Source: Antedon mediterranea (Eukaryota > Echinodermata > Crinoidea > Comatulida > Antedonidae). From it: a DNA stretch of 64,000 bases. This document shows positions 1 to 64,000 of the stretch, piece by piece. Each line of letters begins with the position of its first letter. Position 1 is the first letter of the stretch. Location of the stretch: positions 1,185,001 to 1,249,000 of the forward strand of contig NC_092671.1 of assembly GCF_964355755.1 (NCBI RefSeq), in the 5' to 3' direction. The notes below the pieces were generated by a model. The model searched no databases. It was not told where the DNA came from and worked only from the letters and a program-made list of their open reading frames with translations. The position numbers were made by a program, and so were the translations under genes.

Positions 1-1
1 A

Positions 2-3000
2 GGAGTATTAAGTCCTATCGTAACCACGCCCCTTTATCATTACCCAACCACTCCTACCATGAGCCAGGAGACCCCATTAGCTGTGTATCCAGTAAGTACT
101 CTATGGATTAGTGTCATGATTCAGAATGTGTTAGAGCTTGGTTGTGATGTCTTCTAATGCCTCAGATTTTTAAATACTTCCCTCTATGATTGGGTGTATT
201 AAATAAATTTATAGCACCCTCTATCATTTGGTCACAATCTCTCGGTATTTCATTTTTCCAAGTTCAGACCGTGTTGGTTTCATATGAAACATACCCATGG
301 GTTTCAAATCTCCTCTCCATCCATTGTTTATTAGAAATAGTGTTGGTGGTTATTATCCAATTTTGAATATAGATTATACAGTATTTGATGATAATCTCTT
401 TAATTATAGACCCATTCTACAAGAGAATTAGCCAACATTTTAAATGCAGTAAGAATGTCTATTTTTGGTCATAAATCATTCATCTTCATTGGGTTTACCC
501 ATAATGCACTTTTCATTTCAAAATTGCACAAAACTAATTTGATAGACTCCTATGTGTTACGAATATATCTAACTTCAAACTTGTATCAGAAAATTAAAAT
601 CTAGCTTGGGTGTACAGAGGTGATGCAAAAATAGTGTTCTGGGGTTTGTGGGTTTGACTTCCAACTGAATATTACATTAGTATTAGGAAAATTTACATTG
701 GAGTAGTAAAAAACATCTGACCAAGTAAAATTTAATCACAAAAGAATTATTTTAGCATTTACCTTGTGCGGCGTATGAAGCAACCAAATATGACCTCTTT
801 ACCAGTTAAACTTTTTCGAAAATATCACTAAATCATTTATTCTTAGTTTATGATTTTATTTCTAAAATGTTAATTTATTTAGATTTTATAAACATTTTAT
901 TTATCATAATATTTACTCATTGCAGCATATTCTTCCTCAACAACTAATGGCGCACGGTGGAACGCCGTACGTTGCCGTGAATCCAATGAGTACGCTGTCT
1001 GCACAAGTACATCAAATGAACACAATAGCAACACCAAACGGCTTCGCTACTGCTGTTGCTCCCTCTGCAGGTTAGAATTGCGTATTTATCGCTTCTAAAA
1101 TGTATATGTAATCATTTTTTTTGTTTAATTTAGTGATATAGTAAATAATTGTGTTTATTCAACAGCTGTAGCTGCTGCAACCGGTCAAGCTACTATCAAC
1201 GGTGGTACTCCAAGCTTGCCCTCACCAACGGTCCCAACATACACAATGGCAGCGCAGACCAACGGTCAAGCCACGGAGCCGATCTACGCTAACGGCATGC
1301 AACAATACCCAGGTATGAAACCCACCTGAGCATAACTATGGAATATGTTTAAACATGTTGTAAATGTAGCGTGTTAAATACATTAATCATGTTGTTGAAA
1401 GGTCAAAGGTCATAAAGTAGCGGGCTAAGTATACCTGATGAATTTGACTTTGCAATGACATGATAATGGAGCACCAAGTGTCATCATTATGCGTCTAATT
1501 ATTTTCTTGCTGGCTGCAAGTAAGATCTTTGGTTGACGTGGAAGCTGCTGTAGCTTCTTTTGTCTCGTCGTCGTAACATGTCCGATGCTTTGTTGTTGTA
1601 ATTGATTGATTTTAACTGGATTCAGTAGCATGAGCTTTACACCAAATTTGTCACCTTCTGATTGGAAATGAATCTGCACTGTGGTTATCCGTCAAAGAGT
1701 CTCTTCTGAACATTTCCAAACAAACGCCTGTCATTGCTCGTAAACATCGCCAAACAAACGCTTTTAAACATAATTAATGCTGCCGAACATTGCTATGCGC
1801 ATGTGCAATCAGGAAATGCCTGTATTGTAAATTATGCATTCGTTAACTAATGAGCTGTTTAATGTCTTGCCTGCTAGAGACCTACTTGATTTTAACAGAG
1901 TTGAACATTAATTGCACCCAAATGGGTTGCTTAATGCGTTCCCTAAAGTGTTTGGAATGTTCTCAAGTCACTCTTTGCTATCAAAGGGACCTGATTGACT
2001 AGTTTTTTCTGTCATCAGACATATGTTTTTTTATTATTGAATCTTGTATCTTTTGTCATGCATTAACTGTCAATGTAGATACAAAACCAAAATGTGTTTT
2101 GATAAAATGACGTTGCTTTCAAGTTGGTTTCCCAAAACTAACACTTATTACTAAAATACCTAAATCATTAACCACTACTCTATTGTAGTTCCTATTTTAA
2201 ATTCTTGCGAAATACTAGTTGGTGAAAAGTCAATTAAAATTTTAAAATGTTTATTTTTATTTCTTCTTCTTCAGTATTTTTATCACATTGTGATGAATTA
2301 TTATTTTAATTTATTTCTACCCTGGTGGTCTCTAATAATATCATCAAAAGAAAATATGAATATTAATAAGGGTTTATGTCAGCAATTATTATTATAATTG
2401 TATCATGATTTGTTTTTTTTTCAATATAAGCTTCGGCGTCGTCAACAGCAGAGATCCTACAACAAGCCTATACTGGACTGCAGCATTACACTGGTTAGTT
2501 CCCAAACCCAGATTCCAAATTCAAATCTAGGCTTATCAACATTTTAATGTTGATTAAAAAAAAACAACCAACCAAACTCTTGAACGAAGAGATCAATATA
2601 TTCACCAAATTAATCTTATTCTGCTGCTACATTTATCATCAATTCATCTTTACAAAATTATCAATAAACTTTTTTTTGTGATTTACATTTATTCAATTAT
2701 TATCTTTTATTTCTTATTTTTACAAAACAAAAATAAGAAATCTTAAATTTGGGAAGTAATGAGTTATTTGTAATTTGCACTAATTTATGTATAAAGATTG
2801 ATGGACAAAACAATTTGTGCATGTATTGTGATACTTTAGGGCAACAGCTAAATGTCGATCTGAAGGATGCCTTATTCAAAATCAGCATTATTAATAAGTA
2901 TACGCATTGCTGCGCTATTTGCTTTTTGTTCTTATTTCGTGTTTTGTTTGTACCTTATTTGGGATTACAATGATTCATTACAAGTATCTTCTAAAGAAAA

Positions 3001-4865
3001 ATTCTTTTTCGCTAATTTAGATTATAATAATTACAGATAATGATACCAGGTTAAATTTTGCTGCTGTCTCTGCGACTCGTATATTTGTCACCATATACTG
3101 TATGTCCTCTTCATTTGCTGGTTATTTTTTTGTTTTAGTGATTTTTTTATGTTGTAGTCTTAACACCATGGTTACTATATTTCATGCATCATTGGTCACG
3201 CCCATATCAACTTCCTTTAAAACCAGAAGTTCATTTTCTACCTCAAACATTGTATTTGTACTCTGTAGTGAACAATGTATGCATTATTGATTAATATTGG
3301 TTCTCGCCGTATTCAAGAGCATGTCAAAGTTCAAGAGTTTGGTGTAATGTTTCCTTAAAGTACATACAAAATATTGTATTTATCCTTATTTTTTGTGCCT
3401 TGTGTGTTAACATGTTTACATATTTTTAAACAGTATGTTGTTAAAAAGTTAAAACTATATCTCTATAATACTCTATTAGTAAACAAAATCAGGTTTTTAA
3501 TTAAAATTGTATGATTTTCATGTGAAATAAGTCCAACTAGGTTTGGTCGTACATTTTCTAATACCTTAAAGGTATTCATGTTTTATTTTAAGGTGCCTTC
3601 TTTGCTTCAGCTCAAGCCTCGGCGACCTCTGACCCTCTACAGCCGTACACAGCCATGACACAGTTTGCCGGCAATCACATAGGTTACTATTTTGTTTATG
3701 TTTGTTATATTTCCAATTGCTGTACCAATCAGTGCACTAGCATTGAAAGTGCTTGCAGAATAAAGAAAGAATAAACAAATATTCAGTATTCAGAGGAGAT
3801 AAGCCATTAACATAATTTTAATTTGTATTTAGCTGCTTATCCTGCCAGTATGTATGGACAGATCTCGCAAACATTCTCATCTCAGCAGCAGCAGCCACCT
3901 GTGATTGCGGCACAACAAAGAGAAGGTAAATTTAAAATAAAAGTAAAGCAATTCAAAACATTATGCATATTTATCGGTGCTGACAGATAGATCGATAGAT
4001 GTTTACATGAACATTTTGATCTTCTCTGTTGATTGTCTACATGTCATAGTTCATGAGATGCCTGAAGTTGAACACAACATAAACACTAGTAAAACAAAAG
4101 CAGCTACTAACATGACATACTGCACCAACAATAATGCAAAATAATTTATTTCTTGAAAATTTCCGATTCATCATGCACAGATTCAAATCATAATAAATAT
4201 ATACATATAGTTTTCCATTATTTTAATTAATTTGTGATGTTTGTTTTCAGTTGGCCCAGAAGGATGTAATCTGTTCATATATCATCTTCCTCAAGAATTA
4301 GGAGATGCTGAATTGATGCAAATGTTTCTACCCTTTGGTAACATCATCAGTTCAAAGGTGTTTGTGGACAGAGCCACAAATCAGAGTAAATGTTTTGGTA
4401 AGTCTCGTCTTGTACATTCAACAGTCCTCCGTTCTTGTAACAGAAACTGCCCATCGATGAATTCTATATTGTAAGATAGAACATTTGTCACTATTATATC
4501 CTATACAAAATGTGAAGCAGAAACAAACAAACTGTCTTTCATGGTATATAATCTATATATATAATTGGAACAGCGACTGTGTAACAAAACTAATTCCCGA
4601 ATGTATGCACACGCTTATGTGTATTTGCCTCTCTTTACATGATATAGAAAAAATGTTTACTGTATATTGTAAAAAAATATTCATAAAATCTTACCATAGA
4701 ATATTAAGGTTTTTTAAATAATAATTGTATTTTGTAGGCTTTGTGAGCTTTGACAACCCTGCCAGTGCTCAAACTGCCATCCAGAACATGAATGGATTTC
4801 AAGTTGGATCTAAGCGCCTAAAGGTGCAGCTGAAGAGACCTAAAGACTCCAGCAAACCTTACTAA
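2..4865 (+). CDS. CELF: CELF (CUGBP/Elav-like, Bruno-like) RNA-binding protein, 3' part
   Basis: CELF proteins bind GU-rich RNA and control alternative splicing, translation and mRNA decay. They have two N-terminal RRMs, a long divergent linker and a C-terminal RRM. The window holds the linker and RRM3 only; RRM1 and RRM2 lie off the left edge. Coding exons by splice sites and phase: 2-91, 926-1070, 1166-1312, 2431-2493, 3593-3682, 3833-3925, 4251-4397, 4738-4865, totalling 903 nt (300 codons plus stop TAA 4863-4865). The linker is rich in A, Q, T and P. RRM3 spans exons 4251-4397 and 4738-4865. It shows RNP2-like NLFIYHLP, then [14 protein letters not shown]1-like KCFGFVSF split by the last intron, and the family C-terminus [12 protein letters not shown]. 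The exact left border of the first exon is unknown because it meets the window edge. CELF1/2-like versus CELF3-6-like cannot be settled from this part. Confidence 0.95.
4251..4865 (+). CDS. CELF: CELF RRM3 exons and stop codon (part of the CELF gene)
   Basis: Two exons, 4251-4397 and 4738-4865, encode the third RRM. The upstream acceptor is TTTTCAG ending at 4250. The donor GTAAGT at 4398 splits the phenylalanine/glycine of RNP1, and the acceptor TTTGTAG ends at 4737. Motifs read in order are [25 protein letters not shown], then [15 protein letters not shown] across the splice and [17 protein letters not shown]. This is the most conserved block of the family and gives the gene its name. The stop is TAA at 4863-4865. 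Confidence 0.96.
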
Positions 4866-4956
4866 CTAAATACAGGTATTTAAAATACTACAGTTTACTT
4901 ATTTTACAACTACAATTATGTTGGTGACTGATATGTCAACAAGCACAATATTTCTT

Positions 4957-4982
4957 GCCTAGCTTACCTGGATAAACCAACA
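4957..4982. mobile_element. Fragment of a DIRS terminal repeat
   Basis: The 26 bases here are identical to the terminal segment of the intact DIRS element in this window, in the form found within its internal complementary region near 45940-45966. They include TTACCTGGATAAACCAACA. Downstream (4983-5010) there is an A/T run and GAGGGAGGG, resembling the fragment at 60608. No coding part of the element is attached, so it looks like a solo or decayed end, or the mark of an abortive or excised copy. Confidence 0.6.
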
Positions 4983-5342
4983 ATTGCCCATTTTTTTTAG
5001 AGGGAGGGCTTTTATACAAAATTTTTTATAGAAGCCATCTTTACTTTTGTCAACAAAATATGTATTTAAGTATCTTTTAGGTAACTACAATTTGGCCTGC
5101 TACTAGAGTTGACACTCTGAGAAATGATTTTAGAAATTTTAGAATTTAAGTTAGAAGCACAAAATGTGTGAGCTAATAGTTCTGTCACAACCACAAGTTA
5201 GGTTAAGTTAACCACTAGGAAATTTTAAATGAATGGAATCCAACTAAAGATTTTATTATGATTAAAATTAAGAATTTTGCAACACATTATTTAATGAATG
5301 TTTGTCCAGTTGTCATGTAATTTATGTTTGTTTTTGTCATCA

Positions 5343-5348
5343 AATAAA
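5343..5348 (+). other. Candidate poly(A) signal of CELF (AATAAA)
   Basis: AATAAA followed by a T-rich stretch (TTTTTCTTTG) about 25 nt later, 478 nt after the CELF stop. CELF mRNAs often have long 3' UTRs, and other AATAAA hexamers occur further downstream (for example near 6076), so this may be only the proximal site. Confidence 0.35.
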
Positions 5349-8300
5349 AGAAGCTGTCAAATTTTAAATGTTTTTCTTTGTTTTTTACAATTGAATCATT
5401 GAATTGATAGAAGTAGCTTCTTCTTAATGATAATGGATTGACAACAGACTACTACTACTTTGATAGTAGTAGCTCCTACTCCTACTCCTACTCAGTGTTG
5501 CAACTTGTAAGTTGGGACAATTTGGGCATTTTGGTGTTTTTGTACACTTTTGTGCTAGAGCTTGATTGTGATGTCATCAAACTGATGTTGTAATGTAAAT
5601 GGGGATAATGTTATATACAGTATTGTCTGAGTAGTTTTTGCATTGGTAAATTATGTCAAATATATATCTGGCTGAATTTTTGATGGGTTTTATACATTTT
5701 TTGTAAGCTCCAAATTTTGATAGATCATTCGTTTTTGTTGTATATAAATGTTTACAAGTTGTTTACTACACTTTCAACATCAAAAACATGTCATTCAAGT
5801 GTTAGTTCACTTTCTACAGGAAATATGAAAATAATACAATATATATTTATATTTTTTATATATATTTATATATGCATTTTTATGTCAAAATTATATACAA
5901 GTATACACATGTATAGATGCATATTTGAGTGATAAATTTAAATATTGTTTGTTGTTGGGAATTTTGTCGGGAAGGGAATACTAAATGGTAGGAAGGGTTT
6001 TTATGTTATATTCCAATTTCCCATTTAGTATGTTAAATAGAATTTGTTGAAATTAGTGGTGTAATATCTAGTAAAATAAAAAATAAAGTTATCATGCATG
6101 AAAGTTTGGAGTTGTTTTGGAGTTGTTTTTTGCAGCTCCTTATTTGATGGGGTATCTGGTAATAGGCTGGTTATATATGTTGAACAATTATTTTGTGTTT
6201 TTGTTGCTGTGAATTATTTTTCTATACTGTATAAATTTCATTTTCTGTTGTGCTTTTACTTTTTACACATTTCTTAACTATTTCTCCTTTATATCTATAA
6301 AGTATTATTTAAATCCAATAAATATATAAAACATTAAATTTTAATTTATGTTTTTTTTTTATTCTGGTTTTTGACAGTTAATATTGATTGTATTATATGC
6401 TGGATCCGCCCCGGTTTAGTATGGCCTTCTGGGAAGGACTAATGTGTATCTTCACACAATGCTCTCAAATACATTTTTGTTCATAGTTTTAAAAAACATT
6501 TTTTTGGTGAGGGATTAATGAACAAGAAACTGCAAGTGGTTTGCATTTCAATTAAAATTTAAAAAAAAAAACCAAACAGAATTTTTAAACTATTCCTCTG
6601 TTTGGTCCTAATGCTAAAATGAAATAATGATAAATCATTAATACAATTAAAAATAATAAATTAATAATAAATAATAATTAAACATTGTTACTTCATATAG
6701 ATAATATGTACACATATTATCTATAGGCCTACTACTTTCTTTCATTTCTATTTCTCTTTGTTATATGATAACCAGTGGCAGAAAAAAACTTAGGTCTATC
6801 AACTGTGTTTTGTTCTTCCTGTTAACACATTTTAGTCTATATAGACTTTTAGTCTTTATCAAAATTAAATATTTTGTTTCTTGCAGAATGAGAGGGAGGC
6901 GGCAGTAGAAACAAGACACAAAATAGATAGACATACAGACAGACTGGTTGCAACATGTACTGATTGCTTCTTTAGAATTCACACAAGAAGATTAACGAGA
7001 AAGAACAATGTGGTTATATAAATACAAATAATTAAAATAATATTTTGTTTCAATTTATTTCATATTTAGACAGAACTTACAAATGTTACTTAAAGTTCAA
7101 GAATATTCTATACTCATCTATTTTAAAATGTTAAATAATTCAGTATACCACAAAATGTATAGAATTCTCTTCATGAATTTTGTCTTTTGTGAGTTTTGGT
7201 TTTATTTAGCGTCGTGTCCTGAATTTATATTTACCTCCTCCGAGATGATCAGTATTTATAAATAATTTATGCTTAATTTATTCAGTTCATTTATTTATGA
7301 ATTTATTTATTTCCTTTACAACAACTTGGTTGTTACTAGGCTGGGCTATGCTGCAATATATAAGTTATTTATTCTCGTTTTGTTCTCAAAATATACCTGG
7401 GAGATATGATCGGGTGAGTGAGTAAGGAAGGTGCAATACATCCATTCCATGTACTAACTAGAAATAGCTTTTAGAATTTTACTAGTCACAATGCTGGTGG
7501 TATTGTATTCAAAGTATGTATATATCTGATATACATGAGGACCAACTAGGTATTCAGGGATAATATGGGCTACCTGACATAAAAAAAGTGCACTTTCCTG
7601 AAATGATCATTCTTCTTTAAACTTCCAGACACGTTGATTAAAGAAAATATTTAAATTAAGTTTAGTGTGCTTAGTTGAATAGTCCACCTTCTGTATCATT
7701 CCAAACTGTCAATAAGAATTTATCTAAAAATAGTTTGGGAACAAACAAAAACATTTCTAATATTTTAAAATTGTCAACATTGTATTCAACTATTTGATTT
7801 ATTAGCTTCAATTTTAACTTAGTAAAGAATTTAGTTGATTGAAGTATGTAACATGATGAATGTTAATGATGATAATATACTATTTATTTATTTATTTTAC
7901 GGGTTGTATGTAGCCCAAGAATGTTGTATATAGAATGCACTCTACTTTAAAAATGCATGAACTATCTCAAGGGTCATTTGGGGTCAACTTTCTGTTACTT
8001 GTCAACTTTTAATCGTGCTTTCTATTACATATGTTTTATACAATTTCCATAAATGCAAAGCAATAATGTGTTTTTGTTTGATATTTTGAAATCGACTTGT
8101 AAATTTTGTGGAAATATTTTGCGAAATCGTGAATGGACATGATAATCCAAATGTGTTTAGTTGTTTTTATGTTAACATTCATCATTTCTGTAATGTCTAT
8201 TCATAGTGTGATTGTAACTATTGTATGATAAATGAATACCATCTTTTTATCACAAAGTATGTAACATAATATAAATTTATGTTTATTGATCTTAGTAATG

Positions 8301-9944
8301 ATGTATGGTTGTGAATACTTTTTTTTTATTGGTGATCGTAATCAAAATAATTTCATTACCATTGCTTTCATTTTATGAAATAGTTGTGTCAGAAATGAGG
8401 TAACGGGCAGAGGCTTGTTTCCCAGGTTGGACAACTTGCCCGGTTTGCTTGCCCATCATCTGTCATCACTATTTCTTTCATTTCATAGATATTAACCTTG
8501 AGATAGTTCATGCTGTATGTAAAATACCATTGCATTATTTAATTTTTGAGTATATTATATATATACTCACCATCTGTATATAATCATAAAGCTAATACGT
8601 AGTAGAATAAAGATTGTAGTCGTCACTCACTACTTAGAAATATACTAGCCATATTAATTATTAACGAATATTTAAGAGAAAGTAAAGTAGTTTAAGAAAA
8701 CATAGATTTTCACAATATGCTTTAACTAACATTATTTTTTCCGGATCATATATCCTCGTTAGAGAAGAAATAAGTTTTACATTGTAAATTTAAGTTTAAT
8801 TAATGAAGAATTTAAGGGATGCATGTTAGTGATAGTGGTAGCCTCGGCACTGCGGCCCGGTTACTTAATGCTTGCCTATTGAATGCCAGCAATGTCGTTC
8901 AGTTTCCCTACCCTGCTTCATGTGTATCTTCAGGGAATTTTGAGCATTTTGCATCAAAGAGGGCTCTCCAGTTTGCGTAAAACTCCTGTACAAATTTTTA
9001 TCAACCAATAAAAAAAATTAGTATACAGAAACAGAGACGAACATTTATTTTTGGAACAAATAAATTGTACAGCTAATTGTTTTTCCATATTTAAGTTTGA
9101 TTTTGATGATGATAGTGTGTTATCTGGTCTTGTTCAAAGTCTGTGGTAGTAGTGGCTTGGTGATTTTGTCAAATTAATGTCAAATTTTAATATGTACAGA
9201 TATCATATGTATCCTCATTATATACATCTTTTCACCTATGATTTCAATGCAATAACTACATATTGTCAGAATAATGATTATAAATAATAATTTATTTAAT
9301 ATATAACTGTAAAAGTTATGGTAGTATAGCCATACAAGTGTATTTTGTTGTTTTTTTATTTTATATAAATTTATATTCAAAGTACTGAAATGTATAGGTG
9401 AAATGAAACACATTGTATATTTATTTTCAAACACATTTAGCTTCTACATATTGGGGTTAAATTGTGTGCACATTGTCGGCTCTTTGTAGTGGATTTGTGT
9501 AAGTAACCTATGTGTCTCATCACATAGCGAACATCTTGGTTGTTGGAAAAGTTTGGTCATGTTGGTTGTGCTCACTATGTTTTTGTTTAAACATTTAATT
9601 GTTTTGTACAGATGGACAAAGATTTTGATACTCTACTTTTTTAAACGCCTACAAATGTGTTTTAACAAACTGAAAAGCCCTCTTTTTATGTTTTGCTCAA
9701 ATCTATATAGAAAAGAATTTGAAATATTATAGAAGATTATAAAAAAAATATGTAGAATTAAGGAGCTATTTAAACAGAAAGTTGATTCAGAAAATTGAAA
9801 GAATGTATTAGAAGGAAGATGTGTAAATGAAAAGATAAACTTTAGATAAAGTTGAGAAGAAGAAAGTTATGAATGAATTTGCAATAAATGCACGCAAGAA
9901 AATGCTCTTCTCTTACTTTATTTTCTATGAATTTCCCTGTACTA

Positions 9945-11400
9945 TTTTTTTTTAAAGGCCAAAATATCAACTTTTTAAAATTCAATCATTATGCAATAAA
10001 TTAAATAATAATAAAAGGGTCAAAATTTGGTCATTTTTCAAAAATTTCATGAAAGAACGACTCAACTGACACATTTTTCAAAAATGTGAACACCGTAATG
10101 ATATTATTATTGAATATTCTCCCTCTTAAATTAATACTTAAAAAGTAAAAATACAAGAAACATGAAAAACAATTTTCGAAAATTTCCCTGTACAGGGATT
10201 TTAAAAAAAAATTGCCATTTTTCGAAAAAACTGGTTACTATAATATAGCACAATTTACATGCACAGAACCATTAGACGACTCTGCGCATGTTTATTATGC
10301 TACAGTAACCATTTATGTCAAAAGTAACCACTTTTGACATAAATGGTTACTATAGCATAATAAACATGCGCAGAGTCGAATAATGGGTTCTGCGCATGTT
10401 AATTGTGCTATAGTAACCATTTATGTCAAAAAATAAAAGGGTCGAAAATCGGCAATTTTTCAAAAATTTTACAGGGATTTTTAAAAAAATGACAATGTTC
10501 GATAAAACTGGCTATAGCACAATTTACATGCGCAGAACCATTAGACGACTCTGCGCATGTTTATTATGCTATAGTAACCATTTATGTAAAAAAATAAAAG
10601 GGTCGAAAATTGCCCATTTTTCAACAATTTCCCTGTACTATTATAGTACAGAGATTTTTTCAGAAAATGGCCAATTTTCGACCTTTTTATTTTTCGATAA
10701 AACTGGTTACTATAGCACAATTAACATGCGCAGAACCCATTAGTCGACTCTGCGCATGTTTATTATGCTATAGTAACTATTTTTCAAATATGGTTATGAT
10801 AGCACAATTTTCGACCCTTTTATTTTTTGACATAAATGGTTACTATTGCATAATAAATATGCGCAGAGTCGAATAATGGGTTCTGCGCATGTTTATTATG
10901 CAATAGTAACCATTTATGTCAAAAAATAAAAGGGTCGAAAATCGGCCATTTTTAGAAAATTTCCCTGTACTATATAGTACAGGGATTTTTCAAAAAATGG
11001 CAAATTTTCGACCTTTTTATTTTTCGATAAAACTGGTTACTATAGCACAATTGACATACTAATCAAACTAATATTATCTACACACGTGAAGAGCTAAAAC
11101 AAGAACACGTTTTGTTGATTATCTCAAAACTTTGCTTTATGCGGTATAGTATAGTTTAGGGATTTTTTCAAAAATGGCCAAAATATTGACTTTTTTAAAT
11201 TCAATTATTATGCGATAATATTGCCATATATGCACATATATTGCATTATCACCATCTTATAGTCATATTAACCAGTTATGACAAAAAATAAAAAGGTCGA
11301 AATTTGGTCATTTTTCGAAAATTTCCCTGTATTTTTCAAAATTGGCCAAAATATCAACTTTTTAAAATTCAATTATTATGCAATAATATTGCCATATATG
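9945..11400. repeat. Field of nested palindromic repeats
   Basis: Alternating direct and inverted copies of two palindromes. One is centred on CCCTGTACTATAGTACAGGG (about 10630-10655 and 10965-10990). The other is centred on CTGCGCATG...CATGCGCAG (about 10255-10410, 10520-10575, 10725-10760 and 10855-10900). They are joined by the recurrent link AAATAAAAGGGTCGAAAAT and its inverse. The unit is related to the sequence at 11155-11400 and 12255-12470. A foldback or MITE cluster is likely. There is no coding content. Confidence 0.75.
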
Positions 11401-11417
11401 TACATATATTTCACTAT

Positions 11418-12247
11418 AGCCCCTTTCTCACAGACGTGCCTGCAATATACCGGTATTATGCTGGCGTCATGCCGGTATCGTTACCGGCATATACCCATTC
11501 TTATCGGACTATCGTGCCGGAAATATAACCGGAATATACCGGCTTTCTGTGAGAAAGGAGTCTGGCATATTCGGCCAATAAAAAGTCTCTGACAAAATAA
11601 TTATTGAGGGCATCCTTTATTGTTATCATTTTTGTCTATCGATATATGGCGGCGAATTATAAGTCACAGATTATTATCTTCCTTTATATCATATTTATGC
11701 AATACAGGCTATGTACAGTATATTATGCATATATTATACAGGTACAGCAATTAATTAGCCGTCATCAGCAATCTGTAAAACACCTTAGAAGGCTGTAGGC
11801 CTACAATTTACAAGGCAAGGCGACGAAGGGTCAGGCACCAAGAAACAAAGAGCTATAATGGCCTATGTCTATGTATGCTACAAATTTCTTCTTGTCCCCT
11901 TATTTTAAGCAGCTCTCTTATCTCATTATCCCTCCAGTTCGACATTATTATTGTTAATTGAATTGAATCGGCGCCAAAGTGATACACTTGACCGTGCAAG
12001 GTGTCAAAGCTTTGACGGGGAATTAAATATAACCCCGGAATATAACGGCGTTACGTTCTCACATAATGCCTGTCTGGCATTGCGGGGAATATCCCTAGAA
12101 TATTACTAGGTCTAAAGCAGGTCATGTCGATGCCGGCATGATGCCGGTATGATGCCAAGACGACCCGTTCTCACAGAAAACCATACCGGCATGGTAATGG
12201 TATATTCCCGCAATATTCCTGGCACACTGCTCTGTGAGAAAGGGGCT
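11418..12247. mobile_element. 830-bp TIR element with 3-bp TAT target duplication
   Basis: It begins AGCCCCTTTCTCACAG and ends with the exact inverse, CTGTGAGAAAGGGGCT. It is flanked by TAT on both sides (11415-11417 and 12248-12250). It sits inside a repeat whose uninterrupted sister copy is at 11225-11290, where a single TAT stands at the corresponding point. The interior is rich in ACCGGTAT/ATGCCGGTAT palindromes and has an additional inverted end copy near 11545-11566 (CTGTGAGAAAGGAGTCT). It has no open frame and is non-autonomous. A 3-bp duplication is typical of PIF/Harbinger-like elements, but the family is not established. Confidence 0.8.
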
Positions 12248-12427
12248 TATCATCATCTTATAGAGTCATATTAACTAGTTATGACAACAAATAAAAAGGT
12301 TGAAATTTGTTCATTTTCAAAAATTTTCCTGTACTATAGTAGAGGGATTTTTTTTAAAAATGGCCATATTCAATATCTATTGAGGTAACATGAGCAGACC
12401 AAAGTACCGATTATTTTTTAACATTAA

Positions 12428-12433
12428 TTTATT
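12428..12433 (-). other. Candidate poly(A) signal of UTP20
   Basis: TTTATT on the plus strand reads AATAAA on the UTP20 strand, about 105 nt downstream of its stop codon. It is the first such hexamer after the stop and so the likely 3' end, although it lies in repeat-derived sequence. Confidence 0.4.
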
Positions 12434-12537
12434 ATGCAACAATATTGGCATATATGTGTATATAATTGTGTTACTACCATCGCATAGAGCCATAGTAGTA
12501 TTGAATTTAAAAGATAATTTTAAAATTAAGTACAACA

Positions 12538-15500
12538 TTAAAATTGGTTTGTGTTCTTAAGCTTCTTTTTTTTTGGTTGATACGTTGGACGAAGTAAAGC
12601 AAGCTTTCTTTTCTTCGATTCTTTCTTGGAAATTTGTTTCTTTATTTTTCGTTTGGCGGCTGCTTCAGGGTCTGCCACAGCCTGTGGGAAAATAGACAAA
12701 TTGATAAATATGAGATAAGATTGACGGCTAGAAGTAATGTGCAAGATGTACGTTATAAAGACGAATTTCCACTAGGCAAATTTGTTCAACCGAATCGAAG
12801 GCGTCAGCTAATACACATTCGTAGAAAAGGATTTGGACGATGCAAACATGAATACGCATGCATACAAGCTAGCGCTTTCGATTTGTGCAAACAAATTCGC
12901 ATAGTGGAAAATCGGCATTATAGCACGGCAATATTAATGAATAAGTGGATTTTTCACTCTTTCCTCAATTCTGTTTATTCTGCTGATTTAGCCTTTTCTA
13001 AACTTGCAACAATATTTATTACTGATTAATTTCATTGAAAATATAATATTCCAGTTAAATAAACAAGGTAACCTAGGAAATGTAAAAGGAAGATCTTGTA
13101 TCATGTAAGGTTAGGTTATTATATATGATACTAGGAAGTACATGTGAAACACATGTGATGCTGTAAGGTTAGGTTATTATATATGATACTAGGAAGTACA
13201 TGTGAAACACATGTGATGCTGTAAGGTTAGGTTATTATATATGATACTAGGAAGTACATGTGAAACACATGTGATGTTGTAAGGTTAGGTTATTATATAT
13301 GATACTAGGAAGTACATGTGAAACACATGTGATGTTGTAAGGTTAGGTTATTATATATGATACTAGGAAGTACATGTGAAACACATGTGATGTTGTAAGG
13401 TTAGGTTATTATATATGATACTAGGAAGTACATGTGAAACACATGTGATGTTGTAAGGTTAGGTTATTATATATGATACTAGGAAGTACATGTGAAACAC
13501 ATGTGATGCTGTAAGGTTAGGTTATTATATATGATACTAGGAAGTACATGTGAAACACATGTGATGTTGTAAGGTTAGGTTATTATATATGATACTAGGA
13601 AGTACATGTGAAACACATGTGATGTTGTATTACCAAAGAGTCTTATGGTACTGGAGAAATCTAGATACAGTACCAGGAATCAGGTGCATATTGATACAGT
13701 ACCAGGAATCAGGTGCATATTGATACAGTACCAGGAATCAGGTGCATATTGATACAGTACCAGGAATCAGGTGCATATTGATACAGTACCAGGAATCAGG
13801 TGCATATTGATACAGTACCAGGAATCAGGTGCATATTGATACAGTACCAGGAATCAGGTGCATATTGATACAGTACCAGGAATCAGGTGCATATTGATAC
13901 AGTACCAGGAATCAGGTGCATATTGATACAGTACCAGGAATCAGGTGCATATTGATACAGTACCAGGAATCAGGTGCATATTGATACAGTACCAGGAATC
14001 AGGTGCATATTGATACAGTACCAGGAATCAGGTGCATATTGATACAGTACCAGGAATCAGGTGCATATTGATACAGTACCAGGAATCAGGTGCATATTGA
14101 TACAGTACCAGGAATCAGGTGCATATTGATACAGTACCAGGAATCAGGTGCATATTGATACAGTACCAGGAATCAGGTGCATATTGATACAGTACCAGGA
14201 ATCAGGTGCATATTGATACAGTACCAGGAATCAGGTGCATATTGATACAGTACCAGGAATCAGGTGCATATTGATACAGTACCAGGAATCAGGTGCATAT
14301 TGATACAGTACCAGGAATCAGGTGCATATTGATACAGTACCAGGAATCAGGTGCATATTGATACAGTACCAGGAATCAGGTGCATATTGATACAGTACCA
14401 GGAATCAGGTGCATATTGATACAGTACCAGGAATCAGGTGCATATTGATACAGTACCAGGAATCAGGTGCATATTGATACAGTACCAGGAATCAGGTGCA
14501 TATTGATACAGTACCAGGAATCAGGTGCATATTGATACAGTACCAGGAATCAGGTGCATATTGATACAGTACCAGGAATCAGGTGCATATTGCATATAAA
14601 TGTTCAAAATAATTGACAGCAAAATTACCTGCATAACTCTCTTCTTTTTTCTTCCTTCCCTGATAGTGTTCAATTCTTTCTGGACTGCTGCATATGCCTT
14701 AGTGAACACTTCAGTATCTACCATACTCTTTAACAAGTCCATCACCTCTTGACAAAGAATCCGTAATTCTGAATCTAGAAAATAAAACAAAAACATTTTA
14801 AATGTAAACATTTTTATATTTGTATTTATCTATTGATATATTCAGTGGCAGGATCACAGAACATTAAGGAGCTGTTGTTTATAGACAAGCGACAATCAAA
14901 TCGTGTTATAATGTGAATGCAGGGAATTGTTATGTGCTTCTTCTCTCCCCTATGACACATCAATTGACCTGACCTAGCATGTCACTAGGTCATCTAGATG
15001 TCGCGAATCGAAAGCTTCCTATTAATCATTGCAAATATTCTACTTACCTGAATGAGACATTTTGTCAGAGATTTCTCGCATTAATGGTTTCAAGATGCGT
15101 TGTAAGAATACTGCAACATGTTCCTTGCCAAGGTACATGCTCACAGCTCCCAACCACTTCACCATACAGGTACGCTTCAATGTCTTTTTAGGTGTTTGCG
15201 CGAGCTCTGTCCGCCCAATTTGACACATTTTATTCATCAGCCATAACACCTCAAGCTTTCTCATCTCTGTGCTGCCATTTTTTGAGTTAGCTGTGATGTC
15301 ACCCTTTTTAGTGGTGACATCATCAATTTTAGTGTACTTGGCATTGTGTGATGTCATTGCCAGTTGATCCAACTCATCTTTTGTATAGATAATGATTACT
15401 CTTGCTATAAATACCAAGTTTTTTATCACCTGAAAAAAAATTAATGTTAATTAAACAAGATACTATATGCAAAATCTAAAAGCACAAAGGGTGCGTCTCA

Positions 15501-17213
15501 AAGAACTCCCGAAAAGAAAACTACAAATGCAACATGAGTGTAGCCTACCTGTTCTGATAAATCTTTGTCCAGTAGATTTGATTTCAATTGTGTGCAAAAC
15601 CTGTATGCAAGTTCTCGAAATCTTGCTTCAAAATCTGTAACAATATAACACTTTAATTTTTCATTTTCCATGATTTCTTCTTGTTTTTGTGATCTTTGAA
15701 TCGTTTTCTTTTGCGATTTTGTCACGGTTTGATTGAGGACTTCTGATTCAGGTGATGTTGCCACGTCAACCACTTCCTGCGGTTGCCAAGCAGCAAAGAG
15801 GATGCCAAAAAGTTGCGATGTTACCAGACGTACCCATGCATGTGGATGGAGAAGATGAACTTCAACTGAACCTGTGAATATTACAAGAAACAAAGTTACT
15901 GTTTATACTGTATGACTGTCGCGGAAGCCATCGCCTTTCACGTCAACCTTTTCCCGCATCCCACTCCGAAAGCTGCCTAATAATTATGTGATGGTTGGCA
16001 AAAATGAAAACATTGCACACATATTTGCACAAAATTAGAAAAACAAAATTCAATTGTTGATAATGTTGTTCTGATAACTAACCCCATAAATGATTCATTG
16101 CTGCTTTGTAGGTGCCACTATTGACTATATTGCACATGTGCAACATTTTAGCCAGTGTACTGAGAAGATGGTACAACAAGTGGTCTAGATCTTCTTCATC
16201 ATCTGCAGTGCCAATGTCATCTTCCATCACCTAAAATCAATTATGATGGATACTGATGAATTAAAATCAATTATGATGGATACTGATGGATTAAAATCAA
16301 TTATGATGGATACTGATGGATTAAAATCAATTATGATGGATACTGATGGATTAAAATCAATTATGATGGATGATATATTCTAAAATCAAATCTTATTTCA
16401 TGATGAAATAAAAATTAATTATGTCATGATGAAATCAAAATCAATTATTATGAAGTCATGATATAAAATATATTTTCATCAACTTCTGCATTTAAAGTAA
16501 GATCTGAATATTTTATATAGATCGTAGAAATGTTACTGTAACTTTGTGTTATAATAGTAGTTTTAAATTTCTATTATAGATAAAATGACTTCTGAGCAAC
16601 AAGAAGCCCATCAAAAAGCCTTTATAAAACTCAATATAGAACATCAAATTTCTGTTTTATTAATCATTATTATCTAATATTTTTCAAAAAGAAATTTTTA
16701 TTTTATGTGCACCTATTGTAAACTATAAAATGTTATCAATTTACCTTTTTAAATCTTTGTTCCGATATGATTCCACCAATCAGCTTCAGTGTTTCATTTG
16801 CTCGTCTATCAAAGTCTAACCTTTCTGCTTCAATGAAGATGCCACAGATCTGGGCTGCCAATCGCTGATGCATGACCTTCTCGTCATTTAACCATTGTGT
16901 TACCATGGCAAACAGACTGTCCCGTCTTCCAATATCAAGCTGATAACGTTAAATATACTTTAAATTTACTAGTAATCTTTTCAAAATATTTTACAAAATT
17001 CTAACCTTTTGCAGGAGCGATTTGAGAGCTATGCCACCAGTTTGCTTACCTTTTGCAGGAGTGATTTGAGAGCTATGCCACCAGTTTGCTTACCTTTTGC
17101 AGGAGTGATTTGAGAGCCAATGCCACCAGTTTGCGACATTTAGCAGAATCATCATTCACTAATCTAGTTGCCATGGGAATAAAGAACAAACCATAGTGTT
17201 TATCCAGAGTTTT
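12538..17213 (-). CDS. UTP20: UTP20 exons 50-56 (C-terminal part)
   Basis: Exons: 17094-17213, 16745-16939, 16083-16230, 15549-15871, 15048-15429, 14629-14774, 12538-12681. Exon 53 carries the conserved VEVHLLHPHAWVRLVTSQLF and exon 54 QVIKNLVFIARVI. Exon 56 encodes the basic tail (AAAKRKIKKQ, KKESKKRK, QPKKKKLKNTNQF, stop), a plausible nucleolar localisation signal. Exon 50 has two extra copies of its own end and donor immediately downstream. The last intron (12682-14628) is mostly two minisatellites. Confidence 0.95.
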
Positions 17214-20200
17214 CTGAAAGAAAATTAGAAATGATAAAATGTATTATTAGCCAAGGAAATCATCTTTTGATTTTGATAAGTCTTAAATATCACATGCTTC
17301 GTAGTTCTGCTTCACAGAATGCTTATTTAACTATTTATAAATTCCTATCCACCATGGTAAATGATAATAATGACAAAGCTAACAGGATTAAAATGGCTTA
17401 CAAACTATACATGTCATATCCAATTAATGTCATCAGATGCAAATTTATTTGTACAAGTAAATAAAAATTGTAAATTAACCTGTGGAAAAGATGAAAACAT
17501 GGTTGCTAGCATTTCCAGAGCAGATACTCGTCCATTTTCTTCATCAAATGACAACTGTCCTACGTAGAACTCCAGATGTTGCTTCAGCTTGCTACCAAGT
17601 GGGTAGTCAAGTAAGAAATGGAGAACAACCTGCGAAGTAGATTATTGGAATTGGTTATATATTTAATTCAATTACATTTATATCTCATTTCTCTCGGGAA
17701 AACTTCAATTCTACATGTTAGGCCATGGGTTCTCTCTACCCAAACAGACATTACAATATATATATATAATTTTGTCACTCACTTGCCGACACTGCAGCCT
17801 TACTGAGTGCATCTCACTCCTTATGGATAATTCTGCTACCTTCTTCATTACATCATGAATTTCAGGTACCATTAGCTGACGTCCTAATATGGCCTACAAC
17901 AAAAACATGTACATAGCAACATTAACAACACTGTTTAATCTTTGCTTTGTTCATTAATTTGTTGAACCATGATGTACTGCATAATTTCACTAAATTAATA
18001 CTGTAACCAGCGTTATATAATAACTGTAACACTTTATATGAACTTACCTTGAGTAAAGAAAAGGCAGTCGCTTGCCGTGTGTGGTCATGGATATCCTCCT
18101 CGGCAAAACTTAGTAGAACCTGAAGTTGCTCATCGGTGATTTGATGACCTTTGACATCACGGACTAAAACAGTGACAGCCTAAAATAAATAATAATCATA
18201 TATCAGTTTACCAATAACAGCTGGCTCATTAGTTTTAGTAATAAGTTTGATTACCATTTAAAAACCCAAAATCATTATTCTAATAATAAGTTTTATACTG
18301 TAAACTTGAACTTGAATATTGTTTTTTAATAAAGTTAAATGATTAAAATAAGTCAAATGGGGTAAAATAAATGTTATGAAATCAAATGCAGTCTTACTAC
18401 AACTTTTAGGCAATTTAATATTTAATAATTTAATAGGGCTACTATTAAAAAAACCAATTTGATGATTTAAATTTACCTTAAAACATGCCACCACCAATTC
18501 AAAGTTATCCCCTTTTCCGGCCCCAGTGCGTGCATAGTTCCTTAACAGGGTGAACAACTGTTGTGTAATCTTAGTTATGTTTGCCTCCAATGATGGAAGA
18601 GGAAATTTTAAAAGATAAGAGAAACATCTAAGAGCACATGTTGTCACCTGAAATAACAAGGTCAAATGTCATAACAAGGTCATGTCAACACTATTGTACC
18701 ATTTCCTTTACAATTGTATTTTATAAAAAGTCAGAATTAAATTTCTTTTTATTTCACAATAAAATACCTGGATTTACTTAATTTTTAAGAATTTTAACAG
18801 TTTAAAATAAAAATAAAATATTTAAAAAAAAATGTCACATTACTCTATAAATAGTACCTTAGTGTATTTTGAAGTTAAGCACTCGGTGAGTAGCTGTACA
18901 AATGGGTCTAGCATCTGTTGATGATCTGAGTTACCAGCATTGAACTTTGACCTTTTAAGTGACAAATAAAATAACTGAAAAATAAAAATAGGCAAATGAG
19001 AAATGATGTAATATGATTGGATCATTAATTATTTATTTTATAAAAATTATTTGTTCATCAGGAACCCGAACAATGTTCTATAATAAGAAGAGAGAGGTAC
19101 TGCCATATATAAAAAGAGCTGTAAACACACCTGAAGACCAAACTCCACAATGATGTGAACATTGGTTTTCACACTCATCTGTGGCATCTTCTGAGTTCTC
19201 TTGGGGGTCTCTGGTAGTAAGTACGTACTTTGTGGTTGTAGACGAGGGTTGCGTGGTAGCTGAACATTTTTTTTAGCTCTATACAAAATTAACATATATA
19301 TTTGTTGTTAATTTTCTTCAAATATTTACATTTAAATCATTGATTTCAAAACTAATGCAGTTTACAAAATATATTTTTTGGAAAAATAATTCATTTTTAA
19401 TAATTGTAGCATTTGATTTCAGGAACAAGTCAATAGGTAAACCTGTCCCTGTGCTGTAATATGCTGTAATGTTGCATCGGGACCACAAGATGTACTTTGA
19501 AAAAACGGTACTCATGTAATTGGAGGATGCTATGAGACATACAATGAACACACATAGCAAAGAAAAGTAAAACTAAAGTTACTTTGTCTTGTCTGTTACA
19601 AGTGGTAAGCTCTCAGTAGCAAGACCATGAATGAAAATCAACATGGCTGAATCATCTATCCCAGAATTCTCTAGCAGACCAATTTCCAGTCTACGGAGCA
19701 CTTCCTGTACTTTCTTGATCATCTTATGTGAATGAGAATTATCTAATACCTACAAAAATACAAAATTAAAACATAAAAGAATTAACAAGTACAAAAGGGA
19801 AACAAGAAGTAAAAGCAATATGAACCAAGTAAAGAAAGATTTACAAGGACATGTAGATATTAACACAACAAATGCCAAATATATATTTCAATCAATTCAA
19901 TCAATCAATTTACACAGACAAGCGGTAATGGTAAGCAGAAAACTGCGTAGCTTGTCTCAAATATAATCTGTATCTGTCTGAGCAGAAACAGCCCGTCCAC
20001 TCCTCCTAATTATAGTCACACCTACCTCTTTCAATGGCAGAATCAAAAGTGCAAGTGACCTTTGACTTATGAACTTTGACACTAATTGATATGAGTCGTA
20101 ACTCTTTGTTGATTTGGCTTCAAAGAGTTTGACAACAATTCCTGCTACGTTCTTTTCTTCGGCAACTTCACCAAAAAGTTCACTATTAAAAACCTACAAA

Positions 20201-23200
20201 GGAAAACAACAAAATCATCATCTATGTATGGATAAGGGGAATCTATTTTGAAATGGGAAAAATGCAAGCAGGAATATATATTCTAATTAAATAAATAGTT
20301 CATTGGATATTCATTCATCTTAAATACTTGTAGCATTGTATTTCAGGAACAGGTCAATAGGTAAACCTGTCCCTGTGCTGTTAAATGCTGTAATGTTGCA
20401 TCGGGACCACAAGATGTACTTTGAGAAAACAGTACTCTTGTAATTGGAGGATGCTATTGTAATCATCTTTCCTTCTAATCATTCACGATTGTTTTTAAAA
20501 CTTTTAATGTAAATGGTAACAATGTAGTAAAGATAAAGGATGATCAATCAGTCCATTAATTCCTACCTCAGTAAGTTGTTTTATACAGCAGTCCAAGTCT
20601 CCATGCTTAAGTTTATCAACTATCGTCTTCAGTAACAAATTCACAGTGTAGGCAAGTACGTGTAACTGGAAAGATAATAATAATATTCATTATTGTGTCT
20701 TCACAATATCATTGGCTTTATATACAAATATGCAAATACATAATCCAAAGGAAAAAATAATACTGAATCTCAATGGAGAAAAAAATAATAATCAAATAAA
20801 AACAGCCAGTCACAAAGAAGTGGCAAGCTAATGAATGATATGGCTATGAAGAGAGAATATCAGCCAACATATTATAATTCAATTCAGCCTACCTGGTAGC
20901 CTCTAGTGAGGGCTTGTTTGAGTTCCTTGAGGATAAAACTGAAATAATTGACCCCAAGAGATTGCAAGATCTTAACAAGTGTGTCACGGGTCACTTCACG
21001 AATGTCACGTGACCGACTCTTTAGCATTTGACAAACTTTGATGAGTACGCTACATAAAGGAAATAAAAAATGTGTTAAGCACATGTAACTACTTTCACAA
21101 CAATCAGGCATAAGTACTATTTTAAGCGATAGTGTTTACGATTTGTCTTTATTATACACACATCCATACACATGCGGTATCAAAATGACCGGAATTTAAA
21201 AAACTACATTATAAAAACTACTTTTAAAAGCCATCCTGTTTCTGGGATCTTGTCTGGATATACAACTATGTACATTATCAATACCACAATTCCTCAGCAA
21301 GTCCAAGTTCCAGAAAATTCTAAATTCTTTTCCAGGCTTTGCATCTTTTATTTGAATTACTTTTTGAATTATTCTGTAATAACTTATCAACTGTGATGCA
21401 TTGTGAAATAAAACGAATGAATGAATACAAAATAAAAGAACATACTTTGGTAGATACTGGTGCAATGCTCCTATAGGCAGAGATTGCAATAATTTAACCA
21501 TAGCAAGAGCAATTGGTACCCTCAACACTTCATCATCATCTACGGTGTTCTTCCTCACAGATCGATGCTCATCATCAGTACGGGCCTGAGCAAAAAGTAA
21601 AAATAAAACAATATTTTCAAAAATAATGTTTTAAGTGAAGAATTATATTTTCAAAATACAAACACTTTATATTACATTTTAAAAATTATTTATTTTTAAA
21701 TTTGTTTAAATCCAGATTTTAACATATTTTTTGTGACCTCGTTCATCACATTAAATAAATGAAATAATCTGAATCAAATACCTTTTTAGTAATAGACTTA
21801 AACAGCTGAGGTAGAATACTATTAATAATGGTGTGATGGATCCTGGTTGCTAGGGCTACTTTCCTCTCTTTCTCCTCCAGCTGGGTTTCATCCACTACCT
21901 GTTCATCCTCTTCAATCAAATCTTCTGTTTTTTCTAAATCATCTTTGACATCATTTTTATTTCTTTTAACTGAAATGTTACAGATTAGCAAAAATAATTT
22001 ACACATTTTTAATAAAAATAATCAGGAAGAGCATAACACACCAATTAATGACAACTCAAAGTAGTGTTGTGTTATGGAAAGGTGATGTGTTACCATAATG
22101 AGGTGATGCTTAATTGAAATACTTACAATCTTTTTCATCAACCAGCTCAACTCCTTTCTTAAACATCATGTAAGATTCAACTCCACTGGACAAAGACAGG
22201 TCAAAATGGAAGGCGTCCAAAATGGCAACCACTAACCTAGGAAAAAAACCCCATTTCAACTTTACATATTCTTACTAAACTCCATATAAATTAAAAAGAT
22301 CTGTGATACAAATAATAATATAGAAATAATAGCAACTTTCATATTTTTTTATTATTTCTAGTAGATGGTAAAATAAAAGTTGGCAACCATTTTTTAACAC
22401 TTGGTGGTAAACTTACTTTACAGCCACTTTCTGCCACTCCAGACTAAACGTCAACAATTTCAAATATTGCCGCAACAGTACACTGTAAAATTTCCATGGC
22501 AACTGGCTAGTTATAGCACCGATAGTATTGATAGCTTCAACAACAAAGTTTTGATCTTTCGCCAGAGACTGGTCAAAGACCATTGCTGAGGTCAGTGGCA
22601 GAAGATACTGGTACAGGTTGCTATGGCCTAGCTCACCATTTGAGCAGTGGTTCGTTAGACGTCGTAAAGCCCGCCCTCTTCGATGGATCTAAAAGGAAAA
22701 GTTCAAAATCAATGTTTGCAAATAAAGATATTAGCTTCACATTGAGAAGTCTTTCTTGAATATACAGCTTTTGAATACATAAATAGAATTAGCAGAAAGT
22801 CTCAATAATTTGATAAAACATTAGAATCAAAAAGATGTACCTGAATATGCTTAATATTTTCAAAGTAGTCTTTCTCCATATCTTCATCAAGTAGGACAGT
22901 CATGTCAGAGAATCTTGGATGATGTGGGAATGCCTTGACAATGTCTCGCAATAATGTCACTATCTCACCTCTGGACACCTAAAGAAATAACCAAGTTTAT
23001 CTTTTTGCTACAATCCGTTTACGGACATTTACCACTGGTCTGTTAATAATATGTTTCTGTAGTTGTGTATTACATTCTAGACTGTATCTCTAAATGAGTT
23101 GTTGCTGTTTATGCTACTATATGCTAGCAATAAATTTGATCATGGTAGGTACAGATTCTAGCTGATGATGTGTAAGCACATAAAATGTTCCAAGAGTGCT

Positions 23201-26200
23201 TTTTGTAATGATCTTACCTCATTTTTCAGCTTAATTCCCTCTTTTATTGCTGGCATAAATTTGTGTATGATAATTGAATTGAACAGTTCATCTCCAAAAT
23301 CGCCAGACTGCAGCTTGTGGATAATAGCTTGTAGGCAGTTGGTGGCATTATCTCGCAGTGACATCTCATCCACCTAAATAAACATACAAATTAAACATCA
23401 GAGAGTTTTCTATTCTAGGATAAAGCTAGGTCATTTAGTTCATTGGGCCATGCAGGGAAATTGGGTGCTTCCTCACTCTATTCCTTGACACAGATTTGAT
23501 GTTTTCTAGGTCTAGATTCTAGATGCATCAAATCTTTCCTATTTCTGTCACAAGACAAACATACTAAATGACTTATGACCTGATAATGACCTTTGATTGA
23601 AAGTAGTAGTACTATAAATATTCCTAAGAATTGCCAATGCTTTTATTTCTACTTTCTCTGGATACACCAATGTGGGTTCACTGCTACACAAATAAAGTGT
23701 TGATGCTGACGTGTACAACCATGTCTACATTTCTTTGATTTAATCTACTGTATGAAATTAACTAGTAATGTTAGTTTTCAAGAATATTTTTTTTCAGAGA
23801 AACTTTGCTTTTGTTTAATCCCGTCACCGTCACAGGTTTTGTTATGTTTATCTGCATTGATAAATGAAATGAAATTACCTTAGAAATAAAGAAGAAACAA
23901 TTGTTAATCAAAGGTGTCAACACTTTCATATCCATGTTCTTCCAGTCAGCAATTAACTCACAAACTCGTTTAAAACATTTGAAACGAGTTATAAAATCGG
24001 GTTCTTCAATGTGTCGTTTATCCCATGCATTCAACTCAGACATCATCTCAGCTGTTGCCTTTAACGTCTCGTCTTTCTCGGCCATCGAAGCGAACACTTC
24101 TACGAGGATGACACGCGACTGAGGGTACGTTAGAGTGTATAGCAGTTTGGATACTGGTCTGTAGGCAAGACAAATGATAAAAGATCAATGCTTCATATCA
24201 GAAGTTTTGGATTGGATTTATTAAATTTTATTAAATACAAACAAATATTTCTTACCCGAGAAAAGAAGATGGATCTGATGTTTTTTTGATAACATTTCTA
24301 ATGGTCCGCAGAATATCAAGTTCAACATTCTGAAAACAAAAAAAATGGAATTATGCAAAATACATTACCTTTTTTTTATAGCTATTTTATCCTATTTTTA
24401 TATATTTGTAATGCAAATCATTTCAGTCCTCGACTGTTGTAATTGGATGTATTTTTATTATACCGAATAAATAAAATAAAAACCTTTGTTTGGTGACGTT
24501 TGCGATATTATCATTTGTTTACTCACATGACAACGACGACTGATTTGATTGGCTGAGTGCACACACATCAGCAAACTAGTTTGTGAGGAAGGCCTAACAA
24601 ATTTCTATAAATCTCTGAAGTTGGTCAACTGGTCAACACTGGTCAACTAAGTTTGCTTGGTGTGTGGAAATGTTATTTCTATTTACCTGGTTTCGGCTGG
24701 TAGTCATTTTTAAGTAAGGCAGTAATAAAGACACAAGAACAATGCACTGTTCCTCATCCGACACAAACAGGCTAATCCTATCAAAATACAAATAAATGTT
24801 ATTTAAAAAATGTTTTTTCTTCAAAATAAGATTACAGATTCTACGACATTGCTGTATGTGGAATATCATACCTGGAAAGGATGTTAAGCTCTCTCATTGG
24901 CAGGTTCTTCTTCTCGTATTTAGTTGTTACTGTCGCTTTTAGATAAGTCAAGATAGAGTTGACATGAGGAAAGATCAACTTAGTGCCGTATGTTGGTGGC
25001 TCTATTTAAAGTAAAATTCCAAAATCAAGATTCTATACAAAAAAATGTGTACAATATTAATATTATCAACATTCTCTGTTTTAACAAATCAAGAGAACAA
25101 ACCATTAAACGTTTCCTCTTCAATAAGTGAGACATCTAAACTATCTTGCACGTCAATCTCCTTTGTAACATCATTTGGTTCAAAGTTTTCACATACTAGT
25201 AGGTTTTCCACAATGTCCATAACCATGTCCAGTACTGGTTTAGTGGTCAGTTTGGACTTCAGTAAAGCCATTACATATGGAAGAATCGTAAGTTCTTTAT
25301 CATCTGGGTGATGTTTAGCTAACAATAGGAAGAACCTGATGGATAAAATAAATGAAATACAATGACAAAAACAAAATATTTAATCGTCACTTTGATGTTA
25401 CCAAATAATAATGCTATTCAATCAAACATGAAAGTTATAAACAAGAATTGGAATTGTAGCATTTGATTTCAGGAACAAGTCAACAGGTAAACCTGTCCCT
25501 GTGCTGTTAAATGCTGTAATGTTGCATCGGGACCACAAGATGTACTTTGAGAAAACAGTACTCATGTAATTGGAGGATGCTATTGCCATGTAACTAAATG
25601 ACCAAGTATAGTCCCAGAGGTAAGAAATTTAGCCAAAATTAGGGGGAAAGATTATAATTGAATTGCATTAAGTAATTTACCAAAGTATTTTTTCTGAATT
25701 AGGGGGTGGGATTATACTTGAATTGTATTAATAACTAATTTACCAGTAGTATTTTGTCTGAATTAGGGGTGGGATTATACTTGAATTGTATTAATAGCTA
25801 ATTTACCAGTAGTATTTTGTCTGAATTAGGGGTGGGATTATAATTGAATTGCATTAACAACTAATTTACCAAAGTATTTTGTCTGAATTAGGGGTGGGAT
25901 TATAATTGAATTGCATTAACAAGTAATTTACCAAAGTATTTTGTCTGAATTAGGGGTGGGATTATAATTGAATTGCATTAACAAGTAATTTACCAAAGTA
26001 TTTTGTCTGAATTAGGGGTGGGATTATAATTGAATTGCATTAACAAGTAATTTACCAAAGTATTTTGTCTGAATTAGGGGTTGGATTATAATTGAATTGC
26101 ATTAACAAGTAATTTACCAAAGTATTTTGTCTGAATTAGGGGTGGGATTATAATTGAATTGCATTAACAAGTAATTTACCAAAGTATTTTGTCTGAATTA

Positions 26201-29200
26201 GGGGGTGGGATTATACTTGAATTGTATTAATAACTAATTTACCAAAGTATTTTGTCTGAATTAGGGGGTGGGATTATACTTGAATTGTATTAATAACTAA
26301 TTTACCAGTAGTATTTTGTCTGAATTAGGGGTGGGATTATAATTGAATTGCATTAACAACTAATTTACCAAACTATTTTGTCTGAATTAGGGGGTGGGAT
26401 TATACTTGAACATGGGATTATACTTATGGTCATATACAGTAATAATCAAATACAATAAAATACATAAATACCTTGGGTTTTTACTCCATATGAAGATCAT
26501 CTTGAGTAAGGTTGTTGGACTTGTGATGCTCTCGTTAGGTAAACGAGAAATTTGAGGCCATACCGCCGCCTCAAAGATACAATTAACCTCTTCCAAAGAA
26601 AAGGCGTAGTTGTCAAAGATCGTGAAAAATTCAACGAGACGTTGGATTGCAAGAGGGCGTAACGTCTTCAGTTGGTTCACATGGTATGGTAGAATCTAAA
26701 TGTAGAGAACAAACACACAAACATGATTGCGAATTGCACTTTAATGCTTTATCTAATAAAGATTTTTCCTAATGATTTTTTATCTCACAATCTAAATATA
26801 ACTTTATCAAATAAGCCAATTGTAAACAGTTTGTAAACAATTTTTTCTTTGTCTTTCTACAATCTAGGTCACATAATGTTTGTCTCTCTACAATCTAGGT
26901 CACATAATGTTTGTCTTTCTACAATCTAGGTCACATAATGTTTTTATTATCTAGAATGTATATAAACTGATGAATATAAATGTGTAGGCACTTTTTATGA
27001 TTCTATCACAGGTCAGCTGAAAAAGGAAGTTGAGGCTAATTGCAAACTTGGATGGCTCACAATGTTTCTTCTCTAATAATGTTTTACAATCAAATACTTG
27101 TACAAACCTGATGTCTCATATCAAGCAGCTTAGTGAATGTGGCTATTAGACTTATGATTAACCGAAGGATCATGGGAAGGAAAGCTGTGACCATGTGACC
27201 CAACTTGCTGAATATCACTGCAATGGTATCAATCATGCTGAAACGTAGCAGACAATAATATTATTAATACTAGGTTGCTTGTATTTTAATTAAGTGGAGT
27301 AGACTTATCTTTTTGAAATGCATACAGTAACAAGTATACCCATGTACAAATCACACAATAAACAACTAAAGATGAGCGGTAAAGGTAGGCGGAAAATAAA
27401 AATAATATAGAATCTATTTTATTTCTTCTGACCATTTACACTAAATGTGGGCGGTCGAGCGGGACAAGCTACACGGTTTCAGCTTACCGTTACTGTCTGT
27501 GTAAATTGGCCTTAACTCATCTTTTGGAAATTGAAATATGTGCAGACATATAACAAGTATACCCATGTACAAGTATACCCATGTACCAGTATACCCATGT
27601 ACAAGTATACCCATGTACAAGTATACCCATGTACAAGTATACCCATGTACAAGTATACCCATGTACAAGTATACCCATGTACAAGTATACCCACGTACAA
27701 GTATACCCACGTACAAGTATACCCACGTACAAGTATACCCACGTACAAGTATACCCACGTACAAGTATACCCACGTACAAGTATACCCACGTACAAGTAT
27801 ACCCACGTACAAGTATACCCACGTACAAGTATACCCACGTACAAGTATACACACGTACAAGTATACACATGTACAAGTATACCCACGTACAAGTATACCC
27901 ACGTACAAGTATACCCACGTACAAGTATACCCATGTACAAGTATACCCATGTACAAGTATACACATGTACAAGTATACCCACGTACAAGTATACCCACGT
28001 ACAAGTATACCCACGTACAAGTATACCCACGTACAAGTATACCCACGTACAAGTATACCCATGTACAAGTATACCCATGTACCAGTATACCCATATACAA
28101 GTATACCCATGTACAAGTATACCCATGTACCAGTATACCCATATACAAGTATACCCATGTACCAGTATACCCATGTACAAGTATACCCATGTACCAGTAT
28201 ACCCATATACAAGTATACCCATATACAAGTACAGTCAACTCTCCCAATACCGGACTCTCCCAAAACCGGAATTCACGAAAAACCGGACTTTTTTGGAGGG
28301 CCCAATTTGTCCCTATTCTAAATGTACTGTAATTTATCATGAAAACCGGAATACCCAATTCCGGAATCCGGACAAATTATGAAGTACAAAACACGAAAAT
28401 TAGCGTCTGAAAACCGGACTGACAGTTAAAAAACTCCAAATATTTACGATATCCATATACTGTATTTACGAAAACAACGTAACATCGTCGTCGCTGACTC
28501 GGATTCAATACATTCACAATGTACAAAAGCTTTTAACCATACCCTCACCATGCATGAAGTGCGCGACGTTTCGCGGTACGATCAAATAATGTTGCCATGG
28601 AGCACTACACTGTGATTGACAGGTCAGTTCATTGTTAACCCACGAGGCGGCAATTGCTTTGTTGCGTATCGAACTGCGGTGGGCTTTTTCACATCGAAGC
28701 GCTATGTCATTGTCTTAATGTCTATTGTTTTTAGCAGGGAGTTGTTAACAACTCCCTGTTTTTTAGCATATGAATTGTTTTTTAATAAAGTTCAATTTAC
28801 ATTCCACTTTGTGTCTTTGTTTTGTTTAAATTATTGTTAAATTCACAATTGCAATAGGACTTTAAAAAGGAATGTTTCACTAAAAATGTGCATCATTATA
28901 AATTTGGAAATCATTATGGCAAAACGTAGACGGAATGAACTTGACTTAACTAGTGTTAATAAACTTTGAAATGTTACCAATTAATTATTGTCATTATTGC
29001 TTGGCTCGTTTACCTAATCAATTTTCATCATTGCTATCAAATTACGTCAAAATAAAGGAGCTTAAAAAACATGTGGTCTAGGTGTGGGCGTTTTTATTTG
29101 ATTATGACACCTCTGCACATGCGCATCAATCAAAGCCCTTTCACCCATGCTGCTGCTGCTAGCTAGCTCACGAAAAACAATAAACAGACCGAAATTATGT

Positions 29201-32200
29201 TCACCGTACGTACGTACGTAGGCCTTTTTGCCGTTAAAAACACATTGAGAAACAATAATTTACTATTGTAACATGTTTTATTGGTACAGTAAATAATGTA
29301 ACTTTTAAAAAAGGTAAATTGAATTACTGTAGCTTAATATTAATAAAGTAGGCCTAGCCTAGGCCTATATCAGTATTTATTTAATTAAAACTAGATTGAC
29401 ACAATCATAGCCTAGCCTAGGCCTTCCCTACGCTAGGAGACCGTACCGGGCAGCATTCGGACCGGTGATTCAAAGCATTTTCAGTGACAACGTGATGACT
29501 TTAAAAATACGTTTTCAGGAAACCGGACTTTCGAAAAACCGGAAAATATATGCCCGCCCAAGGGTGTCCGGTATTGGGAGAGTTGACTGTATAACCATGT
29601 ACAAGTATACCCATATACAAGTATACCCATGTACAAGTATACCCATGTACAAGTATACCCATGTACAAGTATACCCATGTACAAGTATACCCATGTACAA
29701 GTATACCCATGTACAAGTATACCCATGTACCAGTATACCCACGTACAAGTATACCCATGTACCAGTATACCCATGTACAAGTATACCCATGTACCAGTAT
29801 ACCCATGTACAAGTATAACCATGTACAAGTATACCCATGTACAAGTATACCCATATACAAGTATACCCATGTACAAGTATAACCATGTACAAGTATACCC
29901 ATGTACCAGTATACCCATGTACAAGTATACCCATGTACAAGTATACCCATGTACAAGTATACCCATGTACAAGTATACCCATATACAAGTATACCCACGT
30001 ACAAGTATACCCATATACAAGTATAACCATGTACAAGTATAACCATGTACAAGTATACCCATGTACAAGTATACCCATGTACAAGTATACCCATGTACCA
30101 GTATACCCATGTACAAGTATAACCATGTACAAGTATACCCATGTACAAGTATACCCATATACAAGTATACCCATGTACAAGTATAACCACGTACAAGTAT
30201 ACCCACGTACAAGTATACCCATGTACAAGTATACCCATGTACAAGTATACCCATGTACAAGTATACCCATGTACCAGTATACCCATGTACAAGTATAACC
30301 ATGTACCAGTATGCCCATGTACCAGTATGCCCATGTACAAGTATGCCCATGTACAAGTATGCCCATGTACCAGTATACCCATGTACAAGTATAACCATGT
30401 ACAAGTATACCCATGTACAAGTATACCCATGTACAAGTATACCCATGTACAAGTATACCCATGTACAAGTATACCCATGTACAAGTATACCCATGTACAA
30501 GTATACCCATGTACAAGTATACCCATGTACAAGTATACCCATGTACAAGTATACCCATGTACAAGTATACCCATGTACAAGTATACCAATGTACAAGTAT
30601 ACCCATGTACAAGTATACCCATGTACAAGTATACCCATGTACAAGTATACCCATGTACAAGTATACACATGTACAAGTATACCCATGTACAAGTATACCC
30701 ATGTACAAGTATACCCATGTACAAGTATACCCATGTACAAGTATACCCATGTACAAGTATACCCATGTACAAGTATACCCATGTACAAGTATACCCATGT
30801 ACAAGTATACCCATGTACCAGTATACCCATGTACAAGTATACACATGTACAAGTATACCCATGTACAAGTATACACATGTACAAGTATACCCATATACAA
30901 GTATACCCATGTACAAGTATACACATGTACAAGTATACCCATGTACAAGTATACCCATGTACAAGTATACCCATGTACAAGTATACCCATGTACCAGTAT
31001 ACCCATATACAAGTATACCCATGTACAAGTATACCCATGTACAAGTATAACCATGTACAAGTATACCCATATACCATAAACCAATCTATACCTGTGTAGT
31101 TTCTTGAGGGGTACAACTGCACTTAAATCAAGTGACTGTTTGACATCATTCAGCATTTCTGTACAAGAATCTGTTAAACAATTACAAGATTACATAAGTA
31201 AAGCCGTGTATTCATTTTAAAAGCCATTATGTTTAGATATCAACAGATACATACTAAACAAGATGACATCAGTTACCTTTGATTAAATGCAGACATGGTT
31301 CAGTAACAAGGTCAATAAATACTCGCAGTTCCTCCTCTTCAGAGCCAGCTAAGAATCGTAAAATAACAGACCTTCTTTGTGCTGACCCTGCACGACCTTG
31401 CGTTCCAGCTCCAGCCTTACCCAACATCTTGCCATACAATATCCTACAAGGAGTCAAGTTTATTATTCATTAAATAATAGTTGATTGTTCTGTAATGGAT
31501 ATTCATCATGTTGTCATATATACAAGATATAAGAAACTTTGTCTTTGTAAAAACAAAGAAATGTCAGTTGTTCGCAATTCGATACATATACATAAATGGA
31601 TTAAATAATAAATAACAAAAATGTAAAATTCATCAGGTTATACATATTTATCATGTTATCATACATGTTATATTCATGTTTTCATACATACTCATCATTG
31701 CACCAGTTTATGTACACATAATGATAGAAAAAACTGACAAGAAACTCTTAGTACCTCATCAATATTGGGATCAAACCAGCCCTGTGACTCTTATCAACAA
31801 TGCCATGTTCAGGATCGATGTTGAATAATGCGATTTCTTCACGGAATGTTTTATCATCCATGAGAAGTTTGAAATGATCCTGGTATGGTGTTAAGTACTT
31901 GTGCTTATAAGCAAAGAGACAGTCAAGAGCGGTCTTCTGTACCTTGCCATACTTGTGTGAAAGAAGCTGCAACATTTATCAAATTAAAGGTGATTGATTA
32001 AATCACATAAAACAGATGGAGATGTCCATGGGGAAAAAAGAAAATGTTTTAATAACTTAAGGGAGAATACTGTAAAGCCCTGTCTACACTATTTGGTACA
32101 GTAGTGATATGCCCAAATATGGTAGTGATATGCTTAAATATGGTAGTGATATGCTTAAATATGGTAGTGATATGCTTAAATATGGTAGTGATATGCTTAA

Positions 32201-35200
32201 ATATGGTAGTGATATGCTTAAATATGGTAGTGATATGCTTAAATATGGTAGTGATATGCTTAAATATGGTAGTGATATGACATCATTATGTCCATATCGG
32301 CACATGACATAAAGATTGATAGTGTAGACAAGAGCTTATAGGGAGAATACTGTAAGGATAATAATGAAGATCTTACACACATTGAAACTGGGCAACTGAG
32401 GGCATGAGCAGAAAGCAAGATTTGCTATTCTATGTCACTTCTACTTACATTTGTGTATAGTTTTCTCAATTCTTGTTCTTGGTACAGACTTTTTGGTCCT
32501 CTGAACTTAGCAAACAGCTCAAGATGAGCTAACAGTGTCCTGGGGAAAAGAAATGTAAACAAATGAGCTACACAGTGGCAAGACATGCAATATAAAATTT
32601 AAAATAAATAATTTTTGTAAATCAGGCTATATTATTATTATCATGTGACTTACTGCGTAACTGAATGTTTTTGCTTTGTTTGACTTTTATTAGAATCACT
32701 TGATGTCTCTTCCTCATCTTCTGTTTCATCTACATCTTTCTCCTGGTTTGCTGAATCTTTCGTTCTCTCATTTCTCCTCTGAATATCTTGCGTTGGCGCA
32801 TTGAGCACGTCTGATGGGTAATATTCTTTTCTAAAATGAAGAAAAAGTATATATTAACATGTTTATCATGCTATTAATATGTTTAAAAAGACTTTTACAC
32901 AGGCTATAAACATGTGTAAAAGGCTCTTTACACATGTTCTAGGCTATAAACATGTGTAAAAGCCTCTTTACACATGTTCTAGGCTATAAACATGTGTACT
33001 GAGCTATTAACATTATGTAAAAGGCTCTTTACACATGTTCTAGGCTATAAACATATGTAAAAGGTTCTTTACACATGTTCTAGGCTATAAACATGTGTAC
33101 TGAGCTATTAACATTATGTAAAAGGCTCTTTACACATGTTCTAGGCTATAAACATGCGTACTAAGCTATAAACATATGTAAAAGGCTCTTTACAAATGTT
33201 CTAGGCTATTAACATGTGTACCGAGTTATTAACGTGTGTAAACGGCTCTTTACACGTGTCCTGGTTGTGACATATTATGTATTGCGTACTAATAACATAT
33301 TTATTGGTCTTTTAAAATGTGTACAGGCTTTTTAAGCACCCAGTATTAATGTATTTTATTGCAATATTCAATTTTCCCACCAGAGTACTCACCACCACCA
33401 CCACACCAAGCCACTTACTCTATAAACTTTAGAAACAATGGAGTTAACTCCCGAGACCGCAGTTCAGCACGGTCTGCAAATAAATGCATGGCTTTCCACG
33501 CCTGTTGACGAAAGTTCACATAGTCTGGTCTGTCTTCATCTAATACCTGATCATTGTACACACTGCTAAAGAGCAGACTCAGGCTGGTTACGTTGTCATC
33601 ATCTTCATCTTCTGATAGTTGCGAGTTGGGTGTCTGAGAACCTGTTGTATCGTTGCTTCCAAGTTGTTCACATATCCCAGCTACTATCCTCAAATGGTCA
33701 CCATATATTTTCCAGAATGATTTTTTATCCATTCCACAGGCATGGCTTCTATTAACATCAAAAGAAAAAAAGGTGTATTTAAACTACAATATAGTAACCA
33801 GTTAAATATAAGTATTTTAAATAGATGTATAAATAACTATGAACTAAAGCCCTATATTTACAGTGATCATTCTATTGTGAAAACGTATTCACTTTTATAC
33901 ATTACAATTTCATTTTAGGTTAAATTCAAGATAAATTACGAACCTGATAAGTTCCATTACTGGTTCCCATAGTAACCGAAAGTTGACATATAACATACTG
34001 ACCAAGTAAAGAAGAGGCACCTACAGAAAAAAAAAAGATTAAAAAAATCCTCCTCATCGTATGACATCATCAACATCCCATATGACATCATTAACATCAC
34101 ATACTGTATGACATCATTAACATCCCATATGACATCATCAACATCCCACATGACATCAACATCTCATCATGACATCATCATTCCATATGGCATCATCAGC
34201 ATTCCATATGGCATTATCATCATTCCACATGACATCATCAGCATTCCACATGACATCATCAACATCCCACATGACATCATCAACATCCCATATGACATCA
34301 TAAATCACTATAATCTTAATCCTTATCTCTCACCAACCATCGCCATCAAATTAATATTTAAGTATAATCTAAATTCACACACTTAATGTAATGTTACAAG
34401 CAGAAGTAATGTCTTACTTCATGTAGATTGGATTCTTTAGGAATGTTATACTGTACAACATTATAGTCAAGATGCTGTAGACACTTGAGTTTTTCTCTGT
34501 AATCTGCTAATGTAACTGGTACCATCTCAGCTCTAAGACAAAGTCTAAAAATACCAACTTGCTCAACCGACTGAAAAAAAATATTTCATTTGATTCAGTC
34601 TTTAAAATAAGAAAATAATACGACAGGTTTATAGGAAACCGTATTCACCATTCACACTAAGGCTAAGAGAAACACTTACCCTTAAAATTAAAAACAATCT
34701 GCTATCTAAGTAAATACAATTTAAGGGAAATGCTTAATATTTAAGGGAAATATCTCACTTAAGTTTGATTGGTGATAGACTTGCTTATCCACCTTGGACA
34801 CATTTCGTCAGGAGATGTTCCTCATAAGTTTTAAAAACAGTATTTAAAGCAATTAGTTTAGTAGTCTAATCAATGACTTTACTTTGACCAGCACGATCAC
34901 TTTACTTTGACAAGCATGATCACTTTACTTTGACCAGCATGATCACTTTACTTTGACCAGCACAATCACTTTACTTTGACCAGCACGATCACTAAGCAAG
35001 AATACACCCATGTAACAAGATTGTGAAGGCAGGGGGCGATACCAATTTCCCAAAAAATAAATTTGTAAATTATTAATTCTGTACTCACCACTTTGTCTTC
35101 TAAAGTTGGTAGATCTAACAGGAATGTTGACAGAATGTGTAAACTTAAAAGACGAACCTGAAAATAAACAAAACATAAAATTAATTGATTTAAAATTGAG

Positions 35201-38200
35201 ATGTTAATCTTATTTAATTATTTTTAAAAATTTGAAATCTTATAGTAATAACACATTGGAAATTAAATCAATATAACTTTATAACTGAGAGGTTTTTTTT
35301 GAGAACTAAGTAAAGTTTTGTGTAAATACTGAATTACCTTGTTAAATGGAGATGATAAATTCTTTTTTATCAAAGGATAGACTTCATCCAATGAGATATT
35401 GGATTCTGTACTTGTCTTATCTTTTGAATTCAGTTTAAAATATATATCACCAACTAGCAATGCATGTTGATTCTCTGGAAATTTTCTTTAAAAATTAAAA
35501 AAATACATATAACATTAGTAACATTTTTTAAAACAATTAAAATACTGAATGTGAATAAATAAAAATGTTATTTGTTTAACCCATTGACCCCTAAGTTTAT
35601 TTTGCTCCCCTGGGACCTAAAAAGCATATGTCGCATAATTAACTGGTACTCCAAAACATATTTCCAATATCTTTTATGGCACTTCAAATTATTACATATG
35701 TGATTATAAAATACCTTAGAAGATCCATAATAAAAGAGGAGGATAGAAAGTGTCTAATGTCTGCAGTATCGTAGGTAACACACAGATCCAACACGACATG
35801 ACTTAACATCAATAGCACCTTAGCTGATAATGAAGCTGTAGAACAAACAATGTTGTTAATCTCTATCTATTATTATCTTTATATCTATTTGTTCTTTATA
35901 CTGACCATAGGGCCCAGTACAGGACCATGGTAAGCACAGCAAGGCAGACGATTTTCCTACTCTTTTTGCATAGTGCACAAAGTTCTTTATTGTGGACATG
36001 TACAACGTATGTACACAGCTTGAGAGTAAATTATTTTGCCTCGGATACAAGCAATAGGCAGACAAGTTTAGAACCCATAATATGGTAGTCCGGTATCTCA
36101 TTGTACCATACTAAGAAATGTACCACACACTTAAGGACGTAGATTACCTTCTAAATTGGGTAGTAGTTGTGTTAACTTGTTTAATATGTTTCCCAAAACA
36201 ACTTTGCACTTTGCTTTGTCCATCGGTCTGAAAATAAAATCAAGACAGTGTTGACGTTACAACATATAACCCAATAACGCTAAAACTCAATTTCGGTAAA
36301 AAATGATACATACCTGACATGAGGAACACAGCATAGTCCAGCCCACAGCCTAGCTTGATTAGACTCCAAGGAGATGTCATTAGACTCTTCATCCAGCAGT
36401 GACAAAATATATTCTGGTATAGACGTCGATAATTTACTCTTATTTCTGCAAAATTGACATTCTGATTTAGTACTACAAAAGGATTTTATTTATTCATTTT
36501 AATATTCCAAAGCAAGTTAAATTTACTATAATATTGTAAAGATCACAAATACTTAATTTCAATTAAGATTTCCAAACCTTTTTTGCAGAGCTATGTTGAA
36601 ATCTAAATGATACGGTTGATAAGAAGTCAATTGTGATGCATCAGTAATCAGAGGTCGTCTAATGTTTATCAGATGGGCCAATGATTCAAGAACATCTTCC
36701 CTGGCTTCTTTATCATTGGTCAACATACACGAATGGCAGATATCAAGAAAACGAGGCAAAACATCCTAAAAAGTAAATGTGATATTGTGGTTAGCTTTGA
36801 GGTAGTCACCTAACACATTTAACGGTCAAGAATATAAAAAAAAAATGTTTACCTTATCGAAAAAAGTTTCCTCATAAAGACTAGCAACAAAAGAAAACAC
36901 CTGCTTTCTAGTGAATTTGCCTTTCAATACCTAAACAAATACATAAAATAGAAGTTATGTCAACTACAGTATTGAAGTAGGACCTTTCTTGTCTGGGGAT
37001 GGTATCCATATAAGGAAGGCTAGTATCCATATAAGGAAGGCTAGTATCCATATAAGGAAGGCTAGTATCCATATAAGGAAGGCTAGTATCCATATAATGA
37101 AGGCTAGTATCCATATAAGGAAGGCTAGTATCCATATAAGGAAGGCTAGTATCCATATCAGGAAGACTAGTATCCAAGAATGGCTGGTATTACATATAAG
37201 GAAGGCTAGTATACATATAAGGAAGGCTAGTATCCATATAAGGAAGGCTAGTATCCATATAAGGAAGGCTAGTATCCATATAAGGAAGGCTAGTATCCAA
37301 GAATGGCTGGTATTACATATAAGGAAGGCTAGTATCCATATAAGGAAGGCTAGTATCCATATCAGGAAGACTAGTATCCAAGAATGGCTGGTATTACATA
37401 TAAGGAATTCTAGTATCCATATAAGGAATACTGCTAAACTAAATTATTACTACAGTCTAATAAGTAAAAAAATAACATTACATATCTTACCAAGTTTATC
37501 AGCATGGAATTTTGATGAAGAGTTAGGTTACACCTGGGAGCACACAAAAGGTCAGAGGTTATATTAAGGATGATGTCACTGTGACTACTGGAAGCAAATG
37601 GGCCAGACAATATCTTTTCTAAAAGCTACAAGGAAAACAAAGAATAAATTAAACTATTATCACAGTTTCTTTCTATTTTTTCACTTATGCAAATATAAAA
37701 CAAATTACAAACGTAATTTTTACCTTGACTAGTTTTTCAGGCGATATAATTAACCCTCCACCCCCTCTTTTGATCAATTGTTGGAAGAGCTGCAGCAGAC
37801 GATTCATCTGATCTATGACGGCTTCATTCTTAGTTACTTGCACACTTTCATGAACTTTGTAAATTTCACTCTATACAAAAACAAAATTTTACATTTGCTT
37901 ATAACTTTGCAATAAAATGACATATGATAATAATATTGACAAAGCTGATGATGATCACAATGATTTAGATAATGATGAAAACATGTTAGTAACTTACCTG
38001 GAAGCATTCCCAGACAACCTGAATGTTCTCCTTATTTGTGTATTCTAACATGTTATTCAACATGTGTGATAAAGCTTGGTAAACGAGATGACTGGGTAGC
38101 CTACATGATTCATCTTCACTGGGTCCTAACTTGTGCAACATCAAAGGTAACACCTTAAATAATGATGATACAGACATTCATTAAGAATTGAAACATTAGG

Positions 38201-41200
38201 TTCACATAACATCATTAAGTAAAAATGTAAACATCATGGACAAATGAGTTACTTATTTCTCTATGATGTAAATAAAGAAGAAATCCTACCTTTTCTGTAC
38301 AGGAGTGAAATTGTTTCACGACTCCTTTAATCATTTCAAACAATAGCTGACCTAAACCGGCACAAAGCTGAAAAACAAGGTAAGAAATCCAACAGAATAA
38401 AAGTTAGAAACTGTAAACTACTGTTTCAAAATAGACAGAAATAAAAACACAAAGCTGAGAAATAAAACAGGGATAACACAGTAAATGTATTGTTAGGGTA
38501 TCTAGACATCTCTGTGGGTGACTGGTGTGTTGAAACTAGGCTGGATGCAAGATCTTGAAATAAGGTTTAGGCTCAGTGGAAGACTAGAAGGTGGCTATTG
38601 ACAGGCTACGCTATCCAAAAATGTGTCCATACATGGACATGATGATGTCATATCACTACCATATTTGTGCATATCACTACCATATTTGGGCACATCACAC
38701 TAGTTTGATAGTGTAGACAGACCTCAATGCTTAAATCTGAAGTAGAAGATATTATTAACTTACGCCATTATTCTCGTTGAGTTTGCTGAACATGAAGTTG
38801 AACAGGTCACCAGGGTCACGTATCTTGCGCATCAGAAATGAGAAACTTTCAGCTGCAAAGTTGCGTATATGTGCCTTCTGATCTTTTTCTAACAGTGGCT
38901 GATAAATTCTGTAAATGTTTGTACAAAAGGAATTCTTAAAAGGTTGTAAATTTGCAAGACATGTTACTATATAATTTCTATAAATATTCTACAATTATTG
39001 AAGATGGAACATTGTGTGTACACATGAAATACAGGTACTAATTGCAATAAAGATCACTTTAATTGAACTAATATGCAAAGATAGATAGCCTTCTACTATA
39101 TGTAAAACATAGGTAAATCTTCAAGATTGCACACAAACTTACATAAACACATCCTGAATGTCCTTTACAAGATATCGCCAGAGAAACTTGAACAGGTAAG
39201 AGAGACATCGGAACGCACTTTCAAGTATTTCAGTGTCTTGTGTGTTAAGTAGTGACGTAATTATCTCAAAGAATTCATGGAAGTGCCGGTAGAAATCCAT
39301 CTGGAGATCTCGGGCCAACTGAACTACCAAACTATAGACAAAAAAAGACATTAACTATAATAACTATGACTTGGATATTATATAAAGTCTATATTACTTT
39401 TAATTTAAGTACACATACTTACTCTAATAGTTGTTGGTAGGCAAGGCTGTTAATGTTATTCTTGTTACTTTGCATTATTTTGCATTTAAGTACACATACT
39501 TACTCTAGTAGAGGTTGGTAGGCAAGGCCGTTAATGTTATATGAGTTCCTTTTCATTTAAGTACACATACTTACTCTAGTAGAGGTTGGTAGGCAAGGCT
39601 GTTAATGTTATTCGTATACCTTTGCATTTAAGTACACATACATACTCTAGTAGAGGTTGGTAGGCAAGGCTGTTAATGTTATTTGAGTTCCTTTTCATTT
39701 AAGTACACATACTTACTCTAGTAGAGGTTGGTAGGCAAGGCCGTTAATGTTATTTGAGTTCCTTTTCATTTAAGTACAAATACTTACTCTAGTAGAGGTT
39801 GGTAGGCCAGGCCGTTAATGTTATTTGAGTTCCTTTGCATTTAAGTACACATACATACTCTAGTAGAGGTTGGTAGGCAAGGCTGTTAATGTTATTTGAG
39901 TTCCTTTTCATTTAAGTACACATACTTACTCTAGTAGAGGTTGGTAGGCAAGGCCGTTAATGTTATTTGAGTTCCTTTTCATTTAAGTACAAATACTTAC
40001 TCTAGTAGAGGTTGGTAGGCCAGGCCGTTAATGTTATTTGAGTTCCTTTTCATTTAAGTACACATACTTACTCTAGTAGAGGTTGGTAGGCAAGGCTGTT
40101 AATGTTATTTGAGTTCCTTTGCATTTATGTACACATACTTACTCTAGTAGAGGTTGGTAGGCAAGGCTGTTAATGTTATTTGAGTTCCTTTTCATTTAAG
40201 TACACATACTTACTCTAGTAGAGGTTGGTAGGCCAGGCCGTTAATGTTATTTGAGTTCCTTTTCATTTAAGTACACATACTTACTCTAGTAGAGGTTGGT
40301 AGGCCAGGCTGTTAATGTTATTTGAGTTCCTTTTCATTTAAGTACACATACTTACTCTAGTAGAAGTTGGTAGGCAAGGCTATTAATGTTATTTGAGTTA
40401 CTTTGCATTTAAGTACACATACTTACTCTAGTAGAGGTTGGTAGGCAAGGCTGTTAATGTTATTTGAGTTACTTTTAAGTACACATACTTACTCTAGTAG
40501 AGGTTGGTAGGCAAGGCTATTAATGTTATTTGAGTTCCTTTGCATGTAAGTATACATACTTACCATAGTAGAGGATGGTAGGCAAGGCTGTTAATGTTGT
40601 TTGAGTTACTTTTAAGTACATATACTTACTCTAGTAGAGGTTGGTAGGCAAGGCTGTTCTTAATCTGTAGGTGCTTTTTGAGAGCCTTAACAATGTTATC
40701 TTCATGATGCACCAGTTGGGCATAGCTTTGTACTTGCTTGTTGACTTCAGCAGTGAATGCACCTTTACAATAAAAAGTAACATTTTATTCGCACAAACAG
40801 TAACATGGGATGAAGAGACTATCAGCAAAGTCATCCCCCTGCATATGTCTTGTTTTCTATTGACAAGCAGGCCTCGAATTTGGGGATTTTAGGGGCAAGG
40901 CCATTTGGCCTCCGGTTTTCGTTGATTTGAGGGGCACCAAGGCCAAATGGGAGGGCACCAAGGCCATTTTGTTTTAAATCGAAGGGGCACCAAGGCCAAA
41001 ATTAAAAAATATTTTAATAACTAGGCCAAAATTAAAAAATAGCTTGTTTCCGGTTGAGCGCCCGGGTGGAATTTAAAAAAAAAAAAAATTCTACCCGCAA
41101 ACATTTTTGGGGGGATTTCCCCTATTCATCAGATTGCGTAGTAGTAGTAGTAGGAGAGGACTGTCTAGGCCTACATCTTTTTGTATTTCATATAAATATT

Positions 41201-44200
41201 ACGTGTATTTACAATCCATATAAATAAGGTACGATGTTTAGCGTTCACAGTTTACCTTCCTGTGTTGAATGTTTCGTTTAGTTTCAAACAATGCGATCAA
41301 AAAAGGCATGTGAAGCCAGGCCCAACAGGTAAAGACCCTAACAACAGCAAGCACTTAGCAGCACTACGGCGCAGCGGACGGAGAACACAGGGTACAAAAA
41401 CAATTTGTTTGTAGGCCTTAATTACAACTATTCATACACAGAGTGTTAACCACAGTAAAAATCAAGCCAATGACATTATGTTGTAGAATATAAATTATTG
41501 TTATTTTCCGAGTTTCGATTCCTGAAGCTTTTTTGTTAGTATAATCCATATTTATAAGAATTCAAAACACAGAGACGGACACCGACCCCTCTCTCTCTCT
41601 CTCTCTGTTTAGCCTTCTGCACGTGTATTGTGGACTATACCATTTCCTTGAGTTCGGTAAAAAGGCGCTTGTTAATTTAGTGTATGACGTTGTTAAACAA
41701 GATTTTTTCGATGATCTGTCGGCTGGATTAATATTGAGATGGGTGCGATAAAATATAAATATAATATACTTCCAACGATCTTCGGGTTAAGGTACCGGTT
41801 TAACTTTAGTACTAAAAGTGGACACCCCTAATTTTACACGTATAATGGACTACACCATGCAGGAACGCACATGGTATTTTCATATCAGAGGGTGCGTGTG
41901 CATCAAATAGAATTGTTTTCCCAATGTATTGAATCGCGTGTGTTTGATCGGATCGGCGGCGGGAGGATAGGCGGCGCGCTAGGCTAGGAGTGCGTGTAAT
42001 TTTTTTTCAACGAAGGCGGCTAGCTCGATTATTGAGACGGAGGTGGTGCGACTTTAATACTTTCAGTGACCTCCGATCGAGGAACGTTTTTAGCTTTAGC
42101 CTTTATTATTAAAAGTGTACACCCCTGTATTTTAATGTACTATCTATACCGTGATTTACCACGCACGGCGGCCGGAACGATATTGTTTTGGTTACATAAA
42201 TATGTTCGATGTTTTGTCTAAATGCGTCTAGGGAAATCCCCTTGCAACGAAGACAGGCGATAGTTTTGCGTCTCATCCGATATTCTTGACATTATTTTCT
42301 ATCTACTTCAGTGGTTTTTATTGTGGTAAAACTCGGGAAGGGCACTCACGGCCAACGCAAAAAAAAGGGCAGGCCAGTAGTGGCCGTGGGTGCTATTCAT
42401 TTTCGAGGGCATTGAGGCCAACTGGGAGGGCACCGACGGCACTGGCCGCGGTAAAATTCGAGGCCTGGACAAGGTTGAATATACACCTTAATTCCATTGT
42501 CTTATTGGCACTGGGAACTAGGTGTACCTGGGGTAGCACTAACATTTCATTTTGTTTAGCCATTTGGCGAAAGTCAAAATATTTTTTTTAGTCAAATCAG
42601 TTTATCTATAGCCAAAATGGCTAAAGTCAAATTTTTTTATTTAGCCAAATGAATCGGTTTATAGCCAACATTTAAAATTTTTGAAATATAGTGGTAAAAA
42701 CATTTTAGTCAATTTATCTATGTCAACAGGTCTATACACTGTTCCCTGAACATTTTTGTAAGGCATTGAGATAAAGAACCATGCCTATATTATGCTATAT
42801 CACTGTATGATTAAAACAAGAATATTTCTTACAAAAAACGCTGCTCGCTTATTGTTATTGCTAAGGTCAAGTCTGGGGGTCACTTCATCACGCCTAGATA
42901 CTTCAAGTATCCTATTACAAACAAAAACTTCAATGGACTGTTCTGATAATAATTCAATGATTATCTGACAGCGAATTATATCATGGGACTCATAAATACC
43001 AGAATGCTTTGGGATTTGTCGTTAGACTCTTTTCTCAGCCGTTTTTGGATTCAACAGGTGGTACCAATAAATTATAGTGGAGTTTCCATTTTAACAAAAA
43101 TGTCAAAGTGTAGTACTATAAAGCTGCTTGATTTCATCTAATGAATGAGTCATCTCGTGTGACGTAGCGGGCTAGAGCAGCAGCGTGAAAAAAAATTTTT
43201 TTGTTTTTTATTTACATGATCAAAACAATTGTTCAAATTGTTTTTAATCATACAGCATTTATACAGTTATCAATTTAATAAGAAACATTTTACAGTTTTC
43301 TGAAATCCCCTGAACGCTATGTTACTTTTGTTTTTTACGCTTGGCTGGTCATGGTCATCAGAATCACCGCCGCGCAGCCGGTTAATGTTTTTAAATTGGG
43401 TATGCTCAAGAGGTGCGAAAGTGCAGAACCGCCGGTCTAGGCCTACAAAATTATGTACAACAACGCAACAGTATATCGTATGCTAAAATATTTAGGGAAA
43501 TTCCTAGCAAACGAACACTCGTATCGTTGTTAAACTTAAGATAATATAGGCCAAAGCACAGAGTACACGTTTTTCCATCCCTCAAGGCTGCGCCGAAGCG
43601 TTTCTGTCAGGGCGAGAAATTTATGATTTATCCGATTATTACAGTATTAATTTTACACAACAAAACAGAAGCCGGCGGCCGGCCCCGCTCAGATGCACGT
43701 GTGTGTTCAGCTAAATCCCTGTTAGACTCTCCCATTTCCCGCATGTTGTTTTGTTTACACTGACGCACGAGGGAAGTTTATTAAGGCTAAAATATGAAAC
43801 TACATTAAATTGGAAGACTCTAAAATGCATAACGCATACATTTTTTATTTCGATAAGATTAAGACGTCATTCATCGAAGATACTATAATGTTTCTTTTTA
43901 ATCTGAAAAGTACACCCCTATCGAAAAATAGACAATCCCGGTAATTAGCCGACCGTCGGCTACGTAGTCGATCGTTTGTGCAGCGCACAACACGTGATAG
44001 TTTGGGTAGACTTCATCATCCATGTGTCGTGTAACGCCAGTCTCTCTGTGCAGTCTACCTCTGCTATCTCCATCTTTTAAAAAAACAAAGAGACGCCTGG
44101 TACAACGAAACAAGTTGACGAAAAATGGAGCTTGAAGTAAACAACGTGAAAACGAACAAAATAAATGTTTGGAGATCGACAAATGGACCTTTTAGTTGGA

Positions 44201-47200
44201 CTTTATGCTTTCGCCAAAATGATTATTTAATTATCTATTTTATCATATGTCATCGCCAAAATGGCTAAAGTAGCCGTTTTATTTTTCGCCAATCTAGAAA
44301 CGTTTTCGCCCATGGCGACTTGGCGATCGGCCAGTGCGAGCCTAGTGTACAGTCAACTGTGCAGATAGAAAACTTTACATTAGACCCACAGTCAACTGTG
44401 CCGATAAAAAATAATAAATTGCATGCATGGTTGATAGCCACTTCCATAGAAATAAAATCAAGCTGTACACTTACCATAATGCTGAGTACAGTTCAACTCA
44501 GACCACTTGGCTAAGCCTTCAGCAAAGAAAGAATCTGCGTCCTATATTAAAATTTAAAAACAGGTGCTTTTTACTTTTCTTGTTAGATATACTCTATAAT
44601 ATAATCCTTGATGCAATATAATATTTATAAAATAATAATAAAAAATGATATCGTGTGTGTATTTACAAATTACCAGAAGCAGCAGTATCTGCATTTGTTG
44701 TGACGTACTATCTCCCGGAGGTTGTATAGTACAGTAGGTCATACAATTGACAAGTGCATAATATTGTAACTTTATTTGAAAAACAATGGAAACCCAAACA
44801 CCATAGGCCTATTACTATAAGTTGAGAAAATTGCACGTGGAACTAAATAAAAGGGGCATAGAAGCTTTTAGACAACAAAAGTAAATATCAAAAGATAAAA
44901 ATTATTCAAAATACCTCTGGTAATTGCTGTGTACGACTTCCATGTCTGATAACATCGATATTCACTTTAGCCAATCGCTCAGAAAAAGTCTCAAACTGTA
45001 TTAATTGATAAAAGATAAAAAAGTAAACCAAATGATTACGATTGCTAATGAATGAACCTAGCCTAGCTAGACCTAAGCCCTTGATGACAAAAATTTATTT
45101 AATTTTAAGCAAGTTTACAAAACATACAAATCATTTTGCAACAATACAACCACAAGTTAGGCCTATGTAGTTGAGTGGATTACTGTCAAAGCGGCCGCTA
45201 GTTCAATAACGGTAATTTGTATGGAACGCCGTGTGCGCTTTGATTGTTTCGACAGGTTTTCTTTTCTTTGGACGTAAATAACAATCTACATTATTAATAT
45301 TATGTAATTTATTCTCTTTTTTTTACAGATTGAATGTGATACCTTCTTTTAAACGAAATGGCGAATCAATGGTTACTTACTTTAACTGTTCTAAATGATA
45401 TATATGTTTAATAAAGTCGATAAAATACATTGTGGTGTTTGTATTGTATATCAATATAATATACTGTATAATGAGCGAATTATTAAGAATAATATATATA
45501 TTTTTTCAATAAAGTATATCAAAATATATATATTTGATATTAATATATTAGTAAAGTAACTACTGTAAGTAGTACGTGTGCGCAAACATAATTTAATTAC
45601 AATAACATGATGACATCAATTTTTCAAGATTACACAAACCAACAGTGGTGTTGGTAGTCTATGAGTGCCGCTTACCTGGATAAACCAACATAAGCCTCTC
45701 TCTCCGACGAGAGGTAAACATTACGAAAAGAAGAACATTAATAACATTAATTTTTCCCCACCCCCGTCGGATAATGGATCAGTCCGCCACCAGTACGCCC
45801 TCAAGTGAGACACACCCACTTATCATCGTCATCATTTCTCAAGACCACCTGCCTGAGGGGACGGTAGGGAGGGCGTTTATCCAGGTAAGCGGCACTCATA
45901 GACTACCAACACCACTGTTGGTTTGTGTAGTCTATATCGTGCCTAGCTTACCTGGATAAACCAACATAAGCCAGTGTAGCACCGGACTAGAGTCTAGTCG
46001 GAGGCGGGAGGCAAGGTAAACATTGTCATACATACCTAGTGTCTGGGCTTCAAGATTGAAGCCGCCACCGTAGACTGGTTTGCGGAGGTATCCGACAGGT
46101 AGTGGGATGTGAAGGTGGACTGTGATCGCCACCATGCCGCTTGCAGGATGTCTGGAAGGGGCACCCCAGCAAACAGCGCCCATGAAGCGGCTATGCCACG
46201 CACTTGGTGCATATGTGCCGGAGGAGGCGTATTTGTGGAGTCGTAACCAGCCCGGATGGCTGCCACGACCCAGTTTGCCAGCGTCGACCGAGCAGCCGGT
46301 CGGAAGGGTGCAACTGTCGATACGAACAGATGTGACGCTGAGACCCGAATGGACTCTGTGCGTTTGATGTAAAACTTTAGTGCCCGCACCGGGCACCAAA
46401 GTCCGTCTTCCTCAACCCCTGAACATGCAGCAATGGTGGGAATAAACACAGTCGGCGGCGAGAAGTTCAATGTCTGAGATTTTGCAAGGAAATCTTTTCT
46501 AAAAACCAACCGCGCGCCACCCCGTTCAAACCTGATGTGCCCTGGCTCCAGAGAAAGAGCATGCAGTTCACCTCTGCGCTTGCACGAGGCTAGTGCAATC
46601 AAAAAGGCAGTTTTGAGAGTCAGGTTGTAAAGTGATGCCCTACTCAGGGGCTCGAAGGGTGGACGCATAAGAGCGGCTAGGACGACATTGACGTCCCAAC
46701 GTGGAATCAGGGCCTTAGTAGGAGGCCGTTCTCGAAACATCCCGCGAAGCAAACTGGAAATTGCAGGGGATGAAGAGATGGTCGAGCCGTCCTTAAAATT
46801 CGGAATTACTGCACCCAAGGCAGACCGATAGCCGGATACGGTGCGAACCTGCAGACCTGACTCAAACAGGTAATGTAGGAAAGCGCAGACCTGGCCCAAA
46901 GTCACTTTCATAGGGTCGGTCTTCTGGCGCTTGCACCATTTGAAAAAGTGTTTTAATCGGCTATTGTAGACAGCAAGAGTGGATTCCCGCCGGGATTTCG
47001 CCGCGAGGGCGGCCGGGCCATCTGGAATGCCTGAGTCTCTGAAGCGATCCCTGACAATGGCCATACAGTCAGGTCGAGGGATATGAGGTTCGGTAGAGCA
47101 AACCGAGCTCGGCCCTGCGTCAGCAAGTCGTTCCGAATCGGAAGACGTAACGGCTGATCGTACAGAAGGCCTAGTAGCAGTGGAAACCACGGCTGCCTGG

Positions 47201-50200
47201 GCCAATACGGCGCTATTAGTAGGACTCGGCATTGATGGCGCTGAATGTGCGTCAGGACCAGTGGCAGAATTGAAATCGGTGGAAAGGCATATGCCCAAAG
47301 GTTGTCCCATGGTATGGACAGGGCATCCACCGCCCACGCATGAGCATCCCGATATCGACTGCAGAAAGTCGGGAGCTGCGTGTTGCCTGACGTCGCAAAC
47401 AGATCTACATGGGGCCGCCCAAAGTGGTTGAAGATTTGGGTGGCGATTATTGGAAGGAGACGCCATTCCGTAGGACGTAGAAGTGGACGGGACAGGGCGT
47501 CCGCCACTATGTTCAGACGACCCGCAATGTGGGCCGCTGACAGTTGGATGTTGTGCCTTATACACCACATCAGCACCGTCCACGTGTGGCAACATAGCGT
47601 GGGGGACCGTGTACCCCCCTGCCTGTTTATGTATGCCACGACGGTTGTGTTGTCGGAATTGACGAGAACATGGCGATTTGCCAGGTGGGGAAGAAGAGCC
47701 TCCAACGAGCGCTCGACTGCCCAAAGTTCGAGCAGGTTGATGTGGGCGCGCGTCTCCTCGGGCGACCAGAGGCCGGAGACGCGAATGTCCGGAGACGGTA
47801 TGTGACCGCCCCAGCCTACTTCGGATGCGTCCGTTTCCACACGGACATCCGGAATTGACCTTTGTATAGGTGTGCCCACAAGTAACCTGTCTTCCACGAG
47901 CCACCATTCGAGATGCGAGATAATGAACGCATTCGTTGGAACCACTTTGTGTAGAGGGTCTGATCTTGGGCGGTATGCTGCCAGAAGGTGCAGATGTAGA
48001 GGCCGCATCCTTAACCGGCAGAACGGAACGAGAGTGACGAGGCTGGCCAGTGACCCCAAGGTGCGTAGCCAGTCGTACGCCGTCGGAGCCTGAGCATTGA
48101 TAAGATGTAGCACTGCAGTTCTTGCCTTGGCCACACGCTCGATGGATGGGCACGCACGGCCCGTAACCAAATTTATTTGGGCTCCGAGATACAGAGGGTT
48201 CTGAGAAGGGAGAAGACATGACTTCTCCTCGTTTATTATGAACCCTGCTTGTTCCGTCACGAGGCGGACAAAAGATAAGCTGCTCAGCAGCTGGTCCCTG
48301 GACTGGGCCACGATCAACCAATCGTCTAAGTACATGAAAACTCTGATGCCGTGTTGATGAAAGAACACCGCCAGGGTTCTCACTAGACGAGTAAACACTC
48401 GTGGGGCCGTTGAGAGGCCGAACGGCAGAGCTACGAATTGGTATACCTGATCGTGAATGCGGAAGCGCAGCCAACTCTGGTGTTCTTGCGCAATAGGCAC
48501 GTGAAAGTACGCGTCTTTCAAGTCTATTGTGGCTGCCCAGTCCCCTCGTCTTAGCCCCAACAGGATAGATGAGACAGTCTCCATCCTGAACCTGCGGGGC
48601 CGAATGTACCGCTTGTTCAGACTTTTGAGGTTTAGGATGGGTCGCCAATCGCCCGATTTTTTCTGGGCGAGGAAAACGGTGGATTCGTGTCCCGGGATCG
48701 TAAGTTGTTCTTTTTGAACATGCACCACAGCTCCTTTCTGGAGCAGTGCTTCGAGGCCCGTCATGAGCGCTTGACTCTTTTCCGGCTCTGACGGAATCCT
48801 CGTGTGCCGGGCACCTCCGCTCACCGGAGGGCTCGAGAATTCGATACGATACCCGTGTGTCACGGTGGAGAGAACCCATCTGTCTGTGGTCAGGGTCTCC
48901 CAAACCCGTGAAAACCGTTTCAAGCGACCCCCCACCTGCCCGCCCTCGCTTGGAGGGACGGGCGCCCCCAAGCCGTCACCGGCGCTTCACATTATAATAC
49001 CGGCGACCACTCCTGTCGACGGACATAAGGACGTCCTCTGTCCGGGATTCCGAAGGCTTCAAAAAATTAGTCCTGGACGGGTCCAGGTTCTGGTCCTCAC
49101 GGACCCGTTCCTTCGCTGCCTCCGGGACGCTCGGCGCCGCGATGTACAGTTCGAATTGTTTCTGCGGCACCGGAAAAGCCGATGACAGGCTATAAGGCAT
49201 AGGCCTACGAACCTTGGACTCCTTAGCGATCAGCTCCACACGTTCCACAAGTTCTGGATCGAGAGGCGTAACCGGGCACGAAGATACCTTCTTAAAGGGC
49301 GTGCGTACGCCAAAAGTGGAATACCGCTTAGACGAAGGAGTATGCTTAGGCTCTCGATACGTGAAATCGACGCCGAGAAAGGACAGCACCGCGGGGACCG
49401 TCCGCATAACTAGCGCCTGCAGACCTTCCTCCCCTAGCCCGGCCTGCTCTCGTAAGCTATCTCTATCATCGTCAGAGAGCGAGGCCATCGTCCTGTCACT
49501 ATCGTAGTCCCTTTGCCGGACGGACGAACCATCGAAAAACGAGGTTTGCTGTGGGCCAACATCAATGTATGGAATCTGGGGAGGAGGTCTACTCTGAGAG
49601 GGTACCTCAGGCTCATCCCTCGGCAGAGCTCTCACAGCTGCAACAATGGCTTGCAGTAACCCCGGAGAAATCTCATTCACCCCCGGAACCGCAGAGGCCG
49701 CAGCCGGTGCAGGCATATCTGGAAGGCTAACTTCCGGCGCGACGACAGGAGGGCCTGCCGTATCAACGGTACCCACCTCCGGAGGTGGTACCGCTTCCGT
49801 GCGCTCTTTAGGCTTAGGGAGCGATTTGAACTTGGACACAAACATCGCACGGCGACAACTCGGTACACGTGCGGCAATTTATACACTCCAAGTGGCGGTC
49901 CCACTTCACGGTAGAGCGGGGACCCCTACATTTAATACAGTCCTGCTTAGGCATGGTGATCTAACAGACCTACTTTTCCCCACTAGCCTAACGAACAACA
50001 AAAGATCTTCCAGTATTTCTATCCAGGTGAAACACACTGGATAACGGCTTACAACGCTAAATTTTAACTCCTGGCAACTAGTCAAGGGTAACGATTCTAA
50101 ACGTATCCACCACAAGATAACGATCTACTACACTTAGCTTCGTTTTCTTGCTCTATTCTTCTCTTCCAGTCTACAGTATAAAGGTCTTTATCGCAAATTC

Positions 50201-51996
50201 CTCAGGAATTCCAGGAATGTGTTCAGAAAAAGACGTACGTACACAACGACGTTACGAAAAGAAATGATGACGATGATAAGTGGGTGTGTCTCACTTGAGG
50301 GCGTACTGGTGGCGGACTGATCCATTATCCGACGGGGGTGGGGAAAAATTAATGTTATTAATGTTCTTCTTTTCGTAATGTTTACCTCTCGTCGGAGAGA
50401 GAGGCTTATGTTGGTTTATCCAGGTAAGCTAGGCACGATATAGACTCGGCAATACCGTACGTAAATTATTAATGCAATACTGTATGAAGATTCGATAGTA
50501 CCATATATTTCAGTTTATAAGTCGCACCTGTGTATAAGATGCACCCCCTAACTGAGAGTAAAATATCTGTATTTTTTATATCGTTGATGTATAAGACGCA
50601 CCTTATATTTCATCAAAACAATGTTTTTTTAAATTGTAATCAATATTATTGTTATAATATATTTTGTTATATCTACAACGGTGTCCTTTATTTAGGTTTT
50701 TTCTTACCTAGGCTCGGCCGGGCCCAGCCTCAACAAGTTCTTTCTAACTTGTTATTCATGAGTTTCGCACCCGCAACATCGAGTGCATGACCGTGTGTGT
50801 GTAACACGTACGTGTGTGGGCTAGCCTCGCTCGATCATTTCGAGAGGGCGCACGTTTTCACGGACAATCGTATTCGATTAGTATCTATGCATCCGATAAG
50901 TGTGTACGCTAGGTCCATGCTATAATCACCTGGAGAATATACTAGTCGAATACCGTACACCATGTGGCCGCCAAGAAGGGCTTGCGCTGGGGGTACGGCG
51001 GTCGACGATCGTGCGTATAACTAAATATATACTAATCCAATCGTAAACGTTTACAAATGAAATTTTATCGGAGCGCCTAAAACAGCTCCATAATGAACAA
51101 ATCTTTTCATCATATTTAGTATAACATCATGCTAAAATGCCTTGAAAACTAGGCAGAAGCAAGTTGCCGTTATGTTAGTACAGTACACTGTAGCTAGTGA
51201 CGATATGTACAATCAGTGTGGTGAGGCATTTATGTTCAGTGTATAAGACACACCCTTAATTTAGAGGTCAAATTTGCGTGTAAAAAGTGCGACTTATACA
51301 CCGAAATATACGGTATGTAAATGAGATATAAAGATTTGGCAAAACCGTAGGTAAATTATTAATGCGGCAATACTGTATATGCAGATTTGATAGTATGTAA
51401 ATGAGATATAAATATTCGGCAAATACCGTACGTAAATTAATATTGCAATACTGTATAAAGATTCAATAGGAGAGTGCTCCAGAAACGTTGGGTCAGTTCA
51501 ACGTTATTTTTTCCCTTCACTGCCAATGTATTTTTTTTTTAAAGAGATATAAATAAACAAATAAATAGTACGTAAATGAGACATAAAGGTTCAATAGTAG
51601 TGTGTAGATTATAATGCAAACGTAAATTATTAATGATTTGATAGCATATGTAAATATATTTAGTTAGTTAACGTTCCATACAAATGACGATATTAAACTG
51701 GCGGCCGCTTCGACCATACTCCAGTTGAGTTACAGTACTGTAGTAGTGTTTTGAGCTAAGCCCAGGTGTTACTCAACACCATTCACGCCGTGAGCCTATC
51801 CAAGTTGCCTTTCAGTCAGACGATGATTTCGACACGTCTTGTCTGCTAGGCCTAGCCTAACAAAATTAATATTTGACACTTCAAACCATCAGTTTGTAGC
51901 TTACTTTCACTCAATATAATATCATTAATTATAATTACTTACTTTGAATCGATTTTCATTCTTGTGGTAAGAGGATTTACTGCTTCTTTTACTCAT
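12538..51996 (-). CDS. UTP20: UTP20, small-subunit processome component (complete, 56 coding exons)
   Basis: UTP20 (DRIM) is a very large HEAT/ARM-repeat protein of the U3-containing SSU processome, needed in the nucleolus for 18S rRNA maturation. I traced 56 coding exons from the ATG at 51996 to the TAA at 12538-12540, each with a GT donor and AG acceptor in phase. The sum is 8,340 nt, divisible by three, giving 2,779 aa, close to the human protein (about 2,785). Recognisable landmarks are the N-terminal FETFSERLAKVNIDVI and NSLAYQPLL-LVVQLARDLQ, the DRIM-domain exons (YGKMLGKAG, RGAQRRS-like AQRRSVILRFLAG), acidic linkers, VEVHLLHPHAWVRLV and a C-terminal Lys/Arg-rich tail typical of nucleolar proteins. 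The introns carry three putative H/ACA snoRNAs and many repeats. The gene is convergent with CELF and divergent from the sialidase. Exon coordinates are given in the six part entries. Confidence 0.97.
13102..13629. repeat. 58-bp tandem array, about 9 copies (UTP20 last intron)
   Basis: The unit runs from TGTAAGGTTAGG through TATATATGATACTAGG to ACATGTGATG and recurs every 58 bp. Copies differ only by C/T at one position near the end (GATGCTG or GATGTTG). Each unit has the palindromic pair ACATGTGAAACACATGT. Confidence 0.95.
13664..14591. repeat. 29-bp tandem array, 32 identical copies (UTP20 last intron)
   Basis: The unit starts GATACAGTACCAGG and ends GTGCATATT. It repeats 32 times over 928 bp with no visible difference between copies, ending about 40 bp from the donor of exon 55. 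Such uniformity implies recent expansion or very active homogenisation. Confidence 0.95.
16231..16375. repeat. 30-bp tandem repeat in UTP20 intron 51
   Basis: AAATCAATTATGATGGATAC followed by TGATGGATTA repeats about 4.5 times directly after the acceptor of exon 52. AT-rich degenerate copies continue to about 16450. Confidence 0.85.
17002..17133. repeat. 44-bp triplication of the UTP20 exon 50 end with its splice donor
   Basis: Copies at 17002-17045, 17046-17089 and 17090-17133. The last is the genuine exon 50 end (minus strand reads CTCCTGCAAAAG then GTAAGC). The other two repeat exon end and donor; the donors are GTAAGC and GTTAGA. Use of a downstream donor would read V-S-K-L-V-A and then stop. 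Confidence 0.9.
17480..22236 (-). CDS. UTP20: UTP20 exons 37-49
   Basis: Exons: 22127-22236, 21782-21969, 21446-21585, 20893-21049, 20567-20665, 20026-20193, 19583-19749, 19131-19278, 18858-18974, 18477-18647, 18048-18179, 17783-17893, 17480-17629. Conserved readings are IREVTRDTLVKILQSLG (exon 40), TVNLLLKTIVDKLKHGD (exon 41), NVHIIVEFGLQ (exon 44), TCALRCFSYLLKFPLPSL (exon 46) and VVLHFLLDYPLG (exon 49). Exon 38 holds an acidic stretch, DLIEEDEQVVDE. The start of exon 44 was chosen at TATAG (position 19278) because it alone keeps the frame. Introns 41 and 43 each hold one putative H/ACA snoRNA. Confidence 0.93.
19402..19533 (-). ncRNA. Putative intronic box H/ACA snoRNA, copy 1 (UTP20 intron 43)
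   Basis: In the UTP20 sense the sequence folds as a two-hairpin H/ACA RNA. Hairpin I has a GCATC/GATGC outer stem, a CTCCAATT 5' pocket and a GGTCCC 3' pocket. The hinge carries ACATTA, matching ANANNA. Hairpin II has a CAGGGACAGG/CTTGTTCCTG inner helix, and ACA stands 3 nt from the end (ACAATT). This copy is slightly degraded: GTACC instead of GTACT in the upper stem of hairpin I, and one mismatch in the outer stem of hairpin II (AGCATAT/AAATGCT). It lies between exons 43 and 44, same orientation as the host. Confidence 0.72.
20326..20457 (-). ncRNA. Putative intronic box H/ACA snoRNA, copy 2 (UTP20 intron 41)
   Basis: Same fold as the other two copies. Here the upper stem of hairpin I is best formed: ACAAGA/TCTTGT, one bulged A, then GTACT/AGTAC. 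The inner helix of hairpin II has CCTGTTCCTG instead of CTTGTTCCTG, turning a G-U pair into G-C, which keeps the helix. The hinge ACATTA is intact. The 3' end is ACA plus AGT; the outer stem of hairpin II is AGCATT/AATGCT. It lies in sense between exons 41 and 42. Confidence 0.8.
22417..27237 (-). CDS. UTP20: UTP20 exons 27-36
   Basis: Exons: 27108-27237, 26472-26695, 25103-25335, 24872-25001, 24687-24777, 24256-24329, 23879-24158, 23218-23373, 22841-22978, 22417-22688. Landmarks are FEAAVWPQISRLP and LLKMIFIWSKNPR in exon 28, EPPTYGTKLIFPHV across exons 29 and 30, and RGRALRRLTNHCSNG in exon 36. Exon 29 uses an atypical donor, GTTTGT, accepted because it restores the EPPTYG reading. Intron 28 (25336-26471) carries a 62-bp minisatellite and one snoRNA copy. 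Confidence 0.92.
25452..25583 (-). ncRNA. Putative intronic box H/ACA snoRNA, copy 3 (UTP20 intron 28)
   Basis: This is the cleanest copy overall. Hairpin I: GCATC/GATGC outer stem, pockets CTCCAATT and GGTCCC, upper stem ACATGA/TCTTGT (one T-T mismatch) and GTACT/AGTAC. Hinge ACATTA. Hairpin II: AGCATTT/AAATGCT outer stem (7 bp), pockets AACAGCA and AAATC, inner helix CAGGGACAGG/CTTGTTCCTG (10 bp with two G-U), then ACA followed by ATT. Sense orientation in intron 28 between exons 28 and 29. H/ACA snoRNAs guide pseudouridylation with dyskerin and are commonly made from introns of ribosome-biogenesis genes. The spacing from pocket to box is about 12-14 nt, at the short end of usual. The target is not established. 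Confidence 0.82.
25640..26410. repeat. About 62-bp tandem array in UTP20 intron 28
   Basis: The unit is built from TTTACCAAAGTATTTTGTC, TGAATTAGGGGTGGGATTAT and a variable AT(A/T)(C/A)TTGAATTG(C/T)ATTAA tail. About 11-12 copies form two sequence subtypes (CAGTAGT/ACTTG and CAAAGT/AATTG) that alternate in blocks. Confidence 0.9.
26845..26942. repeat. Short tandem repeat, 3 copies (UTP20 intron 27)
   Basis: TCTACAATCTAGGTCACATA followed by ATGTTTGTCT recurs three times at about 33-bp spacing. Confidence 0.85.
27551..31079. repeat. 16-bp minisatellite, about 135 copies, split by a pogo-like element (UTP20 intron 26)
   Basis: The unit is GTACAAGTATACCCAT, 16 bp, in two blocks, 27551-28231 and 29590-31079. 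Because 16 is not a multiple of three and the unit lacks stops, several frames on both strands stay open for hundreds of codons; these are not genes. The left block contains runs of the variant CCCACGTAC, while the right block is almost all CCCATGTAC. Other variants (ACACATG, AACCATG, ACCAGTA, GCCCATG) are scattered and partly clustered. Confidence 0.97.
28232..29589. mobile_element. pogo/Tigger-like (Tc1-mariner superfamily) non-autonomous element, 1,358 bp
   Basis: Perfect 23-bp terminal inverted repeats begin CAGTCAACTCTCCCAATACC at 28232 and end with the inverse at 29589, flanked by TA on both sides (28230-28231 and 29590-29591). CAGT ends with a TA duplication suit pogo/Tigger elements. 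Subterminal AAAACCGGA motifs recur at both ends. No transposase is recognisable inside. It sits inside the 16-bp minisatellite. The flank joined across the TA reads like an ordinary array unit. Confidence 0.85.
31092..33748 (-). CDS. UTP20: UTP20 exons 21-26 (acidic linker and DRIM domain)
   Basis: Exons: 33419-33748, 32654-32830, 32449-32539, 31755-31966, 31277-31443, 31092-31170. Exons 21 and 22 carry acidic, probably flexible stretches (LSEDEDDDN, DVDETEDEEETSSDS). Exons 24 and 25 are the best-conserved region of the protein, with LLSHKYGKVQKTALDCLFAY, then PILMRILYGKMLGKAG and AQRRSVILRFLAGSEEEELR, which is the DRIM-domain signature. Exon 26 reads SCTEMLNDVKQSLDLSAVVP. Confidence 0.95.
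32076..32336. mobile_element. MITE with an internal 21-bp array (UTP20 intron 23)
   Basis: The ends AGCCCTGTCTACACTAT and ATAGTGTAGACAAGAGCT are inverted copies with two differences. The interior is 8-9 copies of a 21-bp unit (AATATGGTAGTGATATGCTT). A related copy in intron 7 (38620-38730) has only two units. A 15-bp direct repeat, GGGAGAATACTGTAA, flanks it at 32061-32075 and 32341-32355. Confidence 0.75.
32880..33260. repeat. About 40-60-bp degenerate tandem repeat (UTP20 intron 21)
   Basis: Repeated AGGCTATAAACATGTGTA, AAAGGCTCTTTACACATGTT and CTGAGCTATTAACATTATG modules, about seven copies with shuffled order. Confidence 0.8.
33945..38908 (-). CDS. UTP20: UTP20 exons 7-20
   Basis: Exons: 38764-38908, 38290-38367, 37998-38153, 37724-37870, 37491-37625, 36853-36930, 36577-36765, 36314-36445, 36148-36227, 35715-35835, 35338-35485, 35089-35157, 34418-34570, 33945-34020. 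The block begins IYQPLLEKDQKAHIRNFAAE and continues SFSFLMRK, GQLLFEM-KGV and FHSCTEK, all matching the N-terminal third of animal UTP20. The remainder reads as amphipathic helices expected of HEAT repeats. Exon 13 uses a weaker donor, GTTTGG. Introns are short (100-600 nt); several contain minisatellites (36995-37435, 34870-34995, 34050-34300) and one contains a MITE (38620-38730). Confidence 0.9.
34050..34305. repeat. About 18-24-bp tandem repeat (UTP20 intron 19)
   Basis: Variants of CATATGACATCATCAACATCC repeated about twelve times. Several TGATGATG words result on the minus strand, but no C/D snoRNA can be supported. Confidence 0.85.
34868..34992. repeat. About 22-bp tandem repeat (UTP20 intron 18)
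   Basis: ACTTTACTTTGACCAGCACG followed by ATC repeats about 5-6 times with minor variants. Confidence 0.85.
36995..37435. repeat. 21-bp tandem array (UTP20 intron 11)
   Basis: Unit CCATATAAGGAAGGCTAGTAT, about 19 copies. It has a higher-order pattern: three interspersed variants carry AAGAATGGCTGGTATTACA. The length is a multiple of three, so it keeps frames open (HIRKASI repeats) without being a gene. Confidence 0.93.
38620..38730. mobile_element. Short relative of the 32.1-kb MITE (UTP20 intron 7)
   Basis: The minus strand reads GTCTGTCTACACTATC, then two copies of CAAATATGGTAGTGATATG and TGACATCATCATGTCC. All of this is shared in order with the element at 32076-32336, but only two internal units are present instead of 8-9. 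Confidence 0.7.
39143..51996 (-). CDS. UTP20: UTP20 exons 1-6 (N-terminal part)
   Basis: Exons, 5' to 3' on the minus strand: 51943-51996, 44915-44995, 44674-44707, 44475-44516, 40630-40762, 39143-39331. Exon 1 encodes only 18 residues, beginning MSKRSSKSSYHK. Exons 3 and 4 are mini-exons of 34 and 42 nt; they are accepted because their phases join and they yield GLAKWSELNCTQHYG, matching the family's GLLKW-ELN-T-H-G block. The acceptor of exon 3 (GATAG) has a poor pyrimidine tract and is the weakest call. Exons 5 and 6 join inside codon Asp to read LAYQPLLDLVVQLARDL. Intron 1 (6.9 kb) is a transposon stack. Intron 4 holds two TIR elements. Intron 5 is a 71-bp array made from the end of exon 5. 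Confidence 0.9.
39410..40650. repeat. 71-bp tandem array carrying the UTP20 exon 5 end and splice donor, about 17 copies
   Basis: Spacing between copies is 71 bp (for example 39501, 39572, 39643). Read on the UTP20 strand each unit contains GCCTTGCCTACCAACCTCTA, CTAGA and then GTAAGTATGTGTACTTA. This is the last about 28 nt of exon 5 with its donor and the following intron. The genuine exon end is the right-most copy (40630). The array fills intron 5 almost completely. Confidence 0.93.
40868..42467. mobile_element. 1.6-kb TIR element, hAT-like (UTP20 intron 4)
   Basis: Begins CAGGCCTCGAATTT and ends with the inverse. The flanks are the direct repeat GACAAG (40862-40867 and 42468-42473), with an imperfect 8-bp reading possible. 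Subterminal regions share inverted GGGCACCAAGGCCA-like modules. No transposase is visible, so it is non-autonomous. hAT is the most likely superfamily but not proven. Confidence 0.75.
42528..44345. mobile_element. 1.8-kb TIR element (UTP20 intron 4)
   Basis: The ends CTGGGGTAGCACT and AGTGCGAGCCTAG match as inverted repeats at 10 of 13 positions. The flanks carry TGTAC on both sides (42523-42527 and 44346-44350). Subterminal inverted GCCAAAATGGCTAAAGT modules occur at about 42610 and 44255. No intact protein is visible inside. It begins only 60 bp after the previous element. Confidence 0.6.
45631..45840. repeat. DIRS left inverted terminal repeat
   Basis: Inverted partner of 50261-50446. The outer 39 bp (45631-45669, starting TACACAAACCAACAG) are specific to this end and reappear inverted in the internal complementary region. 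Confidence 0.92.
45874..45972. repeat. DIRS internal complementary region
   Basis: 45874-45929 is the reverse complement of the left end (45631-45686), and 45930-45972 the reverse complement of the right end (50404-50446). The junction reads GTTTGTGTA/GTCTATATC. It acts as the splint that joins the two ends in the accepted DIRS replication model. Confidence 0.93.
46036..47064 (-). CDS. DIRS tyrosine recombinase
   Basis: A lambda-integrase-type tyrosine recombinase that would insert the circular element DNA. The N-terminal core-binding part starts near STLAVYNSRLKHFFKWC. Catalytic signatures follow in order: Arg in CKRRGELHAL, His and Arg in HQVRGIAASW, Trp in AAWWRSQ, and nucleophile Tyr in TFTSHYLS near the C-terminus (20 residues from the end). 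I start it at a Met at 47064. The same frame stays open upstream to 48903 through the RT region, so the true start is uncertain. It overlaps the end of the RT-RNase H frame by about 110 bp, as usual in DIRS elements. Confidence 0.92.
   Translation of the reverse strand: MAIVRDRFRDSGIPDGPAALAAKSRRESTLAVYNSRLKHFFKWCKRQKTDPMKVTLGQVCAFLHYLFESGLQVRTVSGYRSALGAVIPNFKDGSTISSSPAISSLLRGMFRERPPTKALIPRWDVNVVLAALMRPPFEPLSRASLYNLTLKTAFLIALASCKRRGELHALSLEPGHIRFERGGARLVFRKDFLAKSQTLNFSPPTVFIPTIAACSGVEEDGLWCPVRALKFYIKRTESIRVSASHLFVSTVAPFRPAARSTLANWVVAAIRAGYDSTNTPPPAHMHQVRGIAASWALFAGVPLPDILQAAWWRSQSTFTSHYLSDTSANQSTVAASILKPRH
46953..48971 (-). CDS. DIRS reverse transcriptase-RNase H polyprotein (672 aa)
   Basis: Copies the element RNA into DNA. 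Reverse transcriptase motifs are at residues 110-120 (RPILNLKSLNK), 148-160 (TIDLKDAYFHVPI, catalytic Asp), 182-190 (LPFGLSTAP) and 214-217 (YLDD). RNase H follows with the acidic residues Asp381 (ETDAS), Glu415 (LLELWA), Asp440 (NSDNT) and Asp491 (VADALSR). Residues 520-660 (HVDLFATSGN, AYAFPPISILP, APYWPRQPWF) correspond to the region after RNase H that in some DIRS elements is described as a Dam-like methyltransferase; I cannot confirm activity. It starts at a Met 4 nt after the gag stop. No internal stop or frameshift. Confidence 0.96.
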   Translation of the reverse strand: MGAPVPPSEGGQVGGRLKRFSRVWETLTTDRWVLSTVTHGYRIEFSSPPVSGGARHTRIPSEPEKSQALMTGLEALLQKGAVVHVQKEQLTIPGHESTVFLAQKKSGDWRPILNLKSLNKRYIRPRRFRMETVSSILLGLRRGDWAATIDLKDAYFHVPIAQEHQSWLRFRIHDQVYQFVALPFGLSTAPRVFTRLVRTLAVFFHQHGIRVFMYLDDWLIVAQSRDQLLSSLSFVRLVTEQAGFIINEEKSCLLPSQNPLYLGAQINLVTGRACPSIERVAKARTAVLHLINAQAPTAYDWLRTLGSLASLVTLVPFCRLRMRPLHLHLLAAYRPRSDPLHKVVPTNAFIISHLEWWLVEDRLLVGTPIQRSIPDVRVETDASEVGWGGHIPSPDIRVSGLWSPEETRAHINLLELWAVERSLEALLPHLANRHVLVNSDNTTVVAYINRQGGTRSPTLCCHTWTVLMWCIRHNIQLSAAHIAGRLNIVADALSRPLLRPTEWRLLPIIATQIFNHFGRPHVDLFATSGNTQLPTFCSRYRDAHAWAVDALSIPWDNLWAYAFPPISILPLVLTHIQRHQCRVLLIAPYWPRQPWFPLLLGLLYDQPLRLPIRNDLLTQGRARFALPNLISLDLTVWPLSGIASETQAFQMARPPSRRNPGGNPLLLSTIAD
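48976..49845 (-). CDS. DIRS gag-like protein (289 aa)
   Basis: First frame of the element, ending just before the RT start. The N-terminal half is low-complexity, rich in Pro, Ala and Val. A central acidic part (SDDDRDSLREQAG) and a folded-looking C-terminal half follow (ALVMRTVPAVLSFLGV; RPMPYSLSSAFPVPQ). No zinc knuckle is seen. Assigned as gag from position and lack of enzyme motifs. The basic C-terminus GRRYYNVKRR could bind RNA. Confidence 0.75.
   Translation of the reverse strand: MFVSKFKSLPKPKERTEAVPPPEVGTVDTAGPPVVAPEVSLPDMPAPAAASAVPGVNEISPGLLQAIVAAVRALPRDEPEVPSQSRPPPQIPYIDVGPQQTSFFDGSSVRQRDYDSDRTMASLSDDDRDSLREQAGLGEEGLQALVMRTVPAVLSFLGVDFTYREPKHTPSSKRYSTFGVRTPFKKVSSCPVTPLDPELVERVELIAKESKVRRPMPYSLSSAFPVPQKQFELYIAAPSVPEAAKERVREDQNLDPSRTNFLKPSESRTEDVLMSVDRSGRRYYNVKRR
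50261..50446. repeat. DIRS right inverted terminal repeat
   Basis: Reads as the inverse of 45670-45840, then ends in a specific tail, TAAGCTAGGCACGATATAGAC. The tail's complement is the second half of the internal complementary region. The element's promoter would be expected here. Confidence 0.92.
50447..51660. repeat. About 76-100-bp tandem repeat interrupted by the MITE
   Basis: Units contain CCGTACGTAAATTATTAATG, CAATACTGTAT, GATTCGATAG and TATGTAAATGAGATATAAA. Parts are seen at 50447-50500, 51314-51475 and 51555-51660. It belongs to the older element in intron 1. Confidence 0.75.
50501..51313. mobile_element. 813-bp TA-duplicating MITE (UTP20 intron 1)
   Basis: The ends are inverted repeats with the shared core TATTTC(A/G)GTTTATAAGTCGC-like sequence (27 positions, 4 differences), flanked by TA on both sides. 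It interrupts a tandem repeat: the neighbouring intact copy reads GATAGTATGTAAATGAG, and the interrupted copy has the element exactly at that TA. No open frame. Tc1-mariner-type by target site. Confidence 0.8.
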
Positions 51997-52268
51997 TTTC
52001 TACATCATAATTTACCCACGTGTAATTAAAATACACCACCGGACAAGACCTATTCGCCCGTGACGTGGTGTTACAAGTATTTGTCTATTCACACGGTGCG
52101 CTACTCCGCACTCCGCTGCCGAGTGTATTTATTTTAAGCGGTGCGCCCTCACAAAATAAACAAAAAACAATAACAAACCTCGAGAGCGATCAACTTAGAG
52201 CTGAGTTTTAGTACACATTGTACTATTAAAGCAGCAGCTCAGATAAGGTATCGTGCAGCCTACCAGCC
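51997..52268. promoter_or_regulatory. Divergent promoter region between UTP20 and the sialidase
   Basis: 272 bp separate the start codons of two head-to-head genes, so both 5' UTRs and core promoters must lie here or overlap the first exons. It is richer in CG dinucleotides than its surroundings (GGTGCGCTACTCCGCAC, GCTGCCGAG). TGACGTGG, a CRE-like word, lies at 52061-52068. No convincing TATA box. Transcription starts cannot be placed. Confidence 0.6.
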
Positions 52269-55200
52269 ATGGCATCTAATTTAGCTGCAGCTACAGCGAA
52301 TGTCCTCCCTATTACAGGTAAATATTCATTGCAAAATTATTTTAGTTTCTCAATGCCTGTACCGAGCCTAAGCAATAAAGTACTCAGCAGACAGTAGGCC
52401 CAACTAAGTAGGCCTACAGTAGGCTAACTAAATTAAGCATTGTATATACTTCCGCCTGTATATGCTTCCCTCTCCCCCATTCAAATAAAAACTAAACTTC
52501 TCACTAATATGAAAAGTGTATGATGTGTAGATGAAGAGTAGGAAGTAAATAAATGAACATATTTATTCTTGTTTTTCTGTGCTTCCATAGTATTTTATTT
52601 TTATTAACTTGTTGTCTTGCGTTACCTGTTTGTTTTGTCTTGTTTTGTTTTCTGTTTCTTCAAACTTCAATATGATTACAACTTCTTAACTGGCTACCCG
52701 TCACAAGTTTTTTTGGAGGGAAACCTCCAAATGTTATTACTTTCTGGGTTTCTGCCTCTTAATTATTTATATTTAAATTGTTATTTTGTTTACTTTGAAA
52801 GATAAGAAATAAATGTTATTATGAATGAAAAGTAGGGAGAGATAGGATCGGAGAATATAGCACCTGAATGTCCAGACACTAGCAATGTTCTCGCACTTTG
52901 CAATTAAAAATAAATTAAATGTTTTATTTTGTTCTTCAGAAATATTCGGCCAAGGCGATCATGAATTCAACACTTTTAGGTAAGAGTACAACTTATTGCA
53001 TTTAGTTCTAGAATAATGGTAGGCTTTTCAAATGTGTTGTCATATCTAATTGATTGTTGTCGCACGTCCCTCCAAAACTCGCACGTCCCTCCCAAACTCG
53101 CACGTCACTCCCAAACTCGCACGTCACTTCCAAACCCTTGAAAATCCTGTCAAAAGTAAACTGTTAAAAGCCAAATGAATTATATATTGTAATGTATATA
53201 AAACGGCCAATAAAATGCGGTGTAATGTATTTATCAGACATCTGTTTGCACTTCACGTAGTAAAACTATCATCGCTTTTACGATAGCAATTGTAAAGCTG
53301 CCACAGAAGATTAAATGTACTGTACAATGATATATTTACAAATTGGATTAAATACTTCTGTTGTTGCGCAGATTTGACAGAACTGGTTTTTGTTTAAATT
53401 AAACTAATTCACAATCATAAACGGTGTTTAATTCCAACATTTTTTGTGTAATTCATGGTATTGGTGAGTTTCAGGACAGTAGACCGTAATTTAGAAATCA
53501 ATCAGTTTATGTGTAATCCCAGTATATCCAATATCAGCACTCTAAATTTTTATGTTAATATTTTTGTTTATGTTTATAGTATTTTTAACGAATTTATAAA
53601 ATATGACTATGTCTATTTCTAATAATTAGATTTCTAAATAATTCCTAATTTTCCTACCATTATAATAAAATCCCCCCGAGTCACTATAACAAGCCAAGAT
53701 CCAAACGACCATAAATTCTTCAATTAACTTTACTTTGTTCGTCGGGATAAACTTACAATTAAACTGTTTTTTTTGTTGTTGTGTGTATAATGACAATTTT
53801 TAATGAATCATTTTACTTTGAAAACTTGGAGCATTCAAATGCTTTGTGTTTTAGTTTTGTAAATTAAGGTTTTTTTCATCGTCTGCCGCAGTACTTTTTT
53901 TCTATGCTTAAGTGCGGTGCTTATAATATATATTATTCTGTTTCTTTTTTGCGTGTGAATGAAACTTTAATCATCTATTTTGGACAGACTACTAGTAATT
54001 ATAGATTGTGTCTGCCTCACTGCCTGGTTCCTTGGTTTTAGCAGTTCCCTTCTCCCAAAATTAAATTAAGTAAATCTAAAAAATATTGATATCATTTCTT
54101 GATGGTTGAATTCATGTAGGAAATGTTTAATTGCATAAAACATTTACAAATTGATTTGTTTTTGTCAATAACAGCATCGAATGTTTAAATAAATTAAATA
54201 CACATACATTTACACATTTTTGTTATTATTTTGAAAAGGTTTTCCTCACCCACATTATTAAAGGCAAACCTTCTTGTAGCCTGGTCATAGTTTAGTATGT
54301 ACAGTATGTATGTACAGTATGTATGTACAGTAAGTATGTACAGTATGTATGTACAGTATGTATGTACAGTATGTATGTACAGTAAGTATGTACAGTATGT
54401 ATGTACAGTATGTATGTACAGTAAGTATGTACAGTATGTATGTACAGTATGTATGTACAGTATGTATGTACAGTATGTATGTACAGTATGTATGTACAGT
54501 ATGTATGTACAGTATGTATGTACAGTATGTATGTACAGTATGTATGTACAGTATGTATGTACAGTATGTATGTACAGTATGTATACTAACATAATTTCAC
54601 TGATGTATGTGCCTTACTGTTAATTAGTTGTCTCATTTACAAGACATTGACAAATTAACAAATAGAACTTTAATCAATCATTATGAATGAATTTAAACAT
54701 TGAGGAAAAAGTTTTAACATAGGAATTATTGATTTTAACTCGTTTACATTAATGTACAATGGCTGAAAAAGATTGAATGTATTTTTTTAATTTCCTGTTA
54801 GATAATAACTGTCAATGTTGTAACATAGTTTTTAGTAAACAATTCAATCTAAAACATTATATCATATTAAAAAATCATTATGTCCGGATACAAGTATTAA
54901 AACTAGTAGAAGGCCAATTTATATTTTCATAAAAAACAAGACAAAAAAAAATGTACGGTAATTACGGCTTGTATTTTTATATCTCAAACTGACTTCATAT
55001 TTCATATAATGGCAAAAGTTAAACATTGTCATAAAATCATCTTATGACTTTGACATTTAAATGACAATTTTAACTTTCTCAAGGTCTTTAAATAGTAAGC
55101 TGCTTCATTAGAAGGCTTGTCAAGGTTTGTCTGGAATTATATGATAAAAAAAAAACATGATGGCTTAAGATATCAAAAAAATGTTAGATAGATTTTAAGC

Positions 55201-58200
55201 GTGTAAAGTACTTATTTGACTATCTATTGTTTATGAAGATCAACATATCTACTCTATTTTATTTAGAGAACCATGTGAAGTAATGAATTATACACAGGAG
55301 TTAAAAAACATTTTTATTAACATTTTCAAAAAAATAAAAAAAAAACCTAAATATACATATAAATTGATATGCAGTATATCAGTTATATGACGGCTATCAC
55401 TAGATATTGATGGACAATATTGATATTGTTGTTTTAGGCCATAGAATATTTTTTAAACAAGCTTAAAAATGTGTTATAAAAAAATTTAAAAATGATACCG
55501 ATTGTAAAATATATACTATGGATGTACCATATGCATACTGTATATTTATATATGGACTGGTTCAAACATTTGGTACCGATATTAATATTGTATGATGATA
55601 AATATATATATTAAAAAAGAGACAATAAAGGTGGGTTACTCCCACGAAAGACAAAAAGAAAATCTAATCTATTAATAACCTAATGTCATTAAAGGATATA
55701 AATAATATCAACAACATGATATTAACAATAATATTAACAATGGTATCAATAATGGTATCAATAATTTGTATTGAAAGTGTATAATTTTTTATTTTTTTTA
55801 ACCTATTAATATGATATGAATACTATCAATAATGGTATCAACAATGATATCAATACTGGTATCAATAATGTTATCAATATTTTTATCATTAATGATATCA
55901 ACAATGGTATCAATAATTTTAATTGAAACTGTATAAGAACTTAACATTTAATTTAAAATACTAATACGATATGAGTACTGTATCAATATGTTATCAATAA
56001 CGATATCAATAATGATAAAAATAATTGTTATTGGAACTTTATAAGAACTTGAAATGTTTATTTAACCTATTAATATGATATGATATCAATAATATTAATG
56101 ATATCAACTTGATATGCTTTAACGCATCAGAAATTTGACAGTTGACAGTAGATTGCAGTAAGCTGACTAAACCATCGCCAGGATTTATAAATTTAATTTC
56201 TGTATGTGAAATTGAATGAGTTCAGTAATGAAAAAAATTGTACAATAAATACAATAAATGAAATAAGCTACAAAATCATAAGAATATCATCTGAATATTA
56301 TCATTATTGATATCATTCACCATCATTATCATCATTATCATCATTATCATCAATATAATCATCAATATAAAGATGATCATTGTCATCGACACTAATATTA
56401 TTCTCATATTTCATAAGAGATTCATGTAGCTGAAGCGCAATCACTTTGTGTAAACTTATCGATATTTACACTCCATAAATTATTCATGATTGGTAAATTG
56501 CAGATAAGGTCTTCTTCATATCATTGTAATAGGTATATTTAATATTGGTACCGATGACTAGTTTTTTCGGGATAATTATTTCTAGGCTGTATCATTTTAA
56601 CTTAGGATTCTAGTTATCTAGTTACAATAATAGATCACTACACTAATTTATATACAATATAAAAATATTATTCATATCACACCACAGTGATCCTAATCAA
56701 TTCCAACTTTGCTACAAGAATATTATTGGTGAGGCACAGGTAAAAAAGAAAACTTGAGACAACATTAACTAACACAAGTCAAATGAACTGTGCATTGTAC
56801 ATGCAACAAACATGTTTCATAAACATTTGTTTCACATCTTCAGTGTTTGCACTCATCCAACTGTTAAAGTTTTGCAAATTAAAGGACACGTCAAAACATA
56901 CCTCCTTTATTAAGGACGAACTGATAGGTAATCCTTGTGAACACAAAATTGTCAAGACCAATGACAAAAGAAGCATGACTTGTGCTAGACATGCCCAAAG
57001 GCTTTAGGTCTAGTTTAGTTTATTTTTATGTTTAGTATATAGTATTTGTTTATCAGCGCCACAAGCACACGTCTAGAGCCGCTTGTGCAGATCTATTTTT
57101 GTAAGAAATTGCTGTCCTCAAGTTTGTCCGTCGTCAATGCAAAATATCTAAATTATAGCCCATAGCTTGTGTACTTGTTACAGCCTCTACACTTATAACC
57201 TTTACGTGCAAAATATTTCAATTGTAGGCCATAGTTTGTATAGCCTTTACACATCCTTTTCTCAATTCCTAAATTCATAAGGTGCAGTTGTAATTCCTGT
57301 TAATAATCCATTACATTCTATGCACTATACTTACATTATAGCCATATTGTTACCGATCCTATTTCCTCTAATAATGCTTAAATAATATCTATATTAAGTG
57401 CATTTCAACCAGATTATGTTTCAACATTATTTAATGTTATATATATCATTTTCAGAGATCACATTAGCACATAAAGTACTTTGTCAGGTTTTATTACATC
57501 AATTACAAAAAAAAATTTTATTACGAAAAACTAATAAATTATTATGTAAATTAATAAAAAAATATTTCTGGTACAGTAATCATCATCTATTTTATCTGTT
57601 GATTACATGCCTAAATCTTTTCAAAGTCACCCCAACCATACTTCTGTACTCTTCCCTGTACCATTTTGATCTTCTTTGATCTTAGCAAAATATCTGTGAA
57701 TAATGAATGAGTGCACATGATACATTTAATAATTTCATGAGGTAAACATATAAAATGTTAACTTTCACCGAATGATATTATTTGTTCTATTGCATGAATT
57801 AAAAACATTCATTAATTGTTTTATAATACAACTACTTTTAATGAGAGGCTAACTAAACCATTAAAAAGGCAGCTTTGTACAAGGGGTGGAACAATTATTG
57901 AGTGCGCAAACTACAACAGCCTAGCCTCGTGTCACGTGTGGTTGCTCATCCATGTAACAAGAATAAGCGCCCATATATTGCAATTGCACGCTTGATGACG
58001 TAAGGTTCATTGGAGTATTTTATTAATATCATGTGACTCAAAATCCTCCAATCAAAGGACAAAAATCTAGTCATTTTGTTCAATGATTTGATCAATAAAA
58101 TGTTGCGTTTCACTATGAAAAATTAATATTTTTAAAAAGTCACTCAAACATGTTTCATATCATGGGATTACATCTCAAAATTCACAAAGTATTCCCATGG

Positions 58201-61200
58201 GCTTGTTACTGAAACATAACACTGGCTTTGTACAGTTCTGAGTACAGTTAATTATTAAAACACATCTCATGTATTTCGCCTTTCTAAACATTAATAACAC
58301 TTAATGATTTTCTGTGTCGATATCAGGACAATAGTAATTTTGCTTTTCTTTCCCAATGATTACAACTAATATTAGAGTAGACTGTCTAAATGTGTGTTTG
58401 TTGCAACTTGTACAGCAGTATCATATCATTATTATTGATGGAGACTACAATAAGAAAATTAATGCCATTATCCCGCGCTACTGTATCGTCATAGTAACTG
58501 CAAGTAGATGGGGAATTAGAATACTTGCATGGAAGCGCCACGGATAATATACAGCTTCGTTGTCGCGCTTCACTGACTATTATTTAATTACATTGATCAT
58601 ATACGTGTTTCTGCGTGACCTTGCTATTATTTTAAATATAATATAATTAAACATTATATTTGTTTTACAGTCTACTGTACTTATTCATAACACAATTATA
58701 ATCTAGAATAAGGTGAAAAATGAATTTCATTTTTATGCAAATTAATATATTATTGATTACCAGTATTTTATTAATAAATCAGAATTTAAATAATATTTCT
58801 GAATATACTATTGACCAAAACAATTAAAACTAGATTATATTTTATTTAATTTGTTTTCAATACTTTTTAAAATAGTTAAATAATGACAGATCGTCAATAT
58901 TGAAAATATATAAGTATTCACAAAATGTATAAATATTTATATAAGGTACAGTAGTTATAAAATATATAAGGTACTTAAAGAAATGTATAATACTTATTAT
59001 ATGTATAAGTTACTTTATAATAACAAGGTAGGCCTACTTAGAAAAGGTATAGAACATATTTATAATTATATGTAAAGTAATTATTAAAAAATATGATATT
59101 TATAACTATATAGGGTAATTATAAAATAAGCAATTACAAAATGTATAAAGCACTTACAAATTAGAAACTACTTAAAATAAATCTAAATAAAATCTAAGAA
59201 ACCCAACAAGTTACAAGACTGTAGACGTTATATTGCTTTATGAACATGAACTAATAACAAGAACTATTACTATTAGTAGATAATTTATTCATAAATTCAA
59301 GAACACAGAGTTCATTTGTCTGGGGCGATACATCGGGACTCTGTTATCCCATGATGCATTTCAAATCATCACTCTGTAATAGCTTAACACTTTTAGACAG
59401 AAATGTTCTCATCTATCAAATTGGTCACTTATACTTGACTTAAAAGCATGTCAATATTATTATAACAAAATGGTTTTCATTTTCTGTATGAACAATAAGG
59501 AATAAATCCTTGTGCAAATCATATGAAGACTGGTCAAACCCCTATGGTCAAACCCCTCTAGTCAAACCCCTCTGGTAAAACCCCTTCTGGTCAAACCCCT
59601 CCTGGTCAAACCCCTCTGGTCGAACCGATTCGATTAGAAGTGGGATGCTATCTGAAGTACTACCACCTGAAGGTGAAGGTGAGTCTCGCGTTCTCTGAAC
59701 GTAGGGGAATGAGCTGTTAGGAGCTCATTGTACTAAGCCCCGGCATTATGTGGTAGGGTGGCCAGTTCCTTTCCACGCCGCCTTTTTTTCTCCCTAGTAT
59801 TTTCAACTAGGTACTCATTTACAGCTGAGTGGACTGAGAGTTGTCGGGAATTGAACCCAGGTCTATCTGTTTGACAGTCAAGTGTCCTAACCGCTCGGCT
59901 ATCCAACTCCACCTATAAACCTAAAAAAAACAGATTATATAATCTTAAACAGTTCAGTAGAATATTGGTATGTTCTACGTGACAGTCGCAAACACCAGAC
60001 CTGGAGTTTATTAACCATTGTGCTACAGTAGTACAAAATAAATAAAAACATGTTACTATAAAACTTAAGTGTTTATTTGCAAAAAGATATTTACTGATAT
60101 TAATACAGCAGACTTTGAATATGGATATAGTCCTGATGAGATGAATAAACAACTCTGTACATTACTCTGTTACATTATTAATTCACAGACAATAACACAA
60201 GAAAAGCACATTTCCATCTATCTAAATTGTACATATGAAAATTACTGGCTTACATATTCATTGGAATATTATTGCTTTTCTGATCATAAACAGTTAATAA
60301 TAGTGATGTACTGCCCTTAGGTTATAAACAGTTAATAATAGTGATGTACTGCCCTTAGGTTATAAACAGTTAATAATAGTGATGTACTGCCCTTAGGTTA
60401 TAAACAGTTAATAATAGTGATGTACTGCCCTTAGGTTATAAACAGTTAATAATAGTGATGTACTGCCCTTAGGTTATAAACAGTTAATAATAGTGATGTA
60501 CTCCCTTAGGTTATAAACAGTTAATAATAGTGATGTACTGCCCTTAGGTTATATATATGAAATGAAAATGTTTTCATACCTCCCTGATAATATTTGCTTT
60601 ATAGAAGTTACCTGGATAAACCAACATAGGCAATTCTCCCTTTCTTTCTCCAAAGGGAGAACATTAATTAAAAGTAACAGCATTTTAACCATTCCTTGCT
60701 ATTATGTTATTTGTAATGCCATCTACATATCTTTCTTGGAATTGAGCTAGCTCATCCCCTCCCCCTTCCCCTAATATTAATCTGGGCCACAGAATGTAAG
60801 TGACTAATTGGATGAGTCTTGGTAATTGGGAAATGACACATGAATTTATCTTTAATAAATGAATACCCAATAGAAAAGGTTACATCAATAATATAAAGTA
60901 AAATGAATGAATGATAAAATACAGTAGAGCAACATAGTTTAAGGCTTGAACATTTGTCAATATTATCGCTGTATCGTGTAATAAAATATATTAGTGTCAT
61001 CTTCCTAATATATTTGTCACTGTCGAAAGCATGTCAAGTAAACTATATTACTGTTGTCTGTTTTATTTGACGCTGTGCAGAACTTGAGTAATACTCTTCG
61101 CCATATTTACACATTAAACATGATGTGATAGAAAGCTGTAAAATGTTATTTATTTGCCTCTATACACTTTATAACATACATGTACTTTAGTTAATATGAT

Positions 61201-61752
61201 GTATATAGTTAATTTGCTTCATTAATAACTTTAAATGGTGTAACATTTATATTTGGCATCATGTAATACGATAGCAAAATGTCATCTGCGAGAAAAAAGA
61301 ATGTTGTATTCAAAGACGTCTACCAATATAAAGCGGCATTGTCTGCATATTTTTATTTGTTGACACAAGGGCGTGTGGCGCAGTGTGTTGGACGTTGGAG
61401 ATTACTGATCGTAAGATCATGGGTTCACAAGTTCAAAAAATAAATAGAGACAGAGAGACTTGTTTTAATGTTCTTCTATCTAAGTACATACCACTTAGAG
61501 GAAAATCCTTAAATGTTTATTGACTTACGTGAAATACTTAGTATCCAGGTGCCAAAATGTCTTTTTTCTTTTTTCCACAAGGATCCCTGCTCTTGTATAT
61601 CATAACGGCACTTTCCTGGCGTTTTGCGAAGGACGTAAACAATCGTTTCGAGATTGGGGACCGATGGATCTAATGATGCGCAGAGGATTTTTGAATAGAG
61701 ACAAAATTGACTGGGAGGACATAAGAGTTGTGGCTTCATTTGAGAACCGAAG
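52269..61752 (+). CDS. Sialidase (exo-alpha-sialidase, GH33, NEU2/3/4-like), 5' part
   Basis: Removes terminal sialic acids from glycans. Three coding exons are present: 52269-52317, 52940-52979 and 61582-61752 (86 codons plus 2 nt). The frame begins MASNLAAATANVLP and joins to the signature TFRIPALVYHNGTFLAF-CEGR. The first catalytic arginine is Arg30 of the FRIP motif, whose codon is split between exons 2 and 3. Glu46, Arg48 and Asp54 align by spacing with the active-site Glu, Arg and acid/base Asp of cytosolic NEU2. MMRRGF follows, as the family's LRRG. There is no signal peptide, so it is closer to NEU2/3/4 than lysosomal NEU1. The Asp boxes and catalytic Tyr lie beyond the window. Confidence 0.88.
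53055..53135. repeat. 19-bp tandem repeat, 4 copies
   Basis: TCGCACGTCCCTCCCAAAC and close variants, in the sialidase intron 2. Confidence 0.85.
54297..54590. repeat. 13-bp tandem array, about 22 copies
   Basis: Unit CAGTATGTATGTA with occasional CAGTAAGTATGTA. Stop-free in several frames on both strands; the long frames there are artefacts. Confidence 0.95.
55680..56110. repeat. Degenerate GATATCAA/GGTATCAATAAT repeats
   Basis: Dozens of AATGGTATCAATAATGATAT-like words, with two about 110-bp higher-order copies (each with TATAAGAACTTAACATTTA-like spacers). Low complexity. Confidence 0.75.
59528..59625. repeat. About 13-bp repeat GGTCAAACCCCTC, 7-8 copies
   Basis: GGTCAAACCCCTC with one-base variants, lying directly next to the SINE. 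Confidence 0.85.
59640..59912 (-). mobile_element. tRNA-derived SINE
   Basis: On the minus strand the right end reads as a tRNA head: GGAGTTGGATAGCCGAGCGG (box A region), later GGTTCAATTCC (box B), and a partly pairing acceptor end CAACTCT. It is followed by a body (GAGTACCTAGTTGAAAATAC, GGCGTGGAAAGGAACTGGCC) running to about 59640. The internal RNA polymerase III promoter is intact by eye. Inserted in the sialidase intron, antisense to that gene. Confidence 0.8.
60300..60555. repeat. 38-bp tandem array, about 7 copies
   Basis: Unit AGGTTATAAACAGTTAATAA plus TAGTGATGTACTGCCCTT. Nearly identical copies, one with a 2-bp deletion. Confidence 0.93.
60608..60665. mobile_element. Fragment of a DIRS-type terminal repeat
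   Basis: 21 bases beginning TTACCTGGATAAACCAACAT match the DIRS end exactly. They are followed, as in the intact element, by a short hairpin (TCTCCCTTTCTTTC and AAAGGGAGA) and AACATTAATTA. The body sequence differs, suggesting a second DIRS family or a solo end. Confidence 0.6.
61362..61440 (+). mobile_element. tRNA-like SINE head fragment
   Basis: GGCGTGTGGCGCAGTGTGTT resembles a box A region and GGGTTCACAAGTTC a damaged box B, followed by an A-rich tail. Too diverged for a working tRNA; probably a short SINE remnant. Confidence 0.45.
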
Positions 61753-64000
61753 GTAATGTACAATCGCCCTTGCGAGTAGAGCTCGACATGGGATGACCTA
61801 TGTCATTGGTCATCGTCTGGATCTAGAATCCGCCAAAACTGTGTCATTGAATGAGAAAGCAAATCCCAATGTCCCGGTATGGTCATGGCCTAACTAATTC
61901 CTAGGTCACAGGTCATCACAAATAAAAAGCTCCTGGTTTGTCAGTGATAAAGTGAAGAACTAGATAATCATATACAATTTATTATTTATAAAAATAAATG
62001 GAGCAATTTGTTATTTATAAAAATAAATGGAGCAATTTGTTATTTAATTGGAAACATTTCTGAAATTATAAAGGAATTAAATCCTCTTTGTTGAATAACA
62101 TTTGATAATAATTACTAATGTATAATTATGTATAATTGTTTGATAATAATTACTAATGTGTAATTGTTTTATTCATATAAACATTTAATTATATCTGCTG
62201 TGATGTTAAATAATTTGATCTCAAATGATGTGACTTGAAAACCCTTTGTTGTAACCAAACCTTGCTCGTGGTAATATGTTCCATAATTTATCTGATGATA
62301 CGTATTCGTCTGCAGCATTGTATAAAATCATTCCATATAGTAGCCCAGGGCAAGCATTATAAAGATCAATAAATGCTATCGTGCCTTATTATCGATGACT
62401 TTCTACGACGTACAACATGCCCAAGGTTAGATTCCTGTTATAGTACACATGTAGCAATATGTAACACAAGCATTCATTAATTATAATACCTAATTGATTT
62501 GTGTAATCTCTGAGACTGTGGAGCTTCAGAAACGCGTCAACCGAGAAATGACAAGGGGAAAGTATTCCTTACTGTGTAAACATTTGGCTCGATTCACTCG
62601 GAATACGTCAATATAGGCTGTGGATAACGTGACAAGTATTAATCGATTTGTACGCTCAGATACAAGTGCGACAATATTTAGATAACTTAATGTAAACCAA
62701 CGAAAATCCATCATAACTAATAAAGGAACAATATTTAAATAATTTGATATAGTTTTATGAATATATCATATAGTATATTAAAAACCAAAATATATTAATA
62801 ATAAGTAGATTTACTGTATAAAGTGAAAATAAATTAGGTATTGGAGTAATTAAAGTATGATAGAACAAGAATAAATAAATAAAGAACGAAGAAAAACACC
62901 AAATATATAAATTTATCCATCCTGTAAATTGGCAAGTTTGTGCTAGGGACTGGACTGGATGGCATATACATTGCTGTCATGTGTACAGTAATTGTAAACT
63001 CCACTGGGTTACATCTTGTGTTTATTTGTTTCTTGAGAAGATATCATCACACAGTATTGATAAAAATGATGATTTACTTTTGAAAATTCCTCAACAAGTT
63101 TCTAATGCTATACATGTCGTTTGTAGTAAATGGCAAACATAGTTCTATAACTACTGTAAGTGTAATTCTGTAAATATAATGGTTAATACTCCTTGCATAT
63201 TGATCAGTGTTGTCATTAATTGAATGCATCTTCAATCTAATGTGTTTGTAATGTGCCTTTCAAGAACTTTATAGTTAATTAATTTTGTGAAAATGCAAAA
63301 TTAGAGTCCAGGTTAATAAGTTGGTAAAGTATTACTATGGAATAATATATCTACTTTAAGAATTTAATATTAAGGAATTAGTTTAGTTTTGTCATGTAAC
63401 TATTAGCAACGCTTCTAAAGAGCCATTATAAGATTTTAGTACTAATTTTTACTGAATTCATTAAAAAATGTGACTTTATGGATCTAATATATTAATATGG
63501 TAAGTACTGTATGTATTTAAAACCTTTGCCAAAGATGGATTTGTTTTACTACTAGTGGTGTAAATTCAATTCAAAGCAACATTTATTTAATCCTTTCATA
63601 TACAACATTTATTTCAATGTACAATATATTTTTAAAAATTTAGAAAGAAGAAGGTACAAGCCCAGAAAGATGAAAAACACATCTATCACTGACACAGACA
63701 ATTAAAAAAAAACGAACGAATAAAAAATTGACCGAAGAAAAGTTAATATTTGGAAATAAGATGACTTTTAAGTTTATAGATAAAAATGATTTACTATAAA
63801 CAGAGTTTAAGATGGGGAGTGGCAGAACATTCCAAAAAGTGGGTCCGAAAATCAAAATATATTTACTTTGTCTAATTACCTCCTTTGCTTCGCTTTATTG
63901 ATAATGTCATTAATATTAATTATTTTTGTCATCCATTTCCAAATTTAAATAAAATGTTATAAATATGTATCACATTTTACATGAATGTGTTTAAGATTGT
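61753..64000. other. Sialidase intron 3 or beyond, no exon recognised
   Basis: Begins with donor GTAATG. The rest is AT-rich with short direct repeats (62000-62050 and 62110-62165). I looked for the next conserved sialidase block and Asp-box sequences and found none, so the following exon lies past the window. Confidence 0.6.

Follow-up and report, generated by a model that had tools for sequence, protein, structure and literature searches.

Box H/ACA snoRNAs that occur as several isoforms within one protein gene have been described in the chicken, where isoforms of GGgACA4 lie in introns 6, 7 and 10 of PABPC4, and isoforms of GGgACA22 in introns 2 and 6 of TBRG4 (PMC2653536, Table 2). In Drosophila, the pseudouridine synthase gene mfl/Nop60B hosts snoRNA H1 together with four isoforms of DmSnR60 (PMC1821038). 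The locus presented here, within a 64,000-nt window of the genome of Antedon mediterranea, resembles the chicken genes named in that table in that several candidate H/ACA isoforms are spread over the introns of one protein gene, although the host genes are other ones, and predicted rRNA targets are known for the chicken set (PMC2653536, Table 2). It resembles mfl/Nop60B in that a ribosome-biogenesis gene carries several isoforms of one known or putative snoRNA, one per intron; the DmSnR60 isoforms, however, are box C/D RNAs with long complementarity to 28S rRNA (PMC1821038).

Three copies of a putative small RNA in introns of UTP20

Two single exons of the host gene match PDB chain 7mq8_SP ("Small subunit processome component 20 homolog"), which we take to be the human UTP20 chain, and on this basis the gene is assigned as UTP20. 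The three copies and two of the neighbouring exons are as follows:

19402-19533, minus strand: candidate H/ACA snoRNA copy 1, in a 304-nt UTP20 intron (19279-19582)
20326-20457, minus strand: candidate H/ACA snoRNA copy 2, in a 373-nt UTP20 intron (20194-20566), with the most stable fold among the three
25452-25583, minus strand: candidate H/ACA snoRNA copy 3, in a 1136-nt UTP20 intron (25336-26471)
19583-19749, minus strand: UTP20 exon upstream of copy 1, bounds read by hand, joined peptide aligned to 7mq8_SP 1987-2128
20026-20193, minus strand: UTP20 exon downstream of copy 2, bounds read by hand, joined peptide aligned to 7mq8_SP 1846-1986

The bounds of the host introns represent a GT-AG reading of the sequence by hand. 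For each of the three introns, a peptide assembled manually across the junction, with neighbouring exons included in the query, aligns colinearly to 7mq8_SP; a gap of 2 residues in this chain adjoins the copy-1 junction, and there are no gaps at the junctions of copies 2 and 3. The intron numbers 43, 41 and 28 given in an earlier note on this DNA are mutually consistent by a hand count of exons, and hold as relative numbering. A search of the open-licence literature retrieved no report of UTP20 as a snoRNA host.

The copies are 132-133 nt long, are sense to UTP20 and share 93-96% identity by BLAST, with 11 of 133 columns variable in their alignment. Their likeness is bounded by ATAGC... at the left and by ACA plus 1-3 nt at the right, and comparison of copies and flanks shows that it coincides in start and end with the predicted mature RNA, while the flanks are unalike. 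Coordinates, strand and sharing of three sense intronic copies of about 132 nt, as well as their differing flanks, had thus been correctly described in the earlier note. Its statement that conservation is concentrated on the fold was too strong, as the mature RNA varies very little over its entire length, including the loops. A covariance-model search of the window yields no fourth copy, so that the introns in between are without the element.

We consider it very probable that each copy encodes an isoform of the same intronic box H/ACA snoRNA, as the earlier note had proposed. This reading is supported by the fold and the two boxes, by the sense orientation within introns, by ends that coincide with the predicted mature RNA, and by the lack of any further match in the 354 Mb genome. 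The RNA is probably a new orphan H/ACA snoRNA outside Rfam, ordinary in kind.

Fold, boxes and relation to known families

All three copies are predicted to fold into a hairpin, the H box ACAUUA, a second hairpin, ACA and a tail, both in the minimum free energy and in the centroid structure, and in agreement with the earlier description. The hinge between the hairpins is single-stranded, and a short tail follows the second hairpin in each copy. Box H (ANANNA) directly follows hairpin 1 at columns 62-67 of all three, and box ACA directly follows hairpin 2 at columns 127-129; the likeness stops 1-3 nt further, at the predicted 3′ end. The boxes map as follows:

19467-19472, minus strand: box H (ACATTA) of copy 1, in the unpaired hinge
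19405-19407, minus strand: box ACA of copy 1, from fold and descriptor
20391-20396, minus strand: box H (ACATTA) of copy 2, from fold and alignment
20329-20331, minus strand: box ACA of copy 2, from fold and descriptor
25517-25522, minus strand: box H (ACATTA) of copy 3, from fold and alignment
25455-25457, minus strand: box ACA of copy 3, from fold and descriptor

Compared with shuffles, folding is more stable for the sense than for the antisense strand, with z-scores of -3.6, -6.1 and -4.5 for copies 1, 2 and 3 versus -1.3, -2.6 and -1.8. An H/ACA descriptor, composed after the fold was already known, finds 12 matches on both strands of 30 kb, and the three copies rank 1-3 (-43.5, -38.1 and -33.2 kcal/mol). 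Hairpin 1 of copy 2 is also part of the fourth match (-31.4); among matches independent of the copies, the best reaches -20.3. One of 3000 dinucleotide shuffles satisfies the descriptor, at -15.0. The near-invariance of the mature RNA leaves no covariation to be scored: none of 37 pairs is altered on both sides, and 4 of 111 cells are unpaired. With three near-identical rows, the fold hence rests on energy and boxes.

Putative pockets, noted earlier as well, are present as internal loops in both hairpins. The pocket strands of hairpin 1 are invariant among the copies; pocket and lower stem of hairpin 2 vary at columns 74, 76, 119 and 120. In H/ACA RNAs, pocket and box are normally separated by 14-16 nt. 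In the predicted structures, the base of the upper stem is 9 nt away from the box in hairpin 1 and 12 nt away in hairpin 2; the distance in hairpin 1 becomes 13 nt if the four lowest upper-stem pairs, all A-U or G-U, open, and that in hairpin 2 becomes 14 nt only if one C-G and one A-U pair open. Cajal-body H/ACA RNAs (scaRNAs) carry a CAB box, UGAG, in an apical loop. No apical loop of the three copies contains UGAG; copies 1 and 3 have it only in the stem of hairpin 1, and copy 2 lacks it.

The comparison with snoRNAs of other organisms was made through Rfam. Assignment to an Rfam family failed, as no family reaches its gathering score in the window. SNORA35 (RF00566) is the best covariance-model match, at full length (1-129), yet remains below gathering (25.6 bits versus a gathering score of 39). 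Its E-value is 0.0027 on 156 nt and 0.52 on 30 kb, where copy 3 alone is listed. This match probably reflects shared architecture or generic likeness and not homology. When 30 kb are searched with E up to 5, 58 of 61 rows are microRNA models, mostly on 16-bp minisatellites; the others are SNORD35, SNORA35 (copy 3) and snoU54, all below gathering, and copies 1 and 2 are absent from these rows. In general, the copies are like box H/ACA snoRNAs in their hairpin-hinge-hairpin-tail plan with ANANNA and an ACA about 3 nt from the end, in their length of 130 nt, and in their sense orientation within introns of a ribosome-related gene. They are unlike the usual members of the class in matching no recognised family, in having pockets that, as folded, are nearer to the boxes, and in yielding no clear target in the scans described below.

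Search for target sites

Pocket scans with an uncalibrated scanner covered all U of the animal's own rRNA as well as human snRNA sequences, and pockets for the shuffled tests were drawn from copy 3 only. The 3′ part of the own 28S rRNA was recovered only as degenerate copies, so the scan is weak there; the conserved 28S pattern has no match in viral contigs. As listed sites we refer to the rRNA pseudouridines of PMC6182160 Table 1. In own rRNA and the human snRNAs, no target stands clearly beyond shuffled pockets.

With one mismatch allowed per strand, the best sites of hairpin 1 are own 18S U at human 1616 (-17.7) and 551 (-17.6), neither of them listed; by position count, 1616 is distinct from the known site 1643. 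Among listed sites, hairpin 1 scores best at human 28S 4491 (-15.9), a value that 20 of 150 shuffles equal at such sites. Hairpin 2 scores best at 18S 943 (-14.4), which is not listed; its best listed site, 28S 3674, ranks 7th, at -12.2 on one own 28S copy only and -7.6 on the other (L025). With the narrower pocket set and all U of own rRNA, the best values of hairpins 1 and 2 are reached by 89 and 107 of 150 shuffled pockets, respectively; the best value of hairpin 2 over all U is also its best listed one (-12.2), equalled by 21 of 150 shuffles at listed sites. Without mismatches, hairpin 1 has its best listed site at 28S 4598 (-11.1; reached by 113 of 200 shuffles), followed by 3618 (5+5 pairs). 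Hairpin 2 then scores best of all U at 28S 3674 (3+5 pairs, -12.0), which shuffles equal in 20 of 200 cases at listed sites and in 73 of 100 at all U. A literature search retrieved no snoRNAs at human 28S 4491 and 3674. The best duplex of pocket 1 involves the own 18S segment GGGACU[UG]UAAUU (6+5 pairs), presumably human position 1616, and 51 of 100 shuffled pockets find an equal somewhere.

Among the human snRNAs, hairpin 2 scores best at U2 U37, which we take to be a pseudouridine (-12.2 in all three copies; 28 of 300 shuffles equal this at pseudouridine sites); the duplex needs four pairs of the strong upper stem to open. The best site of hairpin 1, U2 U101, is not among the pseudouridine sites and is equalled by 36 of 300 shuffles; at pseudouridine sites hairpin 1 reaches U2 U15 (-8.7; 102 of 300 shuffles). 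Three of the 27 snRNA sites used are not U in the sequences scanned, and the site list is therefore imperfect. It seems quite improbable to us that this candidate orphan H/ACA snoRNA is specific to its lineage, uses the shared pocket 1 to guide a pseudouridine absent from the known human rRNA set, and is kept three times in UTP20 so that its dose follows the output of the small-subunit processome.

Origin of the copies and proposed processing

Likeness that is limited to the mature RNA is what a copied RNA would show, and may suggest snoRNA retroposition into two further host introns, with one or two copies as dead or redundant passengers. Copy 1 has the least stable fold (-33.7), and copies 1 and 3 are mismatched where copy 2 pairs, as passengers might be. 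However, an old duplicated RNA under selection would show equally sharp ends, no target-site duplications are found at the copy ends, no long A tail is apparent to the eye, and insertion into one gene, in sense every time, is improbable by chance. The chicken precedent argues in the same direction: nearly all snoRNA paralogs of the chicken are described as intragenic duplications, without evident retroposon-like counterparts (PMC2653536). We consider retroposition unlikely.

Less likely still is a structured intronic element that acts in UTP20 splicing or in holding intron RNA, and is not excised as a guide. The lack of a guide target in the rRNA and snRNA scans would agree with it, as would the position of all three copies, whose ends lie 116-132 nt upstream of the 3′ splice site (123 nt for copy 1, 132 nt for copy 2 and 116 nt for copy 3). 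Such a role, however, needs neither boxes H and ACA nor the two-hairpin plan, which together appeared in a single shuffle, and the introns in between do without a copy.

Alternative or cryptic coding exons are highly improbable: although none of the three copies interrupts a minus-strand frame, IASSNY.STVFSKYILWSRCNITA..., and the shared block ends with a GT in copy 2 (ACAAGT), copies 1 and 3 lack a GT at this position (copy 3 has one about 15 nt further), chain 7mq8_SP contains no additional residues at the three junctions, and differences at columns 20, 74, 76, 100 and 119-120 change amino acids while those at 27, 33 and 106 are silent (read by hand), which gives no hint of a conserved protein. 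Equally improbable is the chance arrival in UTP20, three times over, of a MITE, SINE or other dispersed repeat; near-identical copies with unalike flanks resemble such insertions, and a 6-nt inverted match, TAGCAT, at both ends of all three copies does so too, but the latter arises because the lower stems of the two hairpins are similar. Many copies in both orientations throughout the genome, named in the earlier note as the mark of a MITE, are not what the 354 Mb genome displays: at E up to 10, the matches listed each time are the three known copies, on one strand, within 6.2 kb and in one gene (at least three, since the search tool gives its counts as minimum values), which makes a repeat very unlikely. 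Within the 30-nt flanks, shared words extend to 7 nt in copy 2 (TGAATGA, away from the copy ends) and to 4 nt in copy 3, and copy 1 has none of 4 or more.

For isoforms of one intron-encoded H/ACA snoRNA, we hypothesize the following course by analogy with the class. The UTP20 pre-mRNA would be spliced, and the three host introns debranched and then trimmed by exonucleases, until the core proteins dyskerin, NHP2, NOP10 and GAR1, bound to both hairpins, halt the trimming. The product would be an RNA of about 130 nt that ends about three nt past ACA and may direct dyskerin, through an internal loop in either hairpin or in both, to a uridine most likely located in rRNA or snRNA. Additional copies in UTP20 may have arisen by local duplication and would provide a higher dose of one RNA per transcript. 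As the earlier note suggests, such hosting might also couple processome and guide supply.

This finding alters no principle. It would add UTP20 to the snoRNA host genes and an H/ACA RNA outside Rfam, and may be a usable case for testing whether selection for dose acts on the number of snoRNA copies in one host gene.

Three copies within UTP20

Three copies of a putative box H/ACA snoRNA were confirmed where the earlier note had placed them, in introns of UTP20, with 3 of 3 in sense with the gene. Their alignment is gap-free across 133 columns, 11 of them variable, and similarity stops abruptly at both ends. The host was identified through the UTP20 chain 7mq8_SP (PDB), which is matched by two single exons and, colinearly in 3/3 introns, by peptides joined over each copy's intron; one 2-residue gap adjoins the copy 1 junction.

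Copies of the putative snoRNA (intron data from splice sites; residues are those of 7mq8_SP matched by the junction peptide)
19402-19533, minus strand: copy 1, 304-nt intron, ends 123 nt before the 3' splice site, residues 1987-2128
20326-20457, minus strand: copy 2, 373-nt intron, ends 132 nt before the 3' splice site, residues 1846-1986
25452-25583, minus strand: copy 3, 1136-nt intron, ends 116 nt before the 3' splice site, residues 1148-1272

Tandem repeats are observed in the same gene region.
17004-17134, minus strand: 44-bp unit, about three repeats, across a UTP20 exon end and its 5' splice site, yielding three consecutive candidate 5' splice sites (AAAAG/GTAAGC twice, then AAAAG/GTTAG)
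25650-26410: array of about 12 units of 62 bp, most of copy 3's intron, directly upstream of copy 3
27553-28231 (42 units) and 29589-31074 (93 units): long arrays of one 16-bp minisatellite

Fold, family and copy number

The proposed hairpin-hinge-hairpin-ACA plan holds in the folds of 3/3 copies: in each, ACAUUA separates two hairpins and ACA follows the second one. Sense folds reach -33.7 kcal/mol (z -3.6) in copy 1, -44.0 kcal/mol (z -6.1) in copy 2 and -38.6 kcal/mol (z -4.5) in copy 3; relative to shuffles, the antisense strands are less structured (z -1.3, -2.6 and -1.8, respectively). A descriptor was set up for two single hairpins, the first running up to ANANNA and the second to ACA; both needed 4 or more pairs in the lower stem and an internal loop with no fewer than 3 nt per side. 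It gave 12 matches on both strands of 12001-42000. The copies take the first three ranks, the fourth match contains the first hairpin of copy 2 again, and the next match lies at -20.3; among dinucleotide shuffles of the copies, 1/3000 fitted, at -15.0. The copies were discovered by mutual likeness and the descriptor was composed later, so its exact shape is fitted to a known fold; the distance between copies and controls under it is wide.

The Rfam search proposed by the earlier note returned no family at gathering. The SNORA35 model gives a full-length alignment scoring 25.6 bits, below gathering (E 0.0027 for 156 nt searched, 0.52 for 30 kb), a likeness that we read as common architecture. 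Separately, the 16-bp minisatellite arrays attract many sub-threshold microRNA-model matches, and a SNORD35 match below threshold (34184-34264, minus strand; 26.2 of 36 bits, E 0.061), within a 21-bp tandem array (34060-34301), is probably due to chance.

The many genome-wide copies that would characterize a dispersed element (MITE), the refuting condition named in the earlier note, were looked for in the genome containing the window (354 Mb, 18 contigs). Copy 3 as query, and copy 2 with the E limit raised to 10, each gave three matches, the known copies, with a tool that scores only the best candidates, skips very common words and reported 3 candidates per query. This makes a MITE very unlikely, and the snoRNA reading survives. 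A covariance model built from the copies found no fourth copy in the window; its remaining matches score at most 20.5 bits and consist of antisense stretches that overlap the copies, and of the minisatellite at 30.5-31 kb. No target-site duplications were found in the flanks at the copy ends, which have a 6-nt inverted match, TAGCAT, in common because the lower stems of both hairpins are similar.

Inverted repeats occur elsewhere in the window.
10269-11331: clustered, overlapping inverted repeats, arms of 55-141 nt
45627-50446: inverted arms as long as 170 nt each, 100% complementary, flanking open frames that reach 979 codons, an element that we take to resemble a DIRS-type retroelement

Candidate targets

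Targets were sought in rRNA from the same genome: 18S almost in full, 5.8S, and roughly two thirds of 28S, whose 3' part was found only as degenerate copies. Human rRNA sequence that passed base checks served to carry human pseudouridine positions onto this rRNA. This mapped 93 positions over three sequences (43 + 25 + 25), with a stretch common to two possibly counted twice. The known human positions are those of Table 1 in PMC6182160.

Over all uridines, and tolerating one mismatch per strand, the best duplexes did not surpass what shuffled pockets reach (hairpin 1 equalled by 89/150, hairpin 2 by 107/150). At the known sites, the best of hairpin 1 is homologous to human 28S 4491 and that of hairpin 2 to 28S 3674, equalled by 20/150 and 21/150 shuffled pockets, respectively. 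Without mismatches, hairpin 2 pairs best over all uridines at 28S 3674 (3+5 pairs), matched by 20/200 shuffles at known sites and 73/100 at all uridines; hairpin 1 pairs 5+5 at 28S 3618, ranked behind 4598. On human snRNAs, the best site of hairpin 2 is U2 U37, presumably a pseudouridine; 28/300 shuffles do as well, and the pairing costs four strong pairs of the fold. The duplexes at 4491, 3674, 3618, 4598 and U2 U37 are competing leads, not assignments.

The pocket-to-box distance in H/ACA RNAs is normally 14-16 nt; as folded, it is 9 nt in hairpin 1 and 12 nt in hairpin 2. In the modelled hairpin 1, A-U and G-U pairs lie between the pocket and the norm position, and these could open. For chicken H/ACA guides, duplexes down to 3+6 or 4+5 are listed (PMC2653536), and hence short pairing alone does not exclude the candidate sites. 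Since the pocket of hairpin 1 is invariant among the aligned copies and that of hairpin 2 varies, hairpin 1 may be the likelier guide of the two.

The 28S loci show further features. At L016:8598, an rDNA locus, 28S is broken directly after CTTAAG, presumably the R2-type insertion site, and at a second locus (L018:2815-6856) about 4 kb separates two 28S parts at the CTTAAG position. In the 28S search of this genome, 12/18 rows starting at query 968 stop at 1134-1137, the furthest point that any of the 18 reaches. Contigs with an exact match to a eukaryotic 28S pattern are present in assemblies of eight bacterial species, probably as contamination.

Precedents and proposed working

As proposed for UTP20 here, chicken PABPC4 and TBRG4 (PMC2653536) and the Drosophila ribosome-biogenesis gene mfl/Nop60B (PMC1821038) are described as carrying isoforms of a single snoRNA, spread over several introns per gene. 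Such an arrangement is already documented, and UTP20 probably adds another case. The open-licence literature searched yielded no account of UTP20 hosting a snoRNA, which is weak evidence of absence.

Intron-encoded H/ACA RNAs are freed by splicing and trimming and shielded by core proteins. By class, the UTP20 introns would release their H/ACA RNA in this way, and one isoform from each of three introns would triple the supply per UTP20 transcript.
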